Source: Hydractinia symbiolongicarpus
Lineage: Eukaryota > Cnidaria > Hydrozoa > Anthoathecata > Hydractiniidae
Assembly: GCF_029227915.1 (NCBI RefSeq)
Contig: NC_079877.1
Coordinates: 10,539,351-10,603,350, forward strand
Direction: 5' to 3'
Length of the DNA: 64,000 nt
Part shown: piece by piece, positions 1 to 64,000 of the stretch
How positions within the stretch are numbered: position 1 is the stretch's first letter
Layout: each line of letters begins with the position of its first letter
Notes under the pieces: model-generated
What the model saw: the letters and a program-made list of their open reading frames with translations, nothing else
Told to the model about the DNA's origin: nothing
Database searches by the model: none
Position numbers and translations under genes: made by a program

Positions 1-1659
1 TTCAACTTTCAATATAGCGTCCGTGATCATTAACCCTTTTAAACAATAGCATGCATGAACATGTAAGCACAAAAAGATTCATCAAGTCTTATTGTTATGA
101 CTCGCGCACAACGATAACAATAGAAAGCAATTAAGTTCATGTGTGAAAAAAAGATATACAAAGGTTCTTAATGTAGACATGAGATCGTTACACAACGTAA
201 AACTTCGCGTACATGTAAAGTTACATTTAAGCGGTACTGTAAGGGCATAATATTATTCAAATCTAATCAATTAACACAATAAAAGACATGTAGAAAATAG
301 TATGGCGAACTTACTTGGGTCTTCAGGGGATGATTAGTTTCTGCAATGTGGGAAGGGTGAATCAAGTAGTTTTATCCAAGTGAGAGTAAAGTTATGCGGT
401 ATGAATTTAAAAGTAAAAAAACAGCATCGTAGTATAGGCATATAACGTTTTAGGTAAGTTTAACTTAAATGTTGACAAGCTTAAATGGCTTGACACTAGC
501 ATAGGGGTGGGCCACATATTAACATGCTCTTAATGTTTTGTATTGATGTTTTTGGGAGGGAGGTATCTTTGACTGCCATGCTCTGTAACCAATAAATATC
601 ATTTTTTTATATAACAACAGTATGTGTATAAAAATATACCATCTAAACAAAATCTCTGTAAAAATCATTGTCTGTTTCTGTTGACTGTTTCTAATCTTGA
701 TTCTTCAAGTCACCTGGATGCTGCAGACCCAATGCTATACCCAGAACACAATGATTCAGAAAATCAATGATGATAGAGTGATTTTGTAAAGCGAAATACA
801 GCTAGATATAAACAGCCAGATGTTGAAAAGATTTTCTATGTAAAGTGTTTTGAACACCTCTGAGTAAATTGTTAAACGTTAGTGCTAACAACAACTTTGG
901 ATTCACAAAATAATTTATTTCCATAATTTATTTGCCACCATCAAAAATATTTTTGTGCCTTGTAATCCTTGCAAAAATGTTTTATAGTCTGTTGTTGGGT
1001 TTTTCTCAATGATTTTTCAATCTGCAAAAGTAAACTTGTTTTCATAAAACAACTTCTCACTAATGAGTCTTTTTCTGGGAATTTGTAAACTTGCTGACTC
1101 ATGTTTTTACTAACCAAAATATTTCGATTATTTCTTTGATAAGAAAGGAAATACTTTGTATACATTTATCGGGTGATTATGATTTTACTGTTAGTGATGT
1201 AAAACGGGGAAGGAGGTAATGAGGATAAAATTCTTAATGATAGACATCAAGCATGTGCATATTGATATGTGACTCTCCCCTGTATTATAATTTTCAACCA
1301 AAATTTGGGAGTGGAAAATTAAAAATATTTGTGGGTTATAGTTCTTGGTGATTATGATTAAGGAATAGATCTATTTCCAATGTTTAAAAAAGTTCTCAAT
1401 TTTTTTGTGCATGCACACGCACTCATAATGTTTTTTCAACCTAAACTAATAATCAACTTCACAAAAGAAATGTCTCCATCTTTACATTCATATTGCCTGT
1501 AACTTGGAATTTGCACGTTGGTTTGCAATAAAATTTTGTACACAAGATTGTATTAATCACAAATTCCTTTTATCGTGTCCAGCCATGGGATTATTTAGTT
1601 TGTATACATTTTGTTCTCTTCAAGTCTCTAAATTTTTTATTTATTATAATTTATTTTAG
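1..1659. other. upstream or intronic DNA before first visible SORL1 exon
   Basis: No exon is recognisable here. The SORL1-type exon at 1660 begins in the mature VPS10 domain, in phase 0, behind a splice acceptor. The exon(s) for the start codon, signal peptide and propeptide must therefore lie upstream, and this stretch is most likely intron. Short open frames on either strand show no family resemblance. Confidence 0.6.
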
Positions 1660-4600
1660 TATTCTTTCAATGATTCCCATTATGTTGCTGAGGTACACTG
1701 GTCTGGTAAAAATAGCTCATCCATCATGGTTCTTATGAAAGACCCATCATCCATGTTGTCACCCCTGAAACCAAGTTATTTCTATGTTTCGAGAGATTAT
1801 GGTGTCACTTACACAAACTACACAAGTAATTTTACTATGTACAATGGAAGCATAGCGGTCATTACTGATTTTTTCTCAAGCAAAGCTAATAACAAGAAGT
1901 ATGTATTTGTTGCAAAGTTTCATAAATACATTTTCTATTCAACTGATGAATGCAAGACAATCAGAAGAGTACGGACTTATTTCCATCCAACTGAAATCAA
2001 GTATCATCCAGCTTACTCGTATTATATGCTGGCTTATGAAAAAGACATAGGATACAATCGGGTATGATGTATATCTATTTTTATGTTCTTCTTCTTACTT
2101 TTATGTTGTTTCCTACAAGATTTAAAACATAAACCTGTAAAATTAATATTGTGAATAGTGGTTTTAACATTTATGACACTTTTTTGACACATTTTTTATG
2201 TTTTTGTGAAAAGTATGGACTGTTGATAATGTTATGAAGCGATGTTTTACATGCGTTGAGTAGTGAAGCCTTTCATTGAAAGCATGCATGAAAATTTGAT
2301 GTCGCTCTTGTGTTATTTTCGCAAATTTTATTTGTGGTCTTAGAAGGTCAATATTCTCACGCAGATGTTCCCTGTAATTTTTAAGAACAAGTGGGATAAC
2401 TTGTTTGTCAATTATGGTTAATTAATTTTACAAGAATGTTCCTTTAATATATACAAAACAAAATGTTGCTAGATATTTATTCAATTTATTGACCATTACA
2501 CAAAAAGAAGGCCTGAACAGGTTATCATTAAAAGTGTTTTTAAATTTAAACATATTTTTTTATTCAAAGCAAACATGCAAAGTTTTGTTTATCCAAGACA
2601 ATAGATTTAAATGCCAGAAGGTTGATTTTAAGCTTGATTTACAACAGTGTTCTCCAAACAACAATTTGTACAAGACCATCACAACAAAAAACCTTGCCTA
2701 TACGTTAGAATTTTTTCTTGCATTAGCAAGAGTTATGAAAAATCCTCAGCAATGACGTTTTATTTTCAGGGAAAATTCCTTAGATTTAATATTTAAGATG
2801 TAACTCAAATGATTTAACCATTTGTTAAAATAAATATAAAAATTTGGTTGAAAAAATGCTTATAAAAGTAAATATCTTATTATCTAACTTTCCAATATTC
2901 CTTCTTGCATTTACACAAAAAACTTTTAATATGCTTCTGTTAGACAAAAATATGTGAAAGAATGTCAGCTCAGAATATCCAAAAATAATTCATCTTGTGT
3001 CATAAAATAATGTAAACTGATGATTAAATAATTTTGACATTTAGCTGCGTTTTCGAAATAAGAATTCTTATTTTGTGCTAAGCATGAGATAACATGAAAC
3101 AAAAACTATTAAAAAGGAAAAGAAAAGGGAAAAAAAGGAAATAAAAGAGAAAAAAGGAAGAAATTAGCCTATTTATTTATTTATTTACTAATTAGCCTTA
3201 TTCGATAATAAAGACAGCAATATATTGTATCAAGTTTTATCTTTTTTGACTAGGAACTGCTTGTTGGCAACAACAAAGTTGGCGCTTAAAAAATTCAAAG
3301 ATTCAAAAACGTTTCTACTATGAAATAAGTTTAAAAAAAATATCATATAAAAAATATATTTATTTCACAGTTCAAATAAAACTGTAATAAAAAAATAAGA
3401 GTTTTTTGCAGTTAAGAATATGAAAAAAAAAAGAAATACATTATTGCAGTTTGTGGTAATGTACAAAACTAGTCGATGACCCATGAAAAAATCTTATGTT
3501 TTTTCGCCCTTAAGTGGCTAGAAGCACGTAATGTGGTATGCATTACGTGCTTCTAGCCACTTGCGGTATTTTGCATCACAGACAGGCGTATACAGGTATT
3601 ATAATATAGATATAAAAATTAAACATTTGATAAGGGGTCATCTACAAAATTCGTAGCAATTCGTATTAAAAAAATTTGTATATGCTATACGAATTTTCTT
3701 TTACCATACAGTAATTTAATTCGTATGAAAGTTTTCCAAAATCGTATAAGATTTGTATGAGTTTTAAATTAAATTCGTATGAGTTTTAAAAATTTGTATG
3801 AGTTTTAAATTATATTCGTATGAGTTTAAAAAAATTTGTATGAGTTTAAAGAAATTCGTATGAGTTTTAAAAATTTGTATGAGTTTTAAATTAAATTCGT
3901 ATGAGTTTAAAAAAATTTGTATGAGTTTAAAGAAATTCGTATGAGTTAAATTCGTATGAGTTTTAAATTAAAACAAAAATTCATGAGTTTTTAATTAGAT
4001 GCGTATGTTTTTTTGAAAAAAAAAACTTTGTTTGAGATTTTATTAAATTCGTATATGAGTTTTTTTAAAAAAAATTGTTTGAGTTTTTATAATTCAATGT
4101 GTATGGTTTTTTCATTTAATTCGCATGGGTAAGAAAAAAATATCTTATATACATACAGCACAGTTCAGAGTGTACTCGTACGCTTAAGTTTCACACCTTT
4201 TTCTCAGAGGCGGTAGTTGTTTATCTTTTGTTCTTATTAATTATCTTGTGAATCTTGTAAGTCCTTAACTTGTGCGTAATAAACTAAAGATTCTTGGTTT
4301 ATTTAAGAACGAAAAGCGCCGATAGGAATCCTTTTTTAGATCGCGTTTTCAAATTTTAAAAACGAAGATTGGCATTAGAAATGATTCGTTAGATTGCATT
4401 TCTCAATTTTAAGAACGAAAAGCTGCGATAGAAATACTTTTTTAGATCGTGTTTTTAAAAATTTAAAAACGAAGAATGGCAATAGAAATGCTTCGCTAGA
4501 TCGTGTTTTAAAATTTTAAGCACGAAAAGCAGCGAGAGATAATTATTTAATTTTACATTATATATAAGTTTAAATCATTTTGTTTATAAGTACATTCGCA

Positions 4601-5995
4601 CAAACAGCGTTTGTTTCTAAGTTCTGATCATTTGAAGTAATAGGAACGGCGTTGGTATTGAAATATTTTAATAATTCGTATGAATATTCGTTTAGGTAAG
4701 AATATAATTCGTACCACACTTCGTATGGAAATTGTATAAAGTTCGTATAGGATTTTTTAAAAATCGCATAACTAATTAACACTACACGAATTGTATACGA
4801 TTTTTATACGAATTATAAGGAATTAAATTCATCTAATTTCGTATAAAATGTCATACGAAATTTGTAGATGACCCCTAAGCAGCAAGCAAATATACTTGTA
4901 GTAAGTGCTAATAATAATTTCAATTGTGCATCATAATAGCTAATAGTTCATAACTTTCCTAGGCTGTTTTGCTTTTTTCATTTAATATTTTTTTCTGTTG
5001 TAGCTCTATGCATCTACAAATAATGGTCGATACTGGAGATCAAAATCACAGAATGTTAAAAGTTATTACTGGTATGTCATTTGTATCAACAAAAGTTAAG
5101 AACAGACAGATTGCAATGACCCCAAAGTTTTAATAAATGCTCTCTGTGTTTAGGTCTTACAACCCACCACATGATTATGGTTCATATTTTTATTTTCTCA
5201 GAGAGCGGTGGTATTGTAAGTAATTGTATACTTTGGGTAATCTCTAGTCAAAATAAAAAAGAATCATTTTTTTTAAGAAATTGTGTAAACATGTATTCCA
5301 TACTACAGAAATGTGTTTATGCCAAATTTTTTTTAAAAAACGATATCTTTTTATTAACTACTCATTACCTCTAACTCATAATTCTGTTAATTTTTTTTTG
5401 TATTTCAGATAAGTTTTAATTGGAAAAATAGTAAAATAAATCAATAATCAAAACTCTGCTTAATACGCTTCATTAAACATTTTAAGTTTTTGCAAGCCTT
5501 CGAGGTGCTAAATAGAGAAAATTCTACCCTTGTTTCAGTAACAAAGATTTTGGTATAATATTTGTGTACAGTTAAGATAATATTCTTTGAACAAAAGTTT
5601 AAAATTTTCTGATTTTCATGAATAACATTAAGACAGCGTATGTAATTTTACTCTAAATTAAAATGGTTGATGTATATAATAAGAATAAACTTATTGTTTA
5701 TTTATTTTAGACTATGGTAACATTGTTCAAAAAGCATCACCTTGGCGCTACTATTCATATTCCTCTACAGTGGCCTACCATGTTGTTGATTTTGAATTGG
5801 TTAACCAGTACATGTTTATAACTAAAAACGTAAGTTTTTCTAATTTGGAAACCATTGATGTTTACAGATCATTTTTTCTGACATTTCTTTGTGTTTTTTT
5901 TTTACATTTAATTAAATATTTTTTAGTAATAAAACTATTTCTAGCAAAATGACAGAGAGAGATGGGCGGGTAGGCGGGCGGGCGGGCAGACAGGC

Positions 5996-6084
<89 letters not shown>

Positions 6085-9000
6085 CAAATTCTTAAAAGGA
6101 TGACTTTGTATAAATAAAATCAAAGAACGTAAAGTAAATTAAGCCAGTTGCAACAACAATGTTCTTGGACAAATATTTCATCATAAAACATGTTGACATC
6201 CACCTTTAACTTTTTAAACTTTTAAACACTTAAATAGTGGCTTAATCTAATTTTTACAGTTTACATTTTTATGGTTATGAACAAAGTAAACCTGACTTGT
6301 ATTTTTTGTTGATTTTAAATGACACAATGATATGCAGATCAATAATTAAGAACAGCTGTAAGTTCTTTGTAATTAAATATGCCATAGTCAGTACTTTTAT
6401 TTTCCTTCAAAATAGCTGTTGTGGTTCATATTTTTATTTAGAGTTCCATTGATGGCATAAAGAACTTGTATGTATCTGTTAATCGAGGGAGTTTTAAAAA
6501 CACAACGTTTCCGCATCAGACCAATACTACGGTGTGTATTTGTGGTCTTCGTTTTTCATTTGAAATCCTTTGCCATTAATGATTATAATGTATGCTTTAT
6601 GTAACGAATATCTAACTTTATAGTATTTGACAGTGTATTAAAATAAAACCACAATGTAATGGAATCTTCGATTCTCCTTCGTCTCTTTATTTTTTCTAAA
6701 TACTTAGCTGTAGAAGATAAAATATTAGGAAATGTAGAAGAGAACTTGAAACCCTAATTGTTAGATTTTACTGAGAAGGATATTAAAGATGTATGGTAAC
6801 ACATCACAAAAAATCCTGTTTTTTTTTAAATTGGACATAATATTAAAAAAATATTTTTCCTATGTATGTCACAAGACAAAATAGAAATTGCGAAATACAA
6901 GCTTTCTGATGTAGAGTAGGCAGATGTCATTTATTGTCAACAATTTTTGCAGGTTCTAAATAAATTGGATTGGAAAGGCTGAATTATATTTGTGTATTAA
7001 ATGAGAATCGTTGAGTTTCGCCTTTCTGATTTTTTAAACCAGTGTTCTGTATATTTGTTGAAATATCATTGTATATTTTATAGCTTGCTTATTAAAAGCT
7101 GAACCAAAACTAAAAATGGATGTAATGGTTTTGTATTATTTTAATTTTGTTAAAATGATGTGTATTTAGAGCTTCATAATTGCAGATGCTACCGAGAATG
7201 AAACAATGGTAGCGGTAAATCATAATGGTAGAGCCAATCTGTACATTTCAGATCGAGCAGGCCTGGTATACACCTTGTCATTGCCTGGAATTTTATATTT
7301 CAAGAAATCGGATAACAATCCATCAAGGTAATTGGTTTAATTTGTGACAAATCTAGTTGTTCATAATTTAAAACACCTGTTTAACCGCTCCTTAATTCGT
7401 GTTGTGATGCAACAATTGCCAATGCAGAAGCCAAAATTCATCAAAAAAGGTGGTTTAGATCAAATTTTAAAAAGAGTTAAAGTTCAGGATAAATATTTAT
7501 TCCACAGTTGTTTTGATCCAGCAATTGCATTGCCTTAACAGTTTTCCCTGAAAAAGATTAAAAGTGCATTTTCATAATTTGTTTTTTTAGATATCGTTAT
7601 TTTACACATGATTTTGTTGATCTTCATCGAGTTGAAGGTATTTCTGGGGTATACATTGCCACTAACCTAACAAAGGGTCCACCAGGGCAAAGACATCTTC
7701 GCAGTATGATTACATTTGATAAAGGTGGAGAATGGTCATTGATACCGGCACCGGAGTCCAACTGCAGCATAAAGGTTTGTATAATCGACTTTTCTTAAAG
7801 AGAGGATAAGAAAAAAAAAGTATGTTTTTGGGCATAAGGCTGGACTTAAAAATATTTATATTTGTAGTCACCCAAACTAGTTATTAAAAAAATGTTGACT
7901 AAAACTTTTTTTACCTTACAGTGCAAAAAAAAAAACAAATTTAATAGATAATCTTTTTTCGCATACATAAAAAAATTCATTAATACAAAAAGATAATTTT
8001 TATATAGTTCCTGATCCTTCTGATTTGTGGGTGTTTGTATTGTGGCAGTATATTCATATCACAACATTAATTTTGTTGAATTAAAAAAAAAAAATAATAG
8101 AAAATTAAGTGTCAGACATTTTAAAATTTGATTAGCATTCAAAAGCATTTGGTTTTAATCTTATTTGCACCTTTACCTTAAGGTTGTCACACTGCTCTTA
8201 AAAATTCAATTTGCTGAATATGATTAGAATAATGGAAATATTAAAACAAAGAAATATCTCTGCAGTTTTGGTGTAAAGTGTAAAATCATTATAGGAGTAC
8301 TGTGTATCACGAAACACATGTTGCGCAACCAAATGGCTCAAAAGATGCTATTCGAATTTTTTGTTGTGCAACAGTTACAGATTTTATTAAAGGCCATGTT
8401 TAAGGTTATGTACATGATCACATTCACAGTCAATGTACAATTACTTGGGTGCTGTTTTAATTTGTTATATTCGCTATTTTTATTGCGTTTTATTAAGTAT
8501 AGTCCCTGGAATTATATCTAATGAAAATTGGAAAAGAATTACATTAAAACTTGACTAAACAGTTTGCCGTTGAAATACCCACTGAGGCAACCGCAAATGT
8601 AGATTACTAGGTCTAGTCTAAACTTGCATAAAGAATTTTACATTTACTTTTTGTTACATTTTAATTTAATCATCAGAACTTAAAAAATAATTTAATTTAA
8701 AAAACAATAAATTGAGCATTGAATTCTTGATAAATAAAGATGTGTATTAACTTCTTCAAGATCATTCACATATATCCCCTTTTAAAAAAAAATCAAATCC
8801 GTAAAAGTTAAGTGTAAAATTGTAAGACTGCACAGATTGTGACTGGAAAAAAAACCCCTTCAAACTATATTATTTACAGGCTGGTTGCTCTCTTCATTTA
8901 TCGCAAGAATATGGGTTACATACTTACACTCGTTTTACACCTATCTACTCAAAAGCATCTGCTCCTGGTTTTATTTTTGCAACAGGTATGTTTAGTGAAT

Positions 9001-12000
9001 ATATAACAAAAATTATTTCAATTATGTTATGTTTTTTTTCAAAAACTATTTTAAAAATGTGTTGTCAATGTTTTATATTTCATTATGCATGTCTTTTGTT
9101 TATTGTATGTATCTCAGGTAATGCAGGTCAAAATTTGAACAACAAACCTAGTCTGTATTTCTCCCGTGATGCTGGCTTAACATGGAAAAAGGTTATTTTT
9201 AATTTTTAAATTTTTTTATCTTTTTTGTGCACACTATTTTTACTTTTACTTATATAGCCTTTTCTTCATAACTTTCTTTGTATTAAAAAGCAATGTTACA
9301 TTGTTTTTTTTTTAACTCCTTACTTTTACTAGGTGCGAAGATGATGTTTTTGTCTGCAACTTGTGCTAAAACATGTTCATAGCGTTTAATGCACTTATAA
9401 TAAAGTACACAATCTATGTTAACTTTAATAATAATAAATATGCTGGTTCTGTTTTAGGCTTTTTCTGGCAACTATTATTATGGATTTGTTGATCACGGTG
9501 GTGTAATTGTAGCTGTGGAGAAGTATGGTTTTGCTCGATATTTGAGGTATGTGTTAAACTAAAAGTTGCTTTTGACTGCTTCTTCATTGCAGAGAAAAGA
9601 TGTTTGAACATAGTTTTAGGTTCTTCTATCCAGAGTAAACAGTTTTTTGTTCAGTTATTCTTACGGTAGTAGGTGAACAACTAGAAATATCAGTGTGAGA
9701 AAAACCTTTAAACTTGATAGTGATTTTCTAAACGGAGGAACTTTAGTTAAATAAACAGTTTTTTGATTATAGTATCTATTTTAAAAACAAATAAATGTTA
9801 ACATTAGTTTAAAGTAAAAAAGATTGCAGTTTTAAGTGTAGAAATTAAATTGCAGAGTTTCTTTTCTTGTTCACTACTAGACTAGTGCCTAAAAACTTAT
9901 CATGTAACCCTTTTAATTATACAGATATAGTTGGAATGAAGGAAACAGTTGGTCATACTACCAATTCAGCAGTTCTCCGATGAGAATTTATGGATTATTG
10001 ACTGAACCTGGCGAGAAAACAACAGTATTTACATTGTTTGGTTCATACTCTGGCGCACATTCTTGGGTGCTTATTCAAGTTAACATGTCTGCTGTACTTG
10101 GTGAGAGTAATCATTTTCTTTCTTTATGAAATAAAACAAAGTATTTCTTCTATTTGTGGGAATTAAGCCTTAAATTATTATCAAGGAGAAACCTTTTGGT
10201 AATGTAGCTAAAATAAGTACCATTAAGTAACTGCAAAAATCTAATTTAGCCCTTAATTATTTTGTGAACTTAAGCATATTGTCATCTAAATAAACAACAA
10301 TAAATGAAGTTTAACTTCTGTAGTTTTTTATTATTATTATTTTCTAACCTTTTGAACCTTTAAATAATTGACTTGTAACAATCATAAATAAAATATAATT
10401 ATTGTGATTCTTTTTTCCATTTTAAAATCATTTTGAACCATTGGAATTAAGCTTGTGATAACTTTGTGCAGAAGGCAATTTATCACTCTTAATTTTTTAT
10501 CCCTAATCTATATGGCGAAAATTTTTTCGCTTTTATAAATTTTTCATTAAAATTTAATCTCAATTTGCACCATGTAATTACTACTATATATATACTTATA
10601 ATTTGCTTTTTTTCAAGATAATACACTTTAAGATATAGATAATTGCCTTCTGTTTTCCAACAAGCGAGCAACTTTAATTAATTACTCAAGTGTTTTGCAA
10701 AACAGACCTGTACCACTACCACCTAACTGCATACTTACTAAGGTTTTCTAATGCTGTAGGCCCGTCGTGTAATAAAAATACGGATTATAAACAGTGGGAA
10801 GTAACTGACCAAAGAAATGATTCTGAACATTGTCTGCTGGGCAAAAAACAAGTTTTTGAGCGTCGAGACCCTACAAAACGTTGTTATAATGGCTATAATT
10901 ATGACCGTGCAATATCATCTGCTCCATGCTTATGCACAAGAGAGGATTTCATGTGGTAAGAAAAAAATCTATTTTATTATTTTGTTGTATTATTATAGAC
11001 AAAACCTTTTTTGGTTTCACATTAGGCAATGCCATAAAAAGGGATGAGTTTCTTGAGGGCTTCATAATCTGCAAAGTCATTTTTTTGTATGTGCAATGTA
11101 AAAGATATTTACATGTCTATACCTTTTGTCAAATAAAATAATCACGCTTTTTATTAGAAATCTGAGATTTGATTTAAAAAATAAACAAATGATAAATTTA
11201 GAAAGTTAGATGACTTAGGTTTGAATTAACAAGCAACCTAAGTTTTTCACTTGTAATTGTTTAATGCTCAAAGCTTTGACCTGTTTTTGTAATTTACTAT
11301 GATGATTTCGTTGTAGATCGAAACATTAGTATAGTCTTCGGCAAAAAAGTTTGTTGTTGTTGTGATTATGTGAAACGTCAAATATTTTTTGACGCAGTAT
11401 ATTTGTTCAGGATTATTTTTATCTTATTCTAAATCATTTTATTTTTAAGAACTTTCCATCTAACATTACAAAAAACCTATTATTTAGTGATTATGGTTAT
11501 GAGGAGCAATGGATTGATTGGTTCCGAACAAAATGTGTCAAATCTGGTAGCTCTGGCTCTTCTACTGTTCCACCATGGTGTACACCAGGAAAGACTTACA
11601 ATACCTCATCTGGGTAGGTAGAGTGCTCAATATAGTAATTCTTGCAGCTTGTAACATTGCAAATATATCAATGGAGTTACCATTGTGCAGTGAAGTAATT
11701 CCTCCTTTTACACAAACAATGGCTTTTACATTTTTTATACATTTTTAGCTATCGAAAAATACCTGGTGATTCTTGTTTTGGTAGTTTTGGTTTGGACTAC
11801 TCTCCACAAATACATATCTGTCCTATTAAAAGTATGTTTTTTTTCTTGTCTGCATAGAAACGTTTTTTCTTAATGTTTTATTCAAATAATTAGCACTTTG
11901 CCTATATTAGCCATATTTGTTGCAAGTTGTATAAATTCTATTATCGTGTTTTTTTACTTATATCTTTTATCTTTGTTGTAGAAGCTGATGATGTTCTGTT

Positions 12001-15000
12001 TTATTCAAGACGAAGAAGTATAGTTCGTTATGACCTCAAAACAGCAGAGTCCATAACATTTGAGCTCAATGGTCTACGAAATGTAATTGCGATGGACATG
12101 GACTATTTAAATAATATACTGTTTTATGCTGATATAAATGTAGATACCATTACTAAAATGGATTTAACAAACGGTTTGTTTTTATGAATTCAAATTTTTT
12201 TCTATAGAATTTTTTCCACTTGTAATTTTGGCTATATTGAAAAGAACTTGTGAAAATATCTAGGCTTCATCTTTTATTTTTGAAATTTCTCTGAATTCCT
12301 TGAAGAACCTGTAAAACTGTTTTCGGGAGTTCAGAGATATGATCAATAACATGGACAGATATCATCAGGTTAAAGTTGTTATATAACCTAGTTTTTACAT
12401 TGAACTACCGTTATTTTTTTAACAGGAAACGTCACCACGCTGCTTGGGTTTAATGAAAGTAGAATTCATATCGAATCCCTGGCTTACGATTGGATGGGGC
12501 ACAACTTATATTTCTGTGACTCTGGCTCAGCAGAAATCGGGATAATCAATACTACAGGAAAGCACCGAAAGATTTTAATTGGTAGTAGCGTACTTGGAAA
12601 GCCAAGAGCTATGGCTGTTCATCCTGCAAAAGGGTATAGAAAATTATTTTTATTAAGTTTTATTGTTTAAACATGTTGGTGTATTTCTATATTTTATACA
12701 AAATTTTTTATCTGCAACTTCCTGTCATTTTTAAATTTTTACGTGTTCTTTTGTTATTCTAAGGGAATTAATTTAAACTAATTTGAAATATTACTGTTCT
12801 GTAGATTAATGTTTTGGACAGACTGGGGCATTAATCCAAAAATTGCTAAGGCTAACATGGATGGTTCTGCCATAACCAATCTTGTTACCAGCACTATAAA
12901 ATGGCCTAACGGAATAACAGTGGATTATGAAGAGAATTATGTTTATTGGGTTGATGCTGGGGTGGATCGTATTGAAAGAATCACCATCACTGGGAACAAT
13001 AGAAAGGTTTTGTAAATTTCTTTCTTTTTAAATTAGGTTGATAGATTACAATATGTTTTTGTGGACCTAAAAATTTCCATTATAATCTATTGTATCATTT
13101 AGAATGCTTAAAGTTTTAAACTGGAAGAAATTTTAAAAGTAGAAAGAACAATAATTTTTTTCATGTGTTTAAACAGTATTAAAATTTGAAACATATTGTG
13201 AATAATGTTCCAGGTTTTGCGTTCATATGGAGTAAGTCGTCCGTATGCTATCACAGTATATGGGAATTATATTTATTGGATTGACTGGAGTACAAGAGCC
13301 ATAACGAGAATGTTAAAAAGCTCAGGCAATGGATATTCACGTGTTATCCCATATGTTTACAATGTGATGGATGTAAAGGCTTTTAATCCAAAACGTCAAG
13401 GTGACAATTTTTTTAAGTTGATGTATCTGTTAGTGGTTAGGATGGTTATAAAGAGCAATGTTGTTCACTCAACTGAAATGTAAAATGTTTACAGAGCTTT
13501 TACAACAAGTCTAGCAGTTGAAAAAAAGAACCCATTTAAATTTGAAGAATGTTGGTCTTTATTTTTTTTGTATAGCAAAGATTAGTAAAACATGTACCAT
13601 TTCTCAAACTGCTTTCTATCATCTCTAACTCCTTTCGTGTTTTTGAATAAATCAGAAGAAGTCGTTTTTTTCGACATTTTATAGACAATGCAAGGAGCAA
13701 GTAAATTTAACAAATAATCATTTTGGCATTCTTTCTATAAGCTCTATCAAGTAGTAAAATTATTTTTTTTGGCAAAGTGGCTTTTCAGGTGAAAAGTAGT
13801 AAGCAGGTTAAGTTTCGTTGTTTTGATCTTTAAGATACACTTCTACAAGACATTTTAGAAGAAAAAGACCAATTTTCTAATATTATGTTTAGAGAATGTT
13901 AGCGAAGGTCAGAGTTTGTACCCCTAGTATGCATGGTTCTTCCCTTTCATTTACTGGACTATCTACAGTTCATATCTTAAATAATTTATATGTCACATGT
14001 ATTTAAAGTTAGGAAAAGATCGACTTTTTTGGGTAGTTGCTAAGTTACACTCTGTCGCAACCCCCACTTCCCTTTTGCTTCCCAGCAAAACTTCGCCTAT
14101 GCTTGCACAATATTGAAATTTGGAAATACATCATTTCATTTGTGTTTATTTTATTAGCATAATTTTTTTAGCGGCACGTGGAAGCAATTACAAATGTCCA
14201 AATCCTGCCTGTCAGTTCTTCTGCTTACCAAAAGAAACTGCTCCATATTACACTTGTGAATGCCCTGATAACTTGGTAAAGGCGAACAATACTTGTAAGT
14301 GTAAAAGTGCAAACGAAGTATTAGGTGATGATGGAGAATGCAAGCCTAGTAAGTTGTTACCGTTAGTCTATCTGAGTATTTAAACATACATGACCGAATA
14401 AACCTACATGTTAATTTTGCGTCTACATAATTACATACAATGCGTCTACATAATTAACATAATTAACGCAAATTTCCACTTAAATTATTCAATTTTTTAT
14501 TCGAAAACATAGCTGGGTTGTCAGATTTTTTTTTATTTTTTTTTTTACAGCAGATACATTGTAAAAATCTTTTCCAGTGTTAACAATTTTCTGTATTGTT
14601 TGCTTCGTTCTGAAAGGAAAAATGACTTAATGTTTTTAGCAATCTCAGACTTCAGGCGGAAATACACGATGCATTTAAACGGAAGGTTTAAACCTAACGA
14701 GTGAGTCATAGGTCAAAACAGATTGTGGTTGACATCATGTATCACTCTCGAAATATTATGCAAAATACAGTTGAAAACAAGATAGTAGTAAAAATACAAT
14801 AAATAACAATCCAGAAAAACAAGAGAAAATGGCGAAAGCGAAGAAAGAGAATTTAAAAAGGATTTTGTTGAGAAATGGCACGAACTAACATGGTCTGTGG
14901 GATGTAACATTGGCGTCCTATGAAGACAGAGACGAGAAAAAGCTTTATGCCAGAACTAAGCACTTCATCAAAAACATTTAGACTCTTCTCAAAAACTTTT

Positions 15001-18000
15001 CGTCTTTAAACTGATCTTATGTATGAAATTCACGTAGAAATGTGGATGTTACACCAAGATTTTCCCTTTGTTTTAGCCAAGGTTTTACCCATATGGATCT
15101 CTTCCTTTTCTTTTTTAAAAAAATGTTGGCTATGATAATTGCGGAGGCAGTAACTGTAGCGGCACGTTTTTTCATTTTGCTTGCCACGATTCAAAGACTT
15201 TTGAAGCAAGTACGCCTAAACGCATTACGTGTAGAAAAGAAATCTTTCACAAAGTTTCCCTACAGGTTATCCGTCAGGCTTTCACCTTCCGTTTAAACAG
15301 ATCGTGTGTTTCAGCTTTTACACTGTTTTGAGTTTCCAAATAATTTGAATATTTTTAATCAATTAAAACACTTTTAACTTTGTGATTAAAGTAAAATGTG
15401 AGATTGATGTGCTGGGAAAAAACGAATTTTAGCATGCTTAATAAAAAAATAAAATAAAAAATTATAAATAATATATATATATATATATATATATTAACTG
15501 TAATTAATAAAGTAAATTGAACATATGATATTTTTCGTCCATTTTTAAGCTCAATCCAGTGGCCTAAGTACTTTTTATGAAGTCAACAGTTTTACTTTTC
15601 AGAAGTTGATTTTCATATATTTTATTCTGAAAAATACGCCACGGCTAGCTAAAGAACTTGAAAACCATCTTAAAGTTTAAATGGACACAAATGTAAAGGA
15701 ACCTCCCTTGGGTTATTGCATGGGCTATTTATACAGTTTAAACATTTCTACCTCATGAAATCCACCTCTCTTTTTCGCATATCTGAAACCTAACTGAGTA
15801 AACATTGCATATCTAAAAAGCCTAAAAATAAACTTTTTTACATATCTAAAGCCTCAATACATACACCTCAAATACACCAAAAATCTTCGACTCTGTCATA
15901 TGCTTTAAATATGCAAAAGCATATGACAGAGTCGAAGATTTCTAACGTTGTTGTTTCTTTTTTTTATTTAGAAACTGGTCAAAGCTGCAATGCTTACCAA
16001 TTTCAGTGTGGCAGTGGAGAGTGTGTTCCAAGACACTGGAAGTGTGACAAAGATAAAGATTGCTCAGATGGGTCTGACGAAAACGATTGTGGTATATTAT
16101 CATTCCAATTAATACTATTGTTTTGTGGTTATCTAATACTTTGTGATAAATATTTTGAGGGTTTTTATTTAAAATTTTAGCCGTAACAACTTGTCGTGTT
16201 GATCAGTTTACTTGTGCCAACAAACGTTGTATACTAAAGTCATGGAAGTGTGATGGTGATAATGATTGTGGAGATCACAGTGATGAATCGCAGTGCAGCC
16301 AAGGTATGTTATGATATGATTGACTGTAGCCGAAATATGTTACGATACAATTGGTTGTAGCCAAAGTGTGTTATGATAGGATTGGTTGTAGCCAAGATAT
16401 GTTATGATTTGATTGACTGTAGTCAAAATATGTTATGATACGATTGGTTGTAGCTAAAGTATGTTATGATACGATTGGTTGTAGCCAAGATGTGTTATAA
16501 TGTAATAGGTTGGTTTTTAAACAAGCTAGTTATGCCACCCATTTGAAGTAAGGGAAAAAGAAAAAAAGTTTTGTTTACTTTTAATTTCCCAGCGTCAGGA
16601 ACTCGTAAGTTGATGAGTTTAATTAAAAGAGTTTTTATTTGAATCGACTTCGCTTGATCTTCAGTCCATGCTATGTTATTCTAGTTACATTTTTTGAATA
16701 ATTGTAGTCTTAGGGAAAGGTTAATGATAATTTAAAGTGATAAAAACAAGTGATAAAAACTCATTTGAAAAAGCTTTCTGTGGAAACGGTTACACTTATT
16801 CTGCTCTAGTTACGTGCGGATCACGACAATTTAAATGTCGAAATGGTCGTTGCATATCAAAGTCGTGGAAATGTGACGGTGATAACGACTGCTCTGATTG
16901 GTCTGATGAGCAAGATTGTGGACATACAACTCTACCAACAACATCACGTTCGTCACACCGACCGTATTCAACTGGTTTGTTGTTTTTATTTATTTATTTA
17001 TTTATTTATTGATTGATTGATTGATTTCATTTATTCATTTATTCGTTTATTCATTTATTCATTTTGCTGTAACAGAAAATAAGATTAAATATTATTGTTT
17101 GTAGCAAAACCTTGCAGCAGTAAGGAATTCAAATGTCATTTTGATGGACACTGCATCCCTTTAAAGAACAAGTGCGATAGTATTAATGACTGTGGTGATT
17201 ATTCTGATGAAAAAAATTGTAGTTGTAAGTCATGAAGAATTTTAATTAATTTTTTTATATCAGAGAAACAAAAAGATATGTATTCACAAAACCTGATGTG
17301 GATTTAGAAGGGGGAGGTTGTTAGGGAAAATTCTCAAAAGACAAAGACAAAACTTGTTTAAGACACATTTATTTTTAAAATCGTTTAACTCGTGTTTACC
17401 TAAAAGCAGAGGCTGGTCAAAACATAGAAATTTATTCATTCGTTCATTTGTTCTTTAGTTTTTGGTCTGTTTTTGTGGGTGAAGTTTAAACCATCTCACA
17501 AGTAAAACTTATCCATTTTTATTTGTAGTTTTAAAGTTTTAATCAGTAAGAAGTACTACTTTAACAAAAACATATAAATGATAGATAACGTGTGTATATA
17601 TTTCACTTTTTGTCAAACTGTGTTATGGTAACGTGCCGTATGCTAGCTCTTGTGTTTGCTTTACATTTGCTCTACATTTTAGCTGTAACTTGTGCTAAGG
17701 GAGAATTCAAGTGTTTATTAGATCAAAAATGTATTTTCGGCCAGTACAGATGTAATGGATACAAAGACTGCGATGATTGGTCAGATGAGAAGGGTTGTAT
17801 GTATATTTAATGTTCTTAGGTTTTATATGCTAATGACAATTTTTAATGAATGAGACGGATAAACAGAAGTTTTTCTCCTTTTGTTCCTAACCTTGGCTTG
17901 AATATGCTTAAGCTTTTTGTTAACATACCAGTTGAATTTTTTGTAGCCGGTACTATTTAACTGCCTTATATAAATAAAAAAATTTATCATGTCTATATTT

Positions 18001-21000
18001 TCTGAATAGGTCCTGTTACTACTCGGAGGACGTTTTCAACCAAATTTTATTGTCCCCCTCCCTTCATGGCGTGTAAAGATCGTAGTGGTTGTTACAACAA
18101 TGAATCTCGATGTGATGGCAGTCGATATTGCAAAGATGGATCAGACGAGAAAGGTTGTCCAAAGACTAGTCCGAAGACTAAGCCGACTCAGAAGCCAGGT
18201 AGGCGGAGTTCAGTTAGTATCTAAGAACCACGTTTGCAGTCTTTGTTGGATATGTATGAAAGAAAGTAGATCATCTGATATTTATGAACCGTTTGAAACT
18301 AGATAAATTCAATTATTGTTTTATATAAGAAATTCTACAACAAACAACATATCCAGGTAAAAGTCCAAACCACGCACTCTTAACATGTTACCATATTATG
18401 TTTAAGAGCTGATAAATTCAATTGCCCTTATAGCTTTCATTGTTCTTTGCAACCGGAAACACTTGTAATTTACCGGAAACACTTTTAATTTACCGGAAAC
18501 CCTTTTAATTTACCGGAAACCCTTTTAATTTACCGGAAACACTTTTAATTTACCGGAAACACTTTTAATTTACCGGAAACACTTTTAATTTATTGGAAAC
18601 ATTGTTAATTTACCGGAAACATTGTTAATTTACCGGAAACACTTTTAATTTACCGGAAACACTTTTAATTTTCCGAAAATCACTTTTCTCTTTATTAAGA
18701 TCTCTTCGCTAAAAACAGTTTTCTTTTTGGTGAAAACATTTTAAAATTTATGATTTCCACCCTTCAAAAAACTTTTTTTTTGAACTACTGTACAATATTG
18801 TAATTTGTCAATGTCCCAAGCAACAGAAGTTAGAGACATATAATTACTTTTTAATTAAAGAAAAGACATTGCTTTTTCTCTTCATACAAACATTGTGCTT
18901 ATGCTATAGTTTGAAGGCCTTCGATGTTTTAACATTTGATAGTGTGTAAGCATGAATGTCATTACCTAAGCAGTTGTTTATTACTTCTGTTTTAGGTTGC
19001 AAAAAGGACGAGTTCTGGTGTAGATCAGGGGAATGCATACCATTAGGTAAAAAATGCGACGGTAACGTGGACTGCTATTCTAAAGAAGACGAGAAAGGTT
19101 GTGGAAATGAAAGTAAGAGTTTGATGTATTTGTTATGTGTACATTATGCCTAACAAAGCAAATTTGGAAATTTTGGATACTTTCCTAGGGTTCAGCAAAA
19201 ATTCAGTAAAAACTGGTCTTATCTGGAATTATCTAAATGTGTCAAATATCTTCCTTTTGTTAATATACTGGAGCATTGTGTATTATGGTTTGTTTTATCT
19301 TATAAAAATGTTATCTGCGGTTCTCTTACTCCAACATCTGAATAACTGAGACGCCTTCTCTGTTATTAGATCAAATCAAAAATTAATGGTCAAAAGCAAG
19401 TTGCAACCATAATCAATTTTTATTTGAAATGATTCAATCAGACACATCTTGTTCAAAAAATATGAAGTTTCTTGAAAAGTCGAAAAAGTTTAGAATAGAA
19501 AAACGTAAACGCTGTAACTACTATGCTTATTTTAGATGAGTGTCTTCCAGCACCATTTGGTTTTAATTGCACAAAACTGGGTCAATGCTACCTGCACAAA
19601 GTGTTGTGTGATGGCAAAACTGATTGTTTGGATTATTCAGACGAAACTAAACAGTGCAGTAAGTCCGTCTTATGTTTGTAAACAAGTACTACCGGAGCCT
19701 GTTCGTGCAAAGGTTACATGAATTGTGACCTAAGCTTTGGTGCAGACCTATTGCTGATCAATGCAAATCTTATGTGTGAATCAGTATATTTTTGAAACGT
19801 ACAGGTAGCTTTTCTTAAACAGGTGTAAACTTTATGTAAACAGCCCAGCTGTAAAGGTCTGGGCCTCAAAATGGACCAATAATAAGGCAGCTTGCTAAGC
19901 CTCTCATTTATTCCTTTCCAAGAAGCCAGAAGGTACGTCAGTTCAATTGCTGATAGAAAAACATGTTGGTGATGGTTCCATGTTTTTTCCAGCGTGGAAA
20001 ACTGGCAAAAATCTCTATAATTTTCCACGAGTACAATGGTAAAAATGACAGCTATCATCGTCAAATAAACAGGCAATTTAAATTAAAACTTTCAGGGTTT
20101 GTATGGGTTTTAAGAAAATTGAACTCTTTTTTTTCAGAGGCAACAGCGCGGGTCAATTCGTTACGATCCAAGGTCATAAATGGTTCTGCAGTTTGGTTGA
20201 CGTGGCAACATGCTGATGTCAGCTTATCGAAAGCTGCAGGCTACATCATAGCTTATATGTAAGTTTTATAGAGTGATTGCTTTTGCGTTTCTCTATGTTG
20301 ATTAGCTTCAAAGTGGCTTGTTGCACACTACTTCAAAATTATCAGTAATGAGGCTATATCATGTACTAACCGCTTTTGATGTGATACTGTAAAATACAAC
20401 GCCTGACTTCAAAAGTGTAGATTAAAGCCCTCTGTTAATATCTCTTTAAATAGTTCGTATAGTTTTAGTCCAAAACACTCTTTGGATGGGCGTAAGTTGT
20501 TCGCATTTATACTGATCTTTTATACTGTTCATTCTGTTCTTTGAAAGCTTTTGTATGTGATTTTTCGATCTTTTCATTTGATTTTGCCTACTAATGTTTT
20601 TTATTATTTTATAGTTTTATATTTATACATATATATTGATTTTTAAACAACAGAACACACGTTGATAACTGCCTGTATAAATATTTTTTATAAATAAATA
20701 AATAAATAAATAAGTAAATATAAATAAATAAGTAAATATAAATAAATAAGTAAATATAAATAAATAAATAAGTAAATATAAATAAATATTTATAAATAAA
20801 TAAACAAATAAATAAATAAATGACCGTTTTTTGTATTGATAAGGTAATAAAATGTGCATACGTTGCTAACTGCTGCTTTTGTTTACTTGCAGGAGAGAGA
20901 GCACACGACAAGTAAAATACATCCGCGTAGGTTTATCCACTTTATCTTACGTGATTGGAAAGCTGCCATCATGTTCCGAGTATATGTTCGCAGTAGCGCT

Positions 21001-22233
21001 TATGCATAATAACGTCATGCCGGCTAATTGGTTATACGTGTCTACCGACAGAGTGACTTTAAGAGGTGGCATTCCTGATGAGCCAACCGGTGTTGTAGTC
21101 AGCAGACACGCAATCATATGGGAGGAAGATGAAGCTTCCTGTCTTAGACAGGGCTACGTGTTGCAGGGTCGACGGGTATGTTGTTTTTGGGACGTTACTT
21201 TTTATAGAAGTAGCGCGTGTAGATATTTTCCATATTTTTGTGTCTTTAGTTATTTTGCAATGAAGGTGTAATCAACGTGGGAATTAATACGAACGGTGTA
21301 ATGCATTACGCGAACCAACAACTGGCAGACAAGAACATAAAAGCTGGCACATATAAATGCACAATTGTTTTGACGTACGGGGGAGAAGCTATATTGGTTA
21401 GACAGTCGGAAACATTTCTGATTCGATACGATGGCAAAAATCTCTTTTCCGTCCAACAAGGCAAAAGTCAAGCTGAAAAGAAAAAGTCTAACACCCTCGT
21501 TTGGGCTATCCCTGTCGCGTTTGTTTTGTTAGCGTTATTCCTTGGCTTACTCCTGATGGGTTACAAGTACCGTCGCTTGCAGCATAGCTTTCTGGCATTC
21601 GCTGCTCGCGGAAATTACTCCCGCCACGAGGATGATTTTGATGATGACGATGATAATATGGTCGTTGGATTTCGTCAAGGTAAGTTAGACCATGTATTTT
21701 GATTGTTATTTGATTGTCATTTAGTCCGCTTTCGAAGAATTTTGATTGCCACTGTAATTTAAATGTCTTCAGGTTTGGCGACGAAGTATTGTTGCAAAAC
21801 CTTAATTTTTATTTACGCTTTCTCAAAAAAAAACGCATTAGTATAAAAATTTCTTCTCATTTCTCCTTAGGCAATATTTTTTTTTGTCTGTGAGCTAATT
21901 TCAAAGTCGACCGTTCTGCAATCAATAAACGCCAATTATAATCTCACCTGTAATCACAGAAATAACCCCCGTCCAAGTAAATGTCATTACTTCATACTAA
22001 AGAAATAACGTGCAACTTATTTATTTTCTGCAATTCCCTGAAGATTGCTCTTACTGCGTATCCATTTGCAGAAATTATCGCAAAAATAGCTTCTTTTCTG
22101 CACTTACTCTGTCGTTTATTCACTTTAAAACAGCTCCCTGTGGCTTACTCATCTTTTGGCAATTTTGTTTACAGGAGAAGATGCACCGATGATCAATCGA
22201 TTTTCAGATGACGAACCGTTGGTGGTGTCTTAA
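1660..22233 (+). CDS. SORL1: SorLA/SORL1-type sorting receptor (Hydra HAB-like), 5' end missing
   Basis: Type I receptor that sorts cargo between Golgi, endosomes and the cell surface. Thirty-two exons can be joined with every phase consistent, giving about 1629 residues plus stop; the entry uses the outer limits. Domain order is VPS10 with 10CC module, five YWTD-type propeller blades, EGF-like module, eight LDLR class A repeats, two FN3-like domains, membrane span and acidic tail. This combination is unique to the SORL1/LR11 family. The last residues ([16 protein letters not shown]) closely match the end of vertebrate SORL1. Human SORL1 is longer, with more class A repeats and six FN3 domains; this shorter form resembles Hydra head-activator-binding protein as recalled. 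Exon details are in the four entries that follow. The signal peptide and propeptide are outside the window. Introns carry several transposons. Confidence in the family is very high; boundaries were read by eye. Confidence 0.96.
3471..3606. repeat. short dispersed repeat, copy A, with perfect hairpin
   Basis: Begins actagtcgatgacccatgaa and ends near cacagacaggcgtat followed by tattataatata. Two relatives with matching ends lie at 31107-31230 and 43705-43830. In this copy the middle is occupied by a perfect inverted repeat: the arm at 3512-3533 pairs with 3541-3562 around a 7-base loop. It is a non-coding mobile-element remnant of unknown class, in SORL1 intron 1. Confidence 0.6.
3634..4875. 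mobile_element. Harbinger-like non-autonomous DNA transposon (1.24 kb)
   Basis: The element is bounded by near-perfect terminal inverted repeats. The left end reads GGGGTCATCTACAAA and the right end is its complement, GGGGTCATCTACAAATTTCG when read inward. It is flanked by TAA on both sides (3631-3633 and 4876-4878), a likely target-site duplication. TAA-type duplications with GGG-starting ends are usual for PIF/Harbinger elements. The interior has no transposase. It holds many copies of a ttcgtatgagtttta-type unit (about 3770-3970) and four copies of a roughly 63-base unit (about 4300-4540). Located in SORL1 intron 1. Confidence 0.75.
5964..6083. repeat. (GACA)n microsatellite
   Basis: A long pure tetranucleotide array preceded by related ggcg-rich units, inside SORL1 intron 4. 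The Cys-Leu-Ser-Val frame on the minus strand is an artefact of the repeat. Confidence 0.9.
11982..14348 (+). other. SORL1: SORL1 exons 15-19: YWTD propeller and EGF module
   Basis: Exons: 11982-12173, 12426-12633, 12805-13006, 13214-13400, 14172-14348. Five LDLR class B blades show YWTD variants: LFYADI, LYFCDS, MFWTDW, VYWVDA and IYWIDW, each followed by a residue pattern such as I.R/I.K typical of the repeat. The fourth position is Asp in every copy, but only MFWTDW keeps the WTD core. Exon 19 is a cysteine-rich EGF-like module ([17 protein letters not shown]) that closes the propeller, as in SORL1 and LDL receptors. Splice phases are continuous throughout. Confidence 0.93.
14657..15316. 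mobile_element. non-autonomous DNA transposon with about 37-bp inverted ends
   Basis: The sequence at 14660-14700 (tacacgat then tttaaacggaaggt) recurs inverted at about 15275-15316 (cacacgat then tttaaacggaaggt), with further similarity outside and inside the core. The interior has no convincing transposase. The exact ends and target-site duplication are unclear. It accounts for much of the long SORL1 intron 19. Confidence 0.55.
15881..15941. repeat. perfect 25-bp-stem hairpin in SORL1 intron 19
   Basis: Bases 15881-15905 are the exact reverse complement of 15917-15941, with an 11-base loop. The hairpin ends about 30 bases upstream of the exon at 15972, in the region expected to hold the branch point and polypyrimidine tract. 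Confidence 0.9.
16294..16510. repeat. 31-bp tandem repeat that includes a splice donor
   Basis: Seven units of exactly 31 bases. Unit 1 is formed by the last ten bases of SORL1 exon 21 (TGCAGCCAAG) plus the first 21 bases of intron 21 (gtatgtta...). Units 2-7 are diverged copies in the intron (tgtagccaaagtatgtta type), so the exon-intron junction itself has been tandemly copied. Some copies keep a GT at the donor position, for example unit 6. Confidence 0.85.
18451..18672. repeat. 20-bp tandem repeat
   Basis: Eleven near-identical 20-base units (taccggaaacacttttaatt) plus one decayed unit, in SORL1 intron 26. No coding potential. Confidence 0.92.
20138..22233 (+). other. SORL1: SORL1 exons 29-32: FN3-like domains, membrane span, sorting tail
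   Basis: Exons: 20138-20258, 20893-21175, 21250-21679, 22175-22233 (stop TAA). Exons 29-30 encode one FN3 domain, with [11 protein letters not shown] and a later YMFAVAL core strand. Exons 30-31 encode a second, membrane-proximal FN3-like domain. The membrane span is the hydrophobic run starting [12 protein letters not shown]. The tail carries FAARGNY, equivalent to the FANSHY retromer-sorting motif of vertebrate SORL1, then a long Asp run (acidic cluster), then DDEPLVVS, equivalent to the GGA-adaptor motif near the vertebrate C-terminus. This predicts Golgi-endosome cycling through retromer and GGA. Confidence 0.92.
20690..20825. repeat. (TAAA)n-type low-complexity array
   Basis: taaa/gtaaata repeats in SORL1 intron 29. 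The open frames of Tyr, Leu, Phe and Ile on the minus strand come from the repeat. Confidence 0.85.
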
Positions 22234-22914
22234 AAAAGATGCGGCTTCACTTCGTCATCGGAATCGGAAGTGAAAAATGGCTTTAAAAAGAATAACGCGT
22301 ACATGTATATATATTTTCTTCAATTCCCTTTATTTAATTATTTTCTTTTTTATAGTAAACGTGTCTTCGTAAGAAGTAACATAGCAGTGCTTGTATCCTC
22401 TTTACCTTGATTATATAATCCGGTTGATGCACAAAAAGGCGCAAACGATAACGTGGTGTCTGGTCATAAAAAAATCAGGCACGTTTTCTGAAAGTTCTGA
22501 AAAAATATGAGTGAAGGCTTCTGCATGACTAATACGACCAGTATTGCTGCACATGATCAAATAGTTAAATTTCTGACTCCAAGCTTGCTCAGAAAAAGTA
22601 AAAGAGCGTCAGGAAAGAAGGATAAAATTTTTTTTGGGAAATTAGGATAATCTACCTAAAAACGCTGCAGACAGTCTGCGTTACTAACTTAGCTTTGATT
22701 TTTGTGACAGCCAGTCTACCATGTTACCGTGCCATATCGAACGTCGCACACGTGTTTCATAAGCACATCAGTGTATATTGGCTGAAAATAATTAGCATGC
22801 CCTCGACATACAAACATTTTGGACATATTTGGGCCTTTAATCGGGTACTAATGTTAAACTAAAAAAAAATGGTTAAAAATACATGTAGTCCGCTGTAAAA
22901 AGGCTTAATTGAAT

Positions 22915-23027
22915 GCAAAATATAACACCATCTGATTAATTAAGCAAAATATAACACCATCTGGTTAATTAAGCAAAATATATCATCTGGTTAATCAAGC
23001 AAAATATATTACCATCTGGTTAATCAA
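22915..23027. repeat. 29-bp tandem repeat, four copies
   Basis: Units of the form gcaaaatataacaccatctg followed by gttaattaa. The third copy is shortened to 26 bases. Confidence 0.85.
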
Positions 23028-25198
23028 GCAAAAGCAAGGTACAAGAATTGCTACACATTTTTTATTGTAAAAGAATATTTGAGTTTTTTTTTACGTGTTT
23101 TTTTTTTGTATGTTTTAAAATTTTCGATGTGTTTTGCAGTTTACTTTGGTGTAAATTTTGATTTATACTTTCCGCAGAAAATGTACTGATGTAAGCAGCG
23201 CTATAAATCTTCATTAAGGCCGCTTTCCATGGTTTATCCGTATATCCTAGCATTTAGTATTTGGACGTTGTCGAATTTTTGTCGCAACGACCTTATATCC
23301 AAGTGTTTCAGATGGACTTTTTGCAATTTTCTGCAATTGAAATTTTTGCAATATTTTCTGCGAATGAGCTTCTTTAACAACCAATTAAAATGGAAAGCGG
23401 CTTCAGGCATATAGATTATTTTTAAAAAAAGGATCAGGTTTTTAGTACAAAATAATTGCTACCGTGTCTGCAGTTTTAATAATTTTTCCTGGGAACGAGG
23501 TTGGTAGTAAATATTTCTCATTGATTTATTGCGTAACATTTTTATACTAAAAGTTGTTTTGTTTTTTGGGTATTTATTCCATGTTTACACGGCGCTTTTT
23601 GCTTTGGAAGAGCTTTCTGTTTATTTACATGAGAAAACATCTGAATAAGCGAGCTTTTTTCTTTTTTTAAATCGGAAAATACTTTTCCCCGCAACTGTTA
23701 GTAATTCCACTGTGAACTGTGTTGCCTAATTTGTATTTGAGTCTTCAACTACCGGTATCACGGACTGTTTTACGGTAGGGGTACTGGATACCGTATATAC
23801 TCTATAATCTTTGCCTCTCTAATAAACCAGACTTTTTGTTATGACTTGAAATAAGGCTGATTATTGCGCGAAACAGTTGTGCTTGAGATCTTTTACGCAT
23901 CTTGATTTTGTGACCTTTCAAAAGCTTACCGAATTTTATTGGTTTAAAATATTAGTAATCTGATTGTCATTCGTTGAAAATTAATTCTGCTGTTTTAGTC
24001 AACTCGCCTAATTCCTAAGGTTTAATGGCTAATCCTGTGGCGAAAATGACGAATAGAGTAAATATGGTGGAAAGACTTTGAGTTGGTGTAAACGGATGTT
24101 GTTAAAATTGTAAACTTGTGTCAAACACGTGATTTTTACAATAAATTGTAAAACAAGCTCTTTGTTTTTTTAACTATACGCTCCATTCGCTAATTCAGAT
24201 TACCAGAAAGTTTAAAAATGTTTGAATCGAGCAGAAACCAAAAGCTAAAAAGAATCGGTCCAGGAATCGAATGTTTTGATGATAACATTCGAATTCGCGG
24301 ACCGGTGTTGTTTTTCTTGTTATTTTTATTCTGTATTATTAGTTGTATATTATTAAATACGCACGATTAAAAATGTGTGGTTTTTCTATATGGTAATTTA
24401 ATAACACGCCGTGTCCGTTTGTACAGGGAAGTTGGTCAAAATAAATTTAAGTTGTTTTTCACTTTGCGTGACTACGGGAACACCTGATACCAAAGCTGGG
24501 TCTAAAAAAGCAGATGATTCTATACTTTTACTACACTTTGAATTTGCTAAAATATCAAAAAAACTCTCCCGAATATTAAACTAAATCAGAAAATTTTGGT
24601 CTAAAATCAGAATGTGTATCATTTGCCGCAAGTTAATAATCCAATGCGTTTAACTTCTTAAACGCAAGCTTTGCAAGATCCCAATAGATCGTGTCCACGG
24701 AAACAAATCGTCGTACACACAATAACGTGAAACCCTCTAACAGCGGACATCCCTTATAGTCAACCTCTCTTAACGAAACATCCGTGCAGCGGCCACTATA
24801 GCGAACGTCGTTTTAAGGTCCCAGGCTTCCCTCGAATTGACCTCTATCTACAGCGGAGACACCAAACAACGGGTCAATAAAACAAATTTTTGTAGATTGT
24901 CTATTTTTATTTTTATAAAATATTTTCTTCCTTGTTTATGTTTTTCTTTAAGTTATTATTTTATTTTTTGAGTTTACGTCTTTTAGGCTCCTGCAATTAG
25001 CTCCTTCTTTTATCCAACAGCCTGCGGGTTATTTCACTTCACTATTGGATTATCCCTATGTAACAAAACCTTATAGCAGATACTTTTTTTTTGAAGATCT
25101 GTTAGTGTCTGTTATATAGAGATTCTACCGTGATTTTGTAACTAAATTGCTTGTCCCTACTGACCGCAAACCGGTGCTTCACGGAAACTTGCAAAGTA

Positions 25199-25625
25199 CA
25201 GTGAAACCTGTCTACAGCAGACTCACAAGTGTCCCCTATAGAAAGATGTTCGCTACATGGTGGTTCATTACAAATAAGCTTATATTGACTCAAAAACCTG
25301 CTCTGAGATGTGAGGGTATAGTAAAATCAAACGTAAAGTTTGCTAAGAGGCTCCGTTTAGAAGAGGACGCCAAAAAATAACATGAGACTAATAGATAAAG
25401 TGGACGACTACGCTACAGAGAGGTCAGTTTTAGAGGTCGACAAATTGGAACCTTAAAACGGCGTCCGCTATAGGCAGACGTCCGCTATAGACAGACGTCC
25501 GCTTTGGATAGGCGTACGCTATGGACAGACGTCCGCTATGGACAATCCGCTACATAAAGGTTTGACAGTTTTCCGTCATTTCATCCTTTCCTGAGAGATG
25601 TGTGCATTATAGGGAGGATTCACTG
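25199..25625. mobile_element. mariner-like MITE
   Basis: Left end CAGTGAAACCTGTC, right end inverted (ends ATTCACTG), flanked on both sides by TA, the target duplication used by Tc1/mariner elements. The interior is built of repeated 'gacgtccgctatagacag' type units. Similar units without clear ends occur near 24734-24860. No transposase. Confidence 0.7.
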
Positions 25626-26181
25626 TATTTAGACAACATTCAATTCATAAGGGAAAATACATTCTTTTTTACGTCTTTTTCTTCATAAAACATAAGGCAA
25701 AAATAAAAACTGTTTATTTGAAACTCCCATAGCGTATTTTAAAATTTGAGCAAATTCTAAAAAAAACGACACGCCTTCTTGTCAAATTGCAAATTTGTTT
25801 ACTTCCACAAATATTTTAAAAAGTCATATATAGTTGCAGTGAGTTGACAAGAACAGCGCGCGTTGGGAAGAACTTGCTTAACGAAATAGAAAGAAACCTA
25901 TAACATTTTTTAATATATAAAAAATAGCACTCGGCTGGAAATCATTTCAATTCAGATGTTTATTTATAATAAAATTCAAATTTAATATATTTATGTTTCC
26001 AATTTCGGTACAATTGCCTCATTATTGGTCAAGCCAAGCGGAACCTAACCGGAGTTTTAAGGCTTCCGCTCCGACAATGCTGCAGATAAAAATTGATCGG
26101 TAAATCGCGCCAAATATATTATTGATACTATTGTGAATCAGCATTTCTTTAAAAAATAATTCTATTTTTTCACCGTGTAAA

Positions 26182-29100
26182 TCAACCTTTATCAAGCGCA
26201 ATTAACTTTTCTTCCGCAGCAGCCAGCCTCTTTTTCAGTTTTTCGTTTTCGTCTTTTAAATGATTATTTTCAGTCTGCAAGACTGTTAAATTGTCTTTCA
26301 GCTTCCGAACTTCGTCATTTACCGCACTGACCATCGACTCTGTTATAGACTGAATTTGTCCCTAAAACAAACGCGAAAAATATCGTAAATTATTCATGCA
26401 CGGTGGATTCCAGAGTATTAAGAATAGAAATTTTTAAGTCCTTTTATAAAAACTTAGCCCGGTGTGAACAGAGTTTCACGAAAATGACAATTTTGTTTGA
26501 ACACCTATATTTTTCGGCTGAATATAAAAAATATGTAGCTTTCAACAACAGCATTAAAACATATCCGATACATGTAATTTTTTAATGAAAACTTTACCAA
26601 TGAAAACAAATATGGCAGTCGTTACCAAAATTACGAATGATAAGTTCCATTGAATAAATAAAAAAGTTAATAAATCCATTTAATTCAAATTGCATCGTAA
26701 AGCTTTCTAAAGCCGAAAATACAGTTCAAATTTCTTTAGCACGCCGGTTGAAGGCGCACGACGCAACAAAGTGAAAAAATAATATTGCACAATATTTAAG
26801 AGCGCTTTCGCTCGCGTTGTTCAAAATTATTTTTAAGGTACTGCAGCATACCATGACGTCATTTCGTGACTTCGACCAATACGTTTGCTAGAATCGCCGC
26901 CATTTTGAAGACGTACGACCGCGCAGTACTGAGTACGTCATGCTTAGCGATTAAAGTGAGCTTTTGTTTTAATTTAGCGAATCTTATATATAAAAAGCAC
27001 ATGTTAGATCTGTTGGACCTTTTCACAAACAACTTTTTATTATTGTAGTGAGTTTTAAGAAAAATACAGTCATAATACACCTTTCCTGAGTTTCATAAAT
27101 TATAATAATTAAGAGGTCTCCGAAATTGTATATTCTAAGCTCTTTAAATAAAGAGATTAGATAAAATATCAAATTATCATGACAAAACTGAAATTTTTAG
27201 AGCAATACAATATTCTGGCTGGATTTTATTTAAATCTAAAGAAAATAATTTATTTTGAAAACAAGGCTATTCTTAAAAATTTCGTCTATAGGAAGCTTTT
27301 TGACCGTAAATTTCTTTTAGCAATTGAGGCACTTAACGAACAGAAATATTCACGAAATTAGGCAATTTGTTCTACCTGTTGAAAATAAACTCAGGGATGA
27401 GAATCAGTACCAACCTCTTTAATCGAGATTGGCATAATTAGGAAATTTAGAAAAGGTCTATTCAGTTGGTGGATAATTTTTTACATCATATATTTTTCAT
27501 ACTTCACTGTTATTTATAAATTTTTTTCTCTTCAATTTTTACAACTTGTTAAGATGTACAAATGTCAATTACTTCTAAGGATGGCATTAAGACTTTCTTA
27601 ATTGGAGTTAATTACCTCATTAAGGAGCATTATTGATTTCCATATTTGTTACAAAATTTCCACAAACATTTGTCATAAAGATAAATGTAAGACTCCATGA
27701 AGATCAAAAACTAAGTTCAAAAAAGTAATTAAAATTTATATAAAAAAATTCATGAAGAGCGATCTACATTTATATTTTTTAGTGAAGTACTTATGAACAT
27801 AAGACATAGATAAAAATTTGTTTTTGTATTTTTTAGTGAATACATTATGCCAATGTGTCACAAATTGTCCGTGCATGTCCATAAAATGTCCCCACAAAAA
27901 GTGAAGATTGCCATCCTGAAGAAAACAAGGCTCTAAAATAATGAAAGTTGAATTTTACTAAAGTTCACAATTTTACTAAGACGGCAACCACTAGGAGATT
28001 TTTAATATTTTTGATCCCCATCTCTTCCCACAATGCTATTTGACAGAATGATTCTTTAATATACATGCTGCACAAAAACGCAACACAATTCTAAACTATT
28101 ACAGAATTTAGGTTAGGGGTCATTCAAAAAGTATGACGCCCAAATATTTATTATATTTCAACCTCCACCCCCTTGTTCACTTAAGTTTCTTTTTAAAATA
28201 CTTTCCTACCCCACCACCATACCTGTGAGACTCCCTCTTAACCAAAAAACACACTCTATGCTAACGTGAGAAACTTGATTGTATTTCTAATAAATACCTT
28301 TACAATAAAACAAAGAGGTCAATCTAACAAGATCAGGTAGTGCTTATTTTTATTAATAGCCATCGTTACAAGCAACTACTTGCTGAAATTGACCAAACAC
28401 AGTATCGAACGATTCCTTTTCAGAAAACAAATAGACCACCTCCCACCTCCGACTTTCCCTTACCTAATTTTCACCCTCCCTGCCACCCTCTTACAAAGGT
28501 ACAGAAAATGAATTGCAGTTTGGAGGGATTGTTACAGAGTTCAGAGAAATTCCTTTTGTTTTATCCTGACCTTGTCTGAAGTTACACTAATGGTATATAT
28601 ATAATATATATATTAAGTTTCCATCTGAAAAAACATGCTTTATAATAGCTGAGATAAGTTATACAGAACCTGTGTTTAATTTTGCTTATGATGAATGTAA
28701 GGAAATGCAAGGATCTTAAAGTAACTGTAAAGGAGCAAATAGGAATATGTATGAAGTGCCACGTAAGCAACCAACGACAACTATCAGAGAGAGAAAGTCT
28801 CTTAAGTTTACTCAGTTGTTCCCAAAGAGACAACCCAAAAATTTATTACAATATTGGCGGTATATATAAAATACATTTTCTTTTCTTATTTTTCAGGACG
28901 CATATTTATAACAGTGTTTTATATACTGACATGCAAATCCTGTATAAACATAAATAATAATAATAAATAATAATTTTTCTTATCGTACTGAATTCTTATA
29001 CACTATTCCTTTAGATCACGTTCATAAACTCAACAGACACAAAAAAATCTGAAATGCACCATAGTAGTATTAAAACATGACTATTATTTTCAGAACTAGT

Positions 29101-32051
29101 CATGGGTTAGATGGGGAGTCCTAGAGTACTTAATTCTCATTTGGAGGTATGCAGACCACTTTAGGGTCCGCTCTCTACCAGACAACTCCCTGCAACGTCC
29201 AGCAGCCTATAGGCTCCCACCTCCCAAATGTTCCTCAAATAGCTTCGGTTAATCCGGGGCAATGGTAAAATTTACTTGCCCATATTGAACCCTAGTCTTC
29301 AGCACAAAGTGCAAGAGTTATAACCACTAACCTAAGGCACCATATATGTTAGTCGAGTAAAGACTGCAAGTTTGCCTCACAAGTTTCCTAATTTTTTTAA
29401 AGCCTGAATGTAACATTTTAAAACAAAAAAATCATTTACAAACTTACCAGAGAATTTTCCAGTGTACCGACGGTCACAGTTGCATTTGTTGTGGACTGCT
29501 CACCAATACTAGTGCTAAAATGCAACATAAACAAAAAATACAACAAAGGATGCATTACAAAACAAATTTGTTAACTTCTTTGTTTGTTTCATGTTGCCTG
29601 TGTTTGTGATTTGTGCTGTGACAATACAAATTTTTTAATTAAACAAGTTTTGGAATATCATTTCGCTGGATCGATATTTCCTTCAAATCTAGTCTGAATT
29701 TTATCCTCAGGACCCATATATCTCCATAGCAACAACTTATTAACCACCTGGCAACAAAAATGTATAATCTTTCAAGACTTGTACATGAATGTTAGCATGT
29801 TAAGTATAAATTTTTTAAACATTTTTTTTTTCATTACAATCCCCAATAAAAGTTGAAGAAGTCACTGGATTTATCAAACATAATACCCATGCCCGTTCGC
29901 AAATTCTTTTCATGTATTATACAAAAACCTTACACAATTTAATTCCACAATCTTTTCTTTTGCAAATATGCAACATTGCGCATGGTTAGTCACAAAGAAC
30001 TCATTATTCTATTACTCTGATAATAATTCTTAATTATGCAAAAAATACTTTTAATATTCTTTATGTTTAAAATGTGAGACATAAAGAACATTATTAAGGA
30101 CTATATCTAAGGAAGATGCTTTGCTCGATAGGTCCTGTTTTTGGCTGTGTTTCTCTCTTTCTTATCTGCCGCCATTTAAATATAAAAAACTATCTACAGA
30201 AGAGTGTAAAACGCATATATTTTAATAAAAAGAGAAGAAATGTTTTTTTCTTCAGAGGAGTGGAGTCTATTGATGAAAAATTTAACATGTAGGTAAAATA
30301 GTGTGTCAAAGAAAAGTCCATACAACCATCGTGTCACAGATTTATTTAGATTACAGAAACTATATTTTGCAAAGGAATATTGCATACCTAGGAGAATTAA
30401 CTTTTGCAAAATTTTGTAAATTTCATTAGTTTTTGTCAATTACATGAACTTTCAAAATGAGTTTTGACAAAATTATTAAGTAGCTCGCTATTCAATAAAA
30501 TCTAGGAAAATTAAATCTAATGAAATTTTTTTTAAAATCTATTTCTAACAATTATTATCACTTTTATTTACCTATCAATTTTTTGAACTCTTGCAAATAA
30601 TTTTATTTAAAAAAATTATCACACAGATTAATTCCACTTAGCGTGGCTTAGACAAAAGTTCAAAGTACCCCTAAAAAGTTATAACTCAGGTTGTTGGCTA
30701 ACCATGCACTAGAACTCTTGGCTCTTGTTTCTTTCTAATTATTACTTTAAAACCATCCACAAAGTTTCTATAACTTATAACATATATGCTTATTTCTGAA
30801 AGTATTGAAACATGCTGCATTTGCCTAAATAAGTGTTTTTTGATTGCACAAATTACTTTTACTTATTGAAAACACATCACGAAAAAACTTGAATTTTATC
30901 CAAGCATAGTACAGCAATGTTACTGGCAAAATACTGAACATGGTAAAATGATAAACAAACTTTTTATATTTAGATAGAACATAAAATATCTGTTCTAACT
31001 TTTTGTTCCACTTTTCTCCCTAACAGTTCAGTAATTAGTGTACTTTTTAATTTCTATGAGAATTCATTAAATTGTGAAATATATTTTGCTAAATATATAT
31101 ACACTAGTCGGTGGCCCATAAAAAAGTCCACAGGTTTGCCCGTCTTTTATTTACCGCCTTTTTGTGTTTCTCAATAACTACGATTGCTATTTTGTGTGAC
31201 AGACAGACGTATACTAGTATTATAATATACCTTTCTACTGAAGATCTTCTATCAGTCACAGTTGTACTGTAACTAGATCCTCTAGACTGGGTTTGCATTG
31301 ACTGGTGAATTAGAAATTCTGAGGATTTTGTTTTAGCAGGTTCAGTTGGTGAGGTAACTGTCTTAGACCTATCAACCTTCTGCTCACCGCCACTTTCAGT
31401 AACATGCCTAGTTCTCCTAACCATTGGTGAAGCTGGATTTTCACCAGGTTCATTTTGTCTTTGAGAGTCTGAAAAATCGTTAACAAACCATTTTCCTTTA
31501 TCATATGGCTTTGATTTAGATATTTTTACAATGCGAAATCTGGAAGGTGCTTCAGAATGATGACTTTGTGAATTAATTACAGGGGTTGATGATGAAGATG
31601 ATTGTGTTGAAGTGGTGATGTTTTGTGAGCCTTCTACATTCACAGAAAGTGGCTTATGTGTGCTGGATATATCTGTTTTCTCTGCTTTTAAAGCTTCTGC
31701 TTCATTATGCTTCATTATAGAATCTAAAACTGAAGTTGAACTGGAATCGTGAGTCTCTGATAATGTATCATCAAGTTCAGAATCATCTCCCCCTACACTT
31801 TCACCATGACTTTCAACACGTGTTATTTCAAACAAACTTTTATTAGCCTTTCCAGGGGGTTTTAAAGTTACAGATAATGGAACGTGACTAGTGTTCATTG
31901 GAGCATCAGGAGCACTTATATCATAGTTAGTTGTAATTGGCAGATTTAAAGTAACTTGTGGTGTCATAGATGTAGCATCTGTTGAGGTAGTTTCATTATG
32001 CTGGTTTTCTCCACCCGAAAAATCTATTAAATTGTCATCTGGTGAGGCCAT
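26182..32051 (-). CDS. TSC22-domain family protein, long isoform
   Basis: Exons in transcription order: 32051-31231, 29514-29448, 26361-26182; phases agree and give 355 residues. Exon 1 encodes a Ser/Thr-rich disordered region containing both conserved TSC boxes: box 1 KSLFEITRVE (about 71-80) and box 2 SRFRIVKISKSKPYDKGKW..DF (about 170-193). The last two exons encode the TSC22 dimerisation domain, ITESMVSAVNDEVRKLKDN.. followed by a leucine zipper (about 301-350). The long isoforms of this family act in the nucleus and cytoplasm, pairing through the zipper and binding NRBP/WNK-pathway partners through the boxes; those roles are known for animal relatives, not seen here. A splice acceptor lies only 9 bases before the chosen ATG (exon would start at 32060). 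Invertebrates usually have one such gene, so assigning D1, D2 or D4 is not possible. Confidence 0.9.
27078..27459. mobile_element. single copy of a foldback/MITE family
   Basis: Starts acacctttcctgagtttcat and ends with an imperfect inverted version (ggaaatttagaaaaggtct). It is clearly related to the paired copies at 38555-39315. It lies in TSC22 intron 2. The short open frame at 27179-27361 is part of the element and resembles no known protein. Confidence 0.6.
29105..29345 (-). mobile_element. tRNA-derived SINE candidate
   Basis: On the minus strand the head at about 29345-29280 has a tRNA-like A box (ttaggttagtggttataact) and B box (gggttcaatat) with tRNA-like spacing, followed by a non-tRNA body. 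No folding acceptor stem is apparent. Located in TSC22 intron 2. Confidence 0.55.
31107..31230. repeat. short dispersed repeat, copy B, abutting the TSC22 exon 1 donor
   Basis: Starts actagtcggtggcccataaa and ends gacagacgtatactagtattataatata. Related to copies A (3471-3606) and C (43705-43830). Its last base and the adjoining C at 31230 form the GT of the TSC22 intron 1 donor on the minus strand (gtatattata), so the first intron bases are repeat-derived. Confidence 0.6.
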
Positions 32052-34170
32052 CGATTGTTTCTGCCATGAACAGTAGTACTCAAGACATTTTAAGAAATTT
32101 GAATAATTCAAACTGATTTCACACATGTGCATAAATCTTCATCTCACGAACAACTTTTAAGCAATGGATACTTAATACAGATGTATAACAACTATTATAA
32201 AAAAGCTAGCTATAGCTAGCTAGAGCTTTACTAGCTTTAAAAATTAATAAATGAACTTTCAAATTACAGTAAAACCAGGTTAATTTCAAAGTAATCTTTA
32301 AGCTTCTACCTTTCGGTGAAAGATTACACAATATATTTATGTTCCCAAAGATTGTCTCAAATTAATTCCATTGGGACATATAGTTACAGTCCACACATTT
32401 CTCAATGAACTGTCTGTGTCTGTCAGTGTGCTGTATTTGTGGGCTCGCCAAGCAAAAATTATCATTCGAATCTGGGAAACCGAGAATAATTCCACTAGGC
32501 CGGATAATGCAAAAGCTTTTAAGAGGTTAAAAAGCTATACTTGCGCTCGCGCGCCAACCGTTCAATGCCCCCTAGGCGTATTTTCCCCTATATCTTGGTG
32601 CGCTTCTTAAACAGGGTTGTTAAAACTAATTATTTTATTTACAAGGATTTGAAGAGTATACGTTTTTAGAAAATTCTATTTTCATCTGGGATGTTCTTAA
32701 ACGCAATAAGCGTTTAAAATCAGGACCTGCCGTTTGCATACAGGACAGCTTTTTTATTCTGTTAGAACAGTAGCTTCTGCACTTCCTTTGTAAAGAAATA
32801 TAACGCGTTACCCCCAACATTACTAAGCGCTCTTTTCGGAAGCCGATCCCGTAAAGATGGTACGTTGTGTTAGAATTTAGAAGTCGACGAATACACATGA
32901 CGTAACTATATTTATCGAGAAAAATCACCACCTCGGACTATTGCGCAATCAATGCTACACTTCAAATGACGGTTTGATAAAATCTCGTGCAAATCATCCA
33001 TTGACGCTCACGCTAAAAAACGCTTCTCATCCTAAGGTGATTAACCACCCATCATTTAAAAAACATAAAAAGCCCTGGAGACAAGGTTGAAATTATTCTA
33101 TGTATTATTTCATGTTTAATGTACACTTTGTATATAAAATCGTCGAAAAAAGTAAAAATGGAAGCAAATGTTGGAGCAAAAGAGACAAACTAAGTCTATG
33201 CAAAAATGCTTTTCGTAATCTGCGAAATTAACCACCCGATAAGTAAATCATTTCTAATAGAGATCTCGGATGAAATCACTTTTTTTATTTGCATCTCTCT
33301 TTTAAAATCAGAAGAAAACATTAAAAGGGGAGCATTCTAGGCTATGGTTAAAATATCGATTTATAAAATGACTTTGCATATGATTTACTGTTTAACATTT
33401 GAACATTTTTTTGACTGTAAAAGGCAAAAAATAAGAACATTCAAAATCTTCCTCTGGTTCAGTGTAGGGCGTGGTTTTTATGACTTGTGCTATCTTTTAT
33501 GAAACAAACGAAAATTATCTTGCTACCGCGTCCGCTCACGAGAAAAAAAAACGCAAGCGATGGAAATTACAAAACCTACAGCATTAAAGGGAGGGCCTTA
33601 AATTTACACTCCTTTGAATAAACAATAAGAAAAAATATATAATTTTGTTATGAGGGACTTCGCCGAAAAGAAAAAATATAGCTGCCGTATCTGAAACTTT
33701 CTTTTAAAAATGTCAATAAAATATATTAAAACAGAACAAAGTTACATCTTTAAAGCAGGACTTTAAAAAACATGTCTGATTACCTAAACATGGCTAAACT
33801 CATAAAAAACCTTAATTTAAAAATATGTTAACTTTTAAAACTAATTTTAGAATGAAAAGAAACTCTGTAAGCTAGACACGGGTTGGTTTTAAAAATAAAG
33901 TGAGAAACCTTTCTAAAGCAGATATCACGAATATTCATGCGGGTAAAACCAAAAATAAAATATAATCGATCTGTACTATACATCTAAAAACTACTTTGAA
34001 TATTAAAAATTTATTTCTTAAAAACTCTTATTAAATTTATTTACATTTTATATCTTTTCTTGTTTACTATCTCTTTTAGTCGTGACAGAAGAAGAAGAAG
34101 TTACCCACTCCGACAGAAAAAAATTAATTTCCTCAGTAGTTTTATTACCTAGTTGAATCGAGTCGGTCGT
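32052..34170. other. spacer between the TSC22 and EGF-mucin genes
   Basis: Both flanking genes run on the minus strand, so this holds the TSC22 promoter and 5' UTR and the 3' UTR of the EGF-mucin gene. Open frames at 32371-32610 and 32635-32931 resemble nothing known. No further feature could be supported. Confidence 0.5.
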
Positions 34171-37100
34171 TTAATATTCCAAGTTCGATTTCTCTACGCT
34201 TCCATTTGAATACATATCGAGTTTGTGAGTGTTCGGATTCGATATAACGGCACTGGCGCGTTTGTTTGCAATCGTGAAGTCATCGAGTTCTTTCGAGTAG
34301 CTTAAAACCCTTTAAAATAGATAACTGCATAATTATTCTGTGAACTAAAACTATAATACATTTTAACCTGAATATTTGTCCCTATTCCCGGACAATTAAC
34401 CCCTTCTAATATTCACGAGTAATTTCTCACTCAGAGGCTTATTTCTGCCTAGAATAACTGCTAAATATACAGTATGCATTGACCTAGGTCGTATTTATCC
34501 CGCGGTTCATTATCTAGGTGAGTTATCCTAGGCGGAAATTGTTTGGGAGCAATTAATCAAGAGGTAACAGGTAGGGTGGTGAATTTGTCCGCGGGAAATA
34601 CAGAAGTTTTCGTTTTGTTCCTTTTTGGCTAGAAATGCGACTTTTAAATAAATTTATTTCGTAGAGATTACTCTGGTAAGGTGCTGAAATCAAGCTGCGC
34701 GCAGCTATTTCGAACACACAAATTACGAGAATTGTTGATGTAAACTAAAAGCCGGATTATAACCGTTTTAATCTTCCGATTTAAGACGAATCTATCCTTT
34801 AAAATCTCCTCATGAGAGTTTAGGCTACAATAATCTGCAGAATTTGTTTATACAATTATTCAAAAGGTTATAGAATCTATGTGTCAAATTGACAGTCCTA
34901 CAATAACTATCATTACTTCAGGGCGTATGAAACATGAAAAAAATAGTATTGGTTCGTCGGAAAGGGGTCTTGTAAATGTAACGAAATATGGGGGTGGGCA
35001 GTGCTAGGTTTGTTACCATAGTTACATGGGGGTTGAGATGGGGTGGTTCAAAAATTTTTTTAAAAATTTCATCCCTTTCCACGATGTTAGTCATCCATTT
35101 TTAAAACCAGCTGTCGATGCATCAAAGTATATTTTTAAAAATGGCGGAAACAAGAACGAGAATAAATAATTCATACATACACAAGAGACATATTTATAAG
35201 CATATAATCTTTCTCGCAATAAAATCTCTTTTCTTTCATTTAGATTTTTTTGTACAGAGAATCCCAAATTAGGAAATGTCTGGCAATAACAAAATGGTTT
35301 TCATAGAAACTACCCCGGGTATAATATTTTGTTTTTGTTCATTCATTCATTCATTCATTTATTCATTCATTCATTCATTCATTCATTTATTCATTCATTC
35401 ATTCATTTATTCATTCATTCATTCATTTATTCACTTATTTATTCATCCAGTTCGGTTAAACAAAAACAGGATTACAGGGAAACATTTTTACGGGTTTTAA
35501 ATTTATTTTTTCAGGTTGCGTAACTTAGTAAAAAATATGTATCTACTTACGCACTTCCCTTCCGCAGTTCTTTATTTCTACAGGAAATCATAAAAGCAAT
35601 GACTATTAACAAGAATCCTGTCGTACCACCCAGGGCGTACGCAAGTTGTTTGTACACTAAAAACAAGACCAGAAGAAAAGTTAAAAGTGTGTCAAGGGGT
35701 GCGGTGTGGTTGATACGCTAGGGATTATTAGTGTTCCTCGTGTCTTACATTCTCCGAGGAGGGTGATAGAACGTAGGGTGATAGATCGTAGAACGATCTC
35801 GCCGCAATTTAACTGTTCGCAATAAAATGCCACAATATTGAGATCAAAAAAAGCTTTTGTTTCCTTAATGAATGCTAATGGTATTCAAGCCGCTTTTAGT
35901 AGCCTAGATGTTTTCAGAAGTGGAAACTTCACTAACGTCTAAATTTCAGCTCAGGCTGGATGTGCTTATTTTTGTACACTTTTCTAGCCTGGATTGATTT
36001 TGTGTTCTTCCGAATGTTGGTAAATTATATATTTCAACAAAATGATAGAAAAAATGCATTACGAAATTGAAGTTATCTTATTGTCAAAAAATGAATGTTC
36101 ACTAGTTAAAAAAATTCTTAGTAATTCTAGACATTTTGTTCTTACTCTATCACATCTGATTACAGTGTGGTTCCTTTTAGTGAGCCCGTGTTCGTTAAAT
36201 CACGGCCGCCTTCGCAAAATTCGTGTCAGCATTACGCCAGCGGTCTATGCACAAAGTTTTATAAAGCAAAACTTGTTTAACAAAAATATATATTCACACG
36301 TGCTACACACGCAAGCTCGCGGATATCATCCTATCTCACATTATAAAGGATAGCTAACTATATAACTATATAACGATAACTATATAATATATATAAGATA
36401 AGATACGATAACATAAGAGATAAGATAAGAAGAGATAACATAAGAGATAAGATAAGAAGAGATAACATAAGAGATAAGATAAGAAGAGATTACATACAAG
36501 ATAAGATAAAAAGAGATAACATAGGATAACATAACATAAGATGAGATGAGATAAAAGAAGATAAGATAAGATGAGATAAGATAAAATAAAATAAAAATAG
36601 GAAAAAATAAAATTTCAGAAAAAAAGGTTATTAACAGAATGCAAAAATGTACAGCACACATCCTATGAAGATTTTTTTTATTTCGAACATATTTTTCGGT
36701 CTCTTGAGCTTGGTCTAATAAAGTCGAACATTTGCCTAATTCTAACAGTTTTTTTGGGAATTCGAACATTTGCTAATTCAAACAGCTTTTTTGGTCCCCG
36801 GACTAACGCTCGCTAATTCGAACTTTTGCGCACCTAATCTAAAACTGTAACAAAAAAAAGACATTTTAAATGATGTAACAAATTCTTAGACAGTCTTTGG
36901 TAAAGAATTTTGAGAAATTATATCCGAATTCCTATTTTTCCCATAACGGGTGTCTACTGTAGTTGTATATTTATGATTTTTTCATCCCTTTTACATACAT
37001 TTAAAGTTAAATAATAGCCAGCATATACTTCAAGATGTTCATACCTGGTTTGAAAGTGGAAGCCTACTTTGAAGAAAATACGAGGAGAAAAACTCGCGAA

Positions 37101-40100
37101 ATTAGGGTTAAACTTTTGCCCATTTTGTTTAAATCTAGGCAAAAACAATTTTTTAAGAAATGCATGTAAAAATATATTAAAATATAAGAGACAAGAAACA
37201 GCTAGTTTCAAATTTCGTTAATTTGAGAGAGCTTTCTCTTTTCAGCAAACCAATTACATTTATTTATTTATTTATTTTATAATTCTTTAAATTTAAGTTG
37301 ATTTTACACTACACGCGATGTTTCACCTAATGATTCTTTTTTGTCTGTAAGTTTTGAGGCTTTTTTAAATTTGAGACAGGGAGAGGATGGAAGTGTTTGA
37401 AGACTTCAAGGTCACGTCTTTAGACCAACGATAAAAATAGTTATTCTATGAGTGACACAGCGGATGTGAGGAGTGACACAGCGGATGTGAGGAGTGACAC
37501 AGAGGATGTGAGGAGTGACACAGCGGATGTGAGGAGTGACACAGAGGATGTGAGGAGTGACACAGCGGATGTGAGGAGTGACACAGAGGATGTGAGGAGT
37601 GACACAGCGGATGTGAGGAGTGACACAGCGGATGTGAGGAGTGACACAGAGGATGTGAGGAGTGACACAGCGGATGTGAGGAGTGACACAGAGGATGTGA
37701 GGAGTGACACAGAGGATGTGAGGAGTGACACAGCGGATGTGAGGAGTGACACAGAGGATGTGAGGAGTGACACAGCGGATGTGAGGAGTGACACAGAGGA
37801 TGTGAGGAGTGACACAGCGGATGTGAGGAGTGACACAGCGGATGTGAGGAGTGACACAGCGGATGTGAGGAGTGACACAGAGGATGTGAGGAGTGACACC
37901 GCGGATGTGAGGAGTGACACAGAGGATGTGAGGAGTGACACAGCGGATGTGAGGAGTGACACAGCTGATGTGAGATAGAGATGTTTTTCCGCCTGTTTCT
38001 TGCTTATAAATAATTTTACGCGCGTAATAACTTTATCGCGCATAAATCTTCTCGCGTTCGCGTAGGTCTTTTGCAAGAATATTTCAGTGGAAAAATCAGC
38101 AAACGCGTTGAGCTACGCGCAACCATGTTTAACGGAAAGACAGACAGTATACAGCCAAAAATAAAGGGACAGTGAAAGCAATGCAATATATATTCGATAA
38201 TTCTACCGAAGACTTTTAAACAGGTTTAACAAATTAACTTATTTTTTGGGGGGGAACGAAATTTTCGACAGAAAAAAATAGATTTCAACGAATAACTTTA
38301 GCGAATGGTTCCTCCATTTTTTTTATTTTTTTGCGAGAATTAACTTTTACGCATAAAAATGTATGCAACGATAAAAAAATGATTTGGGGTCAATTGAGTA
38401 GATTAGCAAGTAATTTACGACATCTTAAGCAATATGGATAAAAGTAATGGAAAAAACAAAAAAATATTCCACCAAATCAACAGGGCACAAAATTGACATG
38501 AATTTTAAAAACTTAATTAAATGTCCCTTATTAAAGTATATTTTCTCTTAATGTACCTTTCCCGAATTTCATAAATTATAATAATTATGACGTCATCCAA
38601 AATTTCATAATGGTTTTATGTTCTATAAGGACATTCAGGTAGAATATCAAATGATCATGACAAACTAAAGTTTTTACATCAATATAATATTCTGGTTGGA
38701 TTTTATTTTAATTTAAAAAAATAATTATTTTGAAGATGAAGTTATCATTAGAAAACCTTTTAGTTTTCATTTAGCATCGACTTTTTTTAATAAAGTTTGG
38801 TCAGGAAAGGTCTATTGATTTCCGCAAAAAAAGGTCTGTATCGTTCCGATACGGTTGGTTCTCTCATGGATGTAAAAAAATTGTCAACGAGCCCATTCTC
38901 AAAACAAAGATAAACATTTCCTGATTCGCGTAGACCTTTCCCGAATTTCCTTATTATGCCAAACTTAGTTAAAGAGGTCGATGCTAAAAATGATTCTCAT
39001 TCCTAAGTTCCTTATCAAAAGGTAGAACAAATTACCTAATTTCGTGTATATATATTTTCCTTAAGTGCCTTAACTGCGTGCTGAAAGTTACGGTCAAATC
39101 CTTCAATCAGCCGAGCTTTCTAAAAATAACCTCGTTTTTAAAATATTCTTTCATTAAAATAAAATCCAACTAGAATATTATATTGCTCTAAAAACATCAG
39201 TTTTGTCATGATAACTGGATATTTTATGTGAATAACCTTATTTAAAGAGCATAGAACCCATATGAACTTTTGGATGACGTCATAATTATTATAATTTATG
39301 AAATACGGGAAAGGTGTGTTGAGCTGAATTGTTACAGGTATTCGCGGTAACTTCTTTATCGTTAATTTCGCGATTGTTACTTTTGTACCCCGTTAATTTC
39401 CTGAAACAAGGTAAACTCCAAAAGACATGACGATAAAAACATTTCCAGCGAATAAACTTTCGCGAAAGGCCTATTTTAACATATTTCCAGAGAGTAAGCT
39501 CCGCGGTCTATCCCTTTAAAAAATTCTGTCCTTACTTGCGCAATTTTGTTCAAAAAATTCTTCTCTCAGAAAGATAACCATTAAGATTTAAAGCAATAAC
39601 AAAGAGAAATGTCCCAAAAAAAACATGACATTTATCATCAATTTTAAACGCAAAGAGGCACGTTCGCCATCTATGAAACCTACATGTGGGAAATAACACC
39701 CGATGTGACCTTAATTTATTTTCTTTTACTTTATATAAACTAATTTTATTTTTCTTTATTAAATTTGATTAGCATATATCAAAACATGATTTTTTTTTCG
39801 AAACAATAAACAAATCATCTCAAAAGATTTGAAAGCATTAAAAAAATGGAAAAAGCGAATTACATCATAACGAAGCTTGTTATATGTTTCGAACAATCAT
39901 TTTTTTTATATATAATTTATTTAATTTAAAATAAACAAACAAACATAAAGAAAGAAAGCGTAGGAAAGAGTACTAAAAAACGTAGCTGAAAATAATTTAG
40001 GCTTTTATATCAGAACAGTAACTTTGAAACATTTAAACAAAAATACTTGATACTATTTCGAAATAAATTTTAGTAAAAGAAGACAGAATAGTTTACTGCG

Positions 40101-43100
40101 GAAAGTGAAAAACTAAGGAAGCAGAAAAAAATGTTTAAAAAGTTTACGTTGCAGTAAACTGGAAAATAATCACAGCCATGGAGAACTACACCAACCAATC
40201 ATATCAGGAAAGCTATGAAGAAGCCAATACAGAAGTCAAATACGTGCAGGTCGTTATACTGTCAGTTCTATCCGTTCTTATAATTACTGGAAATGTTTTA
40301 ATATTAACAGCATTGCGGAAAGTAAAGAAATTTCAGAAAACCACAAAGCTGTTCATCTTTTCTCTCAGCATCGCAGATTTATTCGTTGGTGCCATTTTGA
40401 TACCGCTTAGATTAAACGAAGTGTTCCTAACCACGTGGTCGCAAACCGTTGAATGGTGCAAGCTCTCCATCTCGGTGAACATTTGGAACTTATCAGCGAG
40501 CAGTTTTAATTTGCTAGCTCTCAGTATTGAAAAATTAATCTTCCTAGCTAAACCAATGGAATACGACAATATTGTCACATTTAAACGATGCGCCATCATT
40601 CTTTTAGCATTATGGTGTTTTTTCACAAGCGTTTCATTTATACCCATCTTCTCAGAAATCGCTCTACAAGACGCCGCCATTAGACATGCTCACGATCACT
40701 TGTGCAAATATGCCACAACACTGAAAGACGAGTACTTAATCTATATGTGCGTGTGTGACGTCATCCCGCTTGTTTTGTTTGGCGTGATATACTTTTGCAT
40801 TCTAAAGACCGCTCAACAGCAAATACACAAAGCGCAAGCACGATTTAGCAAAAGCGCTGTCAATGAAGAATTTAAACATTTAAAGAAGACGGAGAAAAAA
40901 AACACGCGATTGCTCGTTTCTTTAGTCGTCGTGTATTACGTTTGTTGGATTCCCGCCATTGTAGCGGAATATTTGAGCATACGTCACGCATACCTGGTCA
41001 CACAGACCTTCATTTTTGTCATTTCTGCGCTGGTTTATTTGAATTCGTTCTTAAACAGTATCGTCTACTACTTCTTCAACGACGAGTTCAGAAAGTTCTT
41101 CAAAAGATACGTACGCAACATTAAAATAGGAACCAGGAGACGAATGAGCGGTGACTTTCTTAGTAGGCCCCCAACATCAACACATGGGTTTAATATGTCA
41201 CGTATTGCCATGACAACAATAAAAAAAGCTAGCTAGCAAGAAACAACACAACAATATTCAAAATAGTTTCATAATAATGTTGCTGACGTCATCAGTTCAT
41301 TATGTTGACATCTTTAATGAAATCAGTTGCATCACAAGACAGATCTGAAAGTTGATATCAATACAAAATAAAGCACAAAACTCATGAGTGATATTAACAT
41401 GCTTGAAACAGCTCGCTTCAATTAACCCCCCTCCAACGTCATGCCGTTTTTGTGTGTACACCACTTACTTTGCGCGCCAACGCGTTAAAATCGAACTAAA
41501 GAACTTCTTTATCTATAATACGCGCAAATAGTTACTTGTATAAAATTGTAGAACATACTTACACTATCAAAAAAAAGAGAAAAAATGGATGAAATCGCCC
41601 ATGCAAGTTTAAAATAGAAGTTTTGTAAACTTCAAAGACTGTGTGCATGATTCATTTCATATTCTTTTTTTTAAGTGACAGCTTAGCTCGGACTGACGCC
41701 TTGTGGCAATCTGTTCATACGACAAATCGTCACTCTCGCCTAGGCCTTTTTTGAGAGGAGGGGGAAGAGGTATAAAAAATAGTGTTGCAGTCACTTAGGT
41801 GGGACGGTTATGCTTATAAGCAAGGGCAGCTAGCTGTTTCTTGCTCATGTTGATTAAAATGTATGGGAAAAAATCATTAAGATGGTTGTATGACACTAAT
41901 AGCTTTGAGCTCCCTAAACAGTCTGGCCACGAGTTACCAGAAAATTACACTCAACTTTAAGTTACTTTACAGAACAAAAAAGAAAAACTGAAGAACACAC
42001 GGTGTAAATAGATCCACAACTAGTCACATTGAACAACTAGTAAGTACAATAAATGCTTACATTGCCATTTTCTTTCATCGTCATCAGATGACAGCTGACA
42101 TCTATCACCATAGTAACCTCCACGACAACTAAACATAAACATTAATGGCGGAATTAAAAAACAAATCAAAAATAGCAAGTTCAATGCAAATCTACAACTC
42201 TCACAATCGCACTTCATCGCGGAAAATTGCTACTTTGTCAAAGGCTTAGGTTATGAAAGCAGCGTTCAAATTGCGCTATTTGCACTTTCTTACATGTCCG
42301 CTTCACATGATAATCCGCGCCCGCCCAAAGTTTAAGAAAAATGGCCTCACTGACGTTAACAACAATTAGAACACTGTGATAGTTGGAATCTAACCAAATA
42401 TGATCGTAACATTAACAAGTTTACTATAAACTCAAATTGCTTGAACCATGGAGGTATACCCTGTATAGGTAAGCCTTATATTTTTACTCACAAAATTTGA
42501 TTACAAACCGACATGCAGATCCCGAGTTATGTAGTCGTCAGCAAAAAATTGAGAGGCCTGGGACGAGCAAAAGAGTGTCATTTTGGCAAAAAAAATTTAT
42601 GTCAAACAATTCACCTTTAAAATATCTATGCATTGTTAAAGTTTGAATGCATATCCTTTAACAGGTCTAAAATTACTATATTGAAGAAGAACTACTTTGT
42701 TCATCACTAACATACTGCCAAGCAGTGAGCGGGATTCGATCCGCGGTCCCCAGAACTGGGAGCCGCAGACGAACCCACTACACTACGTGCGGCAATATGG
42801 TAGCGATGAACTCAGATAGTTTATCCGGATGGTGTGTATAATACATTTGTTATATATATTCACCTATATCTAAAATTACTGATGACAGTCAGCATAATTA
42901 AATCTGAAATTCTGTAAAATGTGAATATCTTGAAAACAAAAAGAGCTTTTTAAGAAATTTAAAAAGATTTGTTAACTAACTTTTTTAAGCTCTATTATAT
43001 AAGACCAGCATCATGTTATACCTTGACTTCCCTTTAACAGAAATAGCCTTTATAATTTCTTTGTAGGGACAAATTTTGAACATTGTCACCCTGTCTCAAT

Positions 43101-44901
43101 ATAATGTATGGAAGATTGTATATATCCCACATATAAAACTCAAAAATATTTCAACACCATTTTTGGACAGCTGCTAAAAAATTTTCAGCCTTATATGACG
43201 CATGCGCAGTAATGATGATATACTTACTAACAGATCGATGTGATTTTATTGGATGAATCCTTCTTTCCTTTACAAACTCCGCCATTTTGACAAAAGTTAC
43301 GCTCAACATTGACACACTTTCCATCGGTAGTACCTGCAACAGAAAAACAGATACTTCAAAAAGGTTGTTGAGAACACGTTGAGAAGTGCATTTAACAAGC
43401 TATTCGGTCTGGCGCAGAAACCAAATATGTTTTTTTGTCCTGATTACACAGTGCATATGAAAAATAATCTTTTAAATAATGATGTGAATCTAAATGACAA
43501 TACAGCCACACATGAATTTTTCAACCTTTTTAATTGATTTTTGAATTACGTGATTTTTGAAGTTATTTCCGAAGAGTCTATTATACATAGGTAAAAACAT
43601 TTAGTCGTCTATTTTAGGCTTTAATGTTTTAAAGCAAACTTAGAAGGCAAAACCCAAAAATGGATTGATCTTAAATGTAACGTTTATAGTATTATTTGTA
43701 AATTAGTCGTTAACCCGTGAAAAATCCACGGGGTCGCCCATCCTTTATATACTGCGTTTCGTATGTCTCGCTACTTGAGATGCCATCTTGCGCAGAGACC
43801 GACAGAATATGGCTATTATTATTTGTAAACATATTCATGCAAGCGATTATCAAAACCCTTTTCCATATCCATTTTTGTTCTGCTAAAAAAAACAGGCAAA
43901 AAGGCTGAATTACATAAAAACAATATTATTTAAGGAAATTGTGGATGCTAGTTGCTTTCATGTTGTTTTTATGTTTTACTTTCTATCACAGACAAGCCTA
44001 ACGTTGAACTTTCTATCACAGACAAGCCTAACGTTGAGAGAGGAATCAACTTAGACGCTCGGTCATCATGTCAGGGAATCGCGACTTTAAAAATTCTTGG
44101 GGGTCATCAGCCTAAAAAAAAGATTTTCGTACGCTAGTGCCTTTGGGAAAAGTTGGAAAGGAGAGTGACGTCCATTACAAAATTAAAATATAGGGTGTTG
44201 GTTATTGCCATGCAGACATTAGGGAGAAAAAGGAAGGTCAATAAAAACAGACAGGTGTTTTACTACCATGGTTTTTTCAATACAAATATATAAATGTGAA
44301 ACCTACCTGGAGTATATGTTGTCGTTTTCACTGCTGGATTTGTTGTTTTATCTGCTGTTGTTGTTGTTGAATTTGTTGTGTTCCGGGTTGTTGTTGCTGC
44401 TGCTGTTGTTGTTGAATTTGTTGTGTTCTCTGTTGTTGTTATTGTTGAATTTGTTGTGTTCTCTGTTGTTGTTGCTGTTGTTGTTATTGTTGAATTTGAA
44501 TTTGTTGTGTTCTTTGTTGTTGCTGCTGCAGTTGCTGGTATTGTTGTTGAATTTGCTGTGTTCTGTGTTGTTGTAGCTGTTGTTGTTGTTGTTGATGTTG
44601 TTGTATTTGTTGTATTCTGTGTTGTTGCTGCTGCGATTGTTGTTTTTGAATTTGAATTTGTTGTGTTCTGTATTGCTGTTGTTGTTGTTGTTGTATTTGT
44701 TGTGTTCTGTTTTGTTGCTGTTGTTGTTGTTGTTGTTGAATTTGTTCTGTTCCGCGTTGTTGCTGTTGGGGTTGATGTTATTAGATTCATTGTTGTTGTT
44801 GTTGTGTTCATTTTTGATGTAGTGCCGGTTGTGGAATTGTTCTGTGTGAATACAACATTGGCCAAAAGAAGGAAGGTCAGTATTGTTTTTATTAGTATCA
44901 T
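34171..44901 (-). CDS. membrane-anchored mucin-like protein with ErbB-ligand-type EGF domain
   Basis: Five exons in transcription order: 44901-44307, 43333-43228, 42128-42061, 35656-35551, 34300-34171. Every junction completes a codon in frame, giving 334 residues. Order: signal peptide (1-19); Thr/Asn/Ser-rich stalk with many N-glycosylation sequons and dense O-glycosylation potential (20-198); one EGF domain (C205-C244); membrane span (about 261-282); 52-residue tail ending EY. EGF cysteine spacing is CX7CX5CX13CXCX8C with the GYYGDRC signature, the spacing I recall for neuregulins. The domain is split by an intron between cysteines 4 and 5, as in vertebrate EGFR-ligand genes. Only about 16 residues separate the domain from the membrane, as in shed growth-factor precursors. 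The tail has a Y322-S-N motif that could bind Grb2-type SH2 domains if phosphorylated. Inferred role: pro-ligand for an EGFR/ErbB-like receptor. Alternative: a transmembrane mucin. Intron 3 contains a GPCR gene on the other strand. Confidence 0.85.
35335..35450. repeat. (ATTC)n microsatellite
   Basis: attcattcattt repeats beside the membrane-span exon of the EGF-mucin gene, in intron 4. The Ser-Phe-Ile-His frames it creates are artefacts. Confidence 0.9.
36383..36600. repeat. gataa/gataac low-complexity array
   Basis: Imperfect repeats of gataagataagaagagataa with a roughly 30-base higher-order period, in EGF-mucin intron 3. Confidence 0.8.
37448..37975. repeat. 21-bp minisatellite, 25 units, two-state
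   Basis: Twenty-five units of agtgacacagMggatgtgagg, where M is C or A. In the longest + frame they would read SDTADVR or SDTEDVR. Because 21 is a multiple of three and the unit lacks stops, frames are open on both strands. With no flanking exon signals and a position in an intron, it is judged non-coding. The A/E order is AAEAEAEAAEAEEAEAEAAA then EAEAA. Confidence 0.93.
38555..39315. mobile_element. long foldback element: two inverted copies of one MITE family
   Basis: The left half begins acctttcccgaatttcataa followed by attataataattatgacgtc. The right half ends with the inverse, gacgtcataattattataat then ttatgaaatacgggaaaggt. Each half is about 380 bases and related to the single copy at 27078-27459. 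A second inverted junction (gacctttcccgaatttc near 38932) lies in the middle. Located in EGF-mucin intron 3; no transposase. Confidence 0.65.
40178..41236 (+). CDS. class A (rhodopsin-like) GPCR, orphan, nested gene
   Basis: 352 residues in one uninterrupted frame with seven hydrophobic segments (about 23-47, 57-80, 94-118, 136-158, 187-209, 245-267, 273-299). Class A marks: N39 (TM1), SIADL with D67 (TM2), C94 and C176 for the extracellular disulfide, W146 (TM4), P197 (TM5), CWIP (256-259, TM6). N-terminal sequons NYT and NQS suggest glycosylation. Odd: DRY at the end of TM3 is E118-K119-L120, so R3.50 is Lys; NPxxY is N293-S-I-V-Y, lacking the Pro; and position 3.32 is Asn101, so the amine-binding Asp is missing. 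General look is amine/adenosine-receptor-like but the ligand is unknown. The coding region lies antisense within intron 3 of the EGF-mucin gene. A splice acceptor (ttgcag) ends at 40154, 23 bases before the ATG, so a 5' UTR exon or trans-spliced leader is possible. Confidence 0.93.
   Translation: MENYTNQSYQESYEEANTEVKYVQVVILSVLSVLIITGNVLILTALRKVKKFQKTTKLFIFSLSIADLFVGAILIPLRLNEVFLTTWSQTVEWCKLSISVNIWNLSASSFNLLALSIEKLIFLAKPMEYDNIVTFKRCAIILLALWCFFTSVSFIPIFSEIALQDAAIRHAHDHLCKYATTLKDEYLIYMCVCDVIPLVLFGVIYFCILKTAQQQIHKAQARFSKSAVNEEFKHLKKTEKKNTRLLVSLVVVYYVCWIPAIVAEYLSIRHAYLVTQTFIFVISALVYLNSFLNSIVYYFFNDEFRKFFKRYVRNIKIGTRRRMSGDFLSRPPTSTHGFNMSRIAMTTIKKAS
42690..42820 (-). mobile_element. tRNA-like SINE head with inverted flanks
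   Basis: On the minus strand at about 42796-42722 there is an A box (tagtgtagtggg) and B box (ggatcgaatccc) with a foldable T-arm, but no matching acceptor stem, so it is not a functional tRNA. On both sides is an inverted pair: tggtagcgatgaact on the + strand (about 42798) and tgttagtgatgaaca on the - strand (about 42713-42699). In EGF-mucin intron 2. Confidence 0.5.
43705..43830. repeat. short dispersed repeat, copy C
   Basis: Starts tagtcgttaacccgtgaaaa and contains tgccatcttgcgcagagacc, ending in gctattatta. It shares its ends with copies A and B elsewhere in the window. In EGF-mucin intron 1. Confidence 0.5.
43979..44037. repeat. tandem duplication of about 29 bases
   Basis: ctttctatcacagacaagcc followed by taacgttga occurs twice in a row, in EGF-mucin intron 1. 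Confidence 0.85.
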
Positions 44902-45388
44902 TGCACTGTCCTCTGAAGTAAAAAAATAGATGTTACCACAACAAGCTGCAGAAGGTGTGAAAAAAATTACAAAGAAAAAATGTATTTCTTCAATGGCTAA
45001 CTAGGTGCAGGATATTTAAACAGCATTATACATTATAGTTTTACACATCCCTCAATATTGGTACTTTCAATACAACTTAAAAGGAATTTTTCGTTTTAGT
45101 ACATGGTATATGGTAAAGTAATAGGTTTAAAGCAAACATAAACAGAAGCTGATTGAACTTAAAATCATAATCTAAAAGCTCTTCATGACACACAAGAACA
45201 AAATGAAACGTCAGTACTCCTTATGTGAGAAAATTGTTGTAAAATTTTACTTAAAATAATAACAAGGATCACTCAATCGCTAGATGAAAAGTAGACCAAT
45301 ATGAAGTTAAAAAGAAATATATAAAAAAAAAATTAATATTTACAAAACAATCTGTACATTCTAATAAATATTGATAAATTATTTAAAA
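44902..45388. other. spacer between EGF-mucin start and YEATS4 end
   Basis: Upstream (minus-strand) region of the EGF-mucin gene and 3' UTR of YEATS4. AT-rich; no TATA-like or other element can be assigned with confidence. Confidence 0.5.
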
Positions 45389-47198
45389 TCACTTTTCAAC
45401 TTTAATTATTTCTTCTTTAATTTTTTGTATAGCATTTTTTTGTTTTTTCAATCGCTCGTTCATTTGTGCGATTTCTTCAGCCACTCTTTTCTTAGCTTGT
45501 TTAATTGACAACAGAGTCTTGATTTCTTTCCCCTTCCAATCGGTTTCCTGTTTGCGGTTAGAAGTAGTTTTTCCACAAGTCAATTGCCGATACAAGTATA
45601 TACTTGGGTCTTGAAATATGATTTCGTCGTAGTACTCAGACACCAGTTGACCTTGCGAGCCTACATGAGGCTGGTTTGCAATCAATGGATTGGAGAACAA
45701 CTTTAAAAGATGATAGAGTGTAACCTTCATGAAGGAACAACATAACTTAATCAACACTATAGTTACTGAACATTTAAAATTGGTAAAGTAAAATACTAAC
45801 CAATAAAGTTCCTCAAGAAGATGCAACACAAACAATATACATAACACATTCAAATATTTTCATTAAGAACTTTTCTTTCAACTTTGCTATCATGGTAAAC
45901 ATTATTGTAACTAGAAACCATACACTTCTCTCGATAATACGTTTGACAGACCTCCATAAATCTTTACATTTTATAAAACAAATTGCTTAAATTGATGCAT
46001 TGTGGTTTACACAAATACTAGATCTTATGGTAGATTTACTCATTTACTCACTGGTCTTTCAGCACTATCGATGAAATAAATCTTTATAATTATTTCAAAC
46101 TCTCCCCATCCGGTCTCGGTTATTTCGTACGGAGGCTTTGTCACTGTCCTCATTGCATCAGTGTAACTTTCATGCAGTTTAAACTGAACCTAAGTATGAA
46201 ACAATTTGTTAGTGTCGAGTTCTGTTGTTTGTCATAACAAAAATATGTTTTTTTTTCAATACTTAACGAGCTTGGCTCTTTTCTCACGTAGTAACAGAGG
46301 GAGTGTAATTCGATCCAATGTAAATCATGCTGCTTTATAAAGAAATGATACACACAGCAGAAATGTGTTAGAGATGGTGTTCAAACTTCCAGTGTCATAT
46401 TTGGGTTTTGTGGCTTCATTTCAAAAACATCAAAAAAAGGTTCTCTACAAAGTAATAGCAGATAGAAACCAAGAAGGAAGTGAAGATATTTTCACACACT
46501 TCTATCCAACTTATTTAGCACATTGGTAAATATGACCTGGTTTCTACATACCAATGACATAACAATTTCTATCCTGTTCTTAACAAAGCATAACATTACA
46601 CGTTTAATTACCACTTTTATTCAGGACAACAATTTTTTAACAATTTTTTATAACATGTCAATACAAGCACATCAGCACATCAATGGCAAAAATCGAGAGA
46701 TTTTGCATGATTTAATGTCTCTTGTGTAGTCCTCAAGGCAAAATTTATAAATAAGCATCTCTTTTGAATGAGTGTGTAATGCTGATTACTCGAGTTCCTT
46801 TAAGAGGCAAAGTGACAAAAATGGAGAAAAAACCCTCAACTTTTAAGTGATAACATACAGGTAAATTAAATTTCCACATTATCCAATAAATGCATCAAGT
46901 AAACTTTATCTCAGAAGTTTATCACTCTGCCTAATTAAGCACAATTCCAATTCATGCTGTTTATTTAAACACAAATTTAATCGTTCTTAGCTAGTTTTTT
47001 CTTTATATATTTTACCTTTTTCACATAAGCAGACATGTCTTCATTTTCTAAGTAGGGTTTAACATAAACAGTCCATGTGTGTGTGTGACCATCATTTTCT
47101 CTTTTTTTACCAAAGTATTTCGACTCATTCCCAAAGACAATTGGCTTGACAACAGTTTTTCCTTTCGCTCGAGCACTTTCAACTGGTGAGTCTGCCAT
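45389..47198 (-). CDS. YEATS4: YEATS domain protein 4 (GAS41)
   Basis: Three exons in transcription order: 47198-47016, 46189-46052, 45724-45389, all phase 0, giving 218 residues (human about 227). The YEATS domain spans about 15-135. It includes [18 protein letters not shown], the HTHTW loop (38-42), VYVKPY, and [17 protein letters not shown] (78-94), which supply the aromatic pocket for acylated histone lysine. The segment [15 protein letters not shown] follows. The C-terminal third is a basic coiled coil ([20 protein letters not shown]) that in relatives docks into the TIP60/NuA4 and SRCAP complexes. Role: chromatin reader linking histone H3 acylation to H2A.Z deposition and acetylation. 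The gene is intact. It runs in the same direction as RBMX2, 1.46 kb upstream. Confidence 0.96.
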
Positions 47199-48654
47199 GT
47201 TGCTTTTTTTAGGATTTAATTTTATGATCACTACATTAGATAAGCAATTAAAAATAATTAAATACAAAGTACAGAGGCAGACTGAGAAAGACTTGGCACG
47301 AGGTTATAAGGACAGACTTGGTACAGAGGAAGTTGAGTTTAGATCTAACACAGTCTAGATCAGATTGTAAGAGGGTCATTAATATACCCCGTCCAACCCA
47401 TGCTAGCATGGAAAACGAACGTTAAGCCGAGAATGATGATGAAGACGATGATGATTCTGAAGAAAAAAAAATTGGAAAGTTATGTTTATGACATTAAAAA
47501 ATGAAGTTAATGGTAAAGTTAAGTTGATGTGTATAATCAGCTACTAAATATTACAACAACTAAAGTCTGTTAAAAAATACCCGGAAACAGATAAAATAAA
47601 TAATATAAATATAAATATCAAAACATGTGTAAAGTAAGCATGGAAATGGATTGCACCAATACACCAATTTTGTCTTGTATGTCCTATATTTTATAAACTT
47701 AAAACAGTACATATTCATATTCTGCATAGTCATTTTACAGAAAAATCACATTTCAATGTTGCAAAATACATAAATAAAAAATTACATTTTGTATGATTGT
47801 GATCTACTTTTAATACAAATTTCTTGTTACATTTCCAAAAATACATGCCTGTGTAACTTTCAGAAAAAAATATGTACTTCGAAAATAAAAATTGTTTGCT
47901 CAGGACAAGAAATACATATAAAAATGAGTGTCTAATTCTTCACTGCAGCTCTAATAACATAATTTGTGTGCAAGCAAATGTAGACAAAGTTTCAACTGAG
48001 TTCATAGAGTTCATAAAGGTTTATGTCGTCGTTTACTTGCCGATGTGACCAAAAATTGAAATAAAAAACATGAAAGGCATAGACACTGGTGTTATATTCT
48101 AATCTTGATTATGGTAAAGATGATAACGTAGAGGTTTTATTGGTTGTTAAATAAGATGTATAGAGGAAACACTTTGGAAGTTGGCCTACCTCACCTTCCA
48201 AACTGGCCAAATGCAGGTAAAAAACAGTCAGAATGGAATCTAATAGTCGTGGCCAGATACAAAACAATCCAATTCAAACTAGTTTTCCATATCAGTCGTT
48301 TTAATTTTCATAAATTAAGAGCCAAATAAAGAGAAAAATATTTATATGTAATAATTTACAGCACAGGCTGAAAAAAAAATAATAAAAACTTGAAATCACA
48401 ATTGAAGTATTTCAAGTAAAATAAACTGCAGAAAAATGGTATTATTTATTTATTTATAGCAGTTAAAAATACCCTTATTTTATGATTACTTTAGAGTTAT
48501 ACTGCTACAAGTTATACTCATTTATTTAATACATAACTTATCAGATAAACATGCCATTTAAAGTTTTCTAAGTTTATTATCAATTTTCTACAGAAATAGA
48601 AAAAACATGATATTTATTAAAAAACACTACAAATTTATTTTGTAGACAAACAAA
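47199..48654. other. spacer between YEATS4 and RBMX2
   Basis: Holds the YEATS4 promoter and RBMX2 3' end. On the minus strand AATAAA-like signals (tttatt on +) occur within about 50 bases below the RBMX2 stop. A retrotransposon 3' fragment occupies 47265-47580. Confidence 0.5.
47265..47580 (+). mobile_element. 5'-truncated non-LTR retrotransposon, 3' end, copy 1
   Basis: Nearly identical, in inverted orientation, to the 3' part of the copy at 51080-51716. It shares the segment gatctaacacagtctagatc, the ccaacccatgctagcatgga segment, a gatgatgat microsatellite and the tail up to aactaaagtctgttaaaa. It preserves the last residues of the ORF (..[11 protein letters not shown] and stop). Confidence 0.75.
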
Positions 48655-51600
48655 TTATCTTCTACTCCTGTCTAAACTGTTACTTCTAGATCGTCTTTTT
48701 TTACGGTACAAAGATGAGTGTCTTTCTCTATTATCTTTCACTCGATGCCTACTATGGTCATATTTGTCACGTTTATGATAATCATTGTCATCAGAATATC
48801 TATCCTTTCTAATATGTGGATCATATTCTGCAATTCTTTTCTTTTCATTTTTGTCCTGTCTCTCAATATGTTTTCCGCTATAGCTGTCATCTCTATGAGA
48901 CCTCTCCTTTTCGCTTTTTTGAACTTTATTTTTATATTTAGTATCAGTATCAGAGTCAGACTCTTCTTGGAGTGATTCAGACTTTTTTTTCTTTTTCTTT
49001 TTCTTCTTATCCTTGTCCTTCTTTTTCTTCTTTTTCTCAGGTTTATAAACAAGTGAAGGCTCATCATCACTTGGCTCAGGTGACGGAGTTCTTGGAGCAC
49101 AACCAGTTTCTATTTTGTCTTTATATTTCCCACTTTCGTCTTTTTCATCGCCCTTTGGAACACGATACTCTCCTACGTGATCAACACGAATCGTTCTTCC
49201 ACCCAGCTACAATATAAGAGTATATTAGTTCAAGAAATTGATTATAAACATTTTCGTATGATTATCATAGTAGTTGCTAAAGTAGACTTTTTTAAATTTT
49301 AAAAATCATTAGGCAGATGATCTACCACAATGTGCTCAAAACTCTGCTAACTTGAATACTGTATTTTCTGGTATATAACCCGCAGGTTATAAGTTGATTT
49401 TTACGACTTCCACCGTTAGTGCGGGTTATGTGATAAGTTTTATATTTAAAGTTTATACATTCAATAAAGAAAATAGTACCAACAGGATAAAATGCGTACA
49501 TTAATATAACTGCATGCGCGATCCTATACCTACGTAATCTTACTTCAACTACGTGATTTAATTTTTTTTACACAGTGAAATTGCTTTCTTTAACTTTCTA
49601 TTGCTTGCCATTGCTAATATTACGAGCTCTCTCTGAAACACAATTCTGGAGATTATTGGCAGGAGAGCATTGGCTGAAACTAATGTCTCCAAATAAAAAG
49701 AAAACAGCATTGTCTGATTTAGTACTCTCGGCATTAGCAGAAGATCGACTTGTCAAATTAATTTTAATTCATTATTATTTCGGCAATCGGAGACAAGGAA
49801 GTTAAGACTAAAAGAGTCGCTAGTTCAGACACTCGGTTCTTGTGTCTGGGGTTCACAAGTTTAAACGTCCCCCACTTGTCTCTAGCATGAAAAAACAGAA
49901 CACACGCACATGGTTATAAAATGATTAGGGTAATTAAAAATACGCTGAATTTTCTTCTTAGCATGATGCGGGCTATGCAAAGGTGCGGGTTAGTAAAACA
50001 CATTGCTTGAAATTTTATGCGAGTTATACGAAGGTGCCGGCTATCTGATAGCATCTAGTTTATAACTCCCTAAAAAAGCTGAGCTGTGGATTATACGATG
50101 TGTGGGTTTTATACCGGAAAATATGGTAAATAAAAAATTGTTTTATCATCTCTGCAAAAAGAAATCCCTGGACTTGGACAGATTTTCAGGACTGCTCTTT
50201 CAGTTGTTTTTTTGAAATACTTTTTATATACCAAGGGATTTAAAGTGCTCCGAAATGAGGAGAAAGCACAGCGCTAATCAAAGTTTAAGACATCAAATTT
50301 TTAAATGCAAAAAAAGTTCACAAGTGCCATCAATCTAAAACTAACAATTTAACATGCTTTTAGTTTTTTTAATCAGAATTTAAATGATCTTTAGAACGGA
50401 TCAAAAACAACATAAAAACGGAGACAAATTGAAATTTTGCTTCTGAAATTTTTAAAATTTTGCTTCTGAAATTTTTGAAAACTGTATATCAAAGAAAATC
50501 CAAAAATATCAACAATGTATCCACACCAGTGTAGAACTAATTAGAGCAAATTAAAATGATGTTATAGCAATGTTTTAAAACAAAGCTTTTCTGCTCTTTG
50601 TTCACAGTTGACTGACTATCAGTGTAACTTTCAAACTCAAAAAACAGCCACTAAGTTATAGGCAGAGCATTTCCTAAAGCTTCTTCAGTAAAATGCATTC
50701 TGTCATGCTGCAACATCTCAGAACAGATTGTGCTTGAGCAAGCCTCGTTATTTTTTGCAAATGTTAAATTAAACAGAAGAACATAGCCAACAAAACAAAC
50801 CTTTATGCCATTAAAATTATCAACAGCTAATATCGTGCTTCGCTGATCTTCGTAACAGAGAAATCCATATCCTTTGAATTTTCCAGTTTTCTTATCACGA
50901 ACAAGATTAATGTTAACAATCTCTCCATACCTAAAAAATATATGTGATCATGTAGAGATGTAAGTGTGCATATGGAATCTGTTTTGCCCTGACAGAAATA
51001 TGTAAAGTCTTGAAATTAGCTTACTAAGCAACACTTATACACTAAAATTTTAGCACTAAAATTAGGCAAATATCCTTTTTGTTTTAACAGACTTTAGTTG
51101 TTGTAATATTTAGTAGCTGATTATACACATCAACTTAACTTTACCATTAACTTCATTTTTTAATGTCATAAACATAACTTTCCAATTTTTTTTTCTTCAG
51201 AATCATCATCGTCATCATCATCATTCTGGGCTTAACATCCGTTTTCCATGCTAGCATGGGTTGGACAAGGTATATTAATGACCTTCTTCCAATCTGATCT
51301 AGACTGTGTTAGATCTAAACTCAACTTCCTCTGTATCAAGTCTGTCCTTAAACCTCCTGCCAAGTCTTTCTCGGTCTGCCTCTGGGCTTTGCCCCAGGAA
51401 CTATCAAGTCTCTACACTTTCTTACCCAATTATCCACCTACATTCTTTCCAAGTGCCCCAGCCAATTCAATCTTCTTATCTGGATAACATCTTTAATTCT
51501 ACGGATACTTAGCCTGCTTCTTAGCTCATCTGAACCCTTTCTGTCTCTCAGACTGGCGTTACACATCCACTTAACCATTCTCACATTCCTTTCTAAACGG

Positions 51601-54600
51601 TCAAGATCTTCCTGCTTCAGTGCCCATGTCTCACTATTGTACAACATAACACTTCTTACACAGGCCTCATATAACCTACCTTTTACCTCAATCGACAAGA
51701 CTCTGCTAGTCAACAAAGGAAGTAACTCTCTGAACTTTTTTCCAAGCAGAACCTATCCAGAAATTCTCAACTAACTCTAACAAGCCACTGTTGTACATCA
51801 TTAAAGCTAGAAATACTTCATTCTCAAAGAAAAAAAAAAGAAATGACCACAGATCTTCTTAGGACACTATTGTTGGTCCAAGTTGGCTCAAAAACAGTTA
51901 TAAAAGTTTAATTTTGATTTTGCATTTACAAAATTATACTTACTGGGAAAAAACACAAAGGACATCACCCTCAGTTAAATCATACGGAAGTCCTCCTACA
52001 AAATAAAAAATAAATATGTGTAAAAAAGCACAGGGTTTCAAATATTTTCATGATGCAGCTTATCATGTGTCTCTTTGAGAAAAAAACAAGGTTTTCAAAC
52101 TTTATCATAATGTAAACCCAACATCTTAAAAAAAGGCAATGTGTAGAAAAATGTTTTTATTCCTATATCACATATTACAAGGTTTTTACCTTGAATTATT
52201 TTAAGGTTTTCAAAGTTTAATTGTTCAGCAGTCACCCGGAGACAATTTTTTCATACAGTGATTAGCCATTGATTGTTTTTAACAGTAGTTACAAAAAACT
52301 TTTAAAAAAGCTTTTAAAAGGGCAAAAAGTGTTTTTTCTCAATCAATAATCAATCAATCTATACTTAACATGTTTGAATTAAATACCATGTATTAAAATT
52401 GTGATTGAAGCCGAAAAAATGATACAAATTTTAATCAGAGTTATTTGGGCTTCCACACAATTTTGATAGTAAGCGAACAGCCAGACACAGCAGTCTACGC
52501 TGTTCCTTAGTCCATTAGATATATAAATGTGTTGTCTTATTCAACAGCTTGCAAAAAGAATAGCTCTCATTACCAACAAAAATATAAGCACTGTCTTTAT
52601 ACTGTGCATGCCATGTTAGATTGTGATCAAATCTACCATTCTTTATGTCTTGTTCATTTAACTTTGTCACATTTCGAACGTTTCTAAAATAAATAAAGAA
52701 ATGCTAACTATTTATGAGAAAGAATAAAGCAAACCATATACTATGCTCATCATTACATATTCCTATATGTTTAAAAACAAGCCTACAACTCAGGAAATAA
52801 TAATGTAAACAGCAGACTTAGGATCTTATAGGTTATTTGGTTAGATAAAAAATCTTGAAGGATGATAATTTTTGCCATAATTCCACCATATTTCAGGCCT
52901 TTCTAGGTCATGGAGCAGAGTGTTCGATAAATGCAGTTGTGGAAATGCAGCCAGTGTATGTTTAACGTTGCTTATACTTGGCCTACAACTAAGTATAACT
53001 TTAGCTGTGAAGTACTGGCCAAGTGATGCTGCTTGCCTATTTCTAATAATTTCTAATAATAAACAGACAATTTACCAAATATCATGCCTAAAACGAAAAA
53101 TCAAGGCATAACTAGAAACTTAGACAAAAAAGGTGGTCATTGCAGTTTTTTAGTTATTCCTTGAAATTAGCAGCTAAACTAGTACAAAAAAATAATTATC
53201 AATTTAAAATTAAAAAAAGTTACACCAGCCAGTGATAATAAAGTTTAAATCCAAAGTGACCATAGTTAATCAGTTAGTTGTCTGCTTTAGCCAAATCTTA
53301 AAAATTTTGGTCAACTATTCTTATTCTTTAATAGTGATGGACATTCAACATCAATGACTGTCTGTTACTTCAATTATCCATTATATACTTTTAAGACCTT
53401 GAAATTTATTATACCAGTTTACAACAACATTTCCCACATATTCCATAAAAAATTGTAACAGAATTACTCATAAAAACTGCAGGTACACAACCACAATTTC
53501 CAACCCATGCACATTAGGGATCGTCTATTAATTCCATCCCATTAATGAGACGATGTTAAGACAAAAAAGTTAAAAAAAAATTTATTTGTTCTATCAGCAG
53601 ACGATTCTTTGTCAATTCGTCCCCGAAAGAAAAAAGTGGTATAAAATATTGTGAGATGAATTACGACAAATTCAAATCAAGGAGACGAGTTGAGACCAAA
53701 TCAGACGCTACGGTCAATTCAAGGAAGCAAATTGAGACAAATTAAGACGCTGTGGTTTCTTAAACACGGAAGGTTATGTAAGCTGGCAATTTTTCAAGTG
53801 GTTTTAGCTATGTAGTCACATATTGCAGATGTTTCAGATATTTCAGATAGCAACAACAATCTAGATTGGTTTTTCACAGAATATTCTTTGCCCGATAATG
53901 ATAAAGATGAAGCTTAAAGAAATTTTACAATGGGGTTATCTTGTTGTAAAAGTTTCAGCAACGACCTTGAAAACAAAAAAATATATATTGCTCAATTTAT
54001 CTTGTAATTGGACAGTGGTCATAAGAAAAAAACAATTATAATTATATATATATACTTATTTTTTTTTCATAAATACAAATTTTGATGATGCAAAAATCTT
54101 TTAAAAAAATTGCTACCAACAACAAGATTCACAAATATTCCAAAAGCCGCATTAAATAACGTAAATGATTATCTTTGCTGATAAAGATTATTTTTAGACA
54201 AAAAAAATTACATTAAGAAAAAAAAAAATTGGACAGCCATTTGTTTAGACGTTCAGTTGAGCAACCTATTTCCCATGTATTAAAATTTACATCAGTTTTT
54301 TTAAAACCTTTAAGCCTTTTCCCTTTACGCTTCATTTAGGTCAGTTCAATATTTGGTTTAATTTTAATGAAAATAATAAAAACAAAAGAAATAATCATTG
54401 ATCCATTAATACATTGATCCTCCTTTAACCATTATTATTGTTTATTTGCTTAACATACTAACAGACTACGATTTTTTAAGAGATGTTGCACAATGATAAC
54501 AATTCATCAAACTTTACTTTTACACACACAGAGGCCCATTTGAGGCATAGGGACAGTGTAATGGTGTAAGTTAAAAAAGACATACTTTCTCACGTAAAAA

Positions 54601-57049
54601 GCACACTCAGTTTAAATGTAGTAAAACTGCAGTGCATTATCTAATGAAGTCGAGAATACAAAAAAACCATCTCGGGCAAGCGACACAAATTGTTGTATGA
54701 TGCACGTGTTCCACTCAAGCACAACACTGGAAAAAAAGACTCCACAAAGATTTCCACTTTACGTGTGCTCAGATTAACCTAGCTAACGAGGTAGCACAAT
54801 TGTGTAAGAAAAACACAGTCTCCTTGACGGTTGATAATAAAGACAGTCGATGTTGGCATTTCAGCAAGGAGTAGAAAGGCTAAAATCAGACCTTATTGCA
54901 TGGAAGACAAGGCACCTATTTATAATGACCACAACTTCCCTTTATCCAAATAGCAAATTAACCCCAGCAATACCAATAGTAATATTTTTGCGATTTGTTT
55001 CGCTTTTCAACAACATACTTGGTTTTTATTTGTCCAGTAAAAGTTCAGTAATTATAAAATAAAAACATGTGTCTTTAGCATTTTTGCTATTTTGATTTTT
55101 AAATTTTTTCTTGTTTATTAGTTTTGATAAGGTGTGTAATCATTGACAGGTAGACATTACAATAAAGAGAAAAGATTTTGTTTTGATTTAGTCACCTGTT
55201 TGTAAATGTGTAAAAATACCGAATTATAAATCATTTAACATCATATAAACAAAACTGGTACTTTACTACAAACCGTTGGATGTTTTGGGTACAATGACTT
55301 AAAAAAACGAGGACTTTTACTAAGCAGACCATTTCAGCTAGACTGGTATTTAAAATCAACTCTGGCATCATAAACTTTTAATCTGAAGCTGTGCCACAGC
55401 AGTTTAGCTGGAATACTGGAATTTCTTTTTCACAGAAAAAATCACGATGCGTCTCCTGGCTAAGATTTTTTTTCAAACAGAAGTGAAATTTTAAGTTTCA
55501 TGTTAAACTCACATTACATAAATTGTAAGAATGTTCAAAAATATTTTTGAACTTTTGAGACAAACTTATTGTAGCAGAAATGAATTGGGACAACTTGAGA
55601 TGAATTAGAAAATTCATAGACGAAAAGAGACAATTCGGAGACAACTTTATTTTAAAATGATATTATCAGACAAGTTTGTGACTACAAGAAGACGATTTGA
55701 GACGAATTAAGACAGTAAGACACAACAAATCTATCACAAAAAATTGTCTCATATGAAAAAGTCAAGACGAATAAAACAAATTTATGAGACGATTTATAAT
55801 GAGACAAATTAGAACGAAATTTGTGGACATCCCTTACTTTTTTTTCATTTTAAGATAAAACATGTTAACTTTGTATAATTTTTGTTACAGTCTCAGAATG
55901 GTAGGCATAAATCAATATTGTAATACCTGTATATGTTTGTTTACCATTAACCACTGTAGTAAAAGACATAAAATGCAGCAAATAAAGGACAAGCGAACCT
56001 GTGGATTTACCCACGGCCACCGATTAGTATGTTTGTAATGTTGCATAATATATATAATAACAGAAAAAAATAGACTTGTAGACTCAACCTTTTTACAGAA
56101 AGTCAACTTTTTGGTAACACATGAAAACATTGTTGCAGACCAACTTGATAAATTGTTTTAGTACCTTTTGCTTGGAAAAAATTTGAAGAGTTCTTCCTTT
56201 GTTGACCAGCAGTTTTGTTGATTTAGGTAAAAGTTAGGTCGAATAAGGTCTGTGTAAGAAGTGTTGTGTTGTATGGTACTGAGGGTTAGGGTTAGGGTCT
56301 TGATTGTGCAAAGCACATGAAAACAATTATATCGCTGGATGCAGAATTTATTCAATTTAACCATGGTAAATACAATCTTTGCATACAACCAAAATGTGAA
56401 TAACACTAAAAAGTTCACAGAACAAGGGTAAATATTTAATTTGCAGTGAAGCAGGAAGATCTTCATGGTCTGGAAAGGAATGATATGAGATTGGCAAGGT
56501 AGAAATGTAACACCGGTTTGGGACACAAAAAGAGTCCAGATAAGCTAAGAAGCAGGCTAAGCCTTTTGGGGCATTAAATCCAGATAAGAAGCTTGAGTTA
56601 GTTGGTATACTTGGTAATGATTGAGGAGGATGATTGGGTAAGAAAGTGTAGAGACTTTGAACATATCACAAGTGTTATACAGACCTTCTGTATTTGCTAA
56701 GCTGGGTAAATATTAGCTTACATTTGAGATTTGTAGAATATTTGTATAATTGCTTTAAAAAACTTCTGCAAAAATAAAGCTAAGGAAAAGTTTAGGAAAA
56801 GTAACAAAATATTAAGATATAACTGTGATAAGCCCTTTAAAAGTTATGAAAAATAAGGAGAAAGTTGAACGGGGGAGGCTGAATCAGTCCCCCCACCCAG
56901 CACAGGTGAAAGCATTTTTCTTTCCTGGTAAACAGGTAGATACATGCAAAAAATTATACATAAAAATGTCTAATATGAACGGATACTCATATTTAAACAA
57001 TAAAGTTTATATTAATAGAAGAACAAACTACTTACGTTAATGGATTCAT
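48655..57049 (-). CDS. RBMX2: RNA-binding motif protein X-linked 2 (RBMX2)
   Basis: Five exons in transcription order: 57049-57036, 52683-52574, 51995-51944, 50930-50801, 49206-48655; phases agree, giving 285 residues. Exon 1 encodes only MNPL plus part of T, the conserved start of RBMX2. The RRM (about 36-113) has RNP2 YIFVGG (38-43) and RNP1 KGYGFLCY (78-85). Around these are highly conserved RBMX2 segments ([46 protein letters not shown]). The C-terminal half is Lys-rich, then RS/RD-like (ending [12 protein letters not shown]). The yeast counterpart is Ist3/Snu17, core of the RES complex; the protein works in the activated spliceosome. Introns are long and carry transposons: Harbinger-like (53517-55833), a TIR element (49359-50126) and retrotransposon copies. 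Confidence 0.96.
49359..50126. mobile_element. TIR transposon remnant in RBMX2 intron 4
   Basis: Left end CTGTATTTTCTGGTATATAA followed by ccc; right end is the inverted version (gttttataccggaaaatatgg). Both are flanked by TA, suggesting Tc1/mariner-type insertion. Inside are short repeats of 'gcgggttatac' type near both ends. The frame at 49575-49805 is not recognisable as transposase. The segment at about 49790-49875 has an inverted relative at 58145-58235. Confidence 0.6.
51080..51716 (-). pseudogene. non-LTR retrotransposon 3' end with RT C-terminal fragment, copy 2
   Basis: On the minus strand 51716-51438 encodes a typical C-terminal reverse transcriptase segment ([42 protein letters not shown]), family as recalled from widespread LINE-like elements. 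Past this point the frame is broken by shifts and stops; the remaining 3' part matches copy 1 at 47265-47580. The 5' end is truncated, which is normal for target-primed insertion. Located in RBMX2 intron 3. Confidence 0.8.
53517..55833. mobile_element. Harbinger-like element, second family member (2.3 kb)
   Basis: Left end GGGATCGTCTATTAATTC; right end read inward GGGATGTCCACAAATTTCG; both flanked by TTA (53514-53516 and 55834-55836). Short TTA/TAA duplications and GGG-starting ends match the element at 3634-4875. Subterminal regions contain many 'gagacgaattaagac' type units on both sides. No transposase remains. In RBMX2 intron 1. Confidence 0.6.
56538..56663 (+). mobile_element. non-LTR retrotransposon fragment, copy 3
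   Basis: gctaagaagcaggctaag and gggtaagaaagtgtagagac match, in opposite orientation, parts of the copy at 51425-51530, but this copy is more diverged. In RBMX2 intron 1. Confidence 0.6.
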
Positions 57050-58837
57050 TTCTAAGTTCAATTCTATTATATAAAACTATAAATAACAAAAGTTGATATA
57101 TATACTATGTTTTGCAGTATACAATAAATATTATCCAATAGCAATAATTTTCCTGTATATATAATTTAGCATACAAGGCACTTCATATGGCTTTCGTTTA
57201 ACTAAAGGAAGTAGTTTCTAGCATTTGTATTATACGAAAAACTGAAGTACACTTTGACACAGTCCCTAATTTTATTATAGGAAAAAAATATAGGAATCAA
57301 ATCAGATTCATATATATGTTTTCAAAGTTTGTATGAGTTTTTTTAAAAACATATATAACAAATTTTTATATCAGGAATCATCTCAAAATGTTCTACATAA
57401 TTTTTTGTATGGTACAAATTCTTTAAAAAAAGGAATACGCCTAAGCAAGGCATTTACAATTGTGTTTTAATGACTTTAAAAAAATATGGCATTATATAAG
57501 CTGTCCATTATTGCATTTTGATAATCTTGGAAGAAAATATGGCTTTGTTTAAACTTTACACGATTGTGTTTTTAATTTTAGAACAAAATAAAGCATTGTG
57601 TAAGTTTCTTACAATTGTGTTTTAATGCTTTTAAACAAAATTTGACCCATACAAAATTTGTAGACAACCTCATAGTCTTAAGCCCTTCTTTGAAAATTTG
57701 ATGGTGCTAAACTAAAAGTTGAACACATGTTAATTGGGGTAACAGAAGGAAAGGCGTGTCTCCAGTGACGTCAAGAGGTCGTTGTCAAAATGTTTAAAAG
57801 AAGCCAGTGGCCATATGGTTCAGTAAAAAGAAGTCCCTGGGCCATCTGTTACAATAACCACTCACCATAGTTGACATATAGTGTCAAGAGTCAAGAGGAA
57901 TTGATGGCGATGGCGATGTTTCACCTTCTTATCATCTTATTTTTATTTGTTAAACGATCTGTGGCGATGTTTTTGCTTCCTATGCTCTCGTTTATCATGA
58001 AAACATCACCGTAGACAGTCATTTTCAGGAATATTTTAGTAGCTGTGTGTGTGTGTGTGTGTAAAACGCATGTGCAAAAGATGTTACGCGTGCGATATGG
58101 GCTCCGAGGTTAATCTTTGTTGCGCATTTATTTTGTGGCAGAAAAGTAGGGGGGACGTTCTGAATCTTGAACCCCAAACACGATGATCGAGCGTCCAGTG
58201 GTATAGCGACTCTCTCAATCTTAACTTCCTTTTTGACATGTCCGAAATAGTACGCATGACTATACTGTCATTTTCATAAAGAAAATGTTTATTTTTCGGG
58301 TCATCACAAGCAAATAGGCAAAAATATGCTTAACTTGGGTTTCTTTTTTAAAATTGTTTAAATAGCACTTGCGGCATAAAGACAAAACCCAATTAAATTT
58401 GAACTAATATTAATTATTTACAATTAAATCCATGATAAAATGTCTGTTCCGCCTGTAAGTGCAGTTTTGCAGACTTGCTTTATCCGTGCTCTGTCGGCGT
58501 GCACCTCCGCATTAGTTAAGAACCGCATGGCTGGATTTCTTGTGTAAGACCTGGTTACCAACAACGAAGGGGCCAGGCAAAAGAGATTATGTCTACGTAG
58601 TTCTTTTAACTAAGTCAGCAGAATTTTGTAAAACCATTGGTAGAACATATTAACCACAAGTGCGATAAAAAGCACTCTGAAATCTTTTTACGAGTGTGCG
58701 GGCGAGTGCGCATGCGATCGCACTCGTCTTAAGGAATGGCCTGTTTAACTGCTAGGTAGCTACTAATAAAGCTAACTTTGAAATACTAAAAAAAAAAAAA
58801 TGCAACTCTACTGCCAAAAAGCGTTAGGGTATAATAC
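57050..58837. other. spacer upstream of RBMX2
   Basis: RBMX2 promoter side. It contains a short (GT)n run at about 58044-58062 and a segment at 58145-58235 that is an inverted relative of 49790-49875. No gene recognised. Confidence 0.5.
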
Positions 58838-60351
58838 TACGATGGCCCCTACGGCTCACTTCTCTTCCATATTAAAAACACTTCTCTTCTATATAACGAA
58901 ACACTTCTCTTCTGTACTTTGACACTTCTCTTCAGTATTTTGACACTTCTCTTCACCTAACACTTCTCTGCATGTGGCTCTTTACAACTTGAATTCTAAA
59001 ATCTGGTCCGCAATTTTACATCATTGGTCCGTAGTTTTAACCTTTTGTGAGGTTTATTACATGGGACCAGTCCCCTCGCCATGTGACATATTTTAACAAG
59101 AATAAGGTCTGATGATGGTACTGAAGACTGTATTTTGGAAGCTGTTGAGATTGCATTAAGATCTCAGCATAATGACGAATATGCTGGCACTGGCAGTTTT
59201 CTTGTTGGTACATCAACAGCTAATCAAAGAATCGAATCTTTTTGGTCACAACTTTCAAAAGACAGACCAAGTTGGTGGAGGTTATTTTTTAGAGAACTTG
59301 CAGAGTTAGGATTTTTAGATGCTGGTGATGCACTCATTGCTGAATGTGTACGCTACTGCTTTATGGATTTGATCAGAAAGAACCTTAATAAATTTGCGAT
59401 TCGTTGGAATCAACATCTGCTAGCACCAAGCAAAGGTGCTACTGCTCCCTGTTGAAGGCCTGATACATTGTACTTTGTTCCAGAATTATATGGTTGCAAG
59501 TCTTGAGCTAGAAGAGTTTAGCGAACTATCTGTACCAGATCACGATAATGAGCCTGAATGTATTGAATTTGCGGAAACAGTTCTTCCAATGGAGGGTTTC
59601 TCCAAACTTAAGCCAGATACAGCTCATGAAGCTGTTGATTATTGTATCGCCTTGATTTGTGCAGTAGAAAGATATATGTACCTGTAACAATGTAAAATGC
59701 TTGGATTTTAGAAATAAATATCTTGTTTTTTGAAAACCACGAGTTCTTTTCCCAACAAACATCAATGCTAATTGCTGCAAAAATAAATATTTTGGTTTTT
59801 GTAAACCACGAGTTCTGTTCCTAACAGTCATCACAATCAATGTTTATTCCGGGATAAGGGTCAATTGTAACACGCAAAACGTTCTAGTTTTGCCAAATCA
59901 CAATTATAAAAGTTCAAAGTTAGTGGAAACTAGATAAAAAAAAGCAATCTTGTATTACGCTTCTGGGACCATATAAGAATATAGCTTGAAATTTCGCAAA
60001 GTTTTTCCCGCGAAAAATCTAATTTTGTAGAAACGTTAATATGCCCCCGTAAGAATTTATGCAAACTTTACTGGTCCAAAATTTCCTATGCGCAGGGCCC
60101 GGTATGTGCCAATTATTCATAAACAAAAATCTGGATAAATTCATATATTAAGGACCATATTCAGTCTGGGAAATTTTCTTGGAAGAGAAGTGTTTCGCAC
60201 ATGGAAGAGAAGTGTTTCGAACGGAAGAGAAGGGTATCAAAGTAAAGAAGTTTTTTATACAGAAGAGAAGTGTTGTTATACAGAAGAGAAGTGTTTTGAC
60301 TAAGAGAAGTGTTTTTATTGAGAAGAGAAGTGAGCCATAGGAGCCATCGTA
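58838..60351. mobile_element. DNA transposon with repeat-filled terminal inverted repeats (IS3EU-like)
   Basis: Ends TACGATGGCCCCTACGGCTC (left) and the inverted TACGATGGCTCCTATGGCTC (right). Both ends continue into several tandem units of acacttctcttc (left about 58858-58970, right about 60170-60330 inverted). Flanks ataatac (58831-58837) and ataaaac (60352-60358) agree at 6 of 7 bases, a possible target duplication. The interior holds a decayed DDE transposase. Confidence 0.8.
59096..59687 (+). pseudogene. decayed DDE/integrase-type transposase
   Basis: The frame through 59452 encodes RSDDGTED (second catalytic Asp region, 59105-59128) then TSTANQRIESFW (catalytic Glu region), WWRLFFRELAELGFLD and YCFMDLIRKNLNKFAIRWNQ. 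As I recall, this pattern belongs to integrase-like transposases of the IS3EU type. A stop at 59453 is followed by RPDTLYFVPELYGC in the same frame and then by a second frame to 59687, so at least one stop and one frameshift break it. The first catalytic Asp region is missing. Confidence 0.75.
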
Positions 60352-60596
60352 ATAAAACTGGGTCTTACTAAATTTCTTGCGAAAATTACGTCTCAAATTG
60401 TTGTGCAGTTTGGATTTAGGGAATGGAAGAGTACTAAAAAAACGTAGCTAGTTTCTTCGTTCTTGGCCAGCCACGATGAGATAACTCGAAGTTTATCCTA
60501 GCGCCATTATATCTTCATAATATCAATCGCACGAAATCTGTAGTAATATTGCCCTATTAAAAATTTTAAAATATTCTGACATGGATCCATTTTAAA
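60352..60596. promoter_or_regulatory. presumed WDR53 promoter/5' UTR region
   Basis: About 245 bases between the transposon end and the WDR53 start codon. No TATA box or specific site can be asserted; the inserted transposon now forms its upstream boundary. Confidence 0.3.
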
Positions 60597-61757
60597 ATGG
60601 CGCACGAAAAACAAACACACGAGCTGTGTGTTTCTGCAACTCTGGAATGCCCTGATTTCTTTGATGTTCAGAGCAGTAATTTTTGTGTTCAAGTTATTTC
60701 CACAACTGAAGTCCTCGTAGGCAATGAGAATGGATGTTACATATCAAATATAAACGTGTTAACAAAAGAGAGAACTAGGGAATTGATACAATTTAGGAAG
60801 AAAGAAATCCCATCCGTTTGTTGTTGCGATGATGATCCCAATCTATTTTTTGTGAGTTGTGATAGGTCGATTTATTCATTTGACAAAAGAGTTTCATTAG
60901 AGAGTTCTGTTAATATGTTCTCTGAAAATAGCGACGACATAAATCAAATCAAATTTCAAACTGGGTTGTTAACATCCTGTGATGATGCTGGAGAAATCAA
61001 AATGTTCGATCTTAAGACAAACCAACTGTTCAGAACTTTAAGAAACAAACATACCAATATATGTTCATCAATATGTTATTTTCCTAACAGACCAAATGAA
61101 ATTGTTACAGGAGGCTTAGACTCGCAATTGTTTATATGGGACTACAGGAGAGTAAAAATATTACAAGCTGTCAATACTCAAACTATATTGGAAGGAATGG
61201 GGGATAACTCTGTGTACATGTTTAATCCACCATTCGTGCACTCAATGGATATAAATGAAAATGGTAAAAATCTTGCAACTGGATTGGGTATATAATGTTT
61301 TTTAAAGTAATTGTAGCTAACAACTTTTTCAGAATTTTTTCTTAAGTTAGTGATAACATCTTTTTTTGTTTTAGGGAATGGAACTCTGCAGGTTTTTAAT
61401 ATTCTAAAAGGAAAGCGAGTTATAGCCCCAAGTATATTGATAAATCACCATTCAACTCTTGGTGTCTCTTGGGTTCATTACCTCAGTCGTGCTGATCAAG
61501 CCTCTACATCAATACTTGCATCAGGCGGAAACGATGGAATTGTTAATTTATGGTCATTTCCACAAGAAATGCCGAAAAAACAGACTTTACCAGTAAACAG
61601 AGTGTTGACAGAACAAGAAATTGCATCTCATCTGATTACTCAATATAATGCGAATTCAAAAATCAACTTTTTAAACTCTGCAATCTTGAATGATAAAATG
61701 TTTTTGTTTGTTGCAGACCAAACGTCTGCTATTAAATTATTAGAATTGAAAGAATGA
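60597..61757 (+). CDS. WDR53: WD repeat-containing protein 53
   Basis: Two exons, 60597-61287 and 61375-61757, joined in phase, 357 residues (human about 358). WD40 propeller: blades visible as LFFVSCDRSIYSFDKR, GLLTSCDDAGEIKMFDLK, EIVTGGLDSQLFIWDYRR, KNLATGLGNGTLQVFNIL and SILASGGNDGIVNLWSF. Family-specific matches to WDR53 are NKHTNICSSICYFPNRP and the C-terminal VADQTSAIKLLEL. WDYR (in IWDYRR) resembles the WDxR box of DDB1-CUL4 substrate receptors, a role reported for WDR53 relatives; this is inference here. The ATG follows an A-rich leader (tttaaaATGG). The gene is intact. Confidence 0.93.
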
Positions 61758-62883
61758 AGAAAATAATGTATTCTTGTGAGATGTTTCACTTAGAACATTT
61801 AAAAAACACATTTAAATGAATCTAATTTAATGTTTAAGCAAAAGGGATATTTAAAAAGGAATTGTTGTTTGCTAAGGAGAAGTGTGGTTAAAAATAAAAA
61901 ACCCGTTGTAATTACCGCGTGAAATTTCAGGGATAATGACAGGGATAATGACCATGCAACTATTGTAAAACTTTTGAAAAAAATACGATAGAGGTAGCGC
62001 TGCTAGCGTTTTATCAAACTAGCCTTGCAGAGGTTCCACAGATTTTACAGCCCGTTTAATTTTTATTGTTAAAACGGTGCCCAATTCAAAAATTAATAAT
62101 CATAAAGCGAAGATATTTACAAATACAAATAGAATCCTGAAAAATATCTGATAGTGAAAAATATCTGATAGTGAAAGGGTGAAACGAGCACAACACTTTG
62201 GTAACTGGAATTTTACATTCGTATCTTGTAGTTAATAAATAACAAGGATGTTTAAAATGCAAGAATTTGGATAACGAATTTGTTTGTTCAAGTTTGATGT
62301 CGCTTTGTTTGTCTGATGTAACTTCTATTGATCATCGTATGTGTTATTTCTTTATGGGAACTACATTGCATCTAAAAATAATAAATTTGTATTAAAAAAA
62401 TTATCATCCGCATCTTCTTTTTATACATCCAGGTTCAGCACATATAATTCCCGCGGATTCCTTACGATTGATACAAAATAAATGTATGTATTACAAAAAT
62501 ATGTTTTGTGCAATCAAATTTTGCGCCCCTTTTAAGCATATCTTGCTCGCAGCTTAATGTGCGAAGAAATAACCATGGTGCTAAAAATTAAATGTAAGCA
62601 AAAAAGATTTTGTAAAAAATGATTTAATAAGACGAAAAAAAGTTATTTAAACCACCATTTGCTGTTATGCGATGTAACAATAAAGAGTGTTTAATTTGGA
62701 TATTAGTAAAGAAAGGAAAGAGAATCCCCGATGTTTTTTAAAAATCATCTATTTTGAACCACATGTTTCTTAAACTTGTGTTTCTTAAGAAAAGCTAACG
62801 GGGTGTTAATATGGAAAAAATAGTCCGGCAAATTAGGTGACTCGTTTGTCCGAGATCTTACTTTTTATTTCTTGTAAAAAATG

Positions 62884-62990
62884 CTTTGCGTTCATATGTA
62901 AAAAAAACCCAGCCCGCCCAATCGAGATCTAGGCATACTGGTACCGGGATCTCGGCTAGGTGGGCAGTTTTTCTCTATATGAACGCAATT
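62884..62990. mobile_element. small MITE-like inverted repeat
   Basis: tttgcgttcatatgtaaaaa then cccgcccaatcgagatc recurs inverted as gatctcggctaggtgggc then tttctctatatgaacgcaa, around an 18-base centre. About 105 bases in all. Confidence 0.65.
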
Positions 62991-63661
62991 TGTGAATTTT
63001 TTATCTTTAGGCATGATTAAAGTTATTTTCTTTGCAAAAATTTTTGCCACCTTTTGAAAAAACAAAAAGTCTAGACTTTGTAACTGACTAAAAAAATGAT
63101 AAATACACCTTTCTAAAAACGTTAGATAATTGGCTTTATTGTTTATTTTCTTTAGAAAAACCAGAAAATTGTTCTTTTATCTGGGTATATATAGGCGAAC
63201 TATATTTTTTTTTATCTATTTTAAAGAATGAAAAAATCGCAAAACAAAAGAACATAACTCTCGCAAATAAACAATTTAAAAATTTTCCCCGAAGAATAAC
63301 TTTCGAAAATGATCATTTAATGATTTTTATACGAGAATTAACTTTCGGAATAGACATAGGATCACTATAAGTTTAGGAAGGTCCTGAAATCCTGAATTCT
63401 TCAACATCACATGATGTATTACACAAAACTTTAAACAATAAAGATGAAAGTGATGTAGGAATTTTTTTATAAATATTTTGTTTTACGAATAGCCTATTTA
63501 AGGATATGAAGTTTCGCAATTAAGCTTTTTCAAAATTATTGCCCAACCATTGAAAATTATTTCTTTCAGCATAATAATTCTCACTTATTCACTCTTAGCA
63601 ATATTTTGGGGGTGATTATTTAAATTTTAGAATGTTTGTATGTTTGTGTAAAAAATAGTGA

Positions 63662-63708
63662 AGTGCCCAAAATTTGACTTCTTCTGCAGAAGTCAAATTT
63701 TGGGCACT
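63662..63708. repeat. perfect 21-bp-stem hairpin
   Basis: Bases 63662-63682 are the exact reverse complement of 63688-63708, with a 5-base loop; the centre can also pair through ttctgcagaa. Confidence 0.9.
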
Positions 63709-64000
63709 GAAATTCTACAACTACACGCAGATCAGCAGCATAATTAAGGCTAGCGACGCCCTCTAATAAGCGAATTAGCGACGCCCTCTAATAAGCGCCT
63801 CCCTATTGAACGTCAAATGAATATTTTAATTAAGTTAGATTTTCATATACCCTTGCGAACGTTTCCACTAATTATATGATCAAACTTGTCGCTTAGATTA
63901 AAAAAAAATAACTTTCGCGATTTAAATGGAAAAAATTTTCGCTTTATAATAATTTTCCGCAAATGGATCTCCTTAAACTATTTTGCAACATAAACTTTCG

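Follow-up and report, generated by a model that had tools for sequence, protein, structure and literature searches.

A predicted five-exon gene on the minus strand of the analysed stretch of Hydractinia symbiolongicarpus DNA (64,000 nucleotides; the window) is read here, from its exons, phases, module type and layout in the sequence, as encoding an ErbB-ligand-type, mucin-stalked EGF protein. The explanation that we favour, and consider moderately probable, is that of a hydrozoan type-I membrane gene in which an EGF module of the ErbB-ligand lineage is carried on a mucin-like stalk, is displayed or shed, and acts without a canonical EGFR. The predicted protein has 334 residues and is encoded by five in-phase GT–AG exons between 44901 and 34171; all four introns of the model are GT–AG and in phase. 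Its layout comprises a signal peptide, a Thr-rich stalk, one EGF module, a 16-residue spacer, one membrane span and a 50-residue tail, distributed as follows.

44307..44901, minus strand: coding exon 1, with the start codon, signal peptide and Thr-rich stalk
43228..43333, minus strand: coding exon 2, EGF module from Cys1 to Cys4
42129..43227, minus strand: predicted phase-2 intron between Cys4 and Cys5, at the position described for ErbB ligands
42061..42128, minus strand: coding exon 3, Cys5 and Cys6 of the EGF module and the acidic juxtamembrane spacer
35551..35656, minus strand: coding exon 4, membrane span LAYALGGTTGFLLIVIAFMISC and basic stop-transfer
34171..34300, minus strand: coding exon 5, cytoplasmic tail ending EKSNLEY, then the TAA stop

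The open reading frame from 44901 starts with MILIKTILTFLLLANVVFTQ, a signal peptide; directly 5′ of the start codon lies acceptor-like sequence, a hint of a further, untranslated exon upstream. The stalk has 180 residues (50% Thr, 14% Asn, 10% Ala and 7% Ser), and imperfect tandem repeats, among them one of about 51 bp, make up its coding sequence; 19 N-glycosylation sequons are present in the ectodomain. For exon 4, downstream phase-1 acceptors were scanned for a hydrophobic stretch, and among the 22 candidates the acceptor at 35656 ranks first by its polypyrimidine tract (0.85, against 0.65 for the next best) and is followed by the span and then by a basic stop-transfer. The span begins at residue 261, with Cys6 16 residues ahead of it, and an AATAAA at 34146 provides a poly(A) signal 25 bases past the TAA stop. 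The initial annotation had placed the EGF domain about 16 residues outside a membrane span, downstream of a signal peptide and stalk, and this arrangement is reproduced in the predicted protein. The interval that it gave, 42061..44901, does contain the EGF exons, but the gene extends beyond it to the span exon (35656–35551) and the tail exon (34300–34171).

Intron 3 of the model holds a single-exon rhodopsin-type GPCR (40139–41236, plus strand), nested on the strand opposite to the candidate; of its 18 relatives in the protein collection, an unnamed protein ranks first (94% identity), and the sole named one is a beta-1 adrenergic receptor-like protein from Clytia hemisphaerica (48% identity). 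This agrees with the cnidarian origin given in the initial annotation and makes a hydrozoan host the most probable. The same intron contains a minisatellite (37450–37974; 25 copies of a 21-base unit, 95% match), in which several frames are open on both strands. Elsewhere in the window, exons at about 1660–21702 on the plus strand carry a sortilin/VPS10 domain and an LDL-receptor class A repeat, with a hydrophobic segment near 21550, which suggests one SORL1-like sorting receptor gene. Open reading frames at 47303–45389 on the minus strand match the beginning of a YEATS domain at 21.7 bits (cut-off 22) and show, by eye, a C-terminal coiled coil; they may form a GAS41/YEATS4-like gene whose end lies about 0.5 kb upstream of the start codon of the candidate. 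A match to the Integrase core domain (rva_4, E 5.1e-13) at 59087–59455 on the plus strand is probably a mobile-element remnant. Fragments that resemble reverse transcriptase by eye occur at 51438–51752 on the minus strand of the window and at L019:1917-2522, downstream of an insulin-receptor exon; they share 25 protein letters, and their similarity at the two places indicates a repeated element.

When the exon at 43333–43228, minus its first two bases, is joined to that at 42128–42061, the product is CVNVERNFCQNGGVCKGKKDSSNKITSICYCRGGYYGDRC. The single EGF domain claimed for these two exons is thereby obtained at residues 205–244, and its spacing, CX7CX5CX13CXCX8C, is exactly as first described. 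The predicted join of exons 2 and 3 falls inside a Tyr codon, split as TA and T (phase 2), between Cys4 and Cys5. Both strands were scanned for such split modules, defined as a C1–C4 half with a donor and a C5–C6 half after an acceptor, in matching phase and 60–3000 bases apart; the real 64-kb window contains one with the required spacing, the candidate itself, and 60 sequences of 64 kb, simulated with the first-order base transitions of the window, yielded none. Because of this control and the ordered architecture, it is credible that the five predicted minus-strand exons form a real gene with the structure given above.

Sequence similarity supports the grouping of the module with the ErbB ligands, neuregulin-1 (NRG1) first, and away from structural EGF repeats. 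The comparison with solved structures gave 65 distinct sequences to E 10, and among the best 60 of these 65 the first five are all neuregulin-1 (E 9.8e-8 to 8.3e-7), two of them under the older name heregulin alpha. They are followed by mouse EGF (0.0013), an EGF/TGF-alpha chimera (0.0069) and another EGF (0.014); structural EGF domains start at E 0.016 with factor VII, the others being worse, and human EGF, HB-EGF, epigen, TGF-alpha and Spitz rank among them (E 0.034 to 1). As a control, a pair of adjacent EGF domains from the same genome (L002) was used, which matches Notch and Delta with E-values of 1.8e-45 and 4.2e-40 that are not comparable with those of the candidate because the query holds two domains. 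Named ErbB ligands are absent among the best 60 of the 90 matches of this control, and two of its matches are named EGF(+), which we take to be an engineered consensus domain. The initial annotation had proposed that ErbB ligands be set against Notch-type EGF domains, and on this comparison the candidate falls nearest to neuregulin-1 and the Notch-type control falls with Notch and Delta.

A ligand profile built from 12 ligand modules was compared with 122 control frames from the loci L001–L008, the top matches of the genome to a general EGF model (L003–L006 overlap, and L007 and L008 are a duplicate pair). The candidate scores 29.2 bits over 42 residues, that is, the whole module, against 22.0 bits for the best control single domain and 18.5 to 19.4 bits over about 30 residues for the next. 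Whole-frame scores are higher than that of the candidate in six multi-domain control frames (36 to 100 bits) because many domains are summed there; the comparison is fair at the level of single domains, where the similarity of the module to ligands stands above that of structural EGF repeats. The candidate is not listed for PF00008, the general EGF model of Pfam, is sub-threshold for Pfam EGF_2 (10.7–11.9 bits) and has one module only, which is not the pattern of Notch-type EGF repeat proteins, whose EGF domains match PF00008 and are usually in tandem. The general spacing of ErbB ligands is CX7CX4-5CX10-13CXCX8C, and the six cysteines of the candidate conform to it, with an Arg before Cys6. 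Identity outside the cysteines is 14 of 40 positions to NRG1 and five to ten to each of the other 11 ligands. The statement that neuregulins have the same spacing is borne out for NRG1, whose spacing is identical to that of the candidate and which is the only one of the 12 ligands aligned with 13 residues between Cys3 and Cys4. After Cys3 the candidate reads K-G-K-K-D, and in all 12 ligands at least one of the first two residues there is aromatic; in EGF–EGFR structures the strand after Cys3 packs on receptor domain I.

Given the small size of the module, and with Cys or Gly at nine of its 20 identities with NRG1 in the alignment, it may have converged on this spacing. One rival explanation is convergence or artefact: an ordinary EGF-like module would have drifted into the neuregulin pattern, or the exons would not be joined in the transcript. 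Searches of a large protein collection, which contains a Clytia protein, would also fit such an origin, since no homologue was recovered with either query; region 199–334 gave 29 candidates and the 135-residue part without the stalk gave three, none of them at E up to 1 or 10. However, four in-phase GT–AG introns, none in 60 simulations, the ordered succession of signal peptide, stalk, EGF module, span and tail, and the poly(A) signal just past the stop all argue against convergence or artefact, which we consider quite improbable.

The gene structure points in the same direction as the module. In the passages of Stein and Staros (2006; PMC1618406) drawn on here, the defining marks of ErbB ligands are a splice site that separates Cys4 from Cys5 and a module near the membrane, and an Arg before Cys6 is given for all verified ErbB ligands except tomoregulins; a passage of a paper on C. 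elegans IGEG-2 (PMC12485627) describes the C4–C5 intron as near-invariant. The candidate shows all three marks, namely the predicted C4–C5 intron (43227–42129), the juxtamembrane position, with 16 residues from Cys6 to the span, and the Arg before Cys6, and the view that a juxtamembrane EGF layout is typical of ErbB ligands agrees with the definition in those passages of Stein and Staros (PMC1618406). The neuregulin type as described in part of Barberan 2016 (PMC4914847) consists of an Ig I-set domain, an EGF domain and a membrane span. The Pfam scan of the full predicted protein found no Ig or neuregulin domain, so that the candidate is not a neuregulin in this strict sense.

According to the same part of Stein and Staros (PMC1618406), mucins 3, 4, 12 and 17, meprins and IMPG2 also satisfy these criteria, most of them without a known ErbB role. 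Since mucins share the ligand marks and the candidate has a mucin-like stalk, the strongest rival explanation is a transmembrane mucin, in which the stalk would be the functional part (surface coat, lubrication or barrier) and the EGF module would be a juxtamembrane adapter with no growth-factor role. Transmembrane mucins have a long Thr/Ser-rich tandem-repeat stalk and a SEA domain beside the EGF module; the 180-residue, half-Thr stalk of the candidate, encoded by tandem repeats, resembles the former, and the lack of a detected receptor in the genome is also in keeping with a mucin, but no SEA or other mucin domain was found by Pfam. The C4–C5 intron and the position of the module are common to membrane mucins, whereas the Arg before Cys6 is more in keeping with verified ligands than with several mucins, in which this place is variable (both from the passages of PMC1618406), and the best match is NRG1, in a comparison that held no mucin EGF module. 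We regard a mucin of this kind as unlikely, although it deserves serious consideration.

A receptor was sought in the assembly of the host genome (480,894,487 bases in 76 contigs, some of them of chromosome size), and no EGFR was detected by L domain, domain IV or kinase; the searches were made exon by exon, so that a receptor that is strongly diverged or divided among many small exons could escape them. The suggestion that the protein signals through an EGFR of the same genome accordingly found no support in them. The L-domain model PF01030 gives four matches in two loci on contig 1; for L1 the insulin receptor (83.5 bits) scores above ErbB4 (75.7 bits), and the kinase exons downstream of the L-domain loci are 51–85% identical to human INSR, from which both loci are assigned as insulin receptors. 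The model for receptor domain IV, PF14843, gives ten weak matches (L009–L018), all of which except L012 were read at the match site. L009 and L010 rise above the cut-off only together with in-frame neighbours and were read as furin-type repeats, L013–L016 and L018 have in common a short Cys motif that belongs to a single repeated family, and L011 and L017 show nothing receptor-like.

The human EGFR kinase query gave 141 matches in the genome, of which 98 (the 20 best, 60 more and a further 18, chosen by the authors and not strictly by rank) were classified against a panel of ten, then 14, kinases; no credible EGFR is among these 98. The classes found by the searches are insulin receptor, FGFR, FAK, Src-type and Syk-type, and as the FAK and FGFR exons were recovered at about 80% identity, orthologues are visible to the kinase search. 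Five matches with EGFR as the top kinase (L052, L053, L054, L111 and L119; 24–37% identity) were rejected on their Ser/Thr-type or non-tyrosine catalytic loops (HRDIKSDN, YRDLKPEN, HRDLKPAN, HRDLKS and HNDLHSKN). EGFR is less than 10 bits behind the best kinase in nine of the group of 60 (L078, L080, L084, L086, L087, L093, L110, L113 and L114); the longer stretches of L084 and L086 are SYK and ZAP-70/SYK-like, respectively, and L087 scores the same as L086. Among the last 18 are about eight further short matches with EGFR less than 10 bits behind, mostly Ser/Thr kinases by motif. L115 and L116, at first EGFR- or ACK-like, were assigned by PDB comparison as SYK (232.6 bits versus 178 for EGFR) and ZAP-70/SYK-like (182.8 bits for ZAP-70 versus 160.6 for EGFR). 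These are single-stretch scores, which were used for judgement because the top PDB entry for both, an EGFR chain of 678 residues (9p9u), is matched over two stretches and its whole-protein score sums the two. Of the other 43 of the 141 matches, 37 have 21–31% identity to EGFR, and the remaining six fall in the insulin-receptor loci (four), the SYK locus (one) and the ZAP-70/SYK-like locus (one).

Two further observations were made during these searches. L011, L013–L016 and L018 belong to a dispersed family of short Cys-motif open reading frames, with a motif of about CTQCKxxLPLDNFRIKGxGQRTKxCIKC, and are chance matches to PF14843. On contigs C1, C2, C3, C4 and C6 there are many same-contig pairs of matches with equal scores (for example, C1 6.95/9.21 Mb, C2 6.88/12.06 Mb, C3 3.43/9.99 Mb, C4 1.46/10.07 Mb and, in opposite orientation, C6 17.18/32.32 Mb), which could be haplotypes retained in the assembly or recent segmental duplications; the two insulin-receptor copies may be one gene.

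In the sections of Barberan 2016 (PMC4914847) used here, neither EGFR nor an EGF ligand was found in Nematostella and Hydra, and the neuregulin type is regarded as a bilaterian innovation; a 2021 tyrosine-kinome study (PMC8662651) likewise dates EGFR to bilaterians in the part used. A working ErbB ligand, shed and activating an EGFR of the same genome that is too diverged or too finely split for the searches, would account well for the module type, intron, spacing and layout, all of which match ErbB ligands. However, L-domain, domain IV and kinase searches gave no EGFR, while the same kinase search did find INSR, FGFR (80%) and FAK (80%) exons; EGFR is reported absent from Nematostella and Hydra in those sections of PMC4914847; and K-G-K-K-D follows Cys3, where all 12 compared ligands have an early aromatic residue. 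We therefore give little credence to a working ligand of this kind.

In the favoured explanation, an ErbB-ligand-type module on a mucin-like stalk, the module would descend from the animal ErbB-ligand lineage, and the stalk, with its many potential glycosylation sites, would be mucin-like. The protein would be displayed at the cell surface or shed there by cleavage, possibly in the acidic 16-residue spacer or in the Gly-rich outer half of the span. Less surely, it may no longer use a canonical EGFR, given the loss of the aromatic residue after Cys3 and the failure of the searches to detect an EGFR in the genome; its partner might be a different receptor, or it might serve as a cell-surface mucin that carries an ErbB-like module. 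A more specific history is that the growth factor outlived its receptor, cnidarians having kept an ErbB-type ligand with its ancestral C4–C5 intron after the loss of EGFR and rewired it to a different receptor; we think this doubtful, but if it were true the neuregulin-like module would predate Bilateria. The candidate may be described as a ligand in search of a receptor, and a cnidarian gene with the structure of an ErbB-ligand gene, in a genome in which no EGFR was detected, allows tests of the order in which this pathway gained and lost its components.

No study of a hydrozoan ErbB ligand is among the matches listed in the literature search. A coral larval proteome, in the part available, lists a protein annotated as pro-neuregulin-2 (PMC12960093), so neuregulin-like names for cnidarian proteins are already in print; that protein is cnidarian, like the candidate, and owes its neuregulin name to its authors. 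With EGF, TGF-alpha and Spitz the candidate shares the EGF module and membrane span of the definition in the cited part of Barberan 2016 (PMC4914847), and with EGF-type ErbB ligands the C4–C5 intron (passages of Stein and Staros 2006; PMC1618406). It differs from EGF-type ligands in its lower module similarity, its long mucin-like stalk and a receptor that was not found in the genome. A Thr-rich stalk and a short tail are present in membrane mucins 3, 12 and 17, as they are in the candidate. Like these mucins, the candidate has a juxtamembrane EGF module with a C4–C5 intron (passages of PMC1618406); it differs from them in that no SEA domain was found in it and in its Arg before Cys6. In native neuregulin-1 the EGF module adjoins the membrane span. 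The candidate lacks the Ig domain and the neuregulin tail of neuregulin-1, having a Thr-rich stalk instead, and lacks the aromatic residue after Cys3, whereas its EGF module shares with that of neuregulin-1 (PDB entries 3u7u, 1hae and 1hre) the identical cysteine spacing, including CX13C, as well as the Phe before Cys2, the NGG motif and the GDRC end of the NRG1 beta form.
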